Shown: positions 1-64,000 of the stretch, in pieces
Numbering within the stretch: position 1 is the stretch's first letter
Layout: every line of letters begins with the position of its first letter
Assembly (NCBI RefSeq): GCF_014652795.1
Contig: NZ_BMZM01000002.1
Span: forward strand, 434,001 to 498,000
DNA: 64,000 bases
Source of the DNA: Kushneria pakistanensis
GTDB taxonomy: Bacteria > Pseudomonadota > Gammaproteobacteria > Pseudomonadales > Halomonadaceae
Direction: 5' to 3'
Translations under genes and position numbers: made by a program
Notes under the pieces: generated by a model
Seen by the model: only the letters and a program-made list of their open reading frames with translations
Databases searched by the model: none
Told to the model about the DNA's origin: nothing

Positions 1-807
1 ATGAAGAAGATGAACGGATCGCTTCTGACGCTGGTGAGTTCGATTCGCGATACCTGTCAGAGCGTGCATGCCGGTGCCAGCGAGCTGTCTCATGCCAGCC
101 ACGATCTTGCCTCCCGTACCGAGCAGCAGGCGGCCTCTCTGGAGGAAACCGCGGCCAGCATGGAGGAGATCTCTTCCACGGTGAAAAACAACACCGAAGC
201 GACCCAGCGGATCAATGCGCTGACCATTGATGCCACCGGCAGCGCACGCAGCAGCAGTAGTGATGTGGTGCAGAGCCTGTCGCTGATGAAGGAGATTGCC
301 GTGCAGTCGCAGCGCGTCAACGAGATTCTGGCTACCATCGATTCGATCTCGTTTCAGACCAATATCCTGGCCCTTAACGCGTCGGTGGAAGCGGCTCGCG
401 CCGGGGAGCAGGGGCGTGGCTTTGCGGTGGTGGCCTCGGAAGTGCGGGCACTGGCCAATCGCAGCGCGACCTCGGCCGGCGAGATTCGCCAGCTGCTGGA
501 AACCATGGGCCAGCGCATTACTTCCGGCGTGTCCCAGGCAGAGCGCAGCGGCACCAGTATCGAGCAGACGCGAGGCGCCATCGAAGAGCTTGCCACGCTG
601 ATCAATGAGATCGCCACGGCCTCGCGTGAGCAGGATGGCGGCGTGGATCAGGTCAATACCGCCATCGCCCAGATGGATCTGGTCACCCAGCAAAATGCCG
701 CCATGGTCGAGCAGTCCACGGCCGCGGCCAGCATGCTGGAAGAACAGGCCGGCCAGCTGCAGCAACTTGTGGCCACCTTCCGGATTCGGGACACGGCGCA
801 CGCCTGA
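1..807 (+). CDS. Methyl-accepting chemotaxis protein, C-terminal signalling part (cut by window edge)
   Basis: This is the cytoplasmic signalling half of a chemoreceptor, which relays ligand binding to CheA/CheW. The visible 268 residues are almost entirely a coiled-coil hairpin. The hairpin tip is unmistakable (EAARAGEQGRGFAVVA, about residues 130-145), and a Glu/Gln-rich methylation-type helix lies near residues 41-60 (EETAASMEEIS). No transmembrane or ligand-binding segment is visible, so the gene almost certainly begins left of the window and the ATG at base 1 is probably an internal Met. The helix after the tip is regular, and the protein ends shortly after it without a CheR-binding pentapeptide such as NWETF. 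A strong hairpin terminator follows about 40 bases downstream. The ligand cannot be inferred. Confidence 0.93.
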   Translation: MKKMNGSLLTLVSSIRDTCQSVHAGASELSHASHDLASRTEQQAASLEETAASMEEISSTVKNNTEATQRINALTIDATGSARSSSSDVVQSLSLMKEIAVQSQRVNEILATIDSISFQTNILALNASVEAARAGEQGRGFAVVASEVRALANRSATSAGEIRQLLETMGQRITSGVSQAERSGTSIEQTRGAIEELATLINEIATASREQDGGVDQVNTAIAQMDLVTQQNAAMVEQSTAAASMLEEQAGQLQQLVATFRIRDTAHA

Positions 808-845
808 TACAGCAGCAATGCCCGGTCACTGGAATGTCAGATAGC

Positions 846-875
846 CAAAGGCCCCGCCAGGTGCGGGGCCTTTTG
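846..875 (+). terminator. Rho-independent terminator after the chemoreceptor gene
   Basis: A GC-rich stem (aaggccccgc / gcggggcctt) with a short loop is followed by a T-run, 39 bases past the chemoreceptor stop codon. It closes that transcription unit. Confidence 0.8.
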
Positions 876-942
876 GGATCTCGGCATCACTATCACGTAT
901 GACGCGGCAATTGAATCGATGGGTCGGTACCAGACACACGGA

Positions 943-976
943 AACGACAAGGCCCGCCGAAGCGGGCCTTGTCGTT
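943..976 (-). terminator. Terminator of the cold-shock gene
   Basis: A perfect 15-bp stem (943-957 with 962-976) has a four-base cgaa loop. It lies 38 bases beyond the minus-strand cold-shock stop codon and ends in T residues on that strand. With the 846-875 hairpin it insulates two convergent genes. Confidence 0.85.
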
Positions 977-1014
977 CAGGATCTTGCGATCCCGACCAGA
1001 AGATAACCCGAAGG

Positions 1015-1218
1015 TTAGTCTGCCTGGATGTTTGCAGCCTGAAGGCCTTTCTTGCCCTGAGTCACTTCAAAGGAGACCTGCTGGCCTTCCTGCAGTGACT
1101 TGAAGCCTTCAGCCTTGATTTCGGAGAAGTGGGCGAACAGGTCATCACCGCCGTCGGAGGGAGAGATGAAACCGAAGCCTTTAGCGTCGTTGAACCACTT
1201 GACTGTGCCAGTTGCCAT
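1015..1218 (-). CDS. Cold-shock protein, CspA family
   Basis: A 67-residue single cold-shock (OB-fold) domain. These proteins bind single-stranded RNA or DNA without much sequence preference and melt RNA structure in the cytoplasm. Both nucleic-acid-binding motifs are intact: RNP1 KGFGFI (residues 13-18) and RNP2 DLFAHF (about 26-31). Length and the opening [10 protein letters not shown] match CspA/CspD-type paralogues exactly. More than 100 bases separate the start codon from any plausible promoter, which would give the long 5' leader typical of cold-shock mRNAs. Which paralogue it is (cold-induced, stationary-phase or constitutive) cannot be told from sequence. Confidence 0.96.
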
Positions 1219-1340
1219 TTTCGAATTTCCTTGCGCGAAACGCGCTATAAAAAGTTACCGGGTGTTGCCCCAGATGAAGCAGGTAAAACAAGGGGGATAA
1301 AACCAGGCTACCGAAGGACTCGAGTGCAACTGACTATATT
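1219..1340 (-). promoter_or_regulatory. Probable long 5' leader of the cold-shock gene, with a possible -10
   Basis: No gene occupies this stretch upstream of the cold-shock start. A TATAGT hexamer on the minus strand (1333-1338) could be a -10, giving a leader of roughly 105-110 bases, but its -35 is poor. Long structured leaders are known for cspA mRNAs. I do not see a recognisable cold-box. Confidence 0.3.
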
Positions 1341-1476
1341 CGACTTGCTAACCAACTGACGTCATGGTGGCACGTTCATGCGGGCAGGGTCAATCAAACG
1401 TTCGAAAAGAGTTTTGCCCCGGCAAGCATGGCAGGCCACGCCGTCAGGTAATGGCGTAGCCTCAAGCGCCTGACCC

Positions 1477-2889
1477 TCAGCCCGGCCGCGGCGCCATGTG
1501 ACCGGGCGGGAAGGCCTCGGCGTCCATGGCGGCGGCCGTGTGCGCGTCTCGACGCGTCTCCAGGTCCCGGCGGATGGCGTCCATGCGGGTGTCGTCCAGG
1601 CGAAAGCGCCAGATGGCACCGGCCAGCAGCAGGGTAATCAGCGCCGGAATCAGCGTCATCATCAGCGTGATGGCCAGCACCGCACTGGCACTCTGGGTCT
1701 CAACGCCGGCCTCATAGCCGCCGATGGCGAGCATCATCCCGATCAGCCCGCCGGCGACCGCCAGCCCCACCTTCAAAAAGAACAGGTTGCCCGAAAACGC
1801 CAGTCCCGTATTGCGCTCACCGGTCTTCCACTCCCCGTAGTCCTCGGCATCCGCCATCATCGACCAGGAGATGGGCGTGCCGATGCCGTTGATGAGATTC
1901 AAAAGTGCAAAGGCGAAGGTGGTCAGCATCATCTGATCGAACGGCATGAAGAAAAGTCCGATCGAGCCTGCCGTAATGATCAGCGAGGTGCTCATGTAGA
2001 CGTGGGTCTTGCTGAAGCGGCTGGTGAACCAGGGCGAAATCAGCGCGCCGATCATCTTGCCGACAATGGCGGCGGTGATGAAAAACGAGATGCCGCCGGC
2101 GCTGAGCATCATCACGTAGGTGGCAAAGTAGATCGCCGCCCCCTGGCGCAGAAAGAACTGCATCGCCTGCAAAAAGGTGATGCCGAGAATGATCAGCCAG
2201 CGCTCGTTTTTGACCAGCGATTTGAGCGACTGCTTCAGTGGTTTTCTTTCCTCACTGATCGGCTCGACCCGTTCGCGGGTGGTGGCAAAACAAAAGCCGA
2301 ACATGAACAGGGCAATGATGCCCATCAGTCCCATGGTGAGCTGAAACCCGCGCGCCTCGTCACCGCCGCCCAGCAGTTCCACCAGCGGCAACAGCGAGCC
2401 GGTCAGGATCAGATAGGCGACGCCTGCAAAGAAGAACCGCCAGGACTGAAACGACACGCGTGCCTTGTGATCATCGGTGACCACGCCGCCCAGCGAACAG
2501 TAGGGAATGCTCACCGCGGTATAAAGTACTGACATCAGAAAATAGGTGGCAAAGGCATACACCACCTTCGCGCCATCGCTCCAGTCCGGCGTGGTGAACA
2601 ATAAAAAAATCGAGATCGCCAGCGGGATCGGCACCCACAGCAAATACGGGCGGTACTTGCCCCAACGGGTATGGGTGCGATCGGCCACAAATCCCATGAT
2701 CGGGTCGGTGACGGCATCAATCACGCGCATGGTGATAAAGATCACCCCGACCAGCGCCGGCGAGAGCCCGTAGATGTCGGTATAGAAATAGGACAGATAC
2801 ATCACGACGGCGGCAAAGCTCATGTTGCAGCCGGCGTCACCCATGCCAAATCCGATCTTCTCCAACAGCGTCACTTTCTTCTGGCGCAT
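1477..2889 (-). CDS. GPH-family sugar/cation symporter (MelB/XylP-like MFS)
   Basis: A 470-residue, 12-helix inner-membrane carrier of the glycoside-pentoside-hexuronide:cation symporter family, which imports glycosides, pentosides or hexuronides with Na+ or H+. Support comes from the opening EKIGFGMGDAG, the first-helix block YLSYFYTDIYG, the family motif VIDAVTDPIMG and DRTHTRWGKYRPYLL. The start at 2889 is chosen because GGAGGT sits seven bases upstream and the N-terminus then aligns with the paralogue at 13127-14542. An upstream ATG at 2967 has no such site. No hydrolase or regulator is adjacent, so the substrate is unknown. The two paralogues look about 60% identical by eye over the first 200 residues. 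Confidence 0.9.
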   Translation of the reverse strand: MRQKKVTLLEKIGFGMGDAGCNMSFAAVVMYLSYFYTDIYGLSPALVGVIFITMRVIDAVTDPIMGFVADRTHTRWGKYRPYLLWVPIPLAISIFLLFTTPDWSDGAKVVYAFATYFLMSVLYTAVSIPYCSLGGVVTDDHKARVSFQSWRFFFAGVAYLILTGSLLPLVELLGGGDEARGFQLTMGLMGIIALFMFGFCFATTRERVEPISEERKPLKQSLKSLVKNERWLIILGITFLQAMQFFLRQGAAIYFATYVMMLSAGGISFFITAAIVGKMIGALISPWFTSRFSKTHVYMSTSLIITAGSIGLFFMPFDQMMLTTFAFALLNLINGIGTPISWSMMADAEDYGEWKTGERNTGLAFSGNLFFLKVGLAVAGGLIGMMLAIGGYEAGVETQSASAVLAITLMMTLIPALITLLLAGAIWRFRLDDTRMDAIRRDLETRRDAHTAAAMDAEAFPPGHMAPRPG

Positions 2890-3384
2890 GCCCGACCTCC
2901 GGTAACCTTCGCCTGCGGCGTTGCGTGTGAGGCCTGGGCAAGCAGTGCCGGAAGGCCTGTGCGTCATGCCAGGCTATAGGCGCGGGTGGCCATGTGGCTA
3001 ATATGAGTTTTGCCTGATGGGAATATCGAAGTGGGTATGCCGGCAGTTAACTGTCTGATGTTGCTGGCGGCTACGACCATGGATGTAGAGACCAGGGTCG
3101 GGTCAGCCGGTGTCATGACAGGGGCGATGCGTCTGCATCGGCTGCAGAACGGGAGATGAACCGTACGGGGATACCACGGGCTGTTCAGAATGGGCTCAGA
3201 ACTGTGCCGGGATGCGCGGAAAGCCGGTGATGAAGTGTTTTTTATTGCATGGAAAAACAGTGCATTACCGGATTGCCATATGACAGATCAAGATTCCGGG
3301 TATTTGGCTTCGGTGACGCTCATACATGACGCGTGTTAGTTCTATCGCCTACAGCAACACTACAAAAACGGACGATGGAACGCT
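2890..3384. other. Intergenic region with no recognised gene (about 495 bases)
   Basis: This separates the divergent GPH symporter (minus) and the oxygenase-like gene (plus), so it must carry both promoters. The half nearer the oxygenase gene is richer in A+T, with T- and A-runs around 3238-3262. I see no convincing ORF, RNA, repeat or palindrome. Confidence 0.5.
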
Positions 3385-4089
3385 ATGGCACATTACTGGC
3401 AGGCGCTGGAGACTGCTCAAGAGAGTTTCATGGAACGCGGTACCATGATGTTTCCGGCGTTATCGGAAAGCGTCGATATTGATGCCTATGCCCGGGAGAT
3501 CATGCAGGAGGTGGGCGATCGTACCTTTTGTGCTTCCTCCCCGGCGCATGCCCGACTGCTGGATGCCCTCGACGTGCGCGATGGCCTGGCCCCCGTGCTG
3601 CATCAAATGGCCCGAAAACACCTTGGCTACCAGGGCAGTCTGGAGGATCAGTACCACATTGCGCGTCTGGTGACGCCCGGCAACAGCACCGAGCAGTATC
3701 GTGCCCATTTCGATTCGCACCTGTTCACACTGGTCATCCCTCTTGTCATTCCCACGGCGGCCGATGGCAACGAGGCGGGCGAGCTGCTCTATCGTCCCAA
3801 TGCCCGGCGCCAGCCGCGCAGCGAGCTTGAAAACATTGCCGGCAAGGCCTGGTTCAAGCGCTATGCCAACCGCAGGCGCGCCACGCAGCTGCTGGCGCAG
3901 GACCAGTTCACGCTTGAAAGCTTTGCCGAGCGCCGCCCGCTGCTGTTTGCCGGTCGCACCACACTGCACACCAATCGCGCCGTAAGCCCTGCGGCCTCGG
4001 GGCCACGGCTCACCCTGCTGGCCCACTTTTTCGATCCCAGTCCGCGTTATGGGGTCGGCAATATGCTCAGAACCCTGCGCCGGCGCTGA
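3385..4089 (+). CDS. 2-oxoglutarate/Fe(II) oxygenase-like protein, substrate unknown
   Basis: A 234-residue soluble protein that I do not recognise by name. It carries the facial-triad pattern of the 2OG-Fe(II) dioxygenase fold: His108-x-Asp110 inside the strand segment AHFDSHLFTLVIPLVIP, a distal His195 (RTTLHTN), and Arg208 ten to fifteen residues later (SGPRLTLLAHFF) in the position that binds 2-oxoglutarate. The spacing fits the family. The basic C-terminus (LRTLRRR) ends the chain. The gene stands alone between a divergent transporter and a convergent nitroreductase. Start choice is uncertain: the ATG at 3433 also has a purine-rich upstream sequence. The family call is inference from a short motif set and needs a profile search. 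Confidence 0.5.
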   Translation: MAHYWQALETAQESFMERGTMMFPALSESVDIDAYAREIMQEVGDRTFCASSPAHARLLDALDVRDGLAPVLHQMARKHLGYQGSLEDQYHIARLVTPGNSTEQYRAHFDSHLFTLVIPLVIPTAADGNEAGELLYRPNARRQPRSELENIAGKAWFKRYANRRRATQLLAQDQFTLESFAERRPLLFAGRTTLHTNRAVSPAASGPRLTLLAHFFDPSPRYGVGNMLRTLRRR

Positions 4090-4126
4090 TTCATTGAATC
4101 CCTCTGCCGCCACCGGTAGCACCATG

Positions 4127-4157
4127 TGAAAACGTCCCGCAGTGCGGGGCGTTTTCA
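4127..4157. terminator. Bidirectional terminator between convergent genes
   Basis: A 14-bp stem (4127-4140 with 4144-4157, one G-T pair) is bounded by A-rich and T-rich arms, so it can act in both directions. It lies between the oxygenase-like gene and the nitroreductase gene, which converge. Confidence 0.8.
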
Positions 4158-4172
4158 TGCCGGTATGCTCCA

Positions 4173-4808
4173 TCACTCGATGGTGTAGACGAAGTCGTCC
4201 CGGTCGCGACGCACCTTCGCGCGTCCGGCGCCCTGATCGCGTTCGGTATCGCGATAGCCCAGCGCCATGATGACCACGCTTTTAAGCCCCTTTTCCTGCA
4301 GGCCGAGCGCCTCATCCAGCTTTGCCGGGTAAAAGCCCTCCATCGGTGAGGCATCGACCTCTTCCAGTGCTGCAGCGCTCAGCGCCACGCCCATGCCGAT
4401 ATAGGCCTGCCGCGCGGCCCATTCAAGGCATGCCTCGTGGCTGCCCTTTTGATCCATCACGCCCTTGATCATGTTGCGAAAGCCGTCCAGCGAGCTTTCA
4501 TCGACCTCCCGGGTGTGGGCCATGTGGGTGATGTAGTCATCGACCTGGGCCTTGAAGTCGCGATCATGCACGGCAAACACCAGAAGATCGGAGCCCTCGA
4601 TGACCTGCGGCTGCGGTGCGGCGTCGTCATGCAGGCGCGCGCGCAGATCCTGGCTTCTCACATGCACCAGCGACCAGGGGTGCAGCCCGAAGGAGGAGGG
4701 CGCCAGCCGGGCGGCGTCCATGATCCGCTCAAGCGTTTCCTGTGGTACCTGCTCGCCGTTCATGCGCTTGGCAGCGTAGCGCCAGTGGAGGGCATCGGTC
4801 AGTGTCAT
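4173..4808 (-). CDS. Nitroreductase-family NAD(P)H oxidoreductase
   Basis: A 211-residue FMN-dependent enzyme of the nitroreductase fold, which reduces nitroaromatics, quinones or flavins with NAD(P)H in the cytoplasm as a dimer. Diagnostic segments are the FMN-phosphate Arg near the N-terminus (WRYAAKRM), the APSSFGLHPWSLVHV block (residues about 34-48), and the C-terminal GYRDTERD. The start at 4808 has AAGGAG nine to ten bases upstream and gives the canonical N-terminus; an ATG 93 bases further up lacks support. A terminator at 4884-4918 separates it from the operon upstream on the same strand. The physiological substrate is unknown. Confidence 0.88.
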   Translation of the reverse strand: MTLTDALHWRYAAKRMNGEQVPQETLERIMDAARLAPSSFGLHPWSLVHVRSQDLRARLHDDAAPQPQVIEGSDLLVFAVHDRDFKAQVDDYITHMAHTREVDESSLDGFRNMIKGVMDQKGSHEACLEWAARQAYIGMGVALSAAALEEVDASPMEGFYPAKLDEALGLQEKGLKSVVIMALGYRDTERDQGAGRAKVRRDRDDFVYTIE

Positions 4809-4883
4809 GTCGGGACGTCTCCTTGCAGTGATCAAAGGGGCCCTGATCGAGTGCGCGCAGCAACAGTGTCTCTGCCATGCAAC

Positions 4884-4918
4884 AAGGCCCCGCCGGCACA
4901 CTGCGCGGGCGGGGCCTT
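4884..4918 (-). terminator. Terminator ending the alaX-mfs-cysK-like-SAT array
   Basis: An 11-bp stem (4884-4894 with 4908-4918) of aaggccccgcc type sits 19 bases beyond the stop of the 92-residue small gene. It marks the downstream limit of the minus-strand array that starts at 8991. Confidence 0.75.
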
Positions 4919-4936
4919 CGGCACAAGGGGCGAGGC

Positions 4937-5215
4937 TCAGTGTAGCTGGCCGAACCTTTCGATACGATCACGCAGCGCCTGCTCGGGGCCGATCAGCATG
5001 ACCAGATCGTCCTCGGTCAGATGGATGCTCTGATGCTCGCGAACGATGGCGGCATAGTCCTGGCCGTTGGCCAGCGCCTGCTCGACCAGCAGGGAGAGTT
5101 CCTTGCGATCGTTGATGGCCGCCGGATCAAAGCTCTGGCGGTTACGCTCGTGCTGGACGCGCTGCTCCCGACGGCAACGCAGCAGCAGACTGTCGGTAAT
5201 AAAGGGGGCGCTCAT
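4937..5215 (-). CDS. Small conserved-looking protein of unknown function (92 aa)
   Basis: I do not recognise this protein. It is soluble, with no signal peptide, membrane helix or Cys cluster, and is predicted mostly helical. It is strongly charged: an Arg-rich stretch LRCRREQRVQHERNRQ near residues 12-27, then an acidic/hydrophobic helical C-terminal half. The start at 5215 follows AAAGGA by eight bases; the upstream ATG codons have no such site. It lies 115 bases after the serine acetyltransferase on the same strand and just before a terminator, so it could be the last gene of that array. Codon use matches its neighbours, which favours a real gene. Confidence 0.7.
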   Translation of the reverse strand: MSAPFITDSLLLRCRREQRVQHERNRQSFDPAAINDRKELSLLVEQALANGQDYAAIVREHQSIHLTEDDLVMLIGPEQALRDRIERFGQLH

Positions 5216-5330
5216 GGGCTTGTCCTTTGAAAGACGTACCCCGCCATGCTGTTGTGAAGCCCGCGTGCTGTCCATCCTGCCTTTGATGCATAGCATAAAG
5301 TCTCGGGTGATGATGCCAGGCCTTGTCGGG

Positions 5331-5978
5331 CTACTGGGTCAGCGCGCTGCCGGGCTGGGCCGGATCGAAATGATGGGCATGACAGGCGTAGGCGCGTTCG
5401 CTGGGGCGCATGTCCCGGGTGATCACCGACCAGGGGTGAATGCGTACGTCGTCACCGATGACAATATTGCCCAGCAGCTGGCTGTAGGCGCCGATGCTGA
5501 CGCGATCGCCGATGGTCGGGTGGCGCTTGCCGCTCACGTTGGCGTTCATGCGCCTTGAGCCGATGATTACACCATTGAGCACCGTGCAGTCATCGCCGAT
5601 CACGGTGGTTTCACCGATGACCGTGCCGGTGCCGTGATCGACGATAAAGCGCTGGCCGATGACCGCCCCCGGATGGATCTCGACGCCGGTGGCCACACGT
5701 GCGGCGTGGCAGAGTTTCATCGCCATCAGGGGCGCACGTGCCCAGCAGGCGTGCGCCAGCCGATAGGTGGATACCGCAATGAACGGTGAGCAGCTCTCCA
5801 GATAACACTGCTCAAGGCCCCGATGCGACGGGTCGCTGGCAATCAGGGCCCTGAGATCCTCACCCGCCAGCGCCATGGCCTGCGTGTCATGACGCTCGCC
5901 GAGCAGCTCAAGCGTGGCACGCTCCAGAAAGGGCGCCAGCCGCGCCAGGGTGTAGTAGTAGATATTGTGTTCCCGCAT
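5331..5978 (-). CDS. Serine O-acetyltransferase (CysE family)
   Basis: A 215-residue left-handed beta-helix acyltransferase expected to make O-acetylserine from serine and acetyl-CoA. The N-terminal helical SATase domain is present in short form (residues 1-95). The hexapeptide domain carries the active-site blocks EIHPGAVIG (100-108), DHGTG with the catalytic His115, and GKRHPTIGD with His153. The residue at the E. coli Asp143 position is Glu100, as in Bacillus-type CysE. A five- to six-residue insertion (SRRMNANVSG) replaces the usual Gly-Thr-Gly loop. It follows the CysK-like gene by 108 bases on the same strand. A housekeeping role in cysteine synthesis is possible, but the neighbours suggest a dedicated supply of activated serine. 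The start has only a weak ribosome-binding site. Confidence 0.85.
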   Translation of the reverse strand: MREHNIYYYTLARLAPFLERATLELLGERHDTQAMALAGEDLRALIASDPSHRGLEQCYLESCSPFIAVSTYRLAHACWARAPLMAMKLCHAARVATGVEIHPGAVIGQRFIVDHGTGTVIGETTVIGDDCTVLNGVIIGSRRMNANVSGKRHPTIGDRVSIGAYSQLLGNIVIGDDVRIHPWSVITRDMRPSERAYACHAHHFDPAQPGSALTQ

Positions 5979-6086
5979 CCAGATGACCCCGAATCAAGGC
6001 GTATCAGGCCTGCCGGAGGACGGCAGGGCATGTGTGGTGCACATCAAGGTGTGTGATCATGCTTTTTTATAAGCGCCGGCAGCGCA

Positions 6087-6998
6087 TCAGGCCGCGTCGC
6101 GTGTACCTGACAGGGCTTCCTGCGTCAGGTCGGGATACCAGTGGCCGCCGTCATAGCCCAGCATGACGATATGGCGCCCTTCGAAGGCGGCCTGCTCGCG
6201 CAGCCGTTGCGCCACGGCCAGACACGCGCCGGTGGTATTGCCGACGTGAAAGCCCTGATCACGATAGAAGTGGCGCTGGGCGCTGAGGGTCTCGGCAAGA
6301 TTCACGCGGTAGACATCACTGACCAGCGTCCAGTCCAGAAAGGGCGGAGTGACGCCCACGCACATCCCCTCCAGACGGTGATCCACAAAGTGGCCGGTGC
6401 GCGTATCGCAGCCATCGGGCTCGACCAGCACGGCACGCACATCAAAGCCCATGTCACGCAGCGCCTGTACCACGCCGGTAAAGCTGGCGCCGGTGCCGGC
6501 GCAGCCCACAAACAGCAGCCGCTGCGGCGTTTCGGCCGCCAGCAGCTGCTGGCCCAGTTCGACGCCGGTACCGCATCGGTGCGCCTGGACGTTATCGACG
6601 TTGTTGAACTGATCGGTGTAGTAATAATGGCGCCCCAGCGTGTGCTGGTGGGCCAGATGATGTTCGATCACCTCGCGCGGGGTGGCACCCTCCAGTAGCT
6701 GCATCTTGCCGATCAGTTCGGCACCCAGCCCCTCGAGCAGGTCGCGCTTGAACTGGCTAAAGCCCAGGCCGATGGCCAGCGCGACATCAACATTTCTTTT
6801 CTGACAGGCAGCCAGCAGGCCAAACCCGAAGTTGCCGCCGGTCTTTTCGATCACCGTGGTATGACCGGGAACGATCTCGCCGGCCTCAATGGCGCGCGCC
6901 ACGATATGGCTGGCGGCGCGGTACTTGTGGCTGCCGCCGGGGTTATCAAGCTCCAGCTTGATGGAAAGCTGCGGATCACAGGCGATCAGGCGACTCAT
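6087..6998 (-). CDS. CysK/CBS-like fold-type II PLP enzyme (beta-replacement type)
   Basis: A 303-residue PLP enzyme of the cysteine synthase/cystathionine beta-synthase family. The Schiff-base lysine is Lys25 in GGSHKYRAA, the substrate-carboxylate (Asn) loop is KTGGNFGFG (52-60), and the Gly-rich phosphate loop is GCAGTGASFTG (165-175). It probably exchanges the acetate of O-acetylserine for another nucleophile. The enzyme is unusual: the N-terminal TPL strand found in CysK is missing, and the asparagine loop is TGGN rather than TSGN. The start at 6998 lies two bases past the stop of the MFS gene, so the two are translationally coupled. Adjacent genes for a serine acetyltransferase and an exporter point to a specialised rather than sulfide-using enzyme; the nucleophile is unknown. 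Confidence 0.82.
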   Translation of the reverse strand: MSRLIACDPQLSIKLELDNPGGSHKYRAASHIVARAIEAGEIVPGHTTVIEKTGGNFGFGLLAACQKRNVDVALAIGLGFSQFKRDLLEGLGAELIGKMQLLEGATPREVIEHHLAHQHTLGRHYYYTDQFNNVDNVQAHRCGTGVELGQQLLAAETPQRLLFVGCAGTGASFTGVVQALRDMGFDVRAVLVEPDGCDTRTGHFVDHRLEGMCVGVTPPFLDWTLVSDVYRVNLAETLSAQRHFYRDQGFHVGNTTGACLAVAQRLREQAAFEGRHIVMLGYDGGHWYPDLTQEALSGTRDAA

Positions 6999-7000
6999 GC

Positions 7001-8209
7001 TCAGGCCGCTCCCGAGACAAAGGCACCGTGGCGGCGCCTGGACAGTGTCAGCATGACGCTCACCAGCGTGATGGCGCATACCCCGGCAACGATCAGATTG
7101 GTGGTCTGCCAGCCAATGGCCGCCTGCAGTACGGCCGGCAGGAAGGCGCCCAGGGTGGCCATCACGGCGATGGCCATGTCGTTGACGCCCTGAAGCCGCA
7201 CGGCCTGTGGACTATCACCGATGGTGTGGGCCAGCAGCGCACCGCCGCCGATATAGGTGAAGTTCCACCCCAGCCCCAGCACGATCAGGGTCAGTGCCAT
7301 GCTCAGCCAGCCCTCGGTGGCCACATTGAGCAGCGCCGTGGTAATCAAAAGACCCAGCCCCAGGGTGATCATGAACGGATGGCCCAGGCGATTGATCAGA
7401 CGCCCGGTAAAAAACGAGGGTATGAACATCGCCAGCACATGCCATTGGATGGCAGTGTTGACGTCGTGAAAGGGCGTGTCCTGAGCATGCATGTGGAGTG
7501 AGGCCTGAATCATCAAAAGATTCATCACCCCATAGCCGAGCGCCGAGACCGCGATGGCCAGCAGCACCCGACGCTGTTTCAGCTGTCGGTGAGGCAGGGC
7601 GATATCATCCTTGTCGGCCGTCTCGCGCGGCGGGCGCGAGGTGCTCTGGGGCAGCAGCATGGTAATGCAGGTGGACAGTATCGCCAGCGGAATGAACAGG
7701 CTGTAGCTCAGGGCGAAGTGGCCATAGCCCGGGATGTTCCAAAGTACTGACGAGGCCAGCGGCCCGATGATGGCGGCCAGCACACCGCCGGCCACTACCA
7801 GCGACATGGCCCGCGACTTGAGCCCTTCGCGCAGCCCGTCGGTGGCGGCAAAGCGGTTGAAGTTGGCAAAGGCGATATAGATGCCCAGCGCGCCGTGGGC
7901 GAGGGCCAGCAGCACGAAGCTTTCGGCCTGTACGGCCAGATACCCCAGTCCGCCGGCCAGGGCCAGAAATGCATTGCCAATCAGAAATCCCGGGCGCCGA
8001 CCCAGATGACTCATGAGCCTGGATGCCGGGTAGGTGGCCAGCATCAATGTCAGAAACTGAAAGCCGTAGGGCAGTGTGGCCAGGGTGTCGTTGCCGGCAA
8101 TTTCGGCGCCCACGATGGCCGCCATCGCCACCGACATGACGGCGGTGGTCAGATTGATGGACTGGGCGCCAAAATAAAGCCAGGTGCGAAAGGGCAAGGG
8201 CGTGTTCAT
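7001..8209 (-). CDS. MFS transporter, probable exporter of the cluster
   Basis: A 402-residue, 12-helix major facilitator protein with a central cytoplasmic loop (about residues 190-215, PQSTSRPPRETADKDD). The loop-2/3 motif is present as RLMSHLGRRPGFLIG (around residues 64-78), typical of drug or metabolite exporters of this superfamily. It overlaps the AlaX gene upstream by ATGA and is followed two bases later by the CysK-like gene, so all three are made as one unit. The context suggests export of the product or intermediate of the PLP enzyme, but substrate and direction are inference. It is not similar enough to a named exporter for me to give a symbol. Confidence 0.85.
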   Translation of the reverse strand: MNTPLPFRTWLYFGAQSINLTTAVMSVAMAAIVGAEIAGNDTLATLPYGFQFLTLMLATYPASRLMSHLGRRPGFLIGNAFLALAGGLGYLAVQAESFVLLALAHGALGIYIAFANFNRFAATDGLREGLKSRAMSLVVAGGVLAAIIGPLASSVLWNIPGYGHFALSYSLFIPLAILSTCITMLLPQSTSRPPRETADKDDIALPHRQLKQRRVLLAIAVSALGYGVMNLLMIQASLHMHAQDTPFHDVNTAIQWHVLAMFIPSFFTGRLINRLGHPFMITLGLGLLITTALLNVATEGWLSMALTLIVLGLGWNFTYIGGGALLAHTIGDSPQAVRLQGVNDMAIAVMATLGAFLPAVLQAAIGWQTTNLIVAGVCAITLVSVMLTLSRRRHGAFVSGAA

Positions 8210-8991
8210 GAGGCAGTCTCTGCAAGGCGTTCGGCATCGACGTGATAGCAGCTCGTGTCGATGTGGGCATCTTCAAAGGTGCAGATCAGCCGCTCCTTGC
8301 TTTTGCCGGTGTTCTTGCGGCGCACCTGCAGCGCACCGATCGCCTTTGGTGTTTCCAGATGGGTGCCACCGCAGGGAATGTAGATGTCGCCGTACTGCCA
8401 GAAACGCGCGTCGTAGTGCTCAGGAAGATGATCGTTAATGATGGGCAGGTTGTCGGCCATCAGCCGATTGGCCTCGGTCTGGATGGCGCTGACGTCCTCG
8501 GCGTTGAAGGACGTTTCGACAAGAAAGTCAAAGCGTGCGGCGTCTTCCTTGATATGACAGCCAATGGTCAGCTGCTTGAGTTCGCGTTCATGCGCCAGCG
8601 CTGCAGCGTAGAGAAAATGGCTGGCGGTGTGGGACAGCGTCAGCCGGGCCCGGCGTTCGACATCAATGGTGATCGTGACCGGCATGCCGACCTCCAGCGC
8701 GCCCAGCCGGTCAATGTCATCCGGGTGTACCAGGTGCAGTACCACGCCACCGGCCTTGACGCCGGTAAACCCCTCAACGCTCAGCGGCGTGCCGTAGAGT
8801 TTTTTGGTCCACACGAACCGAAAGATACCCACCGGGGTCTCGATGGTGCCGATATCGGCCTCCTGACCGCCGCCCTCGGGGAAGGCCACGGTACGGTCAA
8901 GTTCGATGGCCTCGGCATGCAGCGTCGCGATGTGGGCCTGGGTCTGGTACAGGTACTGATCAAGGTAATAGAGCTTGTCGGTGGTACGCAT
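8206..8991 (-). CDS. AlaX-type alanyl-tRNA editing hydrolase (stand-alone)
   Basis: A 261-residue free-standing homologue of the AlaRS editing domain. Such proteins hydrolyse Ser- or Gly-tRNA(Ala) in trans. The four zinc ligands are all there: His121 and His125 in HTASH, Cys207 and His211 in CGGTH. The N-terminal strand block TVAFPEGGGQ (34-43) matches the family. Start 8991 is preferred because AGGAAG precedes it by nine bases; the ATG at 9039 has no ribosome site. It is the first gene of the minus-strand array and overlaps the transporter start (ATGA). Placing a trans-editing factor first in an operon with a PLP beta-replacement enzyme suggests protection from mischarging by an amino acid made or handled here. 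Confidence 0.88.
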   Translation of the reverse strand: MRTTDKLYYLDQYLYQTQAHIATLHAEAIELDRTVAFPEGGGQEADIGTIETPVGIFRFVWTKKLYGTPLSVEGFTGVKAGGVVLHLVHPDDIDRLGALEVGMPVTITIDVERRARLTLSHTASHFLYAAALAHERELKQLTIGCHIKEDAARFDFLVETSFNAEDVSAIQTEANRLMADNLPIINDHLPEHYDARFWQYGDIYIPCGGTHLETPKAIGALQVRRKNTGKSKERLICTFEDAHIDTSCYHVDAERLAETAS

Positions 8992-9074
8992 CTGACGTTT
9001 CTTCCTGTCGATAAATGCCTGATACAAGGACATGAACAAGGCCGGTGGTCGGATCGTTACCTTCGATGCTCACA

Positions 9075-9145
9075 CGTTTTGACGCCGCCTGCGCAAACAG
9101 TCAAAACGATTTCCAGCGAACTGTTAGAGCGTTTTAACAAACAGT
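9075..9145. promoter_or_regulatory. Repeat-rich operator region between alaX and the MocR regulator
   Basis: The 262-base divergent intergenic region contains cgttttgac (9075-9083), its exact inverse gtcaaaacg (9100-9108) and a third near copy cgttttaac (9130-9138). The octamer caaacagt occurs at 9094-9101 and again at 9138-9145. MocR regulators bind pairs or triplets of short repeats between themselves and the genes they control, so this is the likely binding site. That it is bound is inference. Confidence 0.55.
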
Positions 9146-9253
9146 GATAAATTGCTGAAAAGTCGGTAAAAGCGGGCAACGGGCGCGCCGGGCTCCGGTA
9201 CGGGACAGGGAAATATCCGGACAGCCAGGGCTACGCCAGGGGAGGCCAGGTGA

Positions 9254-10645
9254 ATGAACAGCGACACGTTTTATCAGCATCTGCGCGAGCGGCTGCTGGC
9301 CGGCGAGTGGGCCGCCGGCCAGCGTCTGCCCTCCATACGCCATCAGATCGCTGACAGCGGTGCCAGCCACCATGCCATTGTCAGTGCCTATGATCGCCTC
9401 GCCGCTGAAGGGCTGATCGAGGCGCAGCAGGGGCGGGGGTATTTCGTGACCGGCCATTCGTCTGCCGGACGCCGGGCCGATACGCTGGCCGATCTGGCCG
9501 CCCGGGAGGCCAGCACCCCGCCCCTGCCCATGCACCCTTCAGACCCCCTGTTTGCGCTGCTGCAAAGCGGACCCGAGGCGATCAAGCTCAGTGGCGGCTG
9601 GCTGCCGACCGAGTGGCGCAACACCGAAATGCTGGCCCGCGCGATTCGCCGTACCGCGCGCCTGGAGCAGCGCGCGCTGGTCGAGTACGGTGATATCCAG
9701 GGCTACCGGCCACTGCGCCAGCAGCTGGCCCGCCATCTGCAGAGCAAGACCCGCGCCAGTATTCCGCCGACCCAGATCATCACCACGCTGGGCGCCACCC
9801 AGGCGCTGGATCTGGTCATTCGCCTGCTGGTGCGCCCGGGTGATGTGGTGCTGGTCGATGAGCCCGGCAATGGCAATCTCAACAAGCTGATTGCGCTGGG
9901 CGGCGGTGAGGTCATCGGCGTGCCGCGCACCCCGACCGGGCCGGACACGGCCTTTATTACCGAACTGTTGAGCCGGCGTCGGGTGCGGGCGCTGGTCTGC
10001 AACAGCACCTTTCACAACCCGACCGGAGGAAGCCTGTCGGCGCGCAACGCCTTTGATATTCTGCGCCTGGCGATCGCGCACGATTTTCTGATCATCGAGG
10101 ATGACGTCTACGGCGACTTCTCCAGCGGCAATCATCAGACCTTTGCCGATCTCGATGATCTGGATCATGTCATCTACATCGGCAGCTTCTCGAAGTCGCT
10201 CTCCTCATCGCTGCGTATCGGTTATATCGCCTGCTGCGCCGAGATGATCGAGCCGCTGCTGCAGTTAAAGCTTTTGACCTCGGTATCGGTGCCCGGCTTT
10301 TGCGAGCGCTTCGTCAACACGATCCTCTCCGATGGCTCCTATCTGCGCCACATGCACCGGGTACAGCGCGATCTGATGGCGCAGCAGGCGCTGACGCGAC
10401 AGCTGCTGGAGGCACGCGGCTGGACATTTGATATCGTCCCCGACGGCGGCATGTTCCTGTGGGCGCGCCACCCGGCCATTGCCGACATGGACGCCTTCAT
10501 TCATCGTCTGGCCGCCCACAATGTGCTGCTGCTGCCGGGGTCGGTGTTTACCGTGGGCAATCGCCGTGAGGATGCCCTGCGCATCAACGTGGCGCACTTC
10601 ACGCCCGAACTGGCGACGCTGTTTGAGCCAGACGCCGGGCCCTAA
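9254..10645 (+). CDS. MocR-type GntR regulator (winged helix plus aminotransferase-like domain)
   Basis: A 463-residue fusion of a GntR winged-helix DNA-binding domain (residues about 5-70, with GQRLPSIR and YDRLAAEGLIEAQQGRGYFV) and a fold-type I aminotransferase domain. The PLP lysine is kept: Lys314 in GSFSKSLSSSLRIGY. Family members (PdxR, GabR, TauR, EnuR) sense PLP or a PLP-amino-acid aldimine and control a divergent operon. Here the divergent operon is alaX-mfs-cysK-like-SAT. A good ribosome site (GGAGG) precedes the start by eight bases. Its stop codon overlaps the end of the convergent HD-hydrolase gene by four bases. Effector unknown; an amino acid linked to the cluster's enzyme is the natural guess. 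Confidence 0.92.
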   Translation: MNSDTFYQHLRERLLAGEWAAGQRLPSIRHQIADSGASHHAIVSAYDRLAAEGLIEAQQGRGYFVTGHSSAGRRADTLADLAAREASTPPLPMHPSDPLFALLQSGPEAIKLSGGWLPTEWRNTEMLARAIRRTARLEQRALVEYGDIQGYRPLRQQLARHLQSKTRASIPPTQIITTLGATQALDLVIRLLVRPGDVVLVDEPGNGNLNKLIALGGGEVIGVPRTPTGPDTAFITELLSRRRVRALVCNSTFHNPTGGSLSARNAFDILRLAIAHDFLIIEDDVYGDFSSGNHQTFADLDDLDHVIYIGSFSKSLSSSLRIGYIACCAEMIEPLLQLKLLTSVSVPGFCERFVNTILSDGSYLRHMHRVQRDLMAQQALTRQLLEARGWTFDIVPDGGMFLWARHPAIADMDAFIHRLAAHNVLLLPGSVFTVGNRREDALRINVAHFTPELATLFEPDAGP

Positions 10646-11292
10646 ACCTCGCCGATCTCGTCGAGCAGGGCATCGCGAAACGCGACCAGGCGCGCATGGC
10701 GCTCCGCGGCCAGCTGCCGACCGGTGGCGGTCTGAAAGCCCGCTTTGAGCGTCAGAAGCTTGGTGGCGAAGTGATCCAGCGTGAAGCGTTGATCGTCCAG
10801 TGCTCGAGTGATGGCCTGCGGATCGAACGGGTCATACAGCGCGCTGCCCATGAGTCCTGCCGTGTAGAAACAGCGCGCGATGCCCATGGCGCCCAGCGCG
10901 TCGAGCCTGTCGGCGTCCTGCAGGATCCTTGCTTCCAGCGTTTGCGGCGCCATGCCTGCCGAGAAGCTGTGCGCCTCAATGGCATGGGCTACCGCCTCGA
11001 TACGTGAGGCCTCCCAGTCAAGCGAGACGAGAATCCCACGAGCCTGTCTGGCGGCAAGTGTTGATGCCTGCGCGCGGCGCGGGTCGTTTTTGGGCACATG
11101 GACACCGTCGTGCAAAAGGGTGGCGGCCAGCAGCAGTTCGCTGTCACCGCCCTCGGCAGCCATGAGGCGCTGCACGTTGCGCCACACGCGCGTCAGATGG
11201 GCGAGATCGTGGGCACCATCAAATGCGTCAGGCAGACGGGCCAGCAGGGTGTCGGCCAGCGACTGATGGGGAGAGAAAAGGGCAGGGGACAT
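10642..11292 (-). CDS. HD-domain phosphohydrolase (YedJ-like)
   Basis: A 216-residue metal-dependent phosphohydrolase. The HD-superfamily metal ligands are visible as a first His near DGAHDLAHLTR (residues 26-36), the HD pair in TLLHDGVH (about 58-65), and the distal Asp in ILQDADRLDALGAMG (about 120-134). The pattern and length match the YedJ/YpgQ group, whose members hydrolyse nucleotides or small phosphates in the cytoplasm. It is alone on its strand between the MocR gene and the SDR gene; no operon partner. Its substrate is not known. Confidence 0.85.
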   Translation of the reverse strand: MSPALFSPHQSLADTLLARLPDAFDGAHDLAHLTRVWRNVQRLMAAEGGDSELLLAATLLHDGVHVPKNDPRRAQASTLAARQARGILVSLDWEASRIEAVAHAIEAHSFSAGMAPQTLEARILQDADRLDALGAMGIARCFYTAGLMGSALYDPFDPQAITRALDDQRFTLDHFATKLLTLKAGFQTATGRQLAAERHARLVAFRDALLDEIGEV

Positions 11293-11351
11293 GGCAGAAG
11301 CATGATGTTCGGCAGGGCCCCGGTCAACGAGGCCCTGTCGGGAAGGCCGGT

Positions 11352-12368
11352 TTACAGCGGCGTCTGGCCGCCAGTGGCAGCGTAGATTTCACCGGTGATG
11401 TAGGTGGCACTGCTTTCGGCAAGCTGCACATAGACGCCGGCCAGCTCCGCGGGCTGTCCGGGGCGCTTCATGGGCGTGTCGCCGCCAAAGCCGGTGAGCT
11501 TTTCTTCTGAAGCATTCGAGCAGACCTGCAGCGGGGTCCAGAACGGACCCGGCGCCACGGCGTTGACGCGAATGCCGCGGCTGGCCATCTGCTTGGCCAA
11601 ACCCTTGGTGAAGTTGGAGATCGCCGCCTTGGTCATGGCGTAATCGAGCAGATCCTCGGGCGGCGTCCAGCCGGTGGTGGAGGTGGTATTGATGATCGCG
11701 CCGCCTTCGGGCAGATGCGGAATGGCCGCCTTGCTGAGCCAGAACATGGCGTAGAGGTTGGTCTTCACCGTCCAGTCAAACTGCTCGGTGGTGATGTCCA
11801 TGATCGAGTCATGACTCTGCTGGCGGGCGGCATTGAGCACCAGGATATCCAGCCCGCCGAGCTGATTGGCCGCCTGATTGATCAACTGCTGGCAGAAGTT
11901 CTCGTCACGGATATCGCCCGGAATGGCGACAGCCCGGCGACCGGCCGCCTCGATCAGCTCGACCACTTCACGGGCATCCGGCTCTTCGTCGGGCAGATAG
12001 TTGATCGCCACGTCGGCCCCTTCACGGGCATAGGCGATCGCTGCGGCGCGGCCAATGCCGGAGTCCCCGCCGGTGATCAGTGCGCGGCGTCCGGCCAGAC
12101 GGTTACTGCCGCGATAGCTCTGCTCACCGTGGTCCGGGCGCGGATGCATCCTGCCGGCCAGCGCCGGCCAGGGCTGGGTCTGGTAATCAAACGGCGGTCT
12201 GGGGTAGGCGCTCTGCGGGTTTTCAAGACTGCGCGGCGTGTTCTGCGCCGCATTGTTCTGACCGGTCTGACTGCCGGCAAGGGCCGGGGCGGCTGCGGCT
12301 GCGGCCATGGTCAGGCCGGCGCCCTTGATGATGCGTCGTCGTGAGGCGTCGTGGTCGTTCGTTGCCAT
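11352..12368 (-). CDS. SDR-family oxidoreductase with a Tat-type N-terminus (YghA/YdaD-like)
   Basis: A 338-residue short-chain dehydrogenase/reductase. Residues 1-35 look like a twin-arginine leader (SRRRIIKGAG then an Ala-rich h-region ending ALAGS). The dehydrogenase core follows: NAD(P)-binding TGGDSGIGRA (about 98-107), NAA-type motif LNAARQQ, catalytic Ser segment NTTSTTG and YAMTK with the active-site Tyr and Lys. The sequence is closest in layout to E. coli YghA and Bacillus general-stress SDRs, which are often annotated as stress or aldehyde-reducing enzymes. A ribosome site (AGGGAGCAGG) precedes the start. If truly exported it would have to carry its cofactor through Tat folded. Confidence 0.88.
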   Translation of the reverse strand: MATNDHDASRRRIIKGAGLTMAAAAAAPALAGSQTGQNNAAQNTPRSLENPQSAYPRPPFDYQTQPWPALAGRMHPRPDHGEQSYRGSNRLAGRRALITGGDSGIGRAAAIAYAREGADVAINYLPDEEPDAREVVELIEAAGRRAVAIPGDIRDENFCQQLINQAANQLGGLDILVLNAARQQSHDSIMDITTEQFDWTVKTNLYAMFWLSKAAIPHLPEGGAIINTTSTTGWTPPEDLLDYAMTKAAISNFTKGLAKQMASRGIRVNAVAPGPFWTPLQVCSNASEEKLTGFGGDTPMKRPGQPAELAGVYVQLAESSATYITGEIYAATGGQTPL

Positions 12369-12494
12369 GTCCTGCTCCCTCTGGTTGGCAGACGATGAAG
12401 GGGCAGACGATGCTCTCCCGGCATCGCCCTGTATGACCCATGAAGCATAGACAATCAGATGAGTGTGTCAGGCCATGTGCTGGCTGGCCGGGTG

Positions 12495-12833
12495 CTACAT
12501 GAGTCGGGTGCCCAGCGGCACGTCCTGATCCGGCACGCACAGCGCCACGGCGCCATCGGCGTTGTGAAAGCCGGTGACCAGGCATTCGGACATGATCGGG
12601 CCGATCTGTTTGGGCGGAAAGTTGGTCACCGCCACCACCAGTCGACCGATGAGCGTTGCGGGGTCATACAGCTCGGTGATCTGGGCACTGGACTTGCGCG
12701 TGCCGATCTCGGGGCCGAAATCCACCTGCAGGAGATAGGCCGGCCGACGCGCCTTCTCGAATACCTCGGCATGGGTCACGCGCCCCACGCGCAGCTCCAC
12801 CTTCGAAAACTCTTCCCAGCTCAGTGTCGACAC
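12495..12833 (-). CDS. csaA: CsaA-type tRNA-binding-domain protein
   Basis: A 112-residue single OB-fold tRNA-binding domain of the CsaA group, related to the C-terminal domain of MetRS and to Arc1p. Characteristic blocks are FSKVELRVGRV (residues 9-19), LLQVDFGPEIGTRKSSAQI (about 34-52) and the C-terminal CVPDQDVPLGTRL. CsaA was described in Bacillus as a secretion-related chaperone that binds peptides and probably tRNA, as a homodimer. The start codon is GTG at 12833, supported by AGGAG seven bases upstream. The gene stands alone, diverging from the second GPH symporter. Confidence 0.92.
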   Translation of the reverse strand: MSTLSWEEFSKVELRVGRVTHAEVFEKARRPAYLLQVDFGPEIGTRKSSAQITELYDPATLIGRLVVAVTNFPPKQIGPIMSECLVTGFHNADGAVALCVPDQDVPLGTRLM

Positions 12834-13126
12834 TGCTAGCTCCTTTTCTGGCCTGCGACATTGGTCGCAATCAACGTTTGCGTTCTACAACTTTGGCAGC
12901 TTGACCGGCGCTTGTATCGACGACATTGGTCGTCTTTTCAACGGTTTGCCAAAGGGCATAACCAAACCGGTATGCGTTGTGCCGGGGCGGGGTATTGGTG
13001 GGCTAGTTGCGCTTCTCCTTATGCTCAGGGCTGGGTTTTCGGCCCGCCGCCCGTGTTTCTTTCACCCTTTCCGCGGCCGCCGAAACGGACATGGGCATGG
13101 GAGAAACGGGCATGGGAGAGACGAGC
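12834..13126. promoter_or_regulatory. Divergent intergenic region with a repeated operator-like unit
   Basis: Between csaA and the GPH/GH51 operon, the 12-mer cgacattggtcg occurs twice (12856-12867 and 12921-12932), each with flanks that complete a small palindrome. Each copy is followed after a short spacer by caacg-tttgc-like sequence (12872-12881 and 12939-12949), reminiscent of half of a LacI/PurR-type site. Together this is an imperfect direct repeat of about 30 bases, 65 bases apart. No local LacI/GntR regulator gene is present, so the regulator is unknown. Confidence 0.4.
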
Positions 13127-14542
13127 ATGCAAAAGGGCAGCATCAGCATTGTCGAGAAGATCGGCTTTGGCATGGGGGACGCCGGCAACAACATGACCTT
13201 TGCCGCCGTGGTCATGTATCTCTCCTATTTCTACACTGACGTCTACGGCATTTCACCGGCGGTGGTGGGCACCATTTTCCTGTCGATGCGCTTTGTGGAC
13301 GCCATCACCGACCCGATCATGGGCGCGATTGCCGATCGCACCCGCAGTCGCTGGGGCCGCTTCCGTCCGTGGCTTTTGTTCATTCCCGTACCGCTGGCGA
13401 TTGCCTGCGTGATGATGTTCACCACACCCGAGGGCTCGCAGACCTACAAGATCCTCTACGCCTTCGTGACCTACGCGGTGATGTCGCTGCTGTACACGGC
13501 CGTCAACATTCCCTACTGCGCGCTGGGCGGCGTGGTCACCAGTGACCATCGAGAGCGGGTGTCATGCCAGTCATGGCGCTTTGTGCTGGTGGGCGTGGCC
13601 TATCTGATTCTCAATTCGACGCTGATGCCGCTGGTGGAATGGTTCGGCCAGGGCGATCAGGCGCGGGGCTTTCAGATCACCATGGGCCTCATGTGCGTGA
13701 TTGCACTGTTCATGTTCGGCTTTTGCTTTGCCACCGTGCGTGAGCGCGTCCAGCCGGTCGAGAACACCTCCAACGGGCTTTTGAAGGATCTGAAGACGCT
13801 GGCCGCCAATCCCAAGTGGCGTCAGGTACTGTCGATCACCTTTTTGCAGGCCTTTCAGTTCTTTCTGCGTCAGGGCGCGGCGATCTACTACGCCACCTGG
13901 GTGCTGGGTCTCGGTGCCGCCGGCATCTCCATGTTCGTGACGTCAGGCGTGGTCGGCGGCATGGCAGGCACCGCCATTTCACCGCTGCTGACGCGACGCT
14001 CGACCAAGCTGCGCGTATTCATCGCCAGTTCGCTGGCGCTGGTGGCAGCCTGTGTGGCGTTGTATTTCGTGCCCGGTGAACAGGTGGTAATGGCGGCGGT
14101 CGTGGTGATTCTGATCAATATTTTCCATGGCATCGGCACACCGATTGCCTGGGCCTTCATGGCCGATGCCGAGGACTACGGCGAATGGAAAAGTGGCTAT
14201 CGCAATACCGGCGTCTCCTTTGCCGGCAACCTCTTCTTTTTGAAGCTCGGTCTGGCCGCCGCCGGCGGTCTGGTGGGCTTTCTGCTCTCGCTGGGTGGCT
14301 ATGTGGGCGGCGCCGATGCCCAGAGCGAGACGGCCCTGACCATGATCGTGCTGCTCTTCACCCTGATACCGGCGCTGGTCAGTGCGCTGATGACGCTTGC
14401 CGGCTGGCGCTTCGGGCTGGATGACGTCGAGATGGACCGCATTCGCGTTGATCTGGAAGCACGTGCCGGTGATCGCTCCGGGCGCCGCAGGACCTCATCG
14501 AAGAAACATCGTCCCGGTGCGGCCCAGCCGGCCGTGTCCTGA
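13127..14542 (+). CDS. GPH-family sugar/cation symporter, probably for arabinosides
   Basis: A 471-residue, 12-helix carrier paralogous to the protein at 1477-2889 (shared EKIGFGMGDAG, YLSYFYTDVYG, DPIMG, and MADAEDYGEWK near residue 345). GPH symporters take up glycosides and pentosides with a cation. It is followed after 32 bases by a GH51 alpha-L-arabinofuranosidase on the same strand, so the likely cargo is short arabino-oligosaccharides or arabinosides cleaved inside the cell. The start is ambiguous: several in-frame ATGs lie within a short repeated sequence (13091, 13097, 13112, 13127). I chose 13127 because GGAGAG lies close upstream and it aligns with the paralogue. Confidence 0.9.
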   Translation: MQKGSISIVEKIGFGMGDAGNNMTFAAVVMYLSYFYTDVYGISPAVVGTIFLSMRFVDAITDPIMGAIADRTRSRWGRFRPWLLFIPVPLAIACVMMFTTPEGSQTYKILYAFVTYAVMSLLYTAVNIPYCALGGVVTSDHRERVSCQSWRFVLVGVAYLILNSTLMPLVEWFGQGDQARGFQITMGLMCVIALFMFGFCFATVRERVQPVENTSNGLLKDLKTLAANPKWRQVLSITFLQAFQFFLRQGAAIYYATWVLGLGAAGISMFVTSGVVGGMAGTAISPLLTRRSTKLRVFIASSLALVAACVALYFVPGEQVVMAAVVVILINIFHGIGTPIAWAFMADAEDYGEWKSGYRNTGVSFAGNLFFLKLGLAAAGGLVGFLLSLGGYVGGADAQSETALTMIVLLFTLIPALVSALMTLAGWRFGLDDVEMDRIRVDLEARAGDRSGRRRTSSKKHRPGAAQPAVS

Positions 14543-14574
14543 TGGACCAACGATCCACCCACAGGGAGAACCCC

Positions 14575-16089
14575 ATGAAGACCCGCGTGACCCTGCATCG
14601 TGACTTCGTCACCAGCACCATTGACGGGCGTCTTTACAGCGCCTTTCTCGAACACATGGGCCGCGCCATCTACGGCGGCATTTATGAACCCGGCCACCCG
14701 CAGGCCGACGCCAGCGGCTTTCGCCAGGACGTGCTCTCGCTGGTGCGCGAGCTGGCCCCGCCACTGGTGCGCTACCCGGGCGGCAACTTTGTGTCGGCCT
14801 ATAACTGGGAGGATGGCATCGGCCCACGCGAGGCGCGTCCGGTACGCCTGGATCTGGCCTGGCACAGTCGGGAATCCAACCAGGTCGGCATCCATGAATT
14901 TGCCGACTGGTGTGAACAGGCCGGCATCGAGATGATGCTGGCGGTCAATCTGGGGTCGCGCGGCATCGATGAGGCGCGCAACTTTCTGGAGTACGTCAAC
15001 CATCCCGGCGGCAGCGCCTGGAGCGATGAGCGCATCAAAAACGGTCGCAAGGACCCCTGGAACGTGCGGCTGTGGTGTCTGGGCAACGAGATGGACGGCC
15101 CCTGGCAGATCGGCCACAAGAGCGCGGCGGAATACGGCCATCTGGCCAATGAAACCGGCAAGGCGCTCAAGGCCTATGATCGCTCGCTGGAGCTCGTCGC
15201 CTGCGGCTCATCGAACCCGAAGATGGCCAGCTACCCGGAGTGGGAAGCGACCGTGCTGGATCATTGCTACGAGACGGTCGACTACATCTCGCTGCACATG
15301 TACTTCACCAACCACGAGGATCAGCTGGGCGACTACCTGGCGATTGCCGAGCAGCTCGATCGCTACATCGTCTCGATCGCCGGTGTCATTGATTACATCC
15401 AGGCCAAAAAGCGCACCCGCCATCAGGTCCATATCTGCTTTGACGAGTGGAACGTCTGGTATCACAGCGTGGCGCAGGACCGCCGCGTGCTGGAAGGCAC
15501 TGACTGGCCGTTTGCGCCGCCGATTCTGGAAGATGTCTATAACGTCGAGGACGCGCTGCTGATCGGCTGCGTGCTCAACACCTTCATTCGCCGCTCGGAT
15601 CGGGTACGCATCGCCTGTATCGCCCAGCTGGTCAACGTCATCGCGCCGATCATGACCGACACCGGGGGTGACGTGTGGCGCCAGACCATCTTCTATCCGC
15701 TGATGTTTGCCTCACGCTATGGCCGCGGCCGCGCGCTGCAACTGGCCGTGGATGGCCCCACCTATCAGACTCGCGAGCTTGATGATGTGCCGTGTCTGGA
15801 CATTGCGGCCGTTCACGATGAGGAGGGCGGGTTCGTGACGCTCTTTGCCGTCAATCGCCACCAGAAGGAGGCGCTGGATCTGAACGTGGCGCTGCAGGGC
15901 TTTGACAATGCCCGGCTGGTTGAGCATCAGTGCCTCAACCATCCGCAGATGAAGGCCGTCAACACGGCCAGCCAGCCGGATCAGGTGCGCCCGGTCGCAG
16001 GCCAGGGCGTGGGTGTCGAGGAGGGCGCACTCAAGGGCAGCCTGCCGCCGCTGAGCTATCACATGATTCGTCTGTCCGTGGGCACGTAA
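14575..16089 (+). CDS. Alpha-L-arabinofuranosidase, GH51
   Basis: A 504-residue retaining glycosidase that releases terminal L-arabinofuranose. It has the GH51 (beta/alpha)8 barrel followed by a C-terminal beta-sandwich. The acid/base is Glu172 (CLGNEMDGPW) and the nucleophile is Glu291 (CFDEWNVWY), almost the same numbering as in the structurally known Geobacillus enzyme. The N-terminal RYPGGNFVSAYNWEDGIGP block is also diagnostic. There is no signal peptide, so it acts in the cytoplasm on imported oligosaccharides, consistent with the GPH symporter immediately upstream. The start at 14575 follows AGGGAG. No genes for arabinose catabolism (araBAD type) are in the window. Confidence 0.95.
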   Translation: MKTRVTLHRDFVTSTIDGRLYSAFLEHMGRAIYGGIYEPGHPQADASGFRQDVLSLVRELAPPLVRYPGGNFVSAYNWEDGIGPREARPVRLDLAWHSRESNQVGIHEFADWCEQAGIEMMLAVNLGSRGIDEARNFLEYVNHPGGSAWSDERIKNGRKDPWNVRLWCLGNEMDGPWQIGHKSAAEYGHLANETGKALKAYDRSLELVACGSSNPKMASYPEWEATVLDHCYETVDYISLHMYFTNHEDQLGDYLAIAEQLDRYIVSIAGVIDYIQAKKRTRHQVHICFDEWNVWYHSVAQDRRVLEGTDWPFAPPILEDVYNVEDALLIGCVLNTFIRRSDRVRIACIAQLVNVIAPIMTDTGGDVWRQTIFYPLMFASRYGRGRALQLAVDGPTYQTRELDDVPCLDIAAVHDEEGGFVTLFAVNRHQKEALDLNVALQGFDNARLVEHQCLNHPQMKAVNTASQPDQVRPVAGQGVGVEEGALKGSLPPLSYHMIRLSVGT

Positions 16090-16118
16090 GGCTCTGACGT
16101 GCAGGCCTGTCCTGTCAT

Positions 16119-16146
16119 ACCGGCGCCGCCCTCGGGCGGCGCCGGT
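16119..16146 (+). terminator. Terminator of the arabinoside operon
   Basis: A perfect 12-bp stem (16119-16130 with 16135-16146) with a four-base loop, followed by a short T-rich run, 30 bases past the GH51 stop. It lies between convergent genes. Confidence 0.75.
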
Positions 16147-16155
16147 GTCTTTTGT

Positions 16156-16962
16156 TCAGCCGGCTGCCGCCGGGGCGCTGATTTCCATGCCGCCAAGGGC
16201 ACGAATCGCTGCCTTGCCGCGCAGGGTCATGTCGCTTCGAAACGGCCCCTGATCACGCATCTCAAACGGATAGGCGCGCAGCTCGTAGTGGGTGCCGACC
16301 CGGGTCTGCTCGACAAAGACCGCGACCGGCCTGTCGTAGCCCAGCCAGGCACTGGTCAGCGCCACATCCTTCAATGCCTGTGGCATTTGCGCGGTGTCGT
16401 GGTCCGGGTGCAGATAGAAATCCACCACGCACATCAGCGTGCGTGCGCCGTCGTTGGCATTAACGATATTGCTGTCCCAGAGCTTTAGAAGCGGCACGGT
16501 GATGATGTCATCATGCAGCGTGCGAAGGGTCAGGGCGCGCATGCCGACCGACTGTACCTCGCCGTAGTGATCGCCCACGGTCACCCAGTCGCCCGGGCGC
16601 CAGGGTTTTTCAAACAGCGCCACCACCCCGGCAATCAGGCTGCTGACATAGTCCTTGAAGGCAAAGCCGATCGCCACGCTGGCAGCACCGGCGATGACCA
16701 GAAAGTTTTCAAGCGTTACCCGGATCACCAGCGGCGTGATCCAGACGATCGCCACGATCAGGGCCAGCAGGCGAAAGACAGGCACCGCCCCCATCAGGAT
16801 CAGCCGTGTCTGGCTGGGGCCGCGCTCGGCCAGCCAGGGCAGGGTGTGGCGCACCACCATGATGGCAAGCCAGGTGCCGACAAGAATCAGGGCAATCTCG
16901 ACGAAGTCGATGTTTTGCAGGTCGCGTACCAATTGCGCGCCCTGCTCGGCACTCTCTGACAT
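16156..16962 (-). CDS. Small mechanosensitive channel, MscS family
   Basis: A 268-residue MscS-type channel, which opens under membrane tension to release solutes on hypo-osmotic shock. Three N-terminal transmembrane helices are visible; the pore-lining TM3 and its exit are the conserved GAASVAIGFAFKDYVSSLIAG and EKPWRPGDWVTVGD. A short cytoplasmic beta and alpha/beta domain follows. Start 16962 has AAGGAG eight bases upstream and removes a non-membrane extension that would otherwise be present. The gene follows an uncharacterised 384-residue protein by only 37 bases on the same strand, suggesting co-transcription. Channels of this kind suit a bacterium that meets large salt changes. Confidence 0.92.
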   Translation of the reverse strand: MSESAEQGAQLVRDLQNIDFVEIALILVGTWLAIMVVRHTLPWLAERGPSQTRLILMGAVPVFRLLALIVAIVWITPLVIRVTLENFLVIAGAASVAIGFAFKDYVSSLIAGVVALFEKPWRPGDWVTVGDHYGEVQSVGMRALTLRTLHDDIITVPLLKLWDSNIVNANDGARTLMCVVDFYLHPDHDTAQMPQALKDVALTSAWLGYDRPVAVFVEQTRVGTHYELRAYPFEMRDQGPFRSDMTLRGKAAIRALGGMEISAPAAAG

Positions 16963-16999
16963 GACGGGTTCTCCTTGATCAACGGCGGCCGGGTCGCGC

Positions 17000-18154
17000 T
17001 CAGCCGTACAGGTCCATGGGGAAGCCGGCGGCTTCCAGTCCGCGGCGTATGGCGGGGTAGGCGCCCGGCTGGCAGTAAAACCATCCGTTGTGTCGTGCAA
17101 TGTAGCCATTGCTTTCCAGCGCCTGCAACAGCGGCCCCGGCGCCATGTCGGGCAGTACCTGCGACAGCGTCTCGCCTGGCAACGCGCCGTGAATCAACAG
17201 CGCATGCAGGATCAAAAGAAACTCGGTCTGACCGTCGCCGGGCAGCGAGATTTCCTCCAGTGCCACGACCCACAGGGTGTCGCGATCGTCTTCATCGGGG
17301 TCGATACGCTCGCGCAGGCTGCGCTGCCACAAATGCCAGGCCACCCAGGGAATGCCCAGGCTGCGTGCGGCCAGCTGCCTGAAATAGTCATGATCGGGAC
17401 GCCCGCGCTCATCCAGGGCCAGCAGGTCGCGGCCGCTGTCGCTCAATCGAAAACGCCTGTCGATCGGCGCGGTCTCCGGCATCTCATCGGCAAACCAGCG
17501 GCGCAGCGCCATCTCTTCCAGCGGTGAGAACGTCAGCGGTGCCGGCAGGATCAGATCGATCTGCACCGCCTTGCACAAAAAGGCCCAGGTCCAGCTGTTG
17601 CAGCCGATGATGCAGGCGCGCGCGCCTTTACCCAGCTGCGCCAGCAGCGCCCGAACATGGCGAAGTCCATGGTGGTGGCGCAGAAACCAGCCGCCCAGAT
17701 CGGGAATGACCAGTACTCCGTCACCCTCGGGCAGCGTCACGCTGACATCCTCATCGGCCAGCAGGGCACCGTGCTCTGGTGGGGCCAGACAGTCGAGGCC
17801 ATGACGCGCCGCCCAGGTGTCGAGCAGTGCGTTGTCATCGCAGGGCGGCAGCATGATCAGGCGTAGATCAGGCTCGTTTGAATCATTGAGCAGGCGCGTC
17901 AGCGCGTTCAATGCCGGCGTGCAGACCGGTGAGCGCTGCTGTATCACCTCATCAAGCCAGGCCGGGCGGCGCAGCCGGTCATCGTCCATGAAGGGTTTGC
18001 GGCGGCGCCCGAGCAGCTGACGGGTTCTGGACAGCACGGCCTGCAGGGCGGCCTTTTGCGGCCAGGGCGGCGGCGTGATCTGTTCGGCGTCGACCAGGGT
18101 GATCGGGTCATCTGCCCGCTCGGGGGCTGCGTGGGTGTCAGGGCCGGTAGTCAT
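17000..18154 (-). CDS. Unknown protein resembling a degenerate AAA-type ATPase with a C-terminal winged helix
   Basis: I do not recognise this 384-residue protein by family name. It is soluble, without signal peptide or membrane helices. The middle has a Walker-B-like strand (GVLVIPDLGGWF, about residues 145-156) and a sensor-like strand RACIIGCNSWTW (about 178-189), but where a P-loop would sit there is only LPPCDDNALLD, lacking GxxxxGK[ST]. The last 45 residues read like a winged helix (LLQALESNGYIARHNGWFYC). It precedes mscS by 37 bases in the same direction. It may be an ATPase-derived accessory or regulator of the channel; this is inference from fold impressions only. Confidence 0.65.
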   Translation of the reverse strand: MTTGPDTHAAPERADDPITLVDAEQITPPPWPQKAALQAVLSRTRQLLGRRRKPFMDDDRLRRPAWLDEVIQQRSPVCTPALNALTRLLNDSNEPDLRLIMLPPCDDNALLDTWAARHGLDCLAPPEHGALLADEDVSVTLPEGDGVLVIPDLGGWFLRHHHGLRHVRALLAQLGKGARACIIGCNSWTWAFLCKAVQIDLILPAPLTFSPLEEMALRRWFADEMPETAPIDRRFRLSDSGRDLLALDERGRPDHDYFRQLAARSLGIPWVAWHLWQRSLRERIDPDEDDRDTLWVVALEEISLPGDGQTEFLLILHALLIHGALPGETLSQVLPDMAPGPLLQALESNGYIARHNGWFYCQPGAYPAIRRGLEAAGFPMDLYG

Positions 18155-18244
18155 GAAAGGGCAGGGCTCTCGGGGCGGTGTCGGTATCCTGCCAGGCGCA
18201 TCCGGCAGGGCGACATCCAGTATAGAAGCCCGCGCGCGAAAGGA

Positions 18245-18826
18245 TCAGCCGGTTAAAGCGTCGGCACCGAGGTGCTGGTAGAGGGTGCCGGCGCCGATAG
18301 CAATCAGGACCAGGCCGCCCAGAATCTCGGCGCGCTTGCCGACCACCTGACCCAGCGCGCAGCCGAGCATGATGCCCAGGGTGACCATCACCATGGTGGC
18401 AGTACCGATGGCGGTGGCCGCCACGGCGATATGAATGTCGACAAAGGCAAGGCTGACGCCCACGACCAGGGCGTCAATGCTGGTGGCCACAGCGGCCAGC
18501 ATGACCATGGGCAGGGACTGGCGGGGCGCATCCTCCTCACAGCCTTCGGCCTTTCCCATGCCGGCGTAGACCATACGCGCACCCAACCCCACCAGCAGCA
18601 CAAAGGCGATCCAGTGATCCCACCGTGATACCAGGTGGACAGCTGCGGCGCCGGCCAGCCAGCCAATTATCGGTGTAATGCCCTCGATAGCGCCGAAAAT
18701 GGCGCCGGTGCGCAGGGCGTTGAGAAAGCGCGGGCGGCCGCCGCTGCCGGCACCGCGACCAATGGAAGCGGCAAAGGCATCGGTCGACATGGCAAGTGAC
18801 AGCAGGGTCAGGGAAGCAGGTGTCAT
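18245..18826 (-). CDS. mntP: Manganese efflux pump MntP
   Basis: A 193-residue inner-membrane protein with six predicted helices in two repeats. The conserved acidic/polar motifs of each half are present: [14 protein letters not shown] (residues about 12-25) and [14 protein letters not shown] (in the second half). MntP exports Mn(II) and protects from manganese overload. The start at 18826 gives the N-terminus expected for the family ([13 protein letters not shown]) although the ribosome site is weak; the ATG at 18871 adds a non-conserved tail. In E. coli mntP is controlled by MntR and a yybP-ykoY riboswitch; I could not recognise that riboswitch here. Confidence 0.93.
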
Positions 18827-18862
18827 GATAAAAGGGGCGACCGGGATCGCCGTTCCGGAGAA

Positions 18863-18895
18863 GGCAGGCATGAATGAGCGGCGATAGTGCCTGCC
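18863..18895 (-). promoter_or_regulatory. Hairpin in the mntP leader
   Basis: A perfect 8-bp inverted repeat (ggcaggca at 18863-18870, tgcctgcc at 18888-18895) lies 37-69 bases upstream of the mntP start codon. It could be a leader hairpin or a protein-binding site. It does not match the yybP-ykoY manganese riboswitch consensus as I know it. Confidence 0.25.
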
Positions 18896-19070
18896 GGCGA
18901 TAAAAATATCAATAAAAACAGTTATTTATAAACCGAAGGTAAAAGACTTTCAGAAAGGGGAAGACTTTACCGGGGTTGTTTTCAGCGTGGGCTGGTCGTC
19001 TCGCCGGACAGCGGCTTCTGAAAATGACGTAAGATGCCTGCCCATTTACGCTTTCCAACAGGACAATCGA

Positions 19071-19412
19071 ATGTCAGCACTGCCCCATTGCCCCGCCTGC
19101 GACGCCGACTACACCTATGAAGATGGCGCCATGTTCGTCTGCCCCATGTGCGGCCATGAATGGGCACAGGCCGGTGACGCCTCTCCCGCCGAAGAAGGCA
19201 GCAGCATCCGCGACGCCAACGGCAATGTGCTCACTGATGGCGATACGGTTACGGTCATCAAGGATCTGAAGGTGAAGGGCTCCTCGCTGGTCGTAAAGGT
19301 CGGCACGCGGGTGAAAAACATCCGGCTGGTCGACGGCGATCACGACATTGACTGCAAGATCGATGGCATCGGCGCGATGAAGCTCAAGTCGGAATTCGTG
19401 AAAAAGGCCTGA
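19071..19412 (+). CDS. yjdM: YjdM/PhnA-family zinc-ribbon protein
   Basis: A 113-residue protein of the PhnA (YjdM) family, once linked to alkylphosphonate use by name only. The N-terminal zinc ribbon has two CxxC knuckles (CPAC at residues 7-10 and CPMC at 24-27). The C-terminal beta-barrel domain is typical, including [20 protein letters not shown] and [20 protein letters not shown]. Its length matches the family. AGGA lies about eight bases before the ATG at 19071; an upstream in-frame ATG gives a poor non-conserved leader. It is monocistronic. The cellular role is not established even in E. coli. Confidence 0.93.
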
Positions 19413-19457
19413 TAGCTGCAGGCCCTGTCAGGTGCTACGTCTGTCGCGGTGATCGGA

Positions 19458-19473
19458 TGTTTCACGTGAAACA
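19458..19473. other. parS centromere site (ParB-binding), copy 1
   Basis: The 16-mer TGTTTCACGTGAAACA is an exact match to the bacterial chromosomal parS consensus, bound by ParB and read out by ParA/SMC for origin segregation. It sits inside an 18-bp perfect palindrome (19457-19474) between yjdM and the mmu operon. A second identical 16-mer is at 52345-52360. parS sites are concentrated near the replication origin. Confidence 0.88.
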
Positions 19474-19500
19474 TGCTGGAAGGGTTGTGTGACAGGAGAG

Positions 19501-19569
19501 GTGACGTCACGCCCATGGCCCGTATAATGCCCGCTCTTATGCCTTTTATTTATTGAAAGGCGTTTTTTT
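19501..19569 (+). promoter_or_regulatory. Promoter and terminator-like leader of mmuP
   Basis: A consensus -10 TATAAT (19523-19528) lies 16 bases after a partial -35 (gtgacg, 19501-19506), predicting a start near 19535. Immediately after this comes a weak hairpin (gccttt 19541-19546 with aaaggc 19556-19561) and a run of seven T (19563-19569), the shape of an intrinsic terminator. An eight-codon ORF starts at 19570 and its stop overlaps the mmuP start codon. Either the hairpin ends the yjdM transcript or it attenuates mmuP. Confidence 0.5.
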
Positions 19570-19592
19570 ATGGCAACCGGCAGCAGAGCGTC

Positions 19593-21032
19593 ATGAGCAA
19601 AACGTCATCCGATGGCCCGGAGATCCCCGAGCCCCGCGGCACGTCCCGCGATTTCAAGCGCAGCATGCAGTCGCGTCACCTGGTGATGCTGTCACTGGGC
19701 GGCGTGATCGGCACCGGACTCTTTCTGAGTTCCGGCTATACCGTCAATCAGGCCGGCCCCATGGGCGCGATCCTTGCCTATCTGATCGGCGGGGTGGTGG
19801 TCTATCTGGTCATGATGTGTCTGGGCGAGCTGTCCGTGCACATGCCCGAGACCGGCGCCTTCAGCGCCCATGCCACTCGCTATATCGGCCCCGGCACCGG
19901 CTACACGGTGGCCTGGCTTTACTGGCTGACCTGGACGGTGGCGCTGGGCTCGGAATTCACCGCCTCCGGGCTTTTGATGGCGAAGTGGTTTCCGGACGTG
20001 CCGATCTGGATCTGGAGCGCGCTCTTTGCGCTGATCGTCTTTCTGACCAATGCCTTCACGCCGAAGATCTTCGCTGAAACCGAGTTCTGGCTCTCGTTGA
20101 TCAAGGTGGCCACCGTGGTGATCTTCATCATCGTGGGCGCGGCGGCGATCTTCGGGTTTGCCGGGCCGGAAGGCCAGCCGGCGCCGATGTTTCACAACCT
20201 CACCCGGGAAGGATTCTTCCCCACCGGCGTGATGCCGATTCTGGTCACCATGCTGGCGGTGAGCTTTGCCTTCTCCGGTACCGAGTTGATCGGCATTGCC
20301 GCCGGTGAAACCGAAGACCCGGAGAAGAACGTACCGCGCGCCATTCGCGCCACGCTCTGGCGGCTGGTGGTCTTTTTTGTCGGCACCATCGTGGTGATTG
20401 CGGCCATGCTGCCGCGCGAGCAGGCCGGGCTGGTCGAAAGCCCGTTCGTGACCGTCTTTTCCATGACCGGCATTCCCTATGCCGCTGACATCATGAATTT
20501 CGTCATCATCACGGCGCTGCTGTCAGCGGCCAACTCGGGGCTTTATGCCGCCTCGCGCATGCTGTGGTCGCTGGGCGAGCAGCGCACCCTGCCATCGGTC
20601 TTTGCCCGAGTGACCCGCGGCGGCATTCCGCTCAATGCGCTGTTGTTCAGCATGCTCGGCGGGCTGCTCGCACTGCTATCGAGTGCCTTTGCCCCCGATA
20701 CGCTTTATCTGGTGCTGGTGTCGATTTCGGGCTTTGCGGTCGTTGCGGTATGGATGAGCATTGCGGTGAGCCAGATGTGCTTTCGCCGCCAGTTCGTGCG
20801 GGCCGGCGGTGATCCGGCCACGCTCGGCTACCGGGCGCCGTTCTACCCCTGGGTGCCGCTGGGCGCCTTTATTGCCTGTCTTTTGTGCTTTGTCGGGATT
20901 GCCTTTGACCCCACCCAGCGCATCGCGCTGTACTGCGGCATTCCCTTTATCGCCCTGTGCTATCTGGCGTTTTATCTGACCGATCCGCGCCGCAAGGGCG
21001 CGCCCACCTCCCGTGTTCAGGAGAGACCATGA
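19593..21032 (+). CDS. mmuP: S-methylmethionine permease (AAT-family amino-acid transporter)
   Basis: A 479-residue, 12-helix amino-acid permease of the AAT/APC family. The opening ([18 protein letters not shown], then [12 protein letters not shown]) closely follows E. coli MmuP, and the substrate-site segment [16 protein letters not shown] is present near residue 225. Assignment as the S-methylmethionine importer rests on that and on the next gene: a homocysteine S-methyltransferase whose start overlaps the permease stop (ATGA). The ribosome site is weak; a leader ORF ending on the start codon may couple translation. Other AAT permeases (ProY, LysP, CycA) are similar, so without the mmuM neighbour the call would be generic. 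Confidence 0.87.
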
Positions 21033-21985
21033 CCACCGCTAACCATCCCATCGCCCGCGCCCTGTCCGATCATCCGCTGTTGATCGTGGACGGGGCGCTT
21101 GCCACCGAGCTTGAAGCGCGCGGCTGCGATCTCAACGACAGCCTCTGGTCGGCGCGTGTGCTGGCCGAGAGCCCCGAGCTGATTCGCCAGGTCCATCTGG
21201 ACTATTTCAGGGCCGGCGCCGATATCGCCATTACCTCGAGCTATCAGGCCACTATCGAGGGCTACATGGCGCGCGGCATGAGCGAGGATGAGGCGCTCGA
21301 GCTGATCACGCGCTCGGTCAGCCTGGCCGCCCAGGCGCGTGATGATTTCTGGAACGAGGCGAATCACGAGGGGCGGCCCCGGCCGCTGGTCGCGGCTTCG
21401 GTCGGCCCCTATGGCGCGTATCTGGCCGACGGTTCGGAGTATCGTGGCCACTACGATATCGATGAGGCGGGACTGGTGGACTTTCATCGGGCGCGCATGG
21501 CCGCGCTGGTGGCCGCCGGTGCCGATGTGCTGGCCTGTGAAACAATGCCCTCGCTGATCGAGGCGAAGGCGCTGGTCACCGTGCTGCGTGAATTTCCCGA
21601 GGCGAGTGCCTGGATTACCTTCACCGCGCACGATGGCGAGCACATCAGTGAAGGCACGCCGATTGCCGAGTGCGCCCGCTGGCTCAACGATCAGCCCCAG
21701 GTGGCCGCGCTGGGCGTGAACTGCACGGCACTCGAATATATCCCGTCACTGCTGGAACAGATGTCAGGGGCCACCGACAAGCCGCTGATCGTCTACCCCA
21801 ACTCGGGCGAAACCTATGACGCCACCAGCAAGACCTGGCAGGGCGGCTGCGATGTTGCCCACGGCGCAGGTTTCGGTGAGCAGGCCGCGCAGTGGTACGC
21901 GCGCGGCGCGCGCCTGATCGGCGGCTGCTGTCGTACCACGCCCGAGGACATTCGCGCGATTGCGGACTTTCGCGCAGGACTTTGA
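21029..21985 (+). CDS. mmuM: Homocysteine S-methyltransferase
   Basis: A 318-residue zinc-dependent methyltransferase that uses S-methylmethionine (or SAM) to convert homocysteine to methionine. It has the family's TIM-barrel opening [13 protein letters not shown] (residues 23-35) and the three zinc cysteines: one in GVNCTALEY (about residue 232) and the pair in [11 protein letters not shown] (about 297-298). The start at 21029 overlaps the mmuP stop by ATGA; a longer version from 20957 would run inside the permease gene. With mmuP it forms a two-gene S-methylmethionine salvage operon, useful in plant-rich habitats where this compound is common. A strong terminator follows. Confidence 0.95.
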
Positions 21986-22012
21986 ATCAAGGCTGTCCTG
22001 AGTGATGATGAC

Positions 22013-22040
22013 TGCCCGTCCCCTGGACGGGCATTTTTTT
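22013..22040 (+). terminator. Terminator of the mmuPM operon
   Basis: A perfect 9-bp stem (tgcccgtcc / ggacgggca, 22013-22021 and 22025-22033) with a three-base loop is followed by seven T. It lies 28 bases past the mmuM stop. Confidence 0.92.
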
Positions 22041-22135
22041 GGATCATCAATCGGAACGCTGACCGCAGGGCCGCAATAAAGGGGCTACGCTTTTGGGCAG
22101 GCATACCGAATTCAAGTTTGATCAGGAGTCATTGT

Positions 22136-22738
22136 ATGAAGTCATATCGCGTGCTGGCACTTTTACCGCTGGCTGCCCTGCTCAGCGCCTGTGGTGATGC
22201 CAGGGAGGCCAGCGAGAGCAACTTCCGTTCGGCATTGCAGGATGATGTGGGCAACATGGGCCCGGCCATCTGTCTGGAAGCGCCGGCACCGCGCATGCCG
22301 TTCGTGATGGACAAGCGCGCTGTCAGTCAGAACCCCGACATGGCCAATCGCGCCAAACGTGCCAATGCGCTGGTGGAGGCCGGACTGCTCGAGCGTGAAG
22401 ACCTGAGCGATGGCCGTCTGCGCTACAAGCTGACAAAGGACGGGCGCAACAGCTATGCCCGCGCCCATGGCCTTGAGCAGGGCGGTTTCTGTTTCGGCAA
22501 GGTGCGCATTGAAGGCGTTGATAACTTCACGCCTGCCCAGGAAATCGACGGCGGCTACACCGTCTCCCACGTCCGCTACAGCTACAAGATCCGCGATATC
22601 CCGAGCTGGGCCGAGGAAGACAGCCTGCGCAAGGCCTACAAGGGCGGTCTTGAGGGTATCGAGGACACCCAGCACAAGCGCGCGATGATGATCCTGACCA
22701 ACAAGGGGTGGCAGACCGAGCGTCGCTTTGCCGAGTAA
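22136..22738 (+). CDS. Putative lipoprotein of unknown function
   Basis: A 200-residue protein with a clear lipoprotein signal: MKSYRVLALLPLAALLSAC, with the lipobox LSAC at about residues 16-19, so it should be anchored to a membrane by its Cys. The mature part is not a family I recognise. It contains a winged-helix-like stretch (ANALVEAGLLEREDLSDGRLRYKLTKDGR) followed by a beta-rich region with one more Cys (GGFCFGKVRIEGV). The start at 22136 has AGGAG eight bases upstream. It is flanked by terminators on both sides and is therefore monocistronic. Confidence 0.8.
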   Translation: MKSYRVLALLPLAALLSACGDAREASESNFRSALQDDVGNMGPAICLEAPAPRMPFVMDKRAVSQNPDMANRAKRANALVEAGLLEREDLSDGRLRYKLTKDGRNSYARAHGLEQGGFCFGKVRIEGVDNFTPAQEIDGGYTVSHVRYSYKIRDIPSWAEEDSLRKAYKGGLEGIEDTQHKRAMMILTNKGWQTERRFAE

Positions 22739-22772
22739 TCACGGCGCCGGTGTGAAAAAAGCGTATCAAAAG

Positions 22773-22799
22773 GGGCGGCCCATGAGGGCCGCCCTTTTT
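22773..22799. terminator. Bidirectional terminator between the lipoprotein gene and lldD
   Basis: A 9-bp stem (gggcggccc 22773-22781 with gggccgccc 22786-22794) is flanked by A-run and T-run, so it can serve both the plus-strand lipoprotein gene and the minus-strand lldD. Confidence 0.88.
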
Positions 22800-22829
22800 G
22801 GTGTCTGCATATCCGATGCCATACAGCGC

Positions 22830-23984
22830 TCAGTCAATGACCGAGCCGGACTGGGGCACCAGCACATCACCATTGATCTCACTGATGGTGCTGGCACCGG
22901 TCAGCGTCATGGCCACGCGCATCTCCTTGGCGATCAGATCCAGCAGGTTCATGACGCCTGCCCTGCCGTGGGTGGCCAGCGCGTAGATAAAGACGCGACC
23001 CAGCAGTACCGCATCGGCACCCAGCGCAATCATGCGGACCACATCCAGCCCGCTGCGGATGCCGGAGTCAGCGAGAATCCTGAGATCACCGTTCACGGCA
23101 CTGGCGATCTCCGGCATCGCGCGGGCGCTGGAGAGCACGCCATCAAGCTGACGCCCGCCGTGGTTGGAGACGACAATCCCGTCGGCGCCGAAGCGCACCG
23201 CGTCACGCGCATCCGCCGGATCGAGAATACCCTTGATGACCATGGTGCCCTTCCAGAAATCGCGAATCCATTCCAGGTCCTGCCAGGAAATCGATGGATC
23301 GAAGTTCTTTGCCAGCCAGCCCATGTAGTCCTCAAGCCCGGTGGGGTGACCGCGATATTTCGAGATGTTGCCCAGATCATGCGGCCGGCCGTGCAGGCCG
23401 ACATCCCAGGCCCAGAAGGGATGCGTAAAGGCCTGCCACATCCGGCGCATTGCGGCGCGTTCACCGCTCATGCCGGAGTGGGCGTCGCGGTAGCGCGCGC
23501 CCGGCGTGGGCATGTCCACGGTAAAGATCAGGGTGCGAACGCCCGCCGCCCAGGCGCGTTCAAGGGCGTTTTTCATGAAGCCGCGGTCCTTGAGGACATA
23601 CAGCTGAAACCACATGGGGCGGTCCAGCGCTGCGGTCACTTCCTCGATCGGGCAGACCGATACGGTGGAGAGCGTAAAGGGGATGCCCTTTTCGGCCGCC
23701 GCGGTGGCGGCCTGTACTTCACCGCGCCGTGCGTACATGCCGCACAGGCCCACGGGAGCCAGCGCCACCGGCATCGCCAGGTGTTCACCGAAGAGCTCGG
23801 TATCAAGGCGCAGCTCCGACATGTTTCGCAGCACGCGCTGACGCAGGGCCACGCTGCCGAGATCATCGACATTGCGGCGCAGGGTGTACTCGGCGTAGGC
23901 GCCGCCATCGAGGTAGTGAAAGAGAAAGGGGGGCAGCCTGCGCTGCGCTGCCGCGCGATAGTCCGTTGATGCTGAAATGATCAT
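22830..23984 (-). CDS. lldD: L-lactate dehydrogenase, FMN-dependent
   Basis: A 384-residue alpha-hydroxyacid oxidase-family enzyme that oxidises L-lactate to pyruvate and feeds electrons to the respiratory quinone pool at the inner membrane. Hallmarks are [19 protein letters not shown] (residues about 21-39), the FMN-binding FQLYVLKDR segment, and the active-site [10 protein letters not shown] with its catalytic His. The membrane-associated loop region is present around residues 180-220. It follows lldP by 57 bases on the same strand and is expected to be co-regulated by LldR. The length and sequence style match E. coli LldD closely. Confidence 0.96.
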
Positions 23985-24041
23985 GTTGGGCCCTGGATCC
24001 GAGAAGAAGAACGACGTGTCAGGTCGTGCTGACGGGCAGCC

Positions 24042-25736
24042 TCAGCCGCCCATCAGCGGGTCCCTGATGCCGAGTGCGTAACAGGCCACCAGCCCGATGA
24101 CACCGGTGAAGAATACGTAGTAGAGGGTGGGCCAGACCGTTTTGCGCAGGGTAATCCCTTCGCGTCCGACCAGACCGACAGTGGCAGACGCCGCCACAAT
24201 GTTGTGAATGGCGATCATGTTGCCGGCCGCCGCGCCCACCGCCTGAATGGCGACGATAAACGCCCCGGAAATGCCCAGCGTCTCGGCCACGCCGAACTGG
24301 AACTGGCTGAACATCATGTTGCTCACGGTATTGGAACCGGCCAGAAACGCCCCCAGCGCGCCCACGGTCGGTGCCATCAGCGGATAGACGCCGCCGACGC
24401 TGTCGGCCACATAGCGCGCCATGGCAATCGGCATGCTGGGCAGGTCCGCCGCGTTGATGCCTGAATTGATCAGAATGCGCACCATGGGCACGGTAAAGAG
24501 CAGCACAAAGCCTGCCTTGAGCAGCACCTGGCCGGATTCGCTGACCGCCTCATTCAGCGCGCGCAGGCGCATGCGGTGCAGGCCCACGGTCAAAAGGGCC
24601 ACGAAGATCAGGATGCCGCCGGGCAGAAACAGCGGCTCGATACTGGCGCTGATGCCGTCTTCCCCCAGGATGTTGGTCAGGCCAAAACTAAAGGACTTGA
24701 GTGCGGCCGTGACCTCGGGAAAGACGCGGCTGATGACCAGCAGGACACCGACCAGCACATAGGGCAGCCAGGCGAGCACCTGACTCATGGGGCGAGCGGT
24801 AAGGTCATCGACTCGGGCCTGCAGGGTGCCCATCCACTCGGCTGGCCAGTCCTTTCGATCGGCAAAGTCCCAGACCGTTTTAGGCGTCAGAAAACGCAGG
24901 CGGGCGGCGGTCACCACAATCACCAGACCCACCAGACCGCCCAGCAGGGAGGGGAATTCGGGTCCGAGGAAGATCCCGGTGATGACGTAGGGAACCGTCA
25001 GGGCCAGCCCTGCCAACAGCGCAAAGGGCAGGATTTCAAAACCTTCCCTCCAGCTTTTTTTCGCGCCGAAAAAACGCGTCAGCATCAACACCATGATCAG
25101 TGGCATGACGGTACCAACGATGGCATGCGTGATCGCGGTGCCATTGGTGATCTGCTGGATGAAGATCTCCCAGCTGGAGCCCCGTGAGACCAGCTGTTCG
25201 GTCAGGGCCACGTTGTCCAGTCCGGTGGTCACCCCGATCACGATCGGTGTGCCCACGGCGCCAAAGGACACCGGCGTGCTTTGTACCAGCATCCCCATCA
25301 ACACAGCGGCCATGGCGGGAAAGCCCACCGCGACCAGCAGTGGTGCGGCAATGGCGGCCGTGGTGCCAAAGCCCGAGGCGCCTTCAATGAAGCTGCCAAA
25401 GAGCCACGCAATGATGATCGCCTGCACGCGCCGGTCCGGGCTGATGGTGGTAAAGCCGGCATGAATCGCCCTGATCGCGCCCGAGTGCTGCAGCGTATTG
25501 AGCAACAGGATCGCCCCGAAAATGATCCACAGCACGCCGACCGTGATCATGAGCCCCTGAAGCGTGGAGGCGAGCACGCGGACAACACTCATTTCCCATC
25601 CCAGCAGTGCAATCAGCACGCTGAGCAGATAGACCACCGGCATGGCGCGACTGGCCGGCCAGCGCAGGCCGATGAGCAGAATACCGGCAACAATGATGGG
25701 GGTGACGGCGAGCAGGGCAAGCAGACCGGGTGACAT
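24042..25736 (-). CDS. lldP: L-lactate permease
   Basis: A 564-residue polytopic inner-membrane protein of the LctP family, which imports L-lactate (also D-lactate and glycolate) with protons. At least twelve hydrophobic helices are visible. Conserved family segments include [21 protein letters not shown] split by short loops (residues about 113-133) and [12 protein letters not shown] in the C-terminal third. It is the first gene of the lldP-lldD pair and diverges from lldR; an LldR-type palindrome lies 112 bases upstream of its start. The start at 25736 has GAGAGGG a few bases upstream. Confidence 0.95.
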
Positions 25737-25847
25737 GTTGATGCCCTCTCAGTGGCAGATCGCAGGAAGAAGGGGAAAGGCACGTGCCGGCATGTCGCTG
25801 TGGCGCATGAACGTTACTCCACGGTGTTATTGGACTTGTCGGGTTTG

Positions 25848-25864
25848 AATTGGTAAGGCCAATT
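25848..25864. promoter_or_regulatory. LldR-type operator 1
   Basis: The 17-mer aattggtaaggccaatt is an inverted repeat (aattgg/ccaatt; extended to gaattgg/ccaattc at 25847-25865). It resembles the known LldR/FadR-family operator AATTGG-N5-CCAATT and lies on the lldP side of the intergenic region. Confidence 0.75.
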
Positions 25865-25987
25865 CAATATTTTCTAATGCAGACGCTGTGGAGAGTAAGG
25901 CGCGCTTGTTACAGGGGTCAACGAAAGCCGACTGCTACTTTGGTGCATGGGCGTTGCCATGGTTCAGAAAAATCGTGCTTAATATGA

Positions 25988-26004
25988 AATTGGTAATACC
26001 AATT
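25988..26004. promoter_or_regulatory. LldR-type operator 2
   Basis: The 17-mer aattggtaataccaatt is a perfect palindrome around one central base. It ends 11 bases before the lldR start codon, so LldR binding would also control its own gene. Its centre is 140 bases from that of operator 1, an arrangement compatible with looping. Confidence 0.8.
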
Positions 26005-26015
26005 GAGGGCGGGGT

Positions 26016-26777
26016 ATGGAAGTAGGGCAGGTTCGTCAGCGCCGACTGGCAGATGGCATCGTTGAGCAGCTGCAGTCGATGATTCTTGAAGGGACGCTCA
26101 AGGCCGGCGAACGCCTGCCGGCCGAGCGCGTGCTGGCCGAGCAGTTCGGGGTCTCCCGGCCCTCGCTGCGTGAGGCCATCCAGCGCCTGGTCGCCCGGGG
26201 GCTGCTCAGCAGCCGCCAGGGGGGCGGCACCTATGTGACACCCTCACTGGGGGCGACCTTCAGTGATCCGATGCTGCTGCTGCTGGAAAACAGTCCCGAC
26301 GCCCAGCGTGATCTGCTCGAGTTTCGTCACACGCTGGAAGGTGCCTGCGCGTTCTATGCCGCGCAGCGGGCCACCGAGCCGGATCGCGAGCGGCTGCGCG
26401 CAGCGTTTGAGCGCCTGCAGCACTGCTATCAGCATGTGGGCCCGACCACCCAGGCCGAGGAAGGGGCGGCGGATGCGGATTTTCATCTGGCGATTGCCGA
26501 AGCCAGCCACAACGGCGTGCTGCTGCACACGATCCGCGGGCTGTTTGATCTGTTAAAGCGCAATGTCGTGACCAATATCGGCGGGATGTACGCCCAGCGC
26601 CTCGAGACCCGTGAGAGCCTCAGCCATCAGCACCAGGCGCTGTTCGAGGCGGTCATGGCGCGAGAGCCCGAGCTTGCCCGCGATATTGCCCAGCGCCATA
26701 TCCACTACGTGCAGCAGGTGCTTGCGGAAGTACACGCCGAGGCGCAGCGCATGGCCCGCGCCCGGCGCCGGGGATAG
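26016..26777 (+). CDS. lldR: LldR, GntR/FadR-family regulator of L-lactate use
   Basis: A 253-residue regulator with an N-terminal GntR winged helix (residues about 8-75, RLPAERVLAEQFGVSRPSLR, then RGLLSSRQGGGTYV) and a C-terminal FCD ligand domain, whose metal-binding His/Asp residues lie in ADADFHLAIAEASHN and near the end (AQRHIHYV). Its position, diverging from lldP-lldD and flanked by AATTGG palindromes, identifies it as the lactate sensor. LldR proteins repress without lactate and activate with it. The start codon at 26016 lies directly after operator 2. Confidence 0.93.
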   Translation: MEVGQVRQRRLADGIVEQLQSMILEGTLKAGERLPAERVLAEQFGVSRPSLREAIQRLVARGLLSSRQGGGTYVTPSLGATFSDPMLLLLENSPDAQRDLLEFRHTLEGACAFYAAQRATEPDRERLRAAFERLQHCYQHVGPTTQAEEGAADADFHLAIAEASHNGVLLHTIRGLFDLLKRNVVTNIGGMYAQRLETRESLSHQHQALFEAVMAREPELARDIAQRHIHYVQQVLAEVHAEAQRMARARRRG

Positions 26778-26823
26778 GGCGTTCTGACAGACGCCTGCCG
26801 GTAATACCCCGGAAAGGCACCAC

Positions 26824-26855
26824 GAAAAGGGCGACCCCGAGGGGCCGCCCTTTTC
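26824..26855. terminator. Bidirectional terminator between lldR and the YfcC gene
   Basis: A 15-base arm (gaaaagggcgacccc, 26824-26838) pairs with 26841-26855 with one mismatch; A-run and T-run at the two ends allow function on both strands. Confidence 0.8.
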
Positions 26856-26885
26856 ATATCATGCCGGTTCTGAAAGGCCGAGAGT

Positions 26886-28328
26886 TCAGCCCTGCCAGCC
26901 GGTGGCCTGCGCGACAATCAAAACGACCATCGCGATCAGCACCCAGAGCCCGAACAGCGGCAGGAAAAAGCGCACCCACTTCTGCCAGGGCACACCTGCC
27001 AGCGCGAGCGTTGCCATGAAGTAGCCCGAGGTGGGGTAAAGAATATTGCCGATGCCGTCACCGAGCTGATAGGCCAGCACGGCGGTCTGGCGGGTGACGC
27101 CGACCACATCGGCCAGCGGCGCCATGATCGGCATGGTCACCAGCGCCTGACCGCTGCCCGAGGGCACCACGAAGTTGAAGCCGAGCTGTGCGATGTACAT
27201 GCCCAGTGCCGTGAGCGCCGTGGGCAGCCCGCCGACCAGATGGCCCAGGCCGTGCACCATGGTGTCGAGCACCTGGCCATCTTCCAGCACGACCGCCACG
27301 GCGCGGGCGATGCCGGCGATCATGGCGCCCATCAGCACGTCCCGGAATCCCTCGTTGAAGCCCTCGCAGATCTCGTCGATCTTTAGTCCTGCGACCAGGC
27401 CGGCCACCACGCCCATGACGATAAAGAGTCCGGCCATTTCCGACATGAACCAGCCGCGGCCCAACACGCCGTATACCAGCACCCCGAACAGGGCGAGCGT
27501 CACCGCAATGCAGAGCTTCTGACGGCCGGTCGCCGGTGGAGTGACCTCATTGAGGGCGTGCTGATAGCGCGCGCGCTTTTGCTGCTCATCGGCCTCGTCA
27601 TGCACCAGACTCGCCTCGGGGTTGTCACGCACGCGCCGGGCATAGCGGATCACCCAGAACACCGCCGCGATCACCATGGCCACCAGTGCCACCAGACGCA
27701 GGCCGAACCCCGAATAAAGCGGCAGGCTGGAGAGCTGCTGGGCAAGCCCCGTGTTGATCGGGTTGATGACGCCGGCGGCAAAGCCTGCCGTGGTCGCACA
27801 CAGGGCAATGGCGGCAGCCGTGACCGAGTCAAAGCGCAGCGCAATCAGAAGCGGCAGAATCACCGGCACATACACCAGCGACAGCTCCTGGGTGCCGATG
27901 ATGGTGGCAAGCCCCGCAAACAGGGTCATCAACACCGGGATGACCCACAGGCTGCGGCCAACGAAGTGGCGCGTCAGATGATCAACGCCCAGCTCGATGA
28001 TGCCGGTGCGCCGCAGTACGGCAAACATGCCGCCAATCAGCAGGGTAAAGAACACCACTTCCCCGGCGCTGAGCAGCCCGCGTGGAATGGCCAGCAGCAG
28101 CTCGGTCGGCCCGGCGGGGCTGGCCGGTACCCAGTGAAAGGAGGCAGCATCGATGGTGGTACGGCCGTTGGGTCCGGGCACGGTGTCGTAGGCACCGGCC
28201 GGAATCAGCCAGGTGGCAAGACCTGCCAGCAGGATGAAGATGAAAAGAATGGCGTAAATATGGGGGATCTGAAACGAACGTTTCTCGGCAGAACGCACGG
28301 GCGCGTTCTGAGGGGATGTCTTTGGCAT
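26886..28328 (-). CDS. YfcC-family carrier (DcuC-like carboxylate/basic amino-acid type)
   Basis: A 480-residue inner-membrane transporter with about twelve helices. The N-terminal block FQIPHIYAILF then LATWLIPAGAYD (residues about 19-48), the SFHWVP segment and PTELLLAIPRGLLSAGEVVFF identify the YfcC/C4-dicarboxylate anaerobic carrier superfamily. The C-terminal NFVVPSGSGQALVTMPIM motif is also typical. Members are variously linked to C4-dicarboxylates, citrate-like acids or arginine/ornithine exchange; the substrate here is open. The next gene upstream is a TauE/SafE exporter on the same strand, 142 bases away with a hairpin between, so they may be separate units. Confidence 0.88.
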   Translation of the reverse strand: MPKTSPQNAPVRSAEKRSFQIPHIYAILFIFILLAGLATWLIPAGAYDTVPGPNGRTTIDAASFHWVPASPAGPTELLLAIPRGLLSAGEVVFFTLLIGGMFAVLRRTGIIELGVDHLTRHFVGRSLWVIPVLMTLFAGLATIIGTQELSLVYVPVILPLLIALRFDSVTAAAIALCATTAGFAAGVINPINTGLAQQLSSLPLYSGFGLRLVALVAMVIAAVFWVIRYARRVRDNPEASLVHDEADEQQKRARYQHALNEVTPPATGRQKLCIAVTLALFGVLVYGVLGRGWFMSEMAGLFIVMGVVAGLVAGLKIDEICEGFNEGFRDVLMGAMIAGIARAVAVVLEDGQVLDTMVHGLGHLVGGLPTALTALGMYIAQLGFNFVVPSGSGQALVTMPIMAPLADVVGVTRQTAVLAYQLGDGIGNILYPTSGYFMATLALAGVPWQKWVRFFLPLFGLWVLIAMVVLIVAQATGWQG

Positions 28329-28369
28329 GCGCTTGACTCGTTATTCTTGATTGGAGGTCAGCACAACCC

Positions 28370-28388
28370 GGGGGCTGCACCAGCCCCC
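28370..28388 (-). terminator. Possible weak terminator after the TauE/SafE gene
   Basis: An 8-bp perfect stem (gggggctg 28370-28377 with cagccccc 28381-28388) lies downstream of the minus-strand TauE/SafE gene. On that strand it is followed by gggttgtg rather than a clean T-run, so termination may be weak or the hairpin may have another role. Confidence 0.35.
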
Positions 28389-28470
28389 TGATCGTTGCAC
28401 AACTGATCATCAGACGAAAGTCGCCCCGGTGTGACCATCACGTGCCGGGGCAGATGGCGCACGCTGGCCC

Positions 28471-29262
28471 CTACAGCAGGAAGTTGATCCCGATCACCAG
28501 CAAAAGCGCAGCAAAGAGGCGCTTTAACAGGGTGGGAGAGAGCCGATGCGCCAGGCGCACCCCCAGCCGCGCCGAGACCATGCTGGTCAGCGCAATGCCC
28601 AGCATGCCGGGAAGATAGACATAGCCGATGCTCCATTCAGGCAGATGGGACTGGCCATGGCCGAACCACATGAACGAAGCCGCACCGGCAATGGCGATCG
28701 GCAGGCCACAGGCCGCCGAGGTGCCTACCGCCTGCTGGGCCGGCAGGTTACGCCAGAGCAGAAACGGCACCGTCAGCGAGCCACCGCCAATGCCGAAAAT
28801 GGCCGAGGCCCAGCCGATGATCGTGCCGCCGCCGATCAGCCAGGGTTTTCCGGGCGGGCGATAGTCCGTGCCGCCGCCCTTCGGGCGCAGGTTGAAGGCG
28901 ATCTGGATCGCCATGGCGATGGCAAAAAGGCCGATCACCGTCTGCAGCTCACCACCCGGAATCCAGGAGGCTGTCAGGGCCCCCAGCGCGCAGCCACCGA
29001 CAATGCCGATGCTCATCCAGCCCACCAGCGGCCAGCGCGTAGCGCCCTTTTGATGGTGGCCGTGGATCGAGTTGATCGAGGTAAAGACAATGGTGGCCAG
29101 CGATGTGCCCACCGCCAGATGGGTCATGACGGCCGGGTCGACGCCCTGCAGGGTAAAGCTGTAGATCAACACCGGGACGATGATCAGGCCCCCGCCGACG
29201 CCAAACAGGCCGGCCAGAATGCCTGCCACGATGCCCAGTGCGAGATAGAGAAGAAAGATCAT
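28471..29262 (-). CDS. TauE/SafE-family anion permease
   Basis: A 263-residue, roughly eight-helix inner-membrane protein of the TauE/SafE (DUF81) family, whose members export sulfite, sulfoacetate or related organosulfur anions. Diagnostic segments are GLFGVGGGLIIVPVLI (residues 18-33), THLAVGTSLATIVFTSINS (about 46-64) and the second-half GWASAIFGIGGGSLTVPFLL (about 154-173), the two family repeats. No sulfonate catabolic genes are close, so the cargo cannot be stated. Confidence 0.92.
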   Translation of the reverse strand: MIFLLYLALGIVAGILAGLFGVGGGLIIVPVLIYSFTLQGVDPAVMTHLAVGTSLATIVFTSINSIHGHHQKGATRWPLVGWMSIGIVGGCALGALTASWIPGGELQTVIGLFAIAMAIQIAFNLRPKGGGTDYRPPGKPWLIGGGTIIGWASAIFGIGGGSLTVPFLLWRNLPAQQAVGTSAACGLPIAIAGAASFMWFGHGQSHLPEWSIGYVYLPGMLGIALTSMVSARLGVRLAHRLSPTLLKRLFAALLLVIGINFLL

Positions 29263-29568
29263 GCCGGTTCCATGGTGGTCGAACGGGAAAGCGCTTCACA
29301 AGGGGCGCGGGGACTGCTGACAAGCATAGTGCCTTCCATCCTGGCTGCCGATGCGTAGCCTGTGTATTGCAGACGCATGTTACAGGGCTTAACGAAGCAT
29401 TAACCCATTGGCGCAATGACGCTTGAGCGTCCACAGTGAGCATTAATCTGTATCTACTTTTGCATGCTGCCGGCGCGCCGGGTCACCGTTTCGGTCTCCG
29501 GGGGGAGTGCGGTCCTTCCATCAGCGACATACGGGATGTGTCGCTTCCAACCACAGGGATGTTTATTG
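29263..29568. other. Divergent intergenic region, no gene seen
   Basis: About 306 bases between the TauE/SafE gene (minus) and the GH15 gene (plus). It has AT-richer patches around 29390-29410 and 29445-29462 that could hold promoters. I see no ORF with good coding character, no palindrome of note and no RNA gene. Confidence 0.45.
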
Positions 29569-31392
29569 ATGACAATCAGACAGGTCGACAATCCTGCGCG
29601 AGAAGAAGGCTTTGCCCCGCTGGGCGACTACGCCGCCATCGGTGAGGGGCGCTCGGTCGCGTTGATCGCCCTGGATGGGGCGATCGACTGGTGGTGTGTG
29701 CCGGATATGGACTCGCCGCCGCTCTTTGATCGATTGCTCGAGCCTGAAGTGGGCGGTTACTTCTCTCTTGCTCCACAGGGTGAGTATCGGGTCGAGCGGC
29801 GCTATCGCGACAACAGCAACGTACTGGAGACCACCTTCATTACCGGGCACGGGCGGGTGCGAGTCACCGAGTCGATCAACAGCAATACCGCCGGGCGCCT
29901 GCCCTGGTGTGAACTGGCCCGCCGGGTCGAAGGGCTTGAGGGCGAGGTTGTGCTGGATATCTGCTTTCATGCCGGCACCCGCACCGAGACGGTCAGCCCC
30001 TGGCTTCAGACCACGCCCATGGGGCGGGTCTACAACGTGGGGCATCTGATGGCGATGCTGCGCTGCTCCGAGGATGTGGAGATCACGGCGTGCTGCGATC
30101 GCTACACTCGGGGCACGCTGACGATGCGGGAAGGTCAGCGCTCGATGGTGGCGCTGCTGGCCACCGAGGGTGAGCCGCTGGCGGTGCCGTCGATCGAGAG
30201 CATCGACGAGCGTATCGAGGTCAGCGATTTCGCCTGGCGCGACTGGGTGGAGAAGCTCGATTTTGACGGTGAATACCCCGAGTGGGTCTATCGCTCGGCA
30301 CTGGCACTGAAGTTTCTGCTCTACTCGCCGAGCGGTGCGATTGCGGCAGCCGCTACCACGTCGCTGCCCGAGCGTATCGGCGGCGACAAGAACTACGACT
30401 ACCGCTACGCCTGGGTGCGCGACGCCTGTCTTATGATCAAGGCATTTGTGCATGCCGGCGCGATCGAGGAGTCCAAGGCGGCCTTCTCCTGGCTGACCTG
30501 CGCCATTCGACGTCACGGCCCGAACATGCGGGTCTGCTATACCCTCAAGGGCGAGTTGATTCCGGCTGAAACCCATCCGCCGCTGACCGGCTACAAGGGA
30601 TCGAAGCCGGTACGGGTGGGCAACGACGCACGTGATCAGATCCAGCTGGGGATGTACGGCGACATGCTCGCCACGGCGGCCGTATTTATCGATGCCGGCC
30701 ATATCATTGATATCGAGACGGCACGCCTGCTTGGCGATCTGGCCAACCAGTGCGCCGATCGCTGGCGCATTCGCGATGCCGGTATCTGGGAGCTGCCCGG
30801 CGAGACGCAGCACTATACGCATTCCAAGATGGCCTGCTGGCTGGCACTGACCCACGCGGTGCAGCTGGCCGATCAGGGCCATATCGAGCCTACCTGGAAG
30901 GAGCGCTGGGAGCGGGAAAGACACCGGATTGCCGAATGGATCGAGACCCACTGCTGGTCCGAGGCGCGCGGTGCCTATGTCTTTTACGAAGGCATCGAAG
31001 GGCTGGACGCGGCGCTGTGTCTGACTCACCGCTTCGGTGCCGAGGTCAATCGCGAGCGGATGCTCTCGACCTATCGCGCCATTCGCGAGGAGCTCGGCCG
31101 TGGCTCGCTGCTCTATCGCTACTCCGGTGTGCATGAGGAAGAGGGCGCCTTTGTGGCCTGCTCGTTCTGGATGGTCGAGGGGCTGGCGGCGCTGGGCGAG
31201 CAGGAAGAGGCCCGCGCGCTGATGGATGAGGCACTCGAGGCTACCAACGGCAATCTGGGGCTTTTGACCGAGATGGTCGACCCCTCTACCGGCGAACACC
31301 TGGGCAACGTACCCCAGGGACTCAGCCACCTGGCGCAGATCTGTGCGGCCAACGCGCTTTCCGGGCGCACGCTGGAGGATGCGCACTACTGA
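29569..31392 (+). CDS. Glycoside hydrolase family 15 protein (glucoamylase/trehalase-like)
   Basis: A 607-residue cytoplasmic inverting glycosidase. The N-terminal beta-sandwich begins PLGDYAAIGEGRSVALIALDG (split at ALI), with the GAIDWWCVPDMDSPPLFDRLL block. The (alpha/alpha)6 catalytic barrel carries NYDYRYAWVRDACL (about residues 275-288) and ETQHYTHSKMACWLAL (about 411-426), both GH15 hallmarks; conserved catalytic Glu residues are in these blocks. Members of this bacterial subgroup act on alpha-glucans, dextran-type glucosides or trehalose, so the substrate is uncertain. The absence of a signal peptide argues for an internal substrate such as trehalose, a common osmolyte. A terminator follows. 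Confidence 0.9.
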   Translation: MTIRQVDNPAREEGFAPLGDYAAIGEGRSVALIALDGAIDWWCVPDMDSPPLFDRLLEPEVGGYFSLAPQGEYRVERRYRDNSNVLETTFITGHGRVRVTESINSNTAGRLPWCELARRVEGLEGEVVLDICFHAGTRTETVSPWLQTTPMGRVYNVGHLMAMLRCSEDVEITACCDRYTRGTLTMREGQRSMVALLATEGEPLAVPSIESIDERIEVSDFAWRDWVEKLDFDGEYPEWVYRSALALKFLLYSPSGAIAAAATTSLPERIGGDKNYDYRYAWVRDACLMIKAFVHAGAIEESKAAFSWLTCAIRRHGPNMRVCYTLKGELIPAETHPPLTGYKGSKPVRVGNDARDQIQLGMYGDMLATAAVFIDAGHIIDIETARLLGDLANQCADRWRIRDAGIWELPGETQHYTHSKMACWLALTHAVQLADQGHIEPTWKERWERERHRIAEWIETHCWSEARGAYVFYEGIEGLDAALCLTHRFGAEVNRERMLSTYRAIREELGRGSLLYRYSGVHEEEGAFVACSFWMVEGLAALGEQEEARALMDEALEATNGNLGLLTEMVDPSTGEHLGNVPQGLSHLAQICAANALSGRTLEDAHY

Positions 31393-31410
31393 GTGCGTCC
31401 GTATCTGATC

Positions 31411-31446
31411 AGCCTCCTGCACCGCCTGCGGTGCAGGGGGCTTTTT
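31411..31446 (+). terminator. Terminator of the GH15 gene
   Basis: A 14-bp stem (31411-31424 with 31429-31442, one G-T pair), four-base loop and T-run, 18 bases past the GH15 stop. Confidence 0.9.
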
Positions 31447-31552
31447 GTTGCCGGGCCAACAGGTTTCCCGGCTGTTCCGGCGGCAGACCCGGGCAGGTGG
31501 TGCCATGCTTGCTTGAACCGGGATGAGTGACACTGGATTACAGGAGAGCGCC

Positions 31553-32359
31553 ATGCTTGCGAAGGGATGTCTGTGCGCCAACTGTGGCGTCCAGTTTGAG
31601 CAAAGTGAATACTCGCCCACGCGCTGCCCCATCTGTGAGGACGAGCGCGAGTTCGTCCCCGCCTCGGGCCAGCGCTGGACCACGCCTGAAGCACTGCTGG
31701 CGGATCATGCCAACGTGTTCGAGCAGCTCACGCCTACGCTTTTGAGCCTTCGCACCACGCCGACATTCGGCATCGGTCAGCGGGCGCTGCTTTTGCAGAC
31801 GCCGCTGGGCAATGTGCTGTGGGACTGCATCAGCCTGCTCGATGCACCCACCTTTCAGCTGATTCAGGGGCTCGGCGGGCTCTCTGCCATCGCCATCTCC
31901 CACCCGCACTACTACAGCACCATGGCCAGCTGGGCCGAGGCCTTTGACTGCCCGGTGCACGTCCATGATGATGACCGACAGTGGATCATGCAGCCTTCCG
32001 AGCGGTTGTCGTTCTGGGAAGGGGATCGGCTCGAGGTGCTGCCGGGGGTCACCCTGCACCGGCTGGGCGGCCACTTCCCGGGGGCCTGCGTGCTGCACTG
32101 CCCGGCGCAGCAGCTGCTGTTGGCCGGCGATACGCTGCTGGTAACGCCCGACCGGCTGGCCTCGTTCATGTGGTCCTATCCCAATAACATTCCGCTGCCG
32201 GCAAGCCAGGTCAGGGCGATGGGCGAAGTGCTGGAGGGACTCGAGTTCGATGCGCTCTACTGCGCCTTCAAGGGCAGCGAGATTCCCGACGGCGCCGGGC
32301 AGGCCGTGCAGTATTCGGTTGAGCGCTACTGCCGCGCGCTCGAGCAGGTGGGGCCCTAA
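31553..32359 (+). CDS. Metallo-beta-lactamase-fold protein with zinc ribbon and incomplete metal motif
   Basis: A 268-residue cytoplasmic protein. Residues 1-35 form a small zinc ribbon (CLCANC ... CPIC). The rest is an MBL fold, but the usual HxHxDH motif reads SHPHYYS (about residues 119-125): the first two His are kept and the Asp-His pair is missing. Later ligands remain in part: GGHFPGACVLHC (His about 183) and AGDTLL (Asp about 201). A single-metal or non-hydrolytic role is possible. Start 31553 follows AGGAG by seven bases. It converges on the PQQ sugar dehydrogenase gene with a terminator between. Function unknown. Confidence 0.8.
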   Translation: MLAKGCLCANCGVQFEQSEYSPTRCPICEDEREFVPASGQRWTTPEALLADHANVFEQLTPTLLSLRTTPTFGIGQRALLLQTPLGNVLWDCISLLDAPTFQLIQGLGGLSAIAISHPHYYSTMASWAEAFDCPVHVHDDDRQWIMQPSERLSFWEGDRLEVLPGVTLHRLGGHFPGACVLHCPAQQLLLAGDTLLVTPDRLASFMWSYPNNIPLPASQVRAMGEVLEGLEFDALYCAFKGSEIPDGAGQAVQYSVERYCRALEQVGP

Positions 32360-32378
32360 AAGAGGGTCTGATGGACGA

Positions 32379-32415
32379 CAGCGCCCCCGTGTCGTCATCG
32401 AGCACGGGGGCGCTG
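32379..32415. terminator. Hairpin between convergent genes
   Basis: A perfect 13-bp GC-rich stem (cagcgcccccgtg 32379-32391 with cacgggggcgctg 32403-32415), 11-base loop, between the MBL gene and the sugar dehydrogenase gene. No strong T-run on either side, so efficiency is uncertain. Confidence 0.6.
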
Positions 32416-32433
32416 TGCGTTATATGTCCGGAC

Positions 32434-33636
32434 TTACTCCTGCGGCAGCACGCGGATCAGGGCGTCATCCCCATTGTCGGTGAGAATCCACAGCGCACCG
32501 TCCGGGCCCTGTTCGACATCGCGGATCCGACCCAGCTCCTCCAGATAGCGTGCCTCGCCGGTGACGCGGCCGTCTTCCAGATGCAATCGAATGATGCCGC
32601 CGGGCTTGAGCGAGGCGATCAGGGCATCCCCCTGCCAGCCGTCGAACGCATCGCCGCTGTAGAAGGTCATGTCGCCCGGGGCGATGGTCGGGTCCCAGTA
32701 ATACACCGGCTGCTCCATGCCCTCCTTTTGGGTAATGCCTTCACCAATGGGACCACCCGAGTAATCCTCACCGTAGGTGATCACCGGCCAGCCGTAATTA
32801 TGCCCGGCCTCGGGACGGTTGAGTTCGTCGCCACCGTTCGGGCCGTGCTCGATGGTCCAGAGCTTGCGGGTCTCGGGGTGCAGGGCGGCGCCCTGAATGT
32901 TGCGGTGGCCATAGGACCAGATCTCGGCAAGGGCGTCATCGCGGCCCGCAAAGGGGTTGTCCGTCGGCATGCTGCCATCGGCGTTGATGCGCACGACCTT
33001 GCCCAGCGTGTTATCCAGCGTCTGGGCCAGCTGGCGCGGCTCGACCAGCGAGCGCTCGCCCAGGGTGATAAAGAGCCTGCCATCTTCGCCCCACATGAGC
33101 CTGGAGCCAAAGTGTTTGGTGGACTTCCAGCCCGGCTGCTGGCGGAAAATGACCTCGACATCGGTCAGGCGCGTGTTGTCCTCGGAAAGTCTGCCGCGCG
33201 CGACGGTGGTAGCGTTTTTATCACCATCCTGCGCTTCGGCGTAGCTCAGATAGACCCATCGCTCGGTATCAAAATCGGGGCCGAGACTGACATCCAGCAG
33301 ACCGCCCTGATCTCTGGCATCTACCTCGGACAGGCCTTCGATCGGCTCGGACATCTCGCCCTCGGGCGTAATAAGCCGCAGCCGGCCCGGACGTTCGGTC
33401 ACCAGCATGTCGCCGCCGGGCAGAAAGGCGATGCCCCACGGATGTTCCAGGCCATCAACGATGGTCTGTGCGTTGAGCTCGGTCGCCTCCTGAATCTGCG
33501 GCGCGCGGGTCTGGCCCTCGAAGGCCGGCGTCTGTGAGGGCGCATTGGGTGGGCCGACGTCCACCGGTTCGGCCAGGGCCGGCGGGGCGATCAAAAGCGT
33601 GGTCAGAAGCGTCAGGGGCGGTAACGTAGAGCGCAT
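32434..33636 (-). CDS. PQQ-dependent aldose sugar dehydrogenase (YliI-like)
   Basis: A 400-residue periplasmic protein: residues 1-22 are a Sec signal peptide (MRSTLPPLTLLTTLLIAPPALA). The rest is a six-bladed beta-propeller of the soluble glucose/aldose dehydrogenase family. Typical segments are GLEHPWGIAFLPGGDMLVTERPG split across the first blade (residues about 62-84), RDQGGLLDVSLGPDF, GHRNIQGAALHP with the catalytic-region His, and EHGPNGGDELN. It oxidises aldoses to lactones using PQQ and Ca. PQQ biosynthesis genes are not in the window. It stands alone on its strand. Confidence 0.92.
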   Translation of the reverse strand: MRSTLPPLTLLTTLLIAPPALAEPVDVGPPNAPSQTPAFEGQTRAPQIQEATELNAQTIVDGLEHPWGIAFLPGGDMLVTERPGRLRLITPEGEMSEPIEGLSEVDARDQGGLLDVSLGPDFDTERWVYLSYAEAQDGDKNATTVARGRLSEDNTRLTDVEVIFRQQPGWKSTKHFGSRLMWGEDGRLFITLGERSLVEPRQLAQTLDNTLGKVVRINADGSMPTDNPFAGRDDALAEIWSYGHRNIQGAALHPETRKLWTIEHGPNGGDELNRPEAGHNYGWPVITYGEDYSGGPIGEGITQKEGMEQPVYYWDPTIAPGDMTFYSGDAFDGWQGDALIASLKPGGIIRLHLEDGRVTGEARYLEELGRIRDVEQGPDGALWILTDNGDDALIRVLPQE

Positions 33637-33858
33637 GGCAGGACCTTCGTGCAGAGGTGGAAAGAAGCCGTTGAAAACGCAAGCGCTTGATCTGCCTCAA
33701 GCCTTGCACGATCGCTCGCGCAATGCCCGTCGGGCCTCAGGCTGGCTTCAAGCACGGCAGGACATCGACATCCCCGGTCACCATGTCATGCCCGGGTCAT
33801 GTTCGCGCCATCACACTCGGCGTATGATCATCTGCCGATATATCTGATGATGCAATGA

Positions 33859-34491
33859 GTGGCGAACATGTCTCCCGAACTCTTCTGGGCCTTTCTGGCT
33901 GCCTCGCTTTTGATCAGCATTACGCCCGGCGCGGGCGCCATCAATACCATGTCCAACGGCATGCGCTACGGGCTCAGGCGTACCCTGCCGGCGATTCTGG
34001 GGCTGCAGGTGGGGCTGGGTGTGCAGATTCTTGTCGTGGGGGCAGGGTTGGGGGCACTGCTGGCCTCCTCGGAGCTGGCCTTCATGCTGATCAAGTGGGT
34101 GGGCGTGGCATATCTGATCTATCTGGGCATCAGCAAGTGGCGGGAGAAGGCGGTCGATATCGCGGCGTCCTCGAGTGATGCGCCCCGCGAGGGCGCCATG
34201 GCCCGCTTCTGGAAGAGTGTGCTGGTCAACGTGACCAATCCCAAGGCCACCATCTTCATGATCGCGCTGCTGCCGCAGTTTCTGGACCCGGCGCTGTCGC
34301 GGGTCACGCAGTTTACCGTCATGGGCGTCATCATGATCGTCATCGATATCGTGGTGATGTGCGGCTTTGCAGGCCTTGCCACCATGATTGCCCGCTGGCT
34401 GCGCTCGCCACGCCAGCAGCGGCTCCTCAATCGCCTGTTTGGCGGACTGTTCGTGCTGGTGGCCGGGCTGCTGGCCACCTGGCGGGCCTGA
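33859..34491 (+). CDS. LysE/RhtB-family amino-acid exporter
   Basis: A 210-residue (from GTG at 33859) or 207-residue (from ATG at 33868) inner-membrane protein with five to six helices. The N-terminal block SLLISITPGAGAINTMSNGMR and VNVTNPKATIFMIALLPQF are hallmarks of the LysE/RhtB family, which exports lysine, homoserine, threonine or related amino acids. Neither start has a strong ribosome site; the ATG gives the more usual N-terminus (MSPELFWAF). It converges closely (six bases) on the ATP-grasp gene. The substrate is not predictable. Confidence 0.9.
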   Translation: MANMSPELFWAFLAASLLISITPGAGAINTMSNGMRYGLRRTLPAILGLQVGLGVQILVVGAGLGALLASSELAFMLIKWVGVAYLIYLGISKWREKAVDIAASSSDAPREGAMARFWKSVLVNVTNPKATIFMIALLPQFLDPALSRVTQFTVMGVIMIVIDIVVMCGFAGLATMIARWLRSPRQQRLLNRLFGGLFVLVAGLLATWRA

Positions 34492-34496
34492 GTGCC

Positions 34497-35492
34497 TCAG
34501 ATGGGCTCGCGCCAGGGCATATCGACCTCGGGGTAGGGAGACGGCTCGACGAGGGTGCTCAGGGGCTGCATCAATTGCCCCCACCATCGGTCGTGTTCGG
34601 GCGTCTTGAAGTGCTTGAGCCCGCCCGTCGGGGTAAAGGTGATTTCGCCGAAATGGATGCGACCTGCGGTCAGATACAGATCCACCCGGGCAAAGTCGAA
34701 GCCTTCGGAAAGCCTTGTCGCCACCTCGATGGCCTCATCGAGTCTTTTCGGTCTCGGGATCCGTCGCCCGGTGGTGAACCTGTCCTGAACGACCTCCACC
34801 AGATTCCAGTCGACGTCATAGTAATCCACGGCAAAATCGGTGAAGCGGTTCTGCACTACCTCGATATAGATGTCAGGGGCGCGTCGGTCCGGGCGTCTGA
34901 AACAGTAGAACTTGAAGTCCATGGGCGGTCGGCCGTCCTCATCCAGCAGCAGGTCTTCAAACAGTAGCTGGGGCTGGATCCTGCGATAATGCGATTCACG
35001 GCTCATGGTGTAGTAGTCGGCATCCAGCCAGCGTCTGCCAATACTATCCAGCAGCTGCAGCGGGTAATCCCGCTTGTTTCTCACCAGCAGATTGAAGCCC
35101 GAGCCATGATTGCCCTTCATGACAAAGCTCTCGGGCAGATGTCTATAAATGGCGGGCGTCAGCTCTGTGGTATGGCCATGACAGGGGATCAGATATTCGT
35201 CACCGACCGTGGCGGCGACGTAATCGCGTACCGCGTACTTGTCGCTCAATACGGTATAGACAGGCTCGGGATCAAAGCGCCGGCAGCAGATCTTTTCATT
35301 GAAGGTTTGCGGGTTGTTCAGGTTCGGAAATGTTCCAAACTCACGGCGGTAGACGAACGAGACATACAGCTTGTCACTGAACCGCCATGTGAGCGCTCTG
35401 CGGGCCTTGCGCACGAACGCCCTGTATTCGGCGCCGGGTAGTGCACGACGCTGCGCGATCTGCCCTTTATTGTTAAACGATGCTCCTCTCAT
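34497..35492 (-). CDS. TupA-like ATP-grasp protein (polysaccharide/teichuronopeptide-type ligase)
   Basis: A 331-residue cytoplasmic protein of the TupA-like ATP-grasp group, named for a teichuronopeptide synthesis protein and common in surface-glycan loci. Family segments seen are FGTFPNLNNPQTFNEKI (residues about 52-68), DKYAVRDYVA, the nucleotide-binding FVMKGNHGSGFNLLV (about 122-136), and the metal-binding C-terminal FDFARVDLYL...GEITFTP. It is isolated: no glycosyltransferase or export gene flanks it, and the sequence around its start (35490-35720) is richer in A+T than its surroundings. That makes it a candidate transferred or stranded gene. The ligated substrate is unknown. Confidence 0.85.
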   Translation of the reverse strand: MRGASFNNKGQIAQRRALPGAEYRAFVRKARRALTWRFSDKLYVSFVYRREFGTFPNLNNPQTFNEKICCRRFDPEPVYTVLSDKYAVRDYVAATVGDEYLIPCHGHTTELTPAIYRHLPESFVMKGNHGSGFNLLVRNKRDYPLQLLDSIGRRWLDADYYTMSRESHYRRIQPQLLFEDLLLDEDGRPPMDFKFYCFRRPDRRAPDIYIEVVQNRFTDFAVDYYDVDWNLVEVVQDRFTTGRRIPRPKRLDEAIEVATRLSEGFDFARVDLYLTAGRIHFGEITFTPTGGLKHFKTPEHDRWWGQLMQPLSTLVEPSPYPEVDMPWREPI

Positions 35493-35665
35493 GTCACATG
35501 ATCCCTTTGTTCCAGGAGGCGTAATGTTGCGCCCTCATTGATTGAGCATTTCCTGTTGGACGCATCACTGTGCTGGAAAAATCATGTTTTCAACTTAAGA
35601 CGATGGTAGCAATCTGATTTGACAGGGTTTTATGGTCCTGGTGTTTTTGAGGCCTTCAATGGCTG

Positions 35666-35699
35666 AAAACGCCCTGCCGGTGTACCGACAGGGCGTTTT
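35666..35699 (-). terminator. Terminator of the TRAP operon
   Basis: A 15-base arm (35666-35680) pairs with 35685-35699 with one mismatch and a four-base loop; T-rich end on the minus strand. It lies 21 bases beyond the dctM stop. Confidence 0.85.
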
Positions 35700-35719
35700 A
35701 TCGACAGGATGTTTTTGTA

Positions 35720-37012
35720 TCAATTGGCTGAGGGGTAGAACCATTCCACGACGCCCAGAGTCATGAACGGCATGTAGGTCACGATCATCAGTAGTACGAA
35801 GAGTGCGCCAATCATTGGCAGGTTGACCCTGGTGGTCTGCCACATGTCGGTTTTGGCAATCGAGCAGGAGGTTGCCAGTACCGAGGCGACCGGCGGTGTC
35901 TGCTGACCGATGGCCAGATTGAGCGTCAGAATCAGCCCGAACTGGATGGGATCAACACCGATCTGATGGATCAGCGGCATTACGATCGGCACCACCAGAA
36001 TGATGGCGGCTGCGCCATGCAGGAACATGCCCAGTATCAGCAGCAGAATATTCAAGAGTGCCAGTACCAGAATGGGATTCTGTGTAATATCCAGAATGCC
36101 CCGGGCCAGCTGCTGCGGGATCTGCATTTCGGTGAGATAGACCCCCAGAATGGCGGAAGTGGCCACCAGCAGCATGACCACAGCGGTCTGCACCACGCCA
36201 TCTAGCACGGCACGGTACAAAAGCTTCAGATCGAATTCGCGATAGATACAGCCGCCGATGACCAGCGCGGCCAGCACCGCAATACCGGCCCCTTCCGTAG
36301 CTGTCACGAAACCGCTGAAGATACTGCCCAGAATCACTACCGGCAAAAGCAGCGCCCAGAAGGCCTCCCGGAATGCCTTGCCCAGGCGTGACAGTGAAAA
36401 ACTTTCCTCGCGCGGCAAATTGTATTTGACCGCGTAGTAATAGCAGCAGCCTGCCAGCAGTACGCCACCCAGAATGCCCGGCACGATGCCGGCCACGAAC
36501 AGCTTGATAATGGAAGTTTCAGCGATAGCGCCGTACAGGATCATCGACAGCGATGGCGGGATAATAATGGCAAGCGATGCCGATGAGGAGGTGATGGCCG
36601 CAGCAAAGTTGGCGTTGTAGCGGCGCTTTTTCATCTCCGGAATCAGAATCGAGCCGGTGGCGGCCACATCGGCCACGGCCGAGCCCGAGATTTCGGCAAA
36701 AAACATCGATACGCCCACGTTGACCATGGCAAGGCCGCCGCGCACAAAACCGATCAGGGCCGAGACGAAGTTGATCAGCCGTTTGGACAGCCCGGTAGTA
36801 TTCATCAGGGCCCCGGCCAGGATGAACAGCGGAATGGCCACCAGCGGAAAGCTGGTCGCTCCGGTAAACAGTGCCAGCGGCACGTTGACCAGTGAGTCAA
36901 ACCCCTGAGCGACAATAATGCCCACCACAGCGACCACGCCGATGGCCACGGCGATGGGAACATTGATCAGCACCAGCGCGAACAAGGCGGGGATCACAAC
37001 CAGCATATTCAT
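35720..37012 (-). CDS. TRAP transporter large membrane subunit (DctM-like)
   Basis: A 430-residue, about 12-helix inner-membrane subunit of a tripartite ATP-independent periplasmic transporter; it couples substrate uptake to the Na+ gradient. Family features are VPLALFTGATSFPLVAIPLF (about residues 45-64), EISGSAVADVAATGSILIPEM, and IIIPPSLSMILYGAIAETS. Its start overlaps the DctQ-like gene stop by ATGA, and the substrate-binding subunit is 31 bases further upstream. Carboxylates are the usual TRAP cargo; the linked PdxA-type dehydrogenase suggests a hydroxy-acid. Confidence 0.94.
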   Translation of the reverse strand: MNMLVVIPALFALVLINVPIAVAIGVVAVVGIIVAQGFDSLVNVPLALFTGATSFPLVAIPLFILAGALMNTTGLSKRLINFVSALIGFVRGGLAMVNVGVSMFFAEISGSAVADVAATGSILIPEMKKRRYNANFAAAITSSSASLAIIIPPSLSMILYGAIAETSIIKLFVAGIVPGILGGVLLAGCCYYYAVKYNLPREESFSLSRLGKAFREAFWALLLPVVILGSIFSGFVTATEGAGIAVLAALVIGGCIYREFDLKLLYRAVLDGVVQTAVVMLLVATSAILGVYLTEMQIPQQLARGILDITQNPILVLALLNILLLILGMFLHGAAAIILVVPIVMPLIHQIGVDPIQFGLILTLNLAIGQQTPPVASVLATSCSIAKTDMWQTTRVNLPMIGALFVLLMIVTYMPFMTLGVVEWFYPSAN

Positions 37013-37647
37013 GAGCTTCTCCCGTACCTGGCGTGATTGACCTGCGCTTCATGAATCGCCGCATCGATCTCTTCCTGCTCGCTGTCACGATTTTGCCGCA
37101 TGTTACGCCAGGCCTGCGGCATGCTGGCCAGTTCGCAGATGATGAAAAGCACCGCGCTGATGGGGATGACCGACTGCACCACGTCCATGGTGACGGAGGG
37201 CAGTGATACCATCGTGTCCCAGCCCACTACCGGCAGCACCAGATAGCCATACCAGGCAATGATGGCGTAAAAGGCGATCACGATGATTTCCGAAAACACG
37301 AACAGCGTGGCACGAAGCGGCACCGGCATCTTTTTGACCAGTCCCGAAAAGCCCATGTGAGCGCGTTTGAGAGCGGCCAGCGCCGCCCCGTAAAAGCTTA
37401 GCCAGCAAAGCCCGATGGCCGCGACTTCGTCGTACCAGGGCAGCGGCCAGCCGAGCGTGCGATAGAACACCCCCATCAGCACCACAACCGTCAGTGCCAG
37501 CAAAAGCCCGACGCTGAAAATTTCCAGCGCTCTTTCCAGTGCCGTTTTCAGCAAATGGCCCACGCTGCGTTCTTTGATGGCGTGCGTCGAGGACGAATCT
37601 TTCGGTCGCGCATGGGGTGGCATCTGCTGTGAATGTATGTGCGCCAT
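37009..37647 (-). CDS. TRAP transporter small membrane subunit (DctQ-like)
   Basis: A 212-residue protein with four predicted helices and a polar N-terminal extension of about 35 residues (rich in His, Pro, Lys). The core has the DctQ style: GVFYRTLGWPLPWYDEVAAIGLCWL (split around YDE) and AALKRAHMGFSGLV. It forms the membrane complex with the DctM-like subunit, with which it overlaps by four bases. The C-terminus is charged (QNRDSEQEEIDAAIHEAQ). Start 37647 is supported by position after the binding protein; an internal start is possible. Confidence 0.92.
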   Translation of the reverse strand: MAHIHSQQMPPHARPKDSSSTHAIKERSVGHLLKTALERALEIFSVGLLLALTVVVLMGVFYRTLGWPLPWYDEVAAIGLCWLSFYGAALAALKRAHMGFSGLVKKMPVPLRATLFVFSEIIVIAFYAIIAWYGYLVLPVVGWDTMVSLPSVTMDVVQSVIPISAVLFIICELASMPQAWRNMRQNRDSEQEEIDAAIHEAQVNHARYGRSS

Positions 37648-37678
37648 AACGTACTCCCTTATCGTTGTGCGTCACCTG

Positions 37679-38671
37679 TTATTGCTGGCCTTCAGCGCCA
37701 CGTGCCCGATCGATCAGGGATTCGCCGCCCTCTACCTGACTGGCAAAGCGTTCATAGACTGGTTGGCTGGCATCGATGAATGCCTCGCGATCTACCTCGT
37801 TGATGCGAATACCTTCTGCTTCAAAGCGCTCGAGCAGCTCTTCATCCATCTCCTGACCGCGCTTGAATGCCCACCGCTGTGCGTCCTGCGCCTCTTCCTG
37901 AATGGCCTGACGTACTTCCTCGGGCTGTTTGTCCCACCATTGAAGGCCGGTCATCAGCCATATGGGCGAGTAGACGTGATTGGTCATCGACAGGTAGTTC
38001 TGTACCTCATGAAGGCGAGCGCCGTAGATGTTGGTCAGCGGGTTTTCCTGACCATCGATAACCCCGGTCTGCAGGCCTACGAAGACCTCGGAAAAGGCCA
38101 TTGGTGTGGGATTCGCACCCCACTGGGTGAACATCATGCTGCGCCATTCGCTCGGCGGTACGCGGATCTTGAGACCCTTGAGATCGGCCGGGGTGTTGAT
38201 CGCACGACGGTTGTTGGTGATCTGGCGAAAACCGTTTTCCCAGGTAGAAACAGGTACCAGCCCGCGCTTGCGAGCACGTTCGGCCAGCTCGGTCATGACC
38301 AGCTCGTCATTGATGCTCTGCATCTGCTGACGATCGTTGATCAGATACGGCAGATCGAACAGGGCAAAGGCGGGGACGACCGAGGACATCACGGTTGAAA
38401 TGGCCGCCATGTCCACGGTTTTCAGGCGCAGTTTCTGCACCAGCTGTTTTTCATCACCCAGCTGGCCGCTGTCGTAATACTCGACCTGATAGTCATCACC
38501 CAAACGTTCCTGCAGGCCATCGGCAAAGCGTTTGGCCGTCTGGCCCTGCAGGCTCTGGCCCGAGCCGCCGATGGCGATGGTGATCTTCTCGGCCAGGGCC
38601 ATGCCGGGGGCAGCCATGAGGCAACTGGCCAGTGTGGCCATGATCAGAGGGGTCATCCGAAAGCATTTCAT
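37679..38671 (-). CDS. TRAP transporter substrate-binding protein (DctP-like)
   Basis: A 330-residue periplasmic protein: Sec signal peptide at residues 1-27 (ending AAPGMALA), then the DctP fold. Recognisable parts are DLPYLINDRQQM, the RQITNNRRAINTPADLKGLKIRVP region with the conserved carboxylate-binding Arg, FSEVFVGLQTGVIDGQENPL (about 193-212) and VYSPIWLMTG. It captures the ligand for the DctQM-like channel subunits downstream. With the PdxA-type dehydrogenase 42 bases upstream it forms a four-gene operon. The ligand is unknown. Confidence 0.94.
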   Translation of the reverse strand: MKCFRMTPLIMATLASCLMAAPGMALAEKITIAIGGSGQSLQGQTAKRFADGLQERLGDDYQVEYYDSGQLGDEKQLVQKLRLKTVDMAAISTVMSSVVPAFALFDLPYLINDRQQMQSINDELVMTELAERARKRGLVPVSTWENGFRQITNNRRAINTPADLKGLKIRVPPSEWRSMMFTQWGANPTPMAFSEVFVGLQTGVIDGQENPLTNIYGARLHEVQNYLSMTNHVYSPIWLMTGLQWWDKQPEEVRQAIQEEAQDAQRWAFKRGQEMDEELLERFEAEGIRINEVDREAFIDASQPVYERFASQVEGGESLIDRARGAEGQQ

Positions 38672-38713
38672 GATGTTACTCCTTCGAGCAGGACGCCCAG
38701 CAGGGCGTTAGGG

Positions 38714-39766
38714 TCAGGCGTGTGTTACAAGCGATCGGGCGTTGCGTGCGCGTGTTGCCATTTTCGCGGCCAGCAGCAGTGCCTGACGTGAGGCGCCAAT
38801 ATCGGCGATACCACGGCCGGCAATGTCATAGGCCGTACCGTGGGCCGGGGTGCAAACGGGGAAGGGAAAGCCACCCAACATGGTGACGCCGCTGTCAAAG
38901 CCCATCAGCTTCATCGCGATCTGGCCCTGGTCGTGGTACATGGTCAGCACCGCGTGATAGCCCTCGCGCGGCGCGCGCAGAAAGACCGTATCTGCCGGAA
39001 AGGGCCCCTCGACCTGCCAGCCGTTATCGCGCGCTCGTGCCACTGCCGGGGCAATAATGTCGATCTCTTCCTGACCGAAATTGCCACCGTCGCCGGCGTG
39101 TGGATTCAGACCGGCCACCGCAATCCGCGGTGTCTCGATACCGGCCTGCTCAAGGCACTGCAGGGTTAGAGTGATCTCTTCGAGAATGGCCTCCTCGTTG
39201 AGCGACGACGCCACCTGCGACAGCGGAATATGCGAGGTCACCCGAGCGTTCCAGATGTTGTCCAAAATATTGAATTCACGCGCCTTGCCGCTGAAACCGA
39301 TGGCACGGGCCACAAAGCGAATCTCATCGTCATAGTCAGGATTGGCGTAGCGCATCGCCTGCTTGTTGAAGGGGGTAAAGCAGACCGCCTCAACGTTACC
39401 CTCGCTGGCCAGCGTCAGCGCCTCGTTGAAATTGCGCGAACAGAAGGTACCGCCTTCCAGCGACGGTACGCCGCGTTCGATGTCGTCAGGGGACAGGTGG
39501 CCAAGGTCTATAAAAGCGGCCTGCTCCGGCGCGTTGTCCTTCAGTGCTTCAAGGGTGGTAGTGCCGAGCTCGGGGGACAGTCCTGCAGTGCGCGCGCCTT
39601 CATCGAACAGGCGCCGATCACCGATGATGACCAGTCTTGCTGCGGTATTGACGGCGTTATCAGCCGCCAGTCGAGCCGTCAGCTCGGGGCTGATACCGGC
39701 CGGGTCGCCCATCGCAAGAGCTATCAGTGGACGATAGGTTTCAGAAGAAGGGGTGCTGGTTGTCAT
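38714..39766 (-). CDS. PdxA2-type 4-hydroxythreonine-4-phosphate dehydrogenase homologue
   Basis: A 350-residue NAD-dependent, metal-dependent oxidative decarboxylase of the PdxA family. The three metal-binding His are kept in SHIPL, GLNPHAGDGG and MYHDQGQIAMK; the N-terminal IALAMGDPAGISPEL is typical. Being in a TRAP operon with its own GntR regulator, it is more likely a catabolic PdxA2 than the vitamin-B6 enzyme. Known PdxA2 proteins act on 4-phospho-threonate/erythronate made by a DUF1537 kinase, but no such kinase is in the window. I chose the ATG at 39766 (GGTGAG upstream) over a GTG at 39778. Confidence 0.85.
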   Translation of the reverse strand: MTTSTPSSETYRPLIALAMGDPAGISPELTARLAADNAVNTAARLVIIGDRRLFDEGARTAGLSPELGTTTLEALKDNAPEQAAFIDLGHLSPDDIERGVPSLEGGTFCSRNFNEALTLASEGNVEAVCFTPFNKQAMRYANPDYDDEIRFVARAIGFSGKAREFNILDNIWNARVTSHIPLSQVASSLNEEAILEEITLTLQCLEQAGIETPRIAVAGLNPHAGDGGNFGQEEIDIIAPAVARARDNGWQVEGPFPADTVFLRAPREGYHAVLTMYHDQGQIAMKLMGFDSGVTMLGGFPFPVCTPAHGTAYDIAGRGIADIGASRQALLLAAKMATRARNARSLVTHA

Positions 39767-39826
39767 GGCATGTCTCACCGTTTACGAAAGAAAATCCTGC
39801 TTGACGGTGAGCGTGCGCCCGAATGA

Positions 39827-39842
39827 ATAATGTATACATTAT
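39827..39842. promoter_or_regulatory. GntR/FCD-type operator upstream of the PdxA2/TRAP operon
   Basis: The 16-mer ataatgtatacattat is a perfect palindrome, 60 bases upstream of the pdxA2-type start and in the gap before the divergent GntR gene. Palindromes with a TGTATACA core are common for FCD-class GntR regulators, so it is the probable binding site of the protein at 39999-40676. Confidence 0.65.
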
Positions 39843-39998
39843 ACGTTGGTCTTGAAATGCATCTGATCGTCCTGGCCATAGGTCCAGGCACATGAAAAGG
39901 CGACACCGCTTACGCTCATGGCAGAGCATGACCATGGATATCTGCCATGCATTGATGTCAAAGGGCCTGCATTCTGCCCATTTCAGCAAGTGAGACTC

Positions 39999-40676
39999 AT
40001 GAAAGAGATACCAATGCCACGTGATGGCGCGACGAGTGCCATTTCACGTCCTTCACTGCATGACGCCATTGTCGGGCGCCTGCGCGATATGATCATTGAA
40101 GGAGAGCTTGAGCAGGGGGCGCGTATATATGAAGGCCCGCTGTGTGAAACGCTGGGTGTCTCGCGCACGCCATTACGTGAGGCGCTGCGCTTTCTGGCCA
40201 GTGAAGGGCTGGTAGAGCTGGTGCCACAGCGCGGTGCGCGCGTGCGTCAGTTTTCGGCACGCGATATCGAGGACATGCTGATCCTTATCCGCTCTCTTGA
40301 AGAGTTGGCGGCCCGACTGGGCTGTCAACGCGCAGATGATGAAGAGATCGCCGAGGTACGTCAGCTGCACGAACGCATGCTGACGTGCTATCAACAGGGA
40401 GACCGGCTGGCGTATTACAAGAACAATCAGCTGATTCACTCGGCGATGGTGGCTCTTTCTCACAATGAGCCGCTCATCCAGATGCATGATTCACTGCAAT
40501 CACGGCTCAAGCGCGTGCGTTTCATTGGACACAATGGTCCCGAGAAGTGGGCGGCCGCTGTCGAGGAACACGAGCGCATCATGACTGCGCTGGAGCATCG
40601 TGACGAAAAGGCGCTGGTTAAGGCGTTGGGAGAACATCTGGGCTATGCCTGGGAGCGGGTCAGGGACATCGTATAG
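39999..40676 (+). CDS. GntR-family (FCD) transcriptional regulator
   Basis: A 225-residue regulator. The winged helix is at residues about 15-80 (IVGRLRDMIIEGEL, then VSRTPLREALRFLASEGLVEL) and the C-terminal FCD domain follows with helix HSAMVALSHNEPLIQMH and the terminal HLGYAWERVRD, where FCD metal/ligand His residues lie. It diverges from the pdxA2/TRAP operon, which it probably represses until the imported acid or a derivative binds. The start is uncertain: ATGs at 39918, 39999 and 40014 are in frame; 39999 has GTGAGA upstream, and the longest form adds a non-conserved tail. Confidence 0.87.
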   Translation: MKEIPMPRDGATSAISRPSLHDAIVGRLRDMIIEGELEQGARIYEGPLCETLGVSRTPLREALRFLASEGLVELVPQRGARVRQFSARDIEDMLILIRSLEELAARLGCQRADDEEIAEVRQLHERMLTCYQQGDRLAYYKNNQLIHSAMVALSHNEPLIQMHDSLQSRLKRVRFIGHNGPEKWAAAVEEHERIMTALEHRDEKALVKALGEHLGYAWERVRDIV

Positions 40677-40683
40677 CCTCTTT

Positions 40684-41472
40684 TCAATCGGACATCCCAA
40701 CAGGGCTTTTCTGCGGCAGGTAATGTACGTGCAGGCAGCCGTGATGCGGTGAGCGTTCGATCACGGTTTCCACCCCATAGACATCGCGAATGCGCTCGCA
40801 GGTCAGAACGGACTCGGGCGTACCGGCGGCGGCTACGCGACCTTCCTTCAGCAGCACCAGCTGATCACAGAACATGGCGGCCAGGTTGAGATCATGCAGT
40901 GCCATCACGCAGGTGGTGGAGAGCCGTCGGACCAGGGCCAGAATCTCCAGCTGGTGCTGAATGTCCAGATGATTGGTGGGCTCATCCAGCAACAGCTCCC
41001 GCGGACGCTGGGCGAGCGCCCGGGCAATATGGACGCGCTGGCGTTCGCCGCCGGAGAGGGTGTGCCAGTTCTGATGGCGTCGTGCCCCCATGCCGACCTG
41101 GGCAAGCGCCTGCTCGACGGCGACACTGTCCTCCTCACGCCAGCCGCTGAGCATCGAACGCCATGGCGTGCGGCCCAGCCGGACCACATCGAGTACGGTG
41201 ACATCGGCATCGGTGGTTGCGCTTTGCTCGACCAGCGCCAGTCGGCGCGCCACGTCGCGTCGTCCCAGCGTCTCGATCGGCGTGTCGTCGAAGGTAATCA
41301 GCCCGCCGGTGGTGCGGCGCAGGCCACACAGGAGACGCAGCAGGGAAGACTTGCCCGAGCCGTTGGGGCCGAGCAGTCCAACGGTCTCGCCGGGCGTGAT
41401 GGCAAGGCTCACGTCATCGACAATCAGGCGGCCGGCCGTGGACCAGCTCACCCCGTGTGCCTGTATCGACAT
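40684..41472 (-). CDS. ABC transporter ATPase, FecE/BtuD/HmuV class
   Basis: A 262-residue ATP-binding subunit of an iron-siderophore/heme/cobalamin-type ABC importer. Walker A is GPNGSGKSS (residues about 34-42), the signature is LSGGERQRV (about 138-146), Walker B is LLLDEPTNHLD with the H-loop His in MALHDLNLA. It is the last gene of a three-gene operon (binding protein, permease, ATPase) and ends eight bases from the convergent GntR gene. GGAGAGG precedes the start. The cargo is not clear from the ATPase. Confidence 0.93.
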   Translation of the reverse strand: MSIQAHGVSWSTAGRLIVDDVSLAITPGETVGLLGPNGSGKSSLLRLLCGLRRTTGGLITFDDTPIETLGRRDVARRLALVEQSATTDADVTVLDVVRLGRTPWRSMLSGWREEDSVAVEQALAQVGMGARRHQNWHTLSGGERQRVHIARALAQRPRELLLDEPTNHLDIQHQLEILALVRRLSTTCVMALHDLNLAAMFCDQLVLLKEGRVAAAGTPESVLTCERIRDVYGVETVIERSPHHGCLHVHYLPQKSPVGMSD

Positions 41473-41523
41473 CTCATGCCTCTCCGGGTGAGTGAGCAGT
41501 GAGTAAGTGAGTGATCGCTGTCA

Positions 41524-42567
41524 TCACAGGGGCGGCTTGGCGCGGTAAAGGATCATGGCAAACACCGGCGCGCCGACCAGCGCAGTGACCACGCCAATGG
41601 GCAGGCTCTGGTTGGGCAGGATCACGCGCGAAACAATGTCGGCCAGCACCATGAAAATGGCGCCGATCAGTAATGATGCCGGCAGCAGACGCACATGCGC
41701 CGGCCCGACGATAAAACGGGCGGCGTGAGGAATTACCAGGCCGACGAAGCCGATGGCGCCGACCATGCTGACCATGGTGGCGGTCATCAGCGCGGTGACG
41801 GCAAACAGGATCAGGCGCACGGCGCCGACCGGGATGCCCAGTGCCGCCGCAGCGTCCTGACCGAAGGTAAAGGCGTCCAGCGCCCGGGCAAAGAGCAGGC
41901 AGATCACAAAGCCCGGAATGACCACGGCCAGCGCCAGGGTGACATCCGGCCAGCGCACGCCGCCCAGATTGCCCAGCAGCCAGAACATGATACCGCGCAC
42001 TTGCTCGGCGCTGGCTGAGGTGCTGATCACCCAGGCGGTGAGCGCATTGAACAGCTGCGAGCCGGCAACGCCGGCCAGAATGATGCGGTTGGGGCTGGTG
42101 GAGGCGCCGCGTGACAGCGCCAGCACCACGGCAAATGCCCCCAGCGCGCCCAGAAAGGCGCCCAGTGAAAGACCAATGACGCCACCGCCCACGCCGAGCA
42201 CCATGATGCACACCGCGCCGGTTGAGGCGCCTGCCGAGATACCCAGTACATAGGGTTCGGCCAGCGGGTTGCGCAGCAGTGCCTGCAAAATGGCGCCACA
42301 CAGCGCCAGCCCCGCGCCGCAGCAGGCCGCCACCAGGGCCCGGCTCAGGCGATACTCGCGGATGATGCTTTCGTGGATGCGATCCAGCGGGTAGTCACTC
42401 ACCCCCAGTGCATTACCCAGCGCCTTGAAGGTCGTGGCCAGTGGAATATGAATCTCGCCGATCGACACCGCCAGCGCCATCGCAAGCGTCAGCACTGCCA
42501 GCGCCAGCACGATCAGCCCCAGATGCAGTCCCTGACGATGTCGGGTGCCGGGGGCCGTCAGGCTCAT
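41524..42567 (-). CDS. ABC transporter permease, FecCD family
   Basis: A 347-residue, about ten-helix permease of the FecCD/BtuC family. Signatures include HESIIREYRLSRALVAACCGAGLALCGA (split by RLSR; residues about 64-91), LRNPLAEPYVLGISAGASTGA (about 96-116) and the C-terminal GFVGLVIPHAARFIVGP near residue 270, which contacts the ATPase. It overlaps the binding-protein gene by four bases and is followed 51 bases later by the ATPase. Confidence 0.94.
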   Translation of the reverse strand: MSLTAPGTRHRQGLHLGLIVLALAVLTLAMALAVSIGEIHIPLATTFKALGNALGVSDYPLDRIHESIIREYRLSRALVAACCGAGLALCGAILQALLRNPLAEPYVLGISAGASTGAVCIMVLGVGGGVIGLSLGAFLGALGAFAVVLALSRGASTSPNRIILAGVAGSQLFNALTAWVISTSASAEQVRGIMFWLLGNLGGVRWPDVTLALAVVIPGFVICLLFARALDAFTFGQDAAAALGIPVGAVRLILFAVTALMTATMVSMVGAIGFVGLVIPHAARFIVGPAHVRLLPASLLIGAIFMVLADIVSRVILPNQSLPIGVVTALVGAPVFAMILYRAKPPL

Positions 42568-43619
42568 GGGGCCTCGTCCGGCAAACGCTTACCGGTCAGC
42601 CCCAGTGCATTCAGGCCCTTGGCCACGATTTCCAGACCCTCGAGGGTGCGCAGCGTCGGGTTCATCGCCTGGGCATCCAGCACGATAAACCGGCGATGTT
42701 TCACGGCGCTCATCTCACGTGTGACCGGATCATGCTCGAGAAAGTCGATCTTTTGATTGATGTCGTCGGCCGGGAAGTTACGTCGCGCCATCTCCCCCAG
42801 CACGATCACGTCCGGGTCCAGGGCGGCGATGCGCTCCCAGCTCACCGCCGGCCACTCCTCATTGCTTTTGATGATGTTGTGCGCGCCCAGCCTTTTCATG
42901 ATGTAGCCCGGCGCACCGAGTTCCCCGGCCACCCAGGCATCCCCCGAGAGCTCGGCGCTGGAAAACCACCACACCATGGACAGATCCGGCGGTGTGCCGG
43001 CGGAGGCGGCCACGGCATCTGCTTCGCGCGCTTGCAATGATTCGACCAGCGCGGCGCCACGCTCGGGCACGTTGAAGATCTCGGCCAGCTCACGGATTTC
43101 GCGATGCACCAGCGTCATGTCAAACGCTCTTGTGCGGGCGCCGTCCTGGTTGGTGTCGCCGCCGTAGACACGCCCCACGCAGTCGGTCGGAGAGAGATAG
43201 GTGGGCACGCCAAGCGAGGCAAACTGCTCGCGACTGGCGATGCGCCCCTGGGGGCCGACGTCGTTTTCAAACTGCGCCGCTACCAGGTCGGGGCGTTTGC
43301 CCAGGACGCTCTCAAACCCCGGGACAGTGCTGGAAAGCCGGGGCACGCGGTCGTTGTCGGCCCTGAGCGCGTCCGGCACCTCACCGATCCAGACGGCGCT
43401 GGCGGCCATGCGATCAGCCAGCCCCAGCGAGAGCAGGATCTCGGTAGTGTTCTGGCCGATGCTGACCGCCCGCTGCGGTGGGGCGTCAATACGGATCTGC
43501 GTGCCGCAGTTGTCCAGCGTGAGGGGATAGTGGCCATCGTTATCGGCGGCCTGTACCTGCAGGGCAGGCACCAGGAGCAATAACGAGCAGGCCGCGGAGC
43601 GCAGAAGAGCAGGGGGCAT
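42564..43619 (-). CDS. Periplasmic iron-siderophore/cobalamin-type binding protein
   Basis: A 351-residue periplasmic class III binding protein: signal peptide at residues 1-24 (ending LQVQAADN), then two Rossmann-like lobes joined by a helix. Segments such as RAVSIGQNTTEILLSLGLADRM (split after TTE) and WERIAALDPDVIVLGE are typical of the FepB/BtuF group. Lobe one has two Cys (DNCGTQ, PTDCVGR). It starts the importer operon, 138 bases after the Bcr/CflA gene on the same strand. I could not see a Fur box or cobalamin riboswitch upstream, so the ligand (siderophore, heme or corrinoid) stays open. Confidence 0.88.
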   Translation of the reverse strand: MPPALLRSAACSLLLLVPALQVQAADNDGHYPLTLDNCGTQIRIDAPPQRAVSIGQNTTEILLSLGLADRMAASAVWIGEVPDALRADNDRVPRLSSTVPGFESVLGKRPDLVAAQFENDVGPQGRIASREQFASLGVPTYLSPTDCVGRVYGGDTNQDGARTRAFDMTLVHREIRELAEIFNVPERGAALVESLQAREADAVAASAGTPPDLSMVWWFSSAELSGDAWVAGELGAPGYIMKRLGAHNIIKSNEEWPAVSWERIAALDPDVIVLGEMARRNFPADDINQKIDFLEHDPVTREMSAVKHRRFIVLDAQAMNPTLRTLEGLEIVAKGLNALGLTGKRLPDEAP

Positions 43620-43757
43620 CAGGGGGTCCGGTGAACAGGTGGTGAAAAGGCATGAACATACCCGACGAACCCCGGCGACAAAAGCGAGCAGGATTCAGTC
43701 GGGCATGTGGCGTCATTCATGCAGGCCGATCAGGCCCTGTTGTTTGGAACATGAGGC

Positions 43758-44957
43758 TCAGGTCCGGGCGCGCTCCTGGCGCAGTGACAGCATCAGCATC
43801 CAGAGAGACACCGCCGAGCAGGCCGCCATTGCCAGCACTACGGCCGTGACCGAGGCCGGCAGGCGTGAGGACAGCGCGCTGACAATGCCGGCGATGCCGA
43901 ACTGCGAGGCGCCCAGCAGCGCGGCGGCCGTGCCGCTGTTGACCCCGAAGTACTCGATGAATGAGGCCTGGATGTTGGGCGCAATCGCCCCGACCATGCC
44001 GATGCTCATCACCATGGCCGGCAAAAAGAGATAGAGCGGCGCATCGAAGAGACTCGCCAGCAACAGCGCAGCAATGGAGGCGGCCTGGATACAGGTCGCC
44101 GCACGCAGGATACGACGCGAGCCAAAGCGCTCGAGCAGCGAGCGATTGGTGAGATTGGCCAGCAGCATGACGATCACGTTGGCGCCGAACAGCAGGCCAA
44201 AGGTGTGCTCATTGGCACCAAAGTGGGTCTGATAGATAAAGGAGGCGTGGGTGACAAAGATCATCAGCACCGAAAACGACGCCGCCTGCCAGAACAGAAA
44301 GGGCAGCGCCTGGCGAGTGGCCAGCACCTGGGCGTAGCGCTTGAAAATGCTCACCTTCGGTCCCGGCGCACGAGTCGGGGCTGCCTTGCCGGTGTCCTTG
44401 AAGGCCACGATCTTCAGCAGTGGAATGACCAGCAGGGCATAGAGCGCCAGAAACAGGAAGATGAACGACCAGCCGCCCAGGGTCAGCAGCGCCCCGCCCA
44501 CGGTCGGCGCAATGCCCGGGGCCACCACCATGATCAGCCCGATCAGGCTGAAAAGACGCGCCGCTTCCACGCCCTGAACACGATCGCGTACCAGCGCCGG
44601 CACGGATACCAGCGTCCAGCCGGCGCCAAAGGCCTGCAGGGCACGTAAGGCCAGCACGCTCTCAAGCTGCTCGCTCTGCCAGATCAGAAGACTCGCCACG
44701 CTGTAGATGATCAGCCCCGAGAACATGATCTTCTGGCGCCCGAGCTGATCGGACAGCGGGCCGCCCACGAGCTGACCAATCGACATCGTGAAGATGTAGA
44801 CCGACACGCTCAGGGAGACGTCGCTGATCGACACGCCCAGTGATTCGGCCATGGCAGGAAAGGCGGGCAGGTAGGCGTCAAGCGAGAAGGGGCCGATGGC
44901 GGCCGTCAGCGCCAGCACCACGGCCAGCGAGAAATGAGAGGGGGTTCTGGATGCCAT
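43758..44957 (-). CDS. Bcr/CflA-family multidrug efflux MFS transporter
   Basis: A 399-residue, 12-helix drug/H+ antiporter. The N-terminal block AIGPFSLDAYLPAFPAMAESL (split after DAY; residues about 20-40), the motif-A loop GGPLSDQLGRQKIMFSG (about 65-81) and the FGAGWTLVSVPALVRD region (TM4-5, DHA1 type) place it with Bcr and CflA. Bcr proteins export bicyclomycin, sulfonamides and dipeptides; this one's cargo is unknown. It precedes the ABC importer on the same strand but with a 138-base gap, so a shared transcript is unproven. Confidence 0.9.
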   Translation of the reverse strand: MASRTPSHFSLAVVLALTAAIGPFSLDAYLPAFPAMAESLGVSISDVSLSVSVYIFTMSIGQLVGGPLSDQLGRQKIMFSGLIIYSVASLLIWQSEQLESVLALRALQAFGAGWTLVSVPALVRDRVQGVEAARLFSLIGLIMVVAPGIAPTVGGALLTLGGWSFIFLFLALYALLVIPLLKIVAFKDTGKAAPTRAPGPKVSIFKRYAQVLATRQALPFLFWQAASFSVLMIFVTHASFIYQTHFGANEHTFGLLFGANVIVMLLANLTNRSLLERFGSRRILRAATCIQAASIAALLLASLFDAPLYLFLPAMVMSIGMVGAIAPNIQASFIEYFGVNSGTAAALLGASQFGIAGIVSALSSRLPASVTAVVLAMAACSAVSLWMLMLSLRQERART

Positions 44958-45079
44958 GAAACGTTGTCGCCTGAATACAGTCGATGAAGGGAAGCCGCCA
45001 TTATGGCCAGGTGAGAGGCATTATCAACGCACGAAACACCGGGTGGCCCCCGTGGGAGGCGCAACCCGGCAGACAGGAC

Positions 45080-46324
45080 TCAGCCGATCGGTGTCTGATC
45101 GGTCACGGGCGCCGCCGTCAGCGTCTGACAGGCATGAGCCATGCGCTCACACGCTTCGCCCAGGCGCTCGGTGGCGGCGGCAAAGGACACTCGAAACCAG
45201 GGCGCCAGCCCAAAGGCCGAGCCCGGTACCACGGCCACGTGGGCCGTTTCCAGCAGAAAGCGGGCCACATCGACATCACGTTCGAGTACCTCGCCGTCCG
45301 GTGTCCGGCGCCCCATCAGCCCCTGACAGCTGACAAAGAGATAAAACGCCCCTTCCGGCACACGACACGACAGCCCGTCGATGGCGTTGATGGCCGCAGC
45401 GCACATGTCGCGGCGCTGACGCAGGATCTCGAGATGTTCTTCCAGAAAGTCCTTCGGGGCGTTGAGCGCTTCCACCGCTGCGGCCTGGGAGATGGCACTC
45501 GGGTTGGTGGTCATCTGCCCCTGCAGCATCGCCATGGCACGGATCAGGTCCTTCGGGCCGGCGCCAAAGCCGATGCGCCAGCCGGTCATGGCGTAGCCCT
45601 TGGAGACCCCATTGACGGTCAGGGTGCGCTCGAACAGTTCGGGCACTACTGCGGCGAGGGTGGTAAACGCCCAGCCGTCATAGGCGAGATATTCATAGAT
45701 GTCATCGCTGATCACGAACACCTGCGGGTGGCGCTTTAACACCTCACCGAGTGCAATGAGTTCCTCGCGGTGGTAGCCGGTGCCGGTCGGGTTGCCGGGC
45801 GAGTTGAGAATCAGGCATTTCGTCTGCGGCGTGATGGCCGCTTCAAGCTGCTCGGGCGTGAGCCTGAAGTGCTGCGCCTCGCCGCACTCGACAATGACCG
45901 GCATGCCGCCGGTCAGGCGCACCATGTCCGGGTAGGAGACCCAGTACGGCGCCGGGATGATCACCTCGTCATCCGGGTCGATCAGCGCCATCAGCGCATT
46001 GAAGATCACCTGCTTGCCGCCGGTGCCCACCGAGATCTGGTCGGTTGAGTAGTGCAGGGCGTTATCACGCTCGAACTTGGCGACGATCGCCTGCTTGAGC
46101 TCGGGGGTGCCGTCAACATCGGTGTAGCGGGTCTGGCCCTCATCGATGGCGCGCTTGCCGGCGTGGGCAATATGGGCCGGCGTGTCGAAATCGGGCTCGC
46201 CCTGCGACAGGGAGATGATATCGAGCCCCTCCCGGCGCATCTCGGCGGCGCGGCGCGAAATTTCAATGGTCGCCGAGGGGGCAATCGTACTCAGGCGGCG
46301 GGCAAGCGTGGTCATGGTCAGCAT
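45080..46324 (-). CDS. Class I aminotransferase (aspartate aminotransferase type)
   Basis: A 414-residue fold-type I PLP aminotransferase of the bacterial aspartate (AspB-like, subgroup 1b) type. The PLP lysine is in NGVSKGYAMTGWRIGF (near residue 243), with the LSQGEPDFDTP block near residue 38, ILNSPGNPTGTGY around 175 and the substrate-carboxylate Arg in PWFRVSFA near the C-terminus. It transfers amino groups between aspartate (or similar) and 2-oxoglutarate. ATGs at 46324 and 46315 both fit; neither has a strong ribosome site. It is monocistronic on the minus strand, next to a LysR gene on the same strand. Confidence 0.9.
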   Translation of the reverse strand: MLTMTTLARRLSTIAPSATIEISRRAAEMRREGLDIISLSQGEPDFDTPAHIAHAGKRAIDEGQTRYTDVDGTPELKQAIVAKFERDNALHYSTDQISVGTGGKQVIFNALMALIDPDDEVIIPAPYWVSYPDMVRLTGGMPVIVECGEAQHFRLTPEQLEAAITPQTKCLILNSPGNPTGTGYHREELIALGEVLKRHPQVFVISDDIYEYLAYDGWAFTTLAAVVPELFERTLTVNGVSKGYAMTGWRIGFGAGPKDLIRAMAMLQGQMTTNPSAISQAAAVEALNAPKDFLEEHLEILRQRRDMCAAAINAIDGLSCRVPEGAFYLFVSCQGLMGRRTPDGEVLERDVDVARFLLETAHVAVVPGSAFGLAPWFRVSFAAATERLGEACERMAHACQTLTAAPVTDQTPIG

Positions 46325-46425
46325 TCCGGTCAGCAGGGCGGGGGATCAGGGTAACGGCTTTGACCGCGCACGACCACGCGCGCGGTAGAGTGTGGAAAAT
46401 GGGTGCAGGGGTCGCTGTGCTGACG

Positions 46426-47370
46426 TCAGTTCGCGGGCTGGCGGATCAGCTGGCGCAGCAGCCGCATCATGGCGGCCACCCCCGGTGGAAGCTGCTGGCG
46501 GCGCAGGCTGACCAGTCCATAGGGCTGCACGCTCAGGCGGGTCGGGGAGGCGATGATGCGAAAACGCTGCGGGTCGCACAGCAGCTCGGCCACGCCCCGA
46601 GTCGCCACCGTCAGAAACGACGAGGTATCCACCAGCGCCAGCGAGGTGGTCAAATCCGAGGTATCGACGATCCAGTGGGGCGGTCGCAGGCCGCGATGGC
46701 GCAGCAGGTCATCAACGCGCTGGCGCATCAGGGTGCCGGGCGGCTGCAGGGCCCAGGGGTGGTCAACCATGTCAGACAGCTCCGGCATTGGCTGGTCGGC
46801 CAGCGGATGCTGTCGGCTGCAGATAAAGCAGATCTCCTCTTCGCCAATCTCCTCGAACACGAAATGCTCGCCGGAAAAGCCGGCCGGGATGCGCGAGATC
46901 ACGAAATCGTAATGACCGTCCATGAGCCCGGGAATCAGCGCGCGGCTGACATCGACATGCACGTTGATGCGAAGCCCCGGACGTTCGCCATGCATCTGCT
47001 CGATGGCGCGGGTCAGCAGGGCGACGGCAGGCTCCATGACCGTGCCGACCCGGACCAGCCCGGCATGGCCGGCGCGGATGGCGTTGAACTCCTCCCCGGC
47101 GCGTTCAAGCTCATCAAGGATGGTGCGGGCGCGACGAATCATCAGCTCGCCATACAGGTTGGGCGAGAGCCCGCGACCATGACGCTCAAAGAGCGTGGTG
47201 CCCAGACGCTCCTCGAGTTCGGTAAGCAGTCGGGAGGCGGCCGGCTGGCTGATACCCAGCGCTTCGGCGCTGCGATGCAGGTTGCCCTGCTCGCCAAGGG
47301 CCACAAACAGCTGCAGATGACGCAACTTTAGTCGTGACCGAAAAAACCAGTCTTCAGGCAGAGTCCCCAT
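46426..47370 (-). CDS. LysR-family transcriptional regulator
   Basis: A 314-residue LysR regulator. The winged helix-turn-helix is at residues about 15-75 (LRHLQLFVALGEQGNLHRSAEALGIS and QPAASRLLTELEERLGTTLFER, both cut here into shorter parts), followed by the two-lobed effector domain. It diverges from the GntP/isomerase/dehydrogenase operon across about 180 bases and is its likely regulator. The longest reading frame begins at a TTG (47391) without a ribosome site; I prefer the ATG at 47370, also weak. The style of the effector domain (YGLVSLRRQQLPPGVAAMM) recalls GbpR/PcaQ-like regulators. Confidence 0.9.
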   Translation of the reverse strand: MGTLPEDWFFRSRLKLRHLQLFVALGEQGNLHRSAEALGISQPAASRLLTELEERLGTTLFERHGRGLSPNLYGELMIRRARTILDELERAGEEFNAIRAGHAGLVRVGTVMEPAVALLTRAIEQMHGERPGLRINVHVDVSRALIPGLMDGHYDFVISRIPAGFSGEHFVFEEIGEEEICFICSRQHPLADQPMPELSDMVDHPWALQPPGTLMRQRVDDLLRHRGLRPPHWIVDTSDLTTSLALVDTSSFLTVATRGVAELLCDPQRFRIIASPTRLSVQPYGLVSLRRQQLPPGVAAMMRLLRQLIRQPAN

Positions 47371-47553
47371 GACATGCGGCTCGTTGTGCAAGTGATATCA
47401 AAATAGTCATCGCATGACGCCATGACCGGCATTGGTCGGTTATCACCGCAGGAAGATATCGTCTGTGTCATTGGACTTACAGCGATGTAAGGCATTTTGC
47501 GACCAATGGCGCATCGGCCTGCCCGGACGCCATGGTCTGATCCGGAGCCGGTT

Positions 47554-48945
47554 ATGCCCAGCGCCCCCGAAGCCGCTTTATCCACACCCCTTTTGCTGTT
47601 GATCTCGGCAGCCGCCATCGCCATTTTGCTGCTGCTGATCATCCGCATCCGTCTGCATCCCTTTTTTGCCCTGGTCATTGTCAGTATTGCCACGGCGCTG
47701 GCCACCGGCATCGGCGTCAGTGATCTGATCGCGACCCTGACCGGCGGGTTTGGCCGCACGCTGGGCAACGTGGCGATGCTGATCGGCTTTGGTGCCGTGC
47801 TGGGGCGCATCGTGGCGGTCTCCGGCGGTGCCCGGGTGCTCTCCGACACCCTGATTCGCATCTGCGGTCGCGAGCGCGCACCGCTGGGCCTGTCGATTGC
47901 GGCACTGCTGTTCTGCTTCCCGATCTTTCTGGATGCCGCCTACGTGGTGATGCTGCCGATCATCTTTGCCGTCGCCCGTGAGCTCAAGGGCTCGGTACTG
48001 TTGTACGGACTGCCGGTGGCGGGCGCTGCACTGGTCATGCACGCGCTGATGCCGCCCCATCCGGGGCCGGTTGCCGCGGCGGTGTTCCTGCATGCCGATA
48101 TCGGTCTGGTGCTGTTTGTCGGGCTGCTGGTCGGGCTGCCGACCTGGTATGTGATGGGCTATCGCCTGGCCGTGACCCTTGCCAATAAAACGCCATATCA
48201 ACCGGTGCCCGATGTGATGGGCGGCGAGGAGGACGACGGGGCGCCGCCCCCGAGCTTTGGCACCGTGCTGCTGGTCCTGCTGCTGCCGCTGGTACTGATT
48301 TTCATGAACACCGGCATCTCGACGCTGATCTCGGCCGGTACCCTGCCGGAAGACAATGCGTTGCTCGACGTCTTCGTCGTCATCGGCGAGACCCCGATTG
48401 CGCTGTTGATCAGTACCTGCGTGGCGATGTGGCTTTTGATCTTTCGCCGCGGACGCAAGGCGCCGATGGATGCCATCAACGACATCATCGAGCAGGCGCT
48501 GGCGCCGGTGTGCACCATCATCCTGATTACCGGTGCCGGCGGCATGTTCGGCGGGGTGCTCACCGCCAGCGGTATCGGCAACGCCTTGGCGGCAAGCCTT
48601 GATGCGATCGGCATGCCCCTGATTCTGGCCGGCTATCTCATCGCCTCGGTCATTCGTATCGCCCAGGGCTCGGCGACCGTTGCCGGCACGACCGCGGCCG
48701 GCATCATGGCGCCTGCCGTGCTGGCAGAGCCTGCGCTGGCCGGCATGCCGGCGGCCTGTATCACCACGGCGATCGTGGCCGGTGCCATCGGCTACTCCCA
48801 CGTCAACGATTCGGGCTTCTGGCTGGTCGGACGGTTTCTGCAGGTCGAGACCCGCACCATGCTGCGGACCTGGAGCGTGATGTCGACCGGTATTTCCCTG
48901 ATGGCCTTTGGTCTGGTCTGGGCGCTTTTTGCCCTGGTGACCTGA
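47554..48945 (+). CDS. GntP-family aldonate/hydroxyacid permease
   Basis: A 463-residue, 12- to 14-helix proton symporter of the GntP family, which takes up gluconate, idonate, fructuronate, glycerate or related acids. Family parts visible are LHPFFALVIVSI, GFGRTLGNVAMLIGFGA (about residues 65-81), FCFPIFLDAAYVVMLPI (about 122-138), PPHPGPVAAA and GYSHVNDSGFWL near residue 415. It begins an operon with a TIM-barrel isomerase/epimerase and a 3HADH-type dehydrogenase and diverges from a LysR gene, so the cargo is probably a sugar acid or hydroxy-acid degraded by them. Confidence 0.93.
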   Translation: MPSAPEAALSTPLLLLISAAAIAILLLLIIRIRLHPFFALVIVSIATALATGIGVSDLIATLTGGFGRTLGNVAMLIGFGAVLGRIVAVSGGARVLSDTLIRICGRERAPLGLSIAALLFCFPIFLDAAYVVMLPIIFAVARELKGSVLLYGLPVAGAALVMHALMPPHPGPVAAAVFLHADIGLVLFVGLLVGLPTWYVMGYRLAVTLANKTPYQPVPDVMGGEEDDGAPPPSFGTVLLVLLLPLVLIFMNTGISTLISAGTLPEDNALLDVFVVIGETPIALLISTCVAMWLLIFRRGRKAPMDAINDIIEQALAPVCTIILITGAGGMFGGVLTASGIGNALAASLDAIGMPLILAGYLIASVIRIAQGSATVAGTTAAGIMAPAVLAEPALAGMPAACITTAIVAGAIGYSHVNDSGFWLVGRFLQVETRTMLRTWSVMSTGISLMAFGLVWALFALVT

Positions 48946-49038
48946 GACCGCCTGTCCCTCTTCGCGGGCCCGCAGTAGTCGTAGACGCCCCGGGCCCTGA
49001 TAAAAGTCCCTTAAAAGCACGTCACAAGGAGATTCACC

Positions 49039-50007
49039 ATGCCCTATACCGCTGATGACTGGCCGATCACGGCCGCCCTGCTGCAGTTTGCCGGAGTGGA
49101 TGACCAGGGCCGTGCCGTCAACGATGCCGACCCTTCGCACTGGCGTGGTGTGTTTGAAGAAGTCCGCGATGCAGGCTTTGACAACGCCGATCTGTTCGAC
49201 AGCTGGATCAAGCCGGGGGATCTCTCCCTTGACCGTCTGGAAGCGCTCGGTAGTGCGGCGAAGGAAGTGGGCATTGGCCTGCCGTCGGTGTCGGCCATTC
49301 GCCGCAGCGTGATCGATGCCGAACACGGTGAGGACAACCTGGCCTACAGCCACCGCACGCTGGAAGCCGCTGCCGCACTGGGCTGTCGCGTGGTCTCGTT
49401 TGGTCTGCACCAGGCCCTGACCCCCGAGCAGCAGAAGCAGCTGTGGTTCTGGACCGTGGAAGGTCACAAGGACTCGCAGGCCGATCGCGACATGTGGAAT
49501 CTGGCCGTCAAGCGTCTGCAGGAGCTGGGCCGCCACGCCGATGAGCTGGGCCTTCTGATGTCGCTGGAGATGTATGAGGACACCTATCTGGGCACCGCCG
49601 ACTCCTCGGTGGCGCTGGTCAAGGACATCGGTCTGGACAACGTCGGCATCAACCCGGACGTGGGCAACCTGATTCGTCTGCATCGCCCGATCGAGCCGTG
49701 GCTCGAGATCATGGAAAAGACCATGCCGTATGCCAACTACTGGCATGTCAAAAACTACATCCGCGATGAGGACGTGGCGCGTGACTACTACGTGGCCATG
49801 CCCGCGCCGCTGGAGTCGGGTCTGATCAGCTACCGCAAGGCGTTCGAGATCGCACTGGCCAACGGCTTTCAGGGCATCATCTGCACCGAGCACTACGGCG
49901 GCGATGGCCTGAGTGTGTCCAGCAGCAACCAGCGCTATCTGCGCGAAAAGATTCTGCCGCGCACATCAGACTATGCCCTGGGCAAGAGCCAGGTTCGCCA
50001 GGGCTGA
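49039..50007 (+). CDS. Sugar isomerase/epimerase-like TIM-barrel protein
   Basis: A 322-residue xylose-isomerase-like (AP endonuclease 2 superfamily) TIM barrel, a fold whose members isomerise, epimerise or dehydrate sugars using a divalent metal. Potential metal ligands are in SLEMYEDTYLG (Glu about 176), NVGINPDVGN (Asp about 214), NYWHVKNY (His about 236) and ICTEHYGGDG (Glu about 280). AAGGAG precedes the start. It sits between the GntP permease (93 bases) and the 3HADH-type dehydrogenase (29 bases) in one operon. It probably rearranges a keto-acid made by the dehydrogenase; the exact reaction is unknown. Confidence 0.82.
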   Translation: MPYTADDWPITAALLQFAGVDDQGRAVNDADPSHWRGVFEEVRDAGFDNADLFDSWIKPGDLSLDRLEALGSAAKEVGIGLPSVSAIRRSVIDAEHGEDNLAYSHRTLEAAAALGCRVVSFGLHQALTPEQQKQLWFWTVEGHKDSQADRDMWNLAVKRLQELGRHADELGLLMSLEMYEDTYLGTADSSVALVKDIGLDNVGINPDVGNLIRLHRPIEPWLEIMEKTMPYANYWHVKNYIRDEDVARDYYVAMPAPLESGLISYRKAFEIALANGFQGIICTEHYGGDGLSVSSSNQRYLREKILPRTSDYALGKSQVRQG

Positions 50008-50036
50008 AGGTCCGTGATCAAAAGGAGTAATGTTTC

Positions 50037-50987
50037 ATGACACGCAGGATTGCCATTGTTGGTTCGGGCTACATGGGCGGCGGTATCGCCCAGGTCATGG
50101 CGCTGGCCGGCGCTGAGGTATTGATCAGCGATGTATCCCTTGAGGTCACCCAGGCCAACCGCGAGCGGCTGATCGAGGAGACCCGCAAATTCGTCGCCGA
50201 CGGTCTGTTTCCGAGTGATGCCGTCGAGCGCATCGAACGTCAGGTGAAGGTCGCCGAATCGATCGAGGACGCCGTGCGCGATGCCGATTTCATCGAGGAA
50301 GCGGTGCCCGAGAAGATCGACATCAAGCATGACATCTTCAGGCGCGTCAGCGCCGCGGCACGCCCCGATGCCATCATTGCCACCAACACCTCGACCATCT
50401 CGATTGCGAAGCTGTCCGAGGCCGTCACCAACCCCGGGCGTTTTCTGGGCGTGCACTTCTCCAACCCGTCGCCGTTCGTGCCGGGCGTGGAGATCATCCC
50501 GCATGAAGGTACCGACCCGGACGTCGTCAAGCGCGCCTGTGAGATCGTTCACGAGACCGGCAAGGAAACCGCCACCGTCAAGGACGTGACCGGCTTCGTA
50601 CTCAATCGCCTGCAGTACGCACTCTTTCACGAGGCGACCCAGCTGCTGGAAGAGGGCGTGGCCAGCGCCGAGGATATCGACACGCTGGTGCGCACCACGT
50701 TCGGTTTTCGTCTGCCGTTTTTCGGCCCGTTCGCGATCGCCGACATGGCGGGGCTGGACGTCTACAACTTCTGCTATCAGTCGCTGCAGACCGACTTCCC
50801 CGAGCGCTTTGCCACCCCCGAGGCGCTGAGCTCGCTGATCGAGCAGGGCAAGATGGGCACCAAGAGCGGCGGCGGTTTCACCGACGTGCCGGCCGAGCGC
50901 ATCCCGGATCTGATCGCCTGGCGCAACCGGGCCTACGTGAAGCTCTCGGAGCTGATGAAGGAGCTCGGGCCGCCGCCGATGAAGTAA
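50037..50987 (+). CDS. 3-hydroxyacyl-CoA dehydrogenase-fold NAD-dependent dehydrogenase
   Basis: A 316-residue enzyme with an N-terminal Rossmann domain (IAIVGSGYMGGGIAQVMALAG, residues 5-25 in two parts) and a helical C-terminal 3HADH domain. The active-site His/Glu region is VHFSNPSPFVPGVEII, with ATNTSTISIAKLSEA before it. The family covers 3-hydroxybutyryl-CoA dehydrogenase, carnitine 3-dehydrogenase and L-gulonate 3-dehydrogenase. Being next to a GntP permease and a sugar-isomerase-like protein, it more likely oxidises the 3-hydroxyl of a free sugar acid than an acyl-CoA; this is inference. AAAGGAG precedes the start. A terminator follows. Confidence 0.85.
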   Translation: MTRRIAIVGSGYMGGGIAQVMALAGAEVLISDVSLEVTQANRERLIEETRKFVADGLFPSDAVERIERQVKVAESIEDAVRDADFIEEAVPEKIDIKHDIFRRVSAAARPDAIIATNTSTISIAKLSEAVTNPGRFLGVHFSNPSPFVPGVEIIPHEGTDPDVVKRACEIVHETGKETATVKDVTGFVLNRLQYALFHEATQLLEEGVASAEDIDTLVRTTFGFRLPFFGPFAIADMAGLDVYNFCYQSLQTDFPERFATPEALSSLIEQGKMGTKSGGGFTDVPAERIPDLIAWRNRAYVKLSELMKELGPPPMK

Positions 50988-51010
50988 TCGCCCGACCCCA
51001 GGTCCTGCAG

Positions 51011-51044
51011 GCGCCCGTTCGGTTTTCCGAGCGGGCGCTTTTTT
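51011..51044 (+). terminator. Terminator of the GntP operon
   Basis: A 12-bp stem (51011-51022 with 51027-51038, one G-T pair), tttt loop and six T, 23 bases past the dehydrogenase stop. It separates that operon from the aldo/keto reductase. Confidence 0.92.
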
Positions 51045-51150
51045 ATCTGATCCTTTTCTGAAGAGACGCCGAGGATGGCTGCACTGGCTGGAGCCCCCGG
51101 CAGGGCTGCGCCAGGCTTGGACGTTACATGTCCATCACAAGGAGCGTTTC

Positions 51151-52302
51151 ATGGCATCACGGCGCGAGTTTCTGGCCTGGTCGGCGCTGGCGGCAGCGGC
51201 AGGCACCGCCGCTCCGCGGCTCATGGCAGCAGAGAAGGGCAGCGACAACACAAGCTCCGGATCGACGGCAGACCCTGATGCGGCGCTGCCTGGAAATCCG
51301 CCGCTGGCCATGAACCGCTTTCCGCCCGAGCACAAATACGGCGTGGGCGGCACGCAGCTGGGCAACATGTACCGGGTGACTTCCGAGGAAGAAGCCATGG
51401 GTATGCTGGCGGCAGCCTGGGAAGGGGGCAATCGCCACTTTGATACCTCGCCCTGGTATGGGCTCGGGCTCTCCGAGCGGCGCCTGGGCCGATTCCTGTT
51501 CGACAAGGACCCGAGCGAGTATCTGCTCTCCACCAAGGTGGGGCGGCTTTTGACGCCGGATGCCTCGATCGAGAACGTGGCCAACTGGAAGGGCAACCTG
51601 CGCACCAATTACCGTTATGACTACTCCGCCGACGGCGTGCGCCGCTCGATCGAGGACAGCCTGCAGCGCATGGGCGTGTCCAAGATCGATCTGGTCTATA
51701 TCCACGATCTGTCGCCGGACAACGAGGACATGGGGCAGGAGTGGGAGCAGTATTTCGAGATTGCCCGCAAGGGCGCCATCCCCGAGCTTGAGCGCCTGCG
51801 TGATGAAGGCATCATTGGCGGCTGGGGCATGGGCGTCAACGAGATCGCGCCGAGCCTGGCGGCCATGGACGCCGGCAATCCCGACGTCATCCTGCAGGCC
51901 ACGCAGTACACCCTGCTCAACCACCGTGATGCGCTGGACCGGCTGTTCCCGGCCTGCCGCGAGCGCGACGTGTCGCTGGTGATCGGCGCGCCGCTGGGCT
52001 CGGGCTATCTGGCCGGCAGCACCCACTGGATGTATAAGACCGACATTCCCGAGGGATTTGCGCAAAAGCGTGATCGCATCAGCGCCATCGCCCGGGAGCA
52101 CGGCACGGATCTGCGCACCGCGGCACTGCAGTTTACCGCTGCCCCGGAGGTGGTCGGCGCCACCATTCCCGGCGCGCGTACCGCCGAACATGCCCGCGAA
52201 AATCAGGCCTCGATGACGGTCGAGGTTCCGGCAGAGTTCTGGGATGCGCTGAAATCGGAAGGATTGATCGAGGAGGATGCGCCCGTGCCCAACAAGGCCT
52301 GA
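51151..52302 (+). CDS. Tat-exported aldo/keto reductase
   Basis: A 383-residue aldo/keto reductase. Residues 1-27 look like a twin-arginine leader (SRREFLAWSALAAAAGTAA, then MAAEKG). The (beta/alpha)8 domain has HFDTSPWYGLGLSERRLG (residues about 95-112) with the catalytic Asp-Tyr, a Lys in LSTKVGRLL, and IDLVYIHDL with the catalytic His. The pattern is that of the D-threo-aldose 1-dehydrogenase/pyridoxal 4-dehydrogenase subgroup. Export of an NADP-dependent enzyme is unusual and would require a pre-bound cofactor. An independent unit after a terminator; parS copy 2 lies just downstream. Confidence 0.88.
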   Translation: MASRREFLAWSALAAAAGTAAPRLMAAEKGSDNTSSGSTADPDAALPGNPPLAMNRFPPEHKYGVGGTQLGNMYRVTSEEEAMGMLAAAWEGGNRHFDTSPWYGLGLSERRLGRFLFDKDPSEYLLSTKVGRLLTPDASIENVANWKGNLRTNYRYDYSADGVRRSIEDSLQRMGVSKIDLVYIHDLSPDNEDMGQEWEQYFEIARKGAIPELERLRDEGIIGGWGMGVNEIAPSLAAMDAGNPDVILQATQYTLLNHRDALDRLFPACRERDVSLVIGAPLGSGYLAGSTHWMYKTDIPEGFAQKRDRISAIAREHGTDLRTAALQFTAAPEVVGATIPGARTAEHARENQASMTVEVPAEFWDALKSEGLIEEDAPVPNKA

Positions 52303-52344
52303 GCGTCAGGGTCATGACCGTTGCTTCATGAATCTTCGGGGCCA

Positions 52345-52360
52345 TGTTTCACGTGAAACA
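52345..52360. other. parS centromere site (ParB-binding), copy 2
   Basis: A second exact TGTTTCACGTGAAACA, here embedded in a perfect 30-bp palindrome (52338-52367) whose outer arms are ggggcca/tggcccc. It lies between the convergent ends of the aldo/keto reductase and GNAT genes. The long palindrome would also form a stable hairpin in RNA and is followed by a T-containing stretch, so it may double as a terminator for the reductase. Confidence 0.88.
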
Positions 52361-52417
52361 TGGCCCCTGTTGTTTGGGACAAGTGTTCAGGACAGGGGTT
52401 CAGGGCCGGTAATGGCC

Positions 52418-53269
52418 TTACCCCATCGCCTGAGTAATCAGGCCAAACCGGTTCAACGACTCGTGATTCACCTCGGGGCCGTGGCGCATGCGCACCACCC
52501 GATCCACGCAGTTGAGCCCGGCCTCGGTCAGCCAGCCGTCATCTTCCGGATCCACCAGATCCAGCCGCACGAAGGTGCCCTCGGCACGCCCCAGCAGCGA
52601 GGTCACCAGTGCCCGGGCCTGTTCAGGCGTTTCGGCCAGCACCGGACCGATCTGCTCACCGCGGCCGAAGGGACGACGCAGGGCCAGCCCCACCAGCTGC
52701 CCGTCGCGCTCGATCACGGCGCCATCCGTGGCCTGATGCACCGCACCGGCGTGAACGGGATTGTCGGGCGAGAGCGCCACGGCGGCGGCCAGGTCGTGAC
52801 TGGTCAGCGGGCGCAGCCCGGCAACAATCTCTCCGGCCGGCACGATCGGGACGACCGTGCCCTGATACTGGCAGACCGTGTTGCACGGCGTGAAACCCAG
52901 CTTTTGATAGAGCGGCGCGCCGGCTACCGTGGCCACCAGCAGCTGGGTGCGATCTTCAGCCAGTGCCATCAGGCGGGTCATCATCATGCGTCCCAAACCC
53001 TTGCCCTGCCAGGCATCACTGATGATGACCAGTCCCAGCGTGGCGGTGCGCCCCTGAGGCAGACAAAAGCCGGTGCCGATCAGTGTGCCTTCGGTGTCTT
53101 CCAGCGCCACACCGCTGCCAAGCTCGAGCGCCATGGCCCAGTCCTCCGGGCGATGGGGCCAGCTAAGCCCGCGTGACAGCGCGTGGGCCTGGGCAAGATC
53201 GGTGTCGTGCAGCGGGCGCCAGCAAAGCTCGGAAGTATCGGCCGGGCGCAGCGATAAGGGTGACGTCAT
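52418..53269 (-). CDS. GNAT-family N-acetyltransferase with C-terminal extension
   Basis: A 283-residue acyltransferase. Residues about 1-130 are a GNAT domain; the acetyl-CoA pyrophosphate-binding motif is ISDAWQGKGLGRMMM (residues about 83-97) after the LGLVI strand. The C-terminal half (from about 150) resembles the second GNAT-like domain of YitH/HPA2-type proteins annotated as Acetyltransf_18. The start at 53269 has GGGAG eleven bases upstream and is preferred over a distant upstream ATG. It diverges from the aldehyde dehydrogenase gene. The acetyl acceptor is unknown. Confidence 0.85.
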   Translation of the reverse strand: MTSPLSLRPADTSELCWRPLHDTDLAQAHALSRGLSWPHRPEDWAMALELGSGVALEDTEGTLIGTGFCLPQGRTATLGLVIISDAWQGKGLGRMMMTRLMALAEDRTQLLVATVAGAPLYQKLGFTPCNTVCQYQGTVVPIVPAGEIVAGLRPLTSHDLAAAVALSPDNPVHAGAVHQATDGAVIERDGQLVGLALRRPFGRGEQIGPVLAETPEQARALVTSLLGRAEGTFVRLDLVDPEDDGWLTEAGLNCVDRVVRMRHGPEVNHESLNRFGLITQAMG

Positions 53270-53364
53270 GACATCAGGCTCCCATGGAAGTATCAGCAGA
53301 CAATGGTGCTGACTGTCGCATGCAGCCTGTGATGCGTGCCACATCATTGAGCGCCGACGGGGCA

Positions 53365-53414
53365 ATTCGGCAGATCCGACCGAATCAATGAGGCTTTGGC
53401 GCATCAACTGCGCC
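53365..53414. promoter_or_regulatory. Inverted repeats between the GNAT and aldehyde dehydrogenase genes
   Basis: Two short palindromes lie in the 253-base divergent gap: attcgg-N9-ccgaat (53365-53385) and ggcgca-N5-tgcgcc (53398-53414). Either could be an operator for the catabolic run that begins at 53523. No regulator gene is adjacent, so this is a weak call. Confidence 0.25.
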
Positions 53415-53522
53415 GGGCGCGGCCACACTCGGCACCCCGTGCCGGGGCATTGGCCGTAGCATGAGGGAAGCATCGCGCCCGGCGTTCTGGGCGTGTCCCT
53501 TCACAGCCCGAGAGTGCCTGCC

Positions 53523-54998
53523 ATGTCCGGTTTCGATCCTGCCCGTATCACGATTCCCTGTGCCCACTTTCTGCACGGCCGTCAGGTGCGCGGTAGTGCG
53601 GCGATGGCGGTCATTCGCCCGGCCGACGGCGAGATCTATGCCGAGCTGCCCGTGGCTGACGCCGCCTGCGTCGATGAGGCCGTGGCCAGTGCCCGGCAGG
53701 CATTTTTGCACGCCGACTGGGCGCGTCGGGCCCCGCGCGAGCGCGCACGCATCATGCGCCGCTGGGCAGATCTGATCGAGGCCGATATCGACTATCTGGC
53801 CCCGCTCGAGGCGTTGGGTTCGACCCGGCCGATCGATCAGGCGCGGGCCTGGGATGTGCCCTATACCGCCGAGGGCATCCGCTTTTTTGCCGAGTTTGCC
53901 GACAAGCACGGCGGCGAGGTGGCCGCCACCGCCCACGACAGTCTGGGCATGCAGATTGCCGAGCCGCTGGGGGTGGTGGGCGCCATTGCACCGTGGAACT
54001 TTCCGCTGAGCATGACCTGCTGGAAGGTGGCGCCGGCGCTGGCGGCGGGCAATACGGTGGTATTAAAGCCCTCAGAGATGACGCCGTTCACGGCGGTGCG
54101 GCTGGCCGAACTTGCCATCGAGGCCGGCATGCCGCCGGGCGTTTTTAACGTGATTCAGGGTGACGGCGCCACCACCGGAGACGCCCTGTGTCGCCATCCG
54201 GATGTGGCCAAGATCACCTTTACCGGATCGACCGTGACCGGGCGCGCCATTATGGGCGCCTGCGCCGAGACCGGCCCCAAACCGATGACGCTGGAGCTGG
54301 GCGGCAAGAGCCCGCAGGTGGTGTTTGGCGATATTCCCGATATCGAACGCACCGCGGCAACGCTTGCCGGTGCCATCACCGGCAACGCCGGCCAGGTCTG
54401 CGTGGCGGGTTCGCGCCTTCTGATCGAGCGCTCGCTGATGGCCCCCATGATCGAGCGGCTCAACGCCCATTTCGACGCGCTGACGCCGGGGCTCACCTGG
54501 GCCGGCGGGAGTCGCTTTTCACCGATCATCTCCGAGACCCAGACCGGCCGTATCGAGTCGGTCGTTTCGCGTGCCGTAGCGGCCGGCGCCGAGCTGATTC
54601 GCGGCGGCGAGCGCTTTGAGACCGATCTGGGCGGCTGTTTCTATCGGCCCACGATTCTTGAGGTCGATGACAGTGACAATCCAGCGGTGCGCGAGGAGAT
54701 CTTCGGTCCGGTGCTTGCCGTGCAGGCCTTTGATGATGAGGAGCAGGCGCTGGCACTGGCCGAGCACGAGGTGTATGGCCTGGCCGCCGGGGTACACACC
54801 GCCGATATCGGCCGGGCATTGCGGGCGGTGCGCCGGCTCAGTGCCGGTACCGTGTGGGTCAATCGCTACGGGCGCAGCAATGACTACATCCTGCCCACCG
54901 GCGGCTACAAGCGCTCGGGCATCGGCCGCGATCTGGGGCGCGCCGCGTTCGAGGCCAATCTGCACCACAAGAGCGTATTGATCGATCTGAACACCTGA
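53523..54998 (+). CDS. NAD(P)-dependent aldehyde dehydrogenase (PuuC-like)
   Basis: A 491-residue aldehyde dehydrogenase. The catalytic Cys293 is in GNAGQVCVAGSRL and the general base Glu258 in LELGGKSPQ; the NAD-binding VGAIAPWNFPLSM (about residues 151-163) and FTGSTVTG are intact. Its style is that of PuuC/betaine-aldehyde-type enzymes that oxidise amino-aldehydes to acids. It begins a co-directional run with two DAO-type flavoenzymes and an ABC importer, and probably oxidises the aldehyde released by one of those oxidoreductases. GAGAG lies upstream of the start. Confidence 0.92.
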   Translation: MSGFDPARITIPCAHFLHGRQVRGSAAMAVIRPADGEIYAELPVADAACVDEAVASARQAFLHADWARRAPRERARIMRRWADLIEADIDYLAPLEALGSTRPIDQARAWDVPYTAEGIRFFAEFADKHGGEVAATAHDSLGMQIAEPLGVVGAIAPWNFPLSMTCWKVAPALAAGNTVVLKPSEMTPFTAVRLAELAIEAGMPPGVFNVIQGDGATTGDALCRHPDVAKITFTGSTVTGRAIMGACAETGPKPMTLELGGKSPQVVFGDIPDIERTAATLAGAITGNAGQVCVAGSRLLIERSLMAPMIERLNAHFDALTPGLTWAGGSRFSPIISETQTGRIESVVSRAVAAGAELIRGGERFETDLGGCFYRPTILEVDDSDNPAVREEIFGPVLAVQAFDDEEQALALAEHEVYGLAAGVHTADIGRALRAVRRLSAGTVWVNRYGRSNDYILPTGGYKRSGIGRDLGRAAFEANLHHKSVLIDLNT

Positions 54999-55091
54999 GC
55001 CGCCGATCGCAGGTGCTGATGCGCCGGTGTGCCCGTATCCTGTCGGGCACGTGGGCCCGGCCGAGACATCAACAACAAGAGGTTTTCGAAC

Positions 55092-56423
55092 ATGTTCGTC
55101 AATGTGGATAGCGTGCACGACAGCGCCGACTTCCCCGAGCAGGTGGATGTCGTGGTCATCGGCGGTGGCATCGTGGGGACCACCACAGCCTATGAGCTGG
55201 CCTGTCGGGGCGTGTCGGTGGCGCTGCTGGAAAAGGGGCTCATTGGCTGCGAGCAGTCGAGTCGCAACTGGGGCTGGGTGCGCCAGCAAAATCGCGACAT
55301 GTTCGAACTGCCGCTGGCGATGCACAGCCTGAATCGCTGGGAGGCCCTGTCCAAGGAGATCGGGCGCGACGTGGGCTTTCGCCGCAGCGGCATCGTCTAT
55401 ACCACCGACAACCCCGAGAGCCTGGCCAAATGGGAGGCCTGGGGCGAGAAGGCGCGGGCGCATGGCTTTGTCAGCCATGTGCTCACGGCCGAGCAGGCGC
55501 ACGAGCGGGCACCGGGCACGACCTCGCGCTGGCTGGGCGGCATCTTCTCGCCCACCGACGGTCACGCCGAACCGGCCATGGCCTGTCCGGCGATTGCCCA
55601 TGGTGCCCGCGAGCGCGGCGCCCATGTCCATCAAAACTGTGCGGTACGCGGGCTGGAGATTGCCGGCGGTCGCGTCACGGGCGTGTGGACCGAGCGCGGT
55701 CTGATCCGCACCTCGAGTGTGGTGTGCGCCGGCGGTGCCTGGAGTTCGCGCTTTTGTCGCCGCCATGGGGTCGAGCTGCCGGCGGCCAACATCATGGGCA
55801 CCACGGTTCAGACCACGTCGGGCGACCAGGTCACGCCGGGCTGTCTCACCACGCCGAAAATTGCCCTGCGACGACGCCTTGATGGCGGCTATACGCTGGC
55901 CATGCCGGGTCTGGGACGGGTCGAGATCAGCCCGCAGGGGCTTCGCTACGCCACGAAATTCTACGGCGCCTACCGCAGCAAGCTGGCCAAAAAGCTGCAG
56001 GTACGCATCGGTCGCTCCTTTTTCCGCGGCCCCGAAGCCGCCGGCAGCTGGCAGTTTGATCAGATCTCGCCGTTCGAGCAGCAGCGCATTCTCGACCCCA
56101 TGCCCGACATGGCGCAGGCGTGCGCCGCCCTGGCAGGGCTTCACGCCGAATACCCCTCGCTCAGGGGCGTTCATATTGCCCGCGCCTGGGGCGGCATGAT
56201 CGATACCACGCCGGACATGGTGCCCATCATCTCGCCGGTCGAGGCCGTCCCGGGACTGGTCATTGCCTCGGGCTTTTCCGGTCATGGCTTTGGCATCGGC
56301 CCGGCAGCCGGACAGTTGACCGCGGATATCGTGACCGGTGCCACGCCGGTGGTGGACCCGACCCCCTACCGACTCGATCGTTTTGCCCGCGGCAGCCGCA
56401 TTCGCCAGCCCGAGATGATGTGA
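55092..56423 (+). CDS. FAD-dependent oxidoreductase, DAO family (first of two)
   Basis: A 443-residue flavoprotein of the D-amino-acid oxidase/sarcosine oxidase superfamily. The ADP-binding beta-alpha-beta is VVVIGGGIVGTTTAYELA (residues 20-37), followed by LLEKGLIGCEQSSRNWGW, where covalent or tight FAD binding is common, and the C-terminal IASGFSGHGFGIGPAAG (near residue 397) completes the FAD site. These enzymes oxidise secondary or primary amines/amino acids to imines. It follows the aldehyde dehydrogenase by 93 bases. The N-terminal start at 55092 (AGAGG upstream) avoids a 21-residue Arg-rich tail. Confidence 0.9.
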   Translation: MFVNVDSVHDSADFPEQVDVVVIGGGIVGTTTAYELACRGVSVALLEKGLIGCEQSSRNWGWVRQQNRDMFELPLAMHSLNRWEALSKEIGRDVGFRRSGIVYTTDNPESLAKWEAWGEKARAHGFVSHVLTAEQAHERAPGTTSRWLGGIFSPTDGHAEPAMACPAIAHGARERGAHVHQNCAVRGLEIAGGRVTGVWTERGLIRTSSVVCAGGAWSSRFCRRHGVELPAANIMGTTVQTTSGDQVTPGCLTTPKIALRRRLDGGYTLAMPGLGRVEISPQGLRYATKFYGAYRSKLAKKLQVRIGRSFFRGPEAAGSWQFDQISPFEQQRILDPMPDMAQACAALAGLHAEYPSLRGVHIARAWGGMIDTTPDMVPIISPVEAVPGLVIASGFSGHGFGIGPAAGQLTADIVTGATPVVDPTPYRLDRFARGSRIRQPEMM

Positions 56424-56605
56424 CATCGCCGCAGGCTGTGCTGTGCATGTCGTGAAAAAGGGCGTTTTGTACCGGCAGCGCCCGGACTTTCAGCGTCCTG
56501 CGATGGCCGTGCAGTGCTGTAATGGGGTCATGGCCTCCCGCGAGGGGGCCAACGTCCGCAACAACCTTCGCCGTCTGACGGCCCGACAATACAGGACGAC
56601 ACACC

Positions 56606-57280
56606 ATGAGCGACATCATGCGCCCGAAGTACATCACCTTTGACTGCTACGGCACGCTGACCAACTTCCAGATGGGCAGCATGACGCGGGAGATCTTTGC
56701 CGATCGCATTCCGGAGGCCGATCGCATGGACGCCTTTGTCACCGCCTTCGGGGCCTATCGCTTCGATGAAGTCCTTGGCCCCTGGAAGCCCTATTCAGAG
56801 GTGCTGTGTACGGCGCTTGAGCGCACCTGCAGGCGCTGGGGCGTGGAGTATCGCGACAACGAAGGCATGCGCTATTTCGAGGCCGTGCCGACCTGGGGGC
56901 CGCATCCGGACGTGATCGAGGGCCTTTCAAAAATCGCCGATAAAATCCCGCTGGTGATCTACTCCAACGCCGATGACAGTCAGATCATGGACAACGTCAA
57001 AAAGCTGGAAGTGCCGTTTCACAAGGTCTTCACGGCAGACACCTTCAAGGTCTACAAGCCGCGTCTGGAAGCCTTCGAGGCCATGATCGACACCCTGGGC
57101 TGTCGGCCCGACGAGCTTTTGCACGTCTCCTCGAGCTTTCGCTACGACCTGATGTCGGCGCACTTCATGGGCATCAACAACAAGGCCTTTGTGGCGCGCA
57201 ACCACGAGGGCTTCTGTCAGGGGTACGGCGCTACCGAAATTGCCGATATCCGCGGTCTGCCGGCGCTGGTTGGCCTCTGA
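56606..57280 (+). CDS. HAD superfamily type II hydrolase (L-2-haloacid dehalogenase-like)
   Basis: A 224-residue HAD-fold enzyme. Motif I is ITFDCYGTLTN with nucleophile Asp13, motif II the Ser in VIYSNADD (about residue 118), motif III the Lys in TFKVYKPR (about 151), and motif IV SSSFRYDLMSAHFMG. It resembles haloacid dehalogenases type II but the active-site environment may fit a phosphatase or other hydrolase. It is placed between two DAO flavoenzymes and an ABC importer, where a true dehalogenase would be unexpected. The 182-base gap upstream contains no gene I can support. Confidence 0.87.
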   Translation: MSDIMRPKYITFDCYGTLTNFQMGSMTREIFADRIPEADRMDAFVTAFGAYRFDEVLGPWKPYSEVLCTALERTCRRWGVEYRDNEGMRYFEAVPTWGPHPDVIEGLSKIADKIPLVIYSNADDSQIMDNVKKLEVPFHKVFTADTFKVYKPRLEAFEAMIDTLGCRPDELLHVSSSFRYDLMSAHFMGINNKAFVARNHEGFCQGYGATEIADIRGLPALVGL

Positions 57281-57326
57281 GTTTTCGCTGCGACCCACCC
57301 TTGCGACCCCTTCCGGGAGAGCGTCC

Positions 57327-58601
57327 ATGAAATTCGAGTCCTACTGGCTGGATACGGCACCGCCCTTTACCGGTGCCAGATCCACACCCCCCGAAGGCCA
57401 CTACGACGTGGCCGTGATCGGCGGCGGTCTGACCGGGCTGTCGGCCGCCCGCACCCTGGCCCGCGGCGGTGCCCGCGTGGCGCTGCTGGAAGCCGGGCGC
57501 GTGATTGGTGAGGCTTCCGGGCGCAACGGCGGTCAGTGCAACACGGGCGTGGCCCAGGACTACGCCGGCATGGTCGAGCGGCTCGGCCGCGAGCAGGCGA
57601 TGCATCACTACCGCAGCTACAGCGAGGCGGTGGCCTCGGTCGAGCAGGTGATCGAGGAGGAGGGCATCGAGTGTGATTACCTGCGCCGCGGCAAGCTCAA
57701 GCTCGCCGCCAAGCCCGAGCATTATGAAAGGCTGGCCCATACCTGCGAGGCGATTCGTCGCGATATCGACCCCGATGTGGCGCTGCTTTCAAAGGACGAG
57801 GCCCGCCGCGAGGTGGACTCCCCGATCTTTCACGGCGGGCTGTGGCAGAAAAACGGCGGCCAGATGCACATGGGCCGCTTCGGTACGGGACTGGCCGACG
57901 CCGCCGTACGTCACGGCGCCCACATCTTTGAACACACTCCCATGACCGGCGTCGAGCGTGACGGCGAGCGCTATCGCCTGACCACAGCGCAGGGCGAGTT
58001 TGAAGCCGATAACGTGCTGCTGGCGACCGGTGCCTCTCAGGTCGGGCCGTTGAACTGGTTTCGCCGTCGAATGGCGCCGGTGGGCAGCTTTATCGTGGTC
58101 ACCGAGCCGCTCTCGAAGGAGCAATGCGCCCGGCTTATTCCCAACCGCCGGGCCTGCGTGACCAGTCGCATCATCGGCCACTATTTCCGCCTGACCCCGG
58201 ATGATCGCCTGCTGTTTGGTGGTCGCGCCCGTTTTGCCATGTCCGGCGGCAGATCCGACGTTAAAAGCGGCGAGATTCTGCGCCGCGGCCTGCGTGACAC
58301 CTTCCCGCAGTTGGGTGATACACCACTGTCGCACTGCTGGGGCGGGCTGGTGGACATGAGTCGTGATCGCCTGCCCCATGCCGGACGTCACGAGGGGATG
58401 TATTACGTGATGGGGTTCAGCGGCCACGGCGTGCAGATGTCGGTGCACATGGGCCGCATGCTGGCCGAGATGATGCTGGGCGAGCGTCAGGACTACCCCT
58501 GGCAGAGCGATGACTGGCCGGCCATCCCCGGTCATTTTGGCAAACCCTGGTTTTTACCCCTGGTAGGCGGCTGGTATCGCCTGCAGGACCGGCTGCACTA
58601 G
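57327..58601 (+). CDS. FAD-dependent oxidoreductase, DAO family (PuuB-like; second of two)
   Basis: A 424-residue flavoenzyme similar in layout to gamma-glutamylputrescine oxidase. The N-terminal ESYWLDTAP leads into the FAD-binding VAVIGGGLTGLSAARTLA (residues 28-45), then GEASGRNGGQCNTG, a Gly-rich block typical for PuuB-like proteins, and C-terminal YYVMGFSGHGVQMSVHMG (near residue 358). It should oxidise an amine with O2 or a quinone as acceptor, giving an aldehyde for the ALDH. GGGAGA precedes the start at 57327. PuuA and PuuD homologues are absent, so the pathway is not standard putrescine degradation. Confidence 0.9.
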   Translation: MKFESYWLDTAPPFTGARSTPPEGHYDVAVIGGGLTGLSAARTLARGGARVALLEAGRVIGEASGRNGGQCNTGVAQDYAGMVERLGREQAMHHYRSYSEAVASVEQVIEEEGIECDYLRRGKLKLAAKPEHYERLAHTCEAIRRDIDPDVALLSKDEARREVDSPIFHGGLWQKNGGQMHMGRFGTGLADAAVRHGAHIFEHTPMTGVERDGERYRLTTAQGEFEADNVLLATGASQVGPLNWFRRRMAPVGSFIVVTEPLSKEQCARLIPNRRACVTSRIIGHYFRLTPDDRLLFGGRARFAMSGGRSDVKSGEILRRGLRDTFPQLGDTPLSHCWGGLVDMSRDRLPHAGRHEGMYYVMGFSGHGVQMSVHMGRMLAEMMLGERQDYPWQSDDWPAIPGHFGKPWFLPLVGGWYRLQDRLH

Positions 58602-58700
58602 GCGGCCCGCAAGGACAGAACAACGCGACAGCCCGGGGCTGTCAGTGATGCAGCGCTGTATCCGAATGCAATAACAATTTCAGGCAGAAGGAGAAGGCTC

Positions 58701-60347
58701 ATGACACACAATCGATATGGTGATGACGGTTTCGTCTCTCCCGAGCAGAGCCTGCAGGTCTATCGCGCCATGCAGGGCGGGCTGTCCCGTCGCCAGGCGC
58801 TGAAAATGCTTGCCGCCGCCGGCATCGTGGCCGCCGGCAGCACCGGGCTGGTGCCGGGCATTTCGCGCAGCTGGGCGGGCGAGAACAGCCAGCAGGGCAC
58901 CCCGAAACGCGGCGGTCGCATCCGCATGGCGGCGCACTCTTCCTCCTCCAGCGAGTCACTGGACCCGGCGAAAGGCTCGACCGCGATTGACTACGTGCGC
59001 GCCTATACCTTTTACAACGGCCTGACGCGCTTCAACGAACAGCTCGAGCCGCAGCCGGCGCTGGCCGAATCGTTTGAAAGCCCTGACAACGGCGGTCACT
59101 GGGTCTTTACCCTGCGCGAAGGTGTCACGTTTCACGACGGTAAATCCCTGACGCCGCAGGATGTGATCTATTCGATCATGCGCCACAAGGACCCGGCCGT
59201 TGGCTCCAAGGTGAAGTCGATGGTCGACCAGGTCGCAGATATCCGGGCACTGGATGATCGCCGCGTCGAGTTCGAGCTCTCCTCGCCCAACATCGAGCTG
59301 CCCTCGATTCTGGCCGTGTCGCATCTGGTCATCGTGCCCGACGGCACCACCGATTTTTCAAAGGGGATCGGCACCGGGCCATTCAAATGCGAACAGTTCA
59401 GTCCCGGCGTGCGCTCGATAGCGGTGCGCAACGAGAACTACTGGCGCGAAGGCTATCCGTATCTGGACGCCATCGAGATGGTGGGCATCAGCGATGAGTC
59501 GGCGCGCGTCAACGCGCTGCTCTCCGGCGATGTGCACATGATCAACAACCTCACCGGACGCAACGCCGATCGCATCAAGCAGAGCGAGAGCAGTCGGGTG
59601 AAGGCGACCAATTCGGGCAACTACACCGATCTGATCATGCGCGTCGACCAACAGCCCGGCAGCCGGCCTGAATTTGTCGAGGCGATGAAATATCTTCTTG
59701 ATCGCGAGCAGATCAAGCGTGTGGCGCTGCGGGGCTACGGCGAGATCGCCAATGATCAGCCGATCGCGCCGTCCTCGCCCTATCATTTCAGCGGCCTGCC
59801 TCAGCGCGAATATGACCCCGAGCGCGCCGTCTCGCTTCTGAAAAAGGCCGGCGTCTCCGGCGCTCGCGTATCGGTCGTGGTGTCACCGGCGGCCAACTAC
59901 TCCATGGAGATGGGACAGCTTCTCCAGCAGTCCGCCGCTCAGGCCGGGCTGACCATCAACCTCAACCGGGTGCCGGCGGATGGCTACTGGTCCAATCACT
60001 GGATGAAGCACCCGCTGGGCTTTGGCAACATCAATCCGCGTCCCACCGCCAATATCCTGCTGTCGCAGTTTTTTGCCTCCGATGCGCCCTGGAACGAATC
60101 GGGCTGGAAAAACGAGCAGTTCGATCAGCTGCTGGTGGCCTCCAGAAACGAGCCCGACGAGGCCACGCGCAAGCAGATGTACGCCGACATGCAGACCCTG
60201 ATCCATGACGAGAGCGGCATCGGCATTCCGGTGTTTCTAAGCGATGTCGAGGGCTATGACGCCCGCATCGGTGGCATGGATCGCACCATTCCGCTGGGCG
60301 CCTTCATGGGTTACATGTGCGCTGAAAACATCTGGTGGAACGCGTAA
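58701..60347 (+). CDS. ABC transporter substrate-binding protein, peptide/opine/nickel family 5
   Basis: A 548-residue periplasmic binding protein of the DppA/OppA family. The N-terminal segment looks like a Tat signal (LSRRQALKMLAAAG at residues 28-41, cleaved probably near SRSWAGEN). Family blocks include ALAESFESPDNGGHWVFTLREGV (split here as AESFE and WVFTLREGV), FHDGKSLTPQDV and IGTGPFKCEQF. It delivers ligand to the permeases just downstream. The binding pocket cannot be read from sequence, but the neighbouring amine oxidoreductases suggest a peptide-like or N-substituted amino compound. Confidence 0.93.
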   Translation: MTHNRYGDDGFVSPEQSLQVYRAMQGGLSRRQALKMLAAAGIVAAGSTGLVPGISRSWAGENSQQGTPKRGGRIRMAAHSSSSSESLDPAKGSTAIDYVRAYTFYNGLTRFNEQLEPQPALAESFESPDNGGHWVFTLREGVTFHDGKSLTPQDVIYSIMRHKDPAVGSKVKSMVDQVADIRALDDRRVEFELSSPNIELPSILAVSHLVIVPDGTTDFSKGIGTGPFKCEQFSPGVRSIAVRNENYWREGYPYLDAIEMVGISDESARVNALLSGDVHMINNLTGRNADRIKQSESSRVKATNSGNYTDLIMRVDQQPGSRPEFVEAMKYLLDREQIKRVALRGYGEIANDQPIAPSSPYHFSGLPQREYDPERAVSLLKKAGVSGARVSVVVSPAANYSMEMGQLLQQSAAQAGLTINLNRVPADGYWSNHWMKHPLGFGNINPRPTANILLSQFFASDAPWNESGWKNEQFDQLLVASRNEPDEATRKQMYADMQTLIHDESGIGIPVFLSDVEGYDARIGGMDRTIPLGAFMGYMCAENIWWNA

Positions 60348-60453
60348 GGCCGCGCTTCTCCTTCCTGTCACTGACGTCGGCAGCGCGGATGCGGCAGCGA
60401 TCGCTGGATGATCGCCGCCGTGCGCCTGCCGGCCCCACTGCGGAGGCCAAGGG

Positions 60454-61398
60454 ATGTCCAAACTGGTGCTGGGACGTCTGTCCTCGAGTCTTTTGACGCT
60501 GTTTCTGGTGTCGCTGGTCATTTTTGCCATTACCTCCCTGCTGCCCGGCGATACCGCCCAGCAGATTCTGGGTCAGTTCGCCACGCCCGAACAGCTGGCC
60601 GCCCTGCGCGTCGAGATGGGGCTCGATCAGCCCGCCCTCTGGCGCTACTGGCACTGGCTGAGCGGGTTCGTGACCGGCGATCTGGGCATGTCGGCCAGCA
60701 ACGGCATGCCGGTGGCGCAGCTGATGAATGACCGGCTGCCCAACTCGCTGCTGCTGGCGGCCATCACCACGGCCATCTCGGTGCCCGTGGCATTGACCAT
60801 GGGGCTGGTGGCCGCCATGCGCCGCGGCGGCAACGTGGATCGCGCGCTGAATGTGGTCACGCTGTCGATGGTGGCAGTGCCGGAGTTTCTGGTCGCCACG
60901 ATCGCGGTGCTGATCTTTGCCGTGCATCTGGGCTGGCTGCCGGCGCTGTCCTACGTCTCGACCGTGGAGAGCTTCGGGGATTTCATGCGGATCTACGCCA
61001 TGCCGGTGCTGACGCTGTGCTGTGTGTTGATCGCGCAGATGGCGCGCATGACCCGGGCGGCGCTGATCGATCAGCTCGACAGCGCCTACGTGGAGATGGC
61101 CCGGCTCAAGGGCGTGCCGCCGATGCGCCGGGTGCTGCGTCACGCCCTGCCCAACGCGGTGGGCCCGATTGCCAATGCCGTGGCCCTGAGCCTGTCCTAC
61201 CTGCTGGGCGGGGTCATTATCGTCGAGACCATATTCAACTATCCGGGCATCGCCAGTCTGATGGTGGATGCCGTGTCCAACCGGGATCTCGCTCTGGTAC
61301 AGGCCTGCGCCATGCTCTTTTGCGGCGCCTACCTGATACTGGTCATGGCGGCCGATCTGTGCGCGATCCTGTCCAATCCGAGGCTGCGAAACCGATGA
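60454..61398 (+). CDS. ABC transporter permease, DppB-like
   Basis: A 314-residue, six-helix permease of the dipeptide/oligopeptide/nickel importers. The cytoplasmic EAA loop that meets the ATPase reads YVEMARLKGVPPMRRVLRHALPNA (about residues 211-233, cut at LKG). GGAGG lies seven bases before the start. The stop overlaps the next permease start by ATGA. Confidence 0.93.
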   Translation: MSKLVLGRLSSSLLTLFLVSLVIFAITSLLPGDTAQQILGQFATPEQLAALRVEMGLDQPALWRYWHWLSGFVTGDLGMSASNGMPVAQLMNDRLPNSLLLAAITTAISVPVALTMGLVAAMRRGGNVDRALNVVTLSMVAVPEFLVATIAVLIFAVHLGWLPALSYVSTVESFGDFMRIYAMPVLTLCCVLIAQMARMTRAALIDQLDSAYVEMARLKGVPPMRRVLRHALPNAVGPIANAVALSLSYLLGGVIIVETIFNYPGIASLMVDAVSNRDLALVQACAMLFCGAYLILVMAADLCAILSNPRLRNR

Positions 61399-62321
61399 GC
61401 GAGATACAGGCCATGACACATCGTCGTCAAAGCGTGCCCTCGCGCCGGGACTCCCATCGGCGCATGACCCAGAGCAGTCGTCTGCCGATTGCCACGCCCG
61501 CCCGGCGCAACAAGCCGCGCTTGAAGCTGACCCGCTGGATCGGGCTCACCCTGTTCGGGCTGTGGATCCTGATTGCCATTGTCGGCCCGTGGCTGGCGCC
61601 CTATCCGATGGGGGCGTTTGTGTCCGACGAGATCTACGGCGGCGCCAGCGTGGCCCACTGGCTCGGGACCGATTACATGGGCCGCGACATGTTGAGCCGC
61701 ATTCTGACCGGGGCACGCTATACCGTCGGGCTGGCGGTCGTGGCGGCGCTGCTGTCGAGTCTGGTGGGGGCAGGCTTTGGCATGCTCGCCGTGCTGCTGC
61801 CGCACTGGCTGGAAGAGGGTATCCGGCGCATCTTCGACACCCTGATCTCGATTCCCAGCAAGATGATGGCGCTGGTGATGGTCTCCGCCTTTGGCGCCTC
61901 CATTCCGCTGCTGATTCTGGCCGCAGTACTCAGCTACGCCCCCGGCGCCTTTCGCATCGCCCACAGCCTTGCCACCAATCTGGCCACGCTTGAGTACGTG
62001 CAGGTGGCGAAAACGCGCGGCGAGGGGCGTTTCTACATCGCCGCCGTCGAGATCCTGCCCAACATGATCCAGTCGGTACTCACCGACATGGGCATGCGCT
62101 TTGTCTTCATCGTACTGCTGCTCAGCGGCATGAGCTTTCTGGGGCTGGGGGTGCAGCCGCCGGCGGCCGATCTGGGCTCGCTGGTGCGGGAAAACATCGG
62201 TGGACTCAGCGATGGGGCGCTGGCCGTCATTGCGCCGGCACTGGCCATCGGCACGCTCACCATCGGCGCCAATCTGCTGATCGACAGCCTGTCCAACAGC
62301 CGCGACACGCAAAAGGAGTGA
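61395..62321 (+). CDS. ABC transporter permease, DppC-like
   Basis: A 308-residue permease partner of the DppB-like subunit. A polar, Arg-rich N-terminal tail of about 45 residues (HRRQSVPSRRDSHRRM) precedes the first helix (WIGLTLFGLWILIAIVGPWL), longer than in E. coli DppC. The EAA loop is seen at EYVQVAKTRGEGRFYIA, and the LGLGVQPPAADLGSLV segment near the end is typical. The start at 61395 is set by the ATGA overlap with the preceding gene; a much longer frame from 61017 would lie inside the DppB-like gene and is not credible. Confidence 0.92.
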   Translation: MSEIQAMTHRRQSVPSRRDSHRRMTQSSRLPIATPARRNKPRLKLTRWIGLTLFGLWILIAIVGPWLAPYPMGAFVSDEIYGGASVAHWLGTDYMGRDMLSRILTGARYTVGLAVVAALLSSLVGAGFGMLAVLLPHWLEEGIRRIFDTLISIPSKMMALVMVSAFGASIPLLILAAVLSYAPGAFRIAHSLATNLATLEYVQVAKTRGEGRFYIAAVEILPNMIQSVLTDMGMRFVFIVLLLSGMSFLGLGVQPPAADLGSLVRENIGGLSDGALAVIAPALAIGTLTIGANLLIDSLSNSRDTQKE

Positions 62322-62325
62322 CCAT

Positions 62326-63978
62326 ATGCTGGGTGAATCACTCACCGTGCGCGATCTCAGGATCTGCGCCACCCCGCCGGGCGGCGAGGAACGCATTATC
62401 GTTAACGACATCGGCTTTGCCCTGGCGCCGGGAGAAGTGCTGGCACTGATCGGCGAGTCGGGTTCGGGCAAGACCACCATTGCGCTTGCCATGCTGGGCT
62501 ATGCCCGCAGCGGCTGTCGCATCGCCGGGGGCAGCGTGCAGCTCGGCGATACCGATGTCCTGTCGCTCAACCCCAAAGAGACCCGCGCGCTGCGCGGCCA
62601 CCGGGTGGCCTATATTGCCCAGAGTGCGGCGGCGGCGTTCAACCCCTCACGGACCCTGATGGATCAGGTCATCGAAGGCGCGCTGATTCATGGCGTCATG
62701 AGCCGTCAGGAGGCGCGACAAAAGGCCGTGTCACTGTTTCACGATCTGGCCCTGCCGGAACCCGATCACATCGGGGAGCGCTATCCGCATCAGGTCTCCG
62801 GCGGACAGCTCCAGCGGGTCATGGCGGCGATGGCGCTGATCACCGACCCGGCGCTGGTCATCCTTGACGAGCCCACCACGGCACTCGATGTCACCACCCA
62901 GATCGAGGTGCTGCGCGCCTTCAAGCAGGTGATGCGCGAGCGGGGCACCACGGCCATCTACGTCTCACATGATCTGGCCGTGGTGGCGCAGATGGCCGAT
63001 CAGGTACTGGTGCTGCAAAACGGCGAAACCCAGGAGCACAACACCACCGCCCGTATTCTGGCGCAGCCGGCGCATGCCTATACCCGCAGCCTGCTGGCCG
63101 CGGCCCGACCGCACGAGCATCTGTCCCCGGTCCGGGGCAGGCCCGGCGCGGAGCTTCTGGATATTGACGACCTGCAGGTCGGCTATGGCGCACGCAACGC
63201 CCAGGGACGACCCGCAAACGTGGTGCTTGAGCATATCAATCTGCACCTGACCAGCGGCCAGGCGCTGGGCGTGATCGGGGAGTCGGGTTCGGGGAAATCG
63301 ACGCTGGCCCGCGCCGTGGCGGGACTGGTCGCACCGTCGCATGGGGCGATCCAGTTTGACCGGCGTGAGCTGTCCACCACGCTGCGCGGGCGCACGCCGG
63401 AGCAGTTTCGCCGCATTCAGATGGTCTTCCAGAGCGCCGACAACGCGCTCAATCCGGCCCACAGCGTCCAGCGCCTGCTCAATCGACCACTGGAGACCTA
63501 CTTCAATCTGGACCGGCGCGCGCGCCGTGCCCGTGTCGAGGAGCTGATGGATCTGGTCAAGCTGCCGCGCCACCTGCTCGAGCGCAAGCCCGGCGAGCTC
63601 TCCGGTGGCCAGAAACAGCGCATCAACCTGGCGCGCGCTCTGGCGGCCAGACCGGATCTGATCCTGTGTGACGAGGTGACCTCGGCGCTCGATACGGTGG
63701 TGGGTGCCGCGATTCTGGAGCTTCTGGTCGAGCTGCGTCGCGAGCTGGGCGTGGCCTATCTCTTCATCAGCCACGACATCTCCACCGTGCGCTCGCTGTG
63801 TGATGACGTGATGGTGCTTTATCAGGGCCAGTGCGTGGAGAGCGGACCGTGTCGGCAGGTGCTGGACACGCCGCAGCATGACTATACCCGGCGGCTGATC
63901 GGCTCGGTGCCGGAGCTGCGGCAGGGCTGGCTGGAAAGCCGTCCGCCGCGCAGCGAAACGGCAGCCACGATGGCATGA
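62326..63978 (+). CDS. Fused dual ABC ATPase, DppD-DppF type
   Basis: A 550-residue protein with two complete nucleotide-binding domains in tandem. NBD1: Walker [10 protein letters not shown] (residues about 44-52), signature SGGQLQRVM (about 158), Walker [16 protein letters not shown]2: Walker [10 protein letters not shown] (about 319), signature SGGQKQRIN (about 427), Walker [13 protein letters not shown]. It therefore replaces the separate DppD and DppF subunits and energises the importer encoded just upstream (start four bases after the permease stop; AGGAG present). The C-terminal domain ends [10 protein letters not shown]. Another gene probably follows, as the last 22 bases of the window end in a Shine-Dalgarno-like caggagc. 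Confidence 0.95.
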
Positions 63979-64000
63979 CCCCTTTTGAACAGTCAGGAGC

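What the first reader, a model, noticed from the sequence alone, without database searches (positions are those of the whole stretch)
4884..10645. Possible small biosynthesis-immunity-export cluster for a beta-substituted alanine
Seen: an AlaX-type tRNA-editing protein, an MFS carrier and a CysK-like PLP enzyme are translationally coupled (4-base overlap, then 2-base gap), followed by a CysE-type serine acetyltransferase and a 92-aa unknown protein, ending in a terminator and diverging from a MocR regulator. Known: SAT makes O-acetylserine, CysK-fold enzymes perform beta-replacement, AlaX removes wrong amino acids from tRNA(Ala), MocR proteins sense PLP or amino-acid aldimines. Inference: a self-contained unit that makes and exports a non-protein alanine analogue and protects translation from it. 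I know of no described system with this exact gene set, although D-cycloserine clusters share the SAT plus CysK-homologue logic. A humbler alternative is protection against excess serine or cysteine.
Basis: partly seen in the sequence, partly recalled or inferred. Interest (0 to 1): 0.72.

Follow-up and report, generated by a model that had tools for sequence, protein, structure and literature searches.

The report
Toxic amino-acid maker with tRNA-editing immunity
Four neighbouring bacterial genes that appear to make a small look-alike of alanine, pump it out, and keep the maker's own proteins free of it are found side by side in distantly related bacteria, which points to an undescribed kind of compact natural-product cassette, although the product itself is still unknown.

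Summary
In a Kushneria genome, AlaX, MFS and CysK-like (PALP) genes are coupled (4-base overlap, 2-base gap), followed by a serine acetyltransferase (SAT) and a 92-aa gene, with a MocR gene diverging. The set is real: of 12 genomes in which searches found this PALP type, 10 carry SAT, AlaX, MFS and PALP side by side (4 Kushneria, 6 from the families of Paraburkholderia and Dyella); one carries SAT, PALP and an AlaX-like gene inside a chlorinase/adenylation cluster; one has a lone diverged PALP. The 92-aa gene and MocR were not seen beside the 6 outside cassettes. By sequence the PALP is no ordinary cysteine synthase (TGGN replaces the TSGN loop), and the genome has separate CysK, CysM and CysE-like genes. 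One Kushneria lost MFS, PALP and SAT from this locus but keeps MocR and AlaX, as expected of immunity. Far-related plasmid cassettes (Salmonella, Xenorhabdus) and a coronamic acid cluster also hold AlaX with amino-acid biosynthesis and transporter genes. Best reading: synthesis, export and tRNA-editing immunity for a small O-acetylserine-derived amino acid, working like the fluorothreonine fth genes but with other proteins. Product, nucleophile and all activities are untested.

The parts
8206..8991 (-). AlaX-type alanyl-tRNA editing protein, 261 aa (ATG at 8991); proposed self-immunity by deacylating tRNA(Ala) charged with the product
   Evidence: NCBIfam AlaXM profile 1.4e-30 but below its cut-off; PDB AlaX-M 2e1b 2e-14; model pLDDT 91.3, Foldseek AlaX-M 2e1b TMt 0.85, 9iuw 0.84; HTASH and CGGTH motifs present
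7001..8209 (-). MFS transporter, 402 aa, overlaps AlaX by 4 bases; proposed exporter of the product
   Evidence: PF07690 77.7 bits; homologues between AlaX and PALP in 10 of 12 genomes; direction of transport not shown
6087..6998 (-). CysK-fold PLP enzyme (PALP), 303 aa, with TGGNFG in place of the TSGNTG loop; proposed beta-replacement on O-acetylserine
   Evidence: PF00291 147.1 bits; below the NCBIfam CysK, CysM, CBS, SbnA and cysteate synthase cut-offs; alignment A2, lysine K25 invariant; model pLDDT 87.6, Foldseek OASS/CBS type; branch of 99/99 shared with the lone G893 copy
5331..5978 (-). CysE/EpsC-like serine O-acetyltransferase (SAT), 215 aa, EIHP in place of DIHP; proposed supplier of O-acetylserine
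   Evidence: Hexapep 64.7 bits; TIGR01172 138.9 bits, cut-off 210.65; motifs and tree
4937..5215 (-). 92-aa protein without known family; conserved neighbour in the 5 Kushneria loci read, probably not part of the cassette
   Evidence: no Pfam or NCBIfam hit; still beside AlaX in G122 after loss of the other genes; no match beside the 6 full cassettes outside Kushneria
9254..10645 (+). MocR-type regulator, 463 aa, divergent from AlaX; proposed amino-acid-responsive regulator of the operon
   Evidence: GntR plus aminotransferase I/II; NCBIfam PdxR 241.9 bits, below cut-off 320; in exactly the 5 of 10 Kushneria genomes that have AlaX
8992..9253 (.). 262-bp intergenic region between AlaX and MocR, presumed to hold both promoters
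   Evidence: position only; the consensus scan of 4000-12000 found no sigma-70-like site; no Rfam match in 4000-11500
4884..4918 (.). 11-bp GC-rich hairpin, terminator-like, downstream of the 92-aa gene
   Evidence: fold -36.1 kcal/mol, z -4.06, 0 of 200 shuffles as stable; weak T tract, not listed

Best explanation
A four-gene cassette that makes, exports and protects against a small non-protein amino acid of alanine/serine/aminobutyrate size. SAT makes O-acetylserine; the divergent CysK-fold enzyme replaces the acetate by a nucleophile that ordinary metabolism supplies, giving a beta-substituted alanine; the MFS protein exports it; AlaX hydrolyses the product from tRNA(Ala) when alanyl-tRNA synthetase mischarges it, so the producer is spared. 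In Kushneria a MocR regulator probably senses an amino acid and switches the operon. Shown: gene identities at family level, co-occurrence, altered active-site loop, a natural loss that spares AlaX and MocR. Inferred: every reaction, the direction of transport and the product.
For: 10 of 12 genomes with this PALP type have all four genes adjacent on one strand, AlaX-MFS-PALP in that order and SAT at either end, against 0 of 9 paralogue loci from 4 of these genomes. The four proteins co-diverge (identity matrices of 7 loci, one Kushneria kept: r 0.91-0.98, 3-6 of 2000 permutations as high; all 10 loci: 0.96-0.99, 0 of 2000), although the set is rare and patchy: 4 of 275 genomes of its family, 6 of 398 and 1 of 147 in the families of Paraburkholderia and Dyella have the PALP. 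Ten of ten PALPs of alignment A2 read TGGN[FL]G, while the own genome keeps separate CysK and CysM with TSGNTG and two other CysE-like genes. Kushneria G122 lost MFS, PALP and SAT from this locus (a remnant of the MFS start still overlaps the AlaX stop) but keeps MocR and an open AlaX. SAT, PALP and an AlaX-like gene occur with a SyrB2-type chlorinase, adenylation, carrier and thioesterase genes and two transporters in G552. Far-related plasmid cassettes: AlaX, PALP, SAT, methyltransferase and AzlC transporter in Salmonella; PALP, SAT and DMT transporter plus AlaX and a valyl-tRNA synthetase in Xenorhabdus; an AlaX gene before a LysE transporter in an annotated coronamic acid cluster. Precedent for the logic: FthB deacylase and FthC exporter of fluorothreonine producers (PMC7408626 passages).
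Against: No product, substrate or activity is known, and the four genes give no hint of the nucleophile. AlaXp normally removes serine and glycine from tRNA(Ala) (PMC11295145 passage), so AlaX could serve plain serine tolerance. One of 12 PALP genomes (G893) has a lone PALP without the loop motif and without SAT, AlaX or MFS nearby. Of 13 plasmid records with an AlaX-like match, 10 regions were opened and only 3 show amino-acid gene clusters, so AlaX alone is no marker; the coronamic acid AlaX reads HFAAE where the window's has HTASH, so its activity is less sure. The Salmonella and Xenorhabdus PALPs fall on the CysK side of the tree, not with the window clade. Co-divergence could also come from vertical descent.
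Confidence: 0.62

Rival explanations
1. Detoxification rather than production: the cassette protects against a serine- or alanine-like toxin made by neighbours or plants. SAT acetylates and PALP breaks down the intruder, MFS expels it, AlaX edits what reaches tRNA(Ala).
For: The same genes fit. CtdA shows that stand-alone editing proteins exist in bacteria that meet a plant antimetabolite (canavanine; PMC10018355 abstract and outline). AlaX and MocR are kept alone in G122, and a MocR-like gene diverges from an AlaX-like gene on a Cetobacterium plasmid with no SAT or PALP annotated in the 8.7-kb stretch.
Against: SAT and PALP occur with an adenylation-carrier-chlorinase-thioesterase set in G552, a biosynthetic context; a degrading PALP would not obviously need the SAT that accompanies it in 11 of 12 genomes and in both plasmid cassettes.
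Confidence: 0.17
2. Cysteine or serine housekeeping: an alternative cysteine route with a cysteine or O-acetylserine exporter, and AlaX guarding against serine mischarged to tRNA(Ala).
For: SAT plus a CysK-fold enzyme is the textbook cysteine route (recalled); AlaXp acts on Ser- and Gly-tRNA(Ala) (PMC11295145 passage).
Against: The genome already has CysK, CysM and two CysE-like genes elsewhere; the PALP misses the CysK, CysM and CBS cut-offs and has an altered substrate loop in 10 of 10 aligned members; SAT ends in Q, not in the Ile that anchors CysE in CysK (role recalled); rare and patchy distribution.
Confidence: 0.12
3. AlaX here is a biosynthetic enzyme that takes an aminoacyl group from tRNA and joins it to the PALP product, as AlaRS-like AcmF does in ascamycin biosynthesis.
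For: AlaRS-derived proteins do act in natural-product assembly (AcmF, PMC12945691 passages).
Against: AcmF keeps the aminoacylation and tRNA-recognition domains of AlaRS, AlaX matches the editing part and AlaX-M; HxxxH and C(G/A)GTH are present in 12 of 13 aligned AlaX proteins, the 13th being a distant AlaX of another genus (L016, HFAAE); AlaX survives without SAT and PALP in G122.
Confidence: 0.04
4. AlaX, MFS and MocR are a serine/glycine tolerance unit of Kushneria to which SAT and PALP are chance neighbours.
For: The PALP-SAT gap is 108 bp; G122 has AlaX and MocR without the rest.
Against: PALP is 2 bases from MFS, and the same four genes are adjacent in 6 genomes outside Kushneria with SAT at the other end.
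Confidence: 0.03

Closest known systems
fth genes of 4-fluorothreonine producers (FthB fluorothreonyl-tRNA deacylase, FthC exporter)
   Same: Same logic: non-protein amino acid biosynthesis, dedicated exporter and dedicated trans-editing deacylase conserved together (PMC7408626 passages).
   Different: FthB is a ProXp-ST1-related deacylase acting on fluorothreonyl-tRNA(Thr) (PMC11295145 passage), not AlaX; the chemistry is fluorination, not SAT plus a CysK-fold enzyme.
D-cycloserine (dcs) pathway of Streptomyces lavendulae
   Same: SAT (DcsE) makes O-acetylserine (PMC10214352 passages) and a CysK homologue, O-ureidoserine synthase, uses it (recalled; PDB 3x43 is among the matches of the PALP).
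   Different: No hydroxyurea-forming, racemase or cyclising gene was recognised by eye among the ORFs beside the cassettes listed; dcs has no AlaX as far as I recall; the PALP loop differs.
Coronamic acid (cma) cluster of plant-associated Pseudomonas
   Same: An alanyl-tRNA editing gene sits between an alpha/beta hydrolase gene and a LysE transporter in the annotated cluster of Pseudomonas tremae.
   Different: Chlorinase-dependent chemistry; its AlaX is 49 and 45% identical to Vibrio and Legionella copies outside such clusters, 27% to the window's, and reads HFAAE in place of HTASH.
SbnA-type 2,3-diaminopropionate synthesis
   Same: CysK-fold enzyme for a non-protein beta-amino-alanine (recalled).
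   Different: TIGR03945 121.1 bits against a cut-off of 349.95; SAT as partner, no SbnB-like gene recognised by eye.

Membership tests
AlaX alanyl-tRNA editing proteins | HxxxH and CxxxH motifs with GGQ motif | tested here: met
   HTASH, CGGTH and GGGQ present (meaning of the motifs recalled)
AlaX alanyl-tRNA editing proteins | AlaX-M/AlaRS editing fold | tested here: met
   Model pLDDT 91.3; AlaX-M 2e1b TMt 0.85, 9iuw 0.84
AlaXM equivalog (NF040865) | score above the curated cut-off | tested here: not met
   106.8 bits against 300: AlaX superfamily, not this equivalog
AlaX alanyl-tRNA editing proteins | deacylates mischarged tRNA(Ala) | not testable with these tools
   needs an enzyme assay
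CysK/CysM cysteine synthases | TSGNTG substrate loop | tested here: not met
   TGGN[FL]G in 10 of 10 members of A2; own CysK and CysM have TSGNTG (role of the loop recalled)
CysK/CysM cysteine synthases | NCBIfam cut-offs | tested here: not met
   cysK 135.4 of 350.95, cysM 97.6 of 394.2
Fold-type II beta-replacing PLP enzymes (OASS/CBS) | fold and Schiff-base lysine | tested here: met
   The 50 Foldseek matches listed are OASS/CBS-type enzymes; SHK lysine invariant in A2
CysE serine acetyltransferases | TIGR01172 cut-off | tested here: not met
   138.9 of 210.65; EpsC model 124.7 of 150
CysE serine acetyltransferases | catalytic Asp of DIHP | tested here: not met
   Glu in 10 of 10 full cassettes (EIHP in 9, EIHI in L041) and in both plasmid cassettes; Asp in G552 and both own paralogues (role recalled)
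PdxR-type MocR | NF052282 cut-off | tested here: not met
   241.9 of 320: MocR-like, target unknown
fth-type producer immunity | biosynthesis, exporter and trans-editing deacylase genes conserved together | tested here: met
   10 of 12 genomes; functions inferred from families
fth-type producer immunity | FthB-type (ProXp-ST1-related) deacylase | tested here: not met
   the deacylase candidate is AlaX
D-cycloserine pathway | hydroxyurea supply, racemase and cyclising enzyme genes beside SAT and PALP | tested here: inconclusive
   none recognised by eye in the ORFs listed for the window and L003-L005, L041-L043; most flanking ORFs were not searched against families; gene set recalled

The most novel reading that the evidence does not exclude
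SAT + TGGN-loop PALP + exporter + AlaX is a recurring minimal cassette, assembled more than once in Proteobacteria with swapped transporters (MFS, DMT, AzlC, EamA/LysE), for undescribed beta-substituted-alanine antimetabolites aimed at translation, and cluster-borne AlaX genes are an overlooked self-immunity class for such compounds. The valyl-tRNA synthetase gene near the Xenorhabdus plasmid cassette would then be a second immunity gene and hints at a product near aminobutyrate or valine in size.
Probability: 0.45. Interest if true: 0.82.

Novelty: new variant of a known kind. Interest (0 to 1): 0.68.

Why it matters
If true, four genes suffice for a secreted antimetabolite with its own immunity, which would be a very small unit of that kind, and the editing protein names the tRNA that is attacked. 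PALP plus SAT with an AlaX nearby could then be mined for in genomes, and the G122 strain (immunity kept, synthesis lost) is a natural control. It would also give some bacterial AlaX proteins a role beyond general serine and glycine proofreading.

Tried and rejected
Ordinary cysteine synthesis was considered and ranked low. Horizontal origin by base composition: the genes are 60-65% GC against 62.7% for the window, so no signal in Kushneria; the Salmonella plasmid cassette is 30.6% GC against 56.0% for a stretch beside it. Known RNA families: 0 Rfam matches in 4000-11500. Sigma-70 consensus scan: nothing found in 4000-12000. Plasmid search with the window PALP: no match at 1e-30; with the Paraburkholderia PALP 19 records, all under 60% identity, which led to the Salmonella and Xenorhabdus cassettes; I opened 3 of these 19, the third (Sphingopyxis) having TSGN and no SAT or AlaX annotated in its stretch; the 14 Lacticaseibacillus records were not opened. 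Plasmid search with the Salmonella PALP: 159 records, mostly annotated cysteine synthases among the 30 listed, none opened beyond the two. The Salmonella cassette has no match in the E. coli genomes. Wider samples: 1 of 378 genomes of the phylum sample (the own one), 1 of 17 in the family of G552.

The tree carries a wrong label: the own CysM (L050) was counted as TGGN because the letters occur by chance elsewhere in its sequence; its loop is TSGN. The tree puts the Salmonella and Xenorhabdus PALPs with the CysK side, so it does not give the loop one origin. Trees have many open forks and long branches. One search failed in its last step (rows in two groups); that step was repeated. The adenylation domain of G552 reads DFWNIGMVHK by eye against recalled PheA positions, a threonine code as I recall; no call computed it. 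Dropped before counts: L002 and L034 are one K. avicenniae locus and L006 and L008 one uncultured Kushneria locus, each counted once; other short loci of the genome search repeat places already counted. The nine control loci come from G000, G641, G642 and G643 only.

Literature: 10 searches. Searches returned 0 papers; the others gave capped lists (for example 20 of 531, 15 of 594), in which no listed title or abstract start described this cassette or AlaX as producer immunity. The library is open-access only, and no search was made for AlaX in coronamic acid clusters, so 'not in print' is not claimed. The catalytic roles of the OASS loop, the CysE Asp and C-terminal Ile, and the AlaX motifs are recalled.


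Full report
What is there. The window lies in a 3.52-Mb genome of the genus Kushneria: the K. avicenniae contig is that of G120, which one search gives as same genus. On the minus strand run AlaX (8206-8991), an MFS transporter (7001-8209), a CysK-fold PLP enzyme, here PALP (6087-6998), a serine acetyltransferase, SAT (5331-5978), and a 92-aa protein (4937-5215); a MocR gene (9254-10645) diverges on the plus strand. Gaps are -4, +2, +108 and +115 bases. The hairpin at 4884-4918 is stable (z -4.06) but has a weak T tract.

Do the genes travel together? Searches for the PALP found it in 4 of 275 genomes of the own family (all in Kushneria), 2 of 369 in a sample of the class (own and G552), 6 of 398 in a sample of the family of Paraburkholderia polaris, 1 of 147 in a sample of the family of Dyella flava, 1 of 378 in a phylum sample (own) and 1 of 17 in the family of G552: 12 genomes in all, at cut-offs of 1e-50 or 1e-60. 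In 10 of the 12, SAT, AlaX, MFS and PALP are adjacent on one strand: four Kushneria with the order AlaX-MFS-PALP-SAT and six others (G641, G642, G643, G649, G728, G845) with SAT-AlaX-MFS-PALP. One of the 12 (G552) has SAT, PALP and an AlaX-like gene in a larger cluster without this MFS. One (G893) has a lone PALP without the loop motif. As a control, none of 9 CysK/CysM-like paralogue loci from 4 of these genomes, with at most about 1.5 kb on each side, has a match to SAT, AlaX or MFS. Identity matrices of the four proteins over the 10 loci correlate at r 0.96-0.99 (0 of 2000 permutations as high), and at 0.91-0.98 over 7 loci when one Kushneria is kept (3-6 of 2000). Vertical descent alone would also give such correlations, but the set is rare and patchy in the families sampled, so it most likely moves or is lost as a unit (inference).

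What does not travel. Neither the 92-aa protein nor this MocR has a tblastn match in the loci of the six cassettes outside Kushneria; one of them (L041) has a divergent AraC-type gene instead. In Kushneria, MocR occurs in exactly the 5 of 10 genomes that have AlaX.

A natural deletion. Kushneria G122 has MocR, AlaX and the 92-aa gene, but MFS, PALP and SAT are missing from the locus, and the PALP from the genome at the cut-off. The start of MFS (residues 1-26 in two pieces) still overlaps the AlaX stop, and what matches window 5260-8131 is gone. So synthesis and export were lost while AlaX and its regulator stayed open, as expected of an immunity gene useful against producers. It fits general proofreading too.

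The enzymes. PALP belongs to the fold of O-acetylserine sulfhydrylase and cystathionine beta-synthase (Pfam 147.1 bits; model pLDDT 87.6 and the 50 Foldseek matches listed). It scores far below the NCBIfam cut-offs for CysK, CysM, CBS, SbnA and cysteate synthase. Ten of ten rows of alignment A2 (nine full-cassette loci and G552) read TGGN[FL]G where CysK and CysM of the own genome read TSGNTG; G123 reads the same, G893 does not. In OASS this loop holds the substrate carboxylate (recalled). The members share a branch of 99/99 with the G893 copy, apart from 8 paralogues. The genome has CysK, CysM and two other CysE-like genes elsewhere. SAT has Glu in 10 of 10 full cassettes (EIHP in 9, EIHI in L041), against DIHP in both own paralogues and in G552, and does not end in the Ile that anchors CysE in CysK (role recalled). 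AlaX has both motifs and the AlaX-M fold but scores under the AlaXM equivalog cut-off. I therefore file PALP and SAT as members of their folds, not of the cysteine synthase or CysE families proper.

Wider pattern. In G552, SAT and PALP flank an adenylation domain, and an EamA transporter, an aspartate-semialdehyde dehydrogenase, a carrier protein, a chlorinase (SyrB2 2fct, E 2.4e-125; TIGR01762 424.8 bits, cut-off 226.3), an AlaX-like protein and a thioesterase follow, with a LysE transporter at the other end. Read by eye against recalled positions, the adenylation code is that of threonine, which would suggest a chlorothreonine-type product. On plasmids, a Salmonella enterica record has AlaX divergent from PALP-SAT-methyltransferase-AzlC transporter, and a Xenorhabdus record has PALP-SAT-DMT transporter with AlaX and a valyl-tRNA synthetase gene some kilobases away. 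Their PALPs are 67% identical to each other and about 30% to the window's, carry EPTGGNTG, and fall on the CysK side of the tree, so the loop change seems to have arisen more than once; their SATs have EIHP and group with the cassette SATs against the two own paralogues (96/95, with long branches). Of 13 plasmid records with an AlaX-like match, 10 regions were opened: three lie in amino-acid gene clusters (Salmonella, Xenorhabdus, and an annotated coronamic acid cluster of Pseudomonas tremae, where AlaX sits before a LysE transporter), one diverges from a MocR-like gene (Cetobacterium), two are AlaRS or AlaRS-related genes, three show no such context and one stretch is unannotated. AlaX alone is thus no marker; AlaX with SAT and PALP is the informative combination. 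The coronamic acid AlaX reads HFAAE where the cassette AlaX has HTASH, so it may differ in activity.

How it probably works. SAT makes O-acetylserine, PALP swaps the acetate for a nucleophile, MFS exports the product, AlaX clears it from tRNA(Ala); all four steps are inferred from families. AlaRS is known to take non-protein amino acids: BMAA is charged by human AlaRS (Han et al. 2020 as told in PMC7904546 passages) and azetidine-2-carboxylate is activated by it (PMC5741666 abstract). The closest working parallel is fluorothreonine: FthB deacylase and FthC exporter are conserved in the producers' clusters (PMC7408626 passages), and FthB is a ProXp-ST1-related protein (PMC11295145 passage). The cassette works like fth but is not a member. 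The product is unknown; a valyl-tRNA synthetase gene near one plasmid cassette and a methyltransferase in the other suggest small side chains near aminobutyrate or valine, and a desulfurase-like gene, split in two frames, beside SAT in Dyella is an unexplained hint at sulfur. These are leads only.

Limits. No assay, transcript or metabolite was available. Genome searches were samples with strict cut-offs, so distant cassettes such as those are missed. Flanking genes were mostly judged by eye from ORF lists. Literature searches reach open-access papers only and gave capped lists; papers were seen as abstracts or passages, none as a whole text.

Noticed in passing
L031 (G552:C45:31000-50000), 3253-13206: A SyrB2-type chlorinase, threonine-like adenylation domain (code read by eye), carrier, thioesterase, AlaX-like gene, Asd, EamA and LysE transporters with SAT and PALP: a probable chlorinated amino-acid cluster with its own editing protein.
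   Followed up: partly
L062 (NZ_CP066271.1 58117-68695), 4956-5594: An alanyl-tRNA editing gene stands between an alpha/beta hydrolase gene and a LysE transporter in an annotated coronamic acid cluster of Pseudomonas tremae; its first motif reads HFAAE.
   Followed up: partly
L060 (NZ_CP147736.1 1-10000), 950-3847 and 34-771: A plasmid-borne valyl-tRNA synthetase gene next to AlaX, a few kb from PALP-SAT-DMT, in Xenorhabdus; possibly a resistant synthetase copy. brnQ and a PLP-dependent decarboxylase lie on the other side (L061).
   Followed up: no
L058 (NZ_CP022016.1 320154-330954), 4109-7981: A 30.6% GC cassette AlaX / PALP-SAT-methyltransferase-AzlC on a large Salmonella plasmid, beside DNA of 56.0% GC; no match in the E. 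coli genomes collection.
   Followed up: partly
L068 (NZ_CP092523.1 10454-19149), 2443-4747: A MocR-like gene divergent from an AlaX-like gene on a Cetobacterium plasmid, the same layout as in Kushneria but with no SAT or PALP annotated in the stretch.
   Followed up: partly
L004 4935-6130 (Dyella flava): A class-V aminotransferase (cysteine desulfurase-like) gene directly upstream of SAT, split over two reading frames; not noticed in the ORF lists of the other cassettes.
   Followed up: partly
window 10642-10645: MocR and the convergent HD-domain phosphohydrolase gene (10642-11292, -) overlap by 4 bases at their ends.
   Followed up: no
window 1477-2967 (-) and 13007-14542 (+): Two similar-looking sugar-symporter-like ORFs on either side of the region, the second followed by an arabinofuranosidase-like ORF (14542-16089); judged by eye only.
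   Followed up: no
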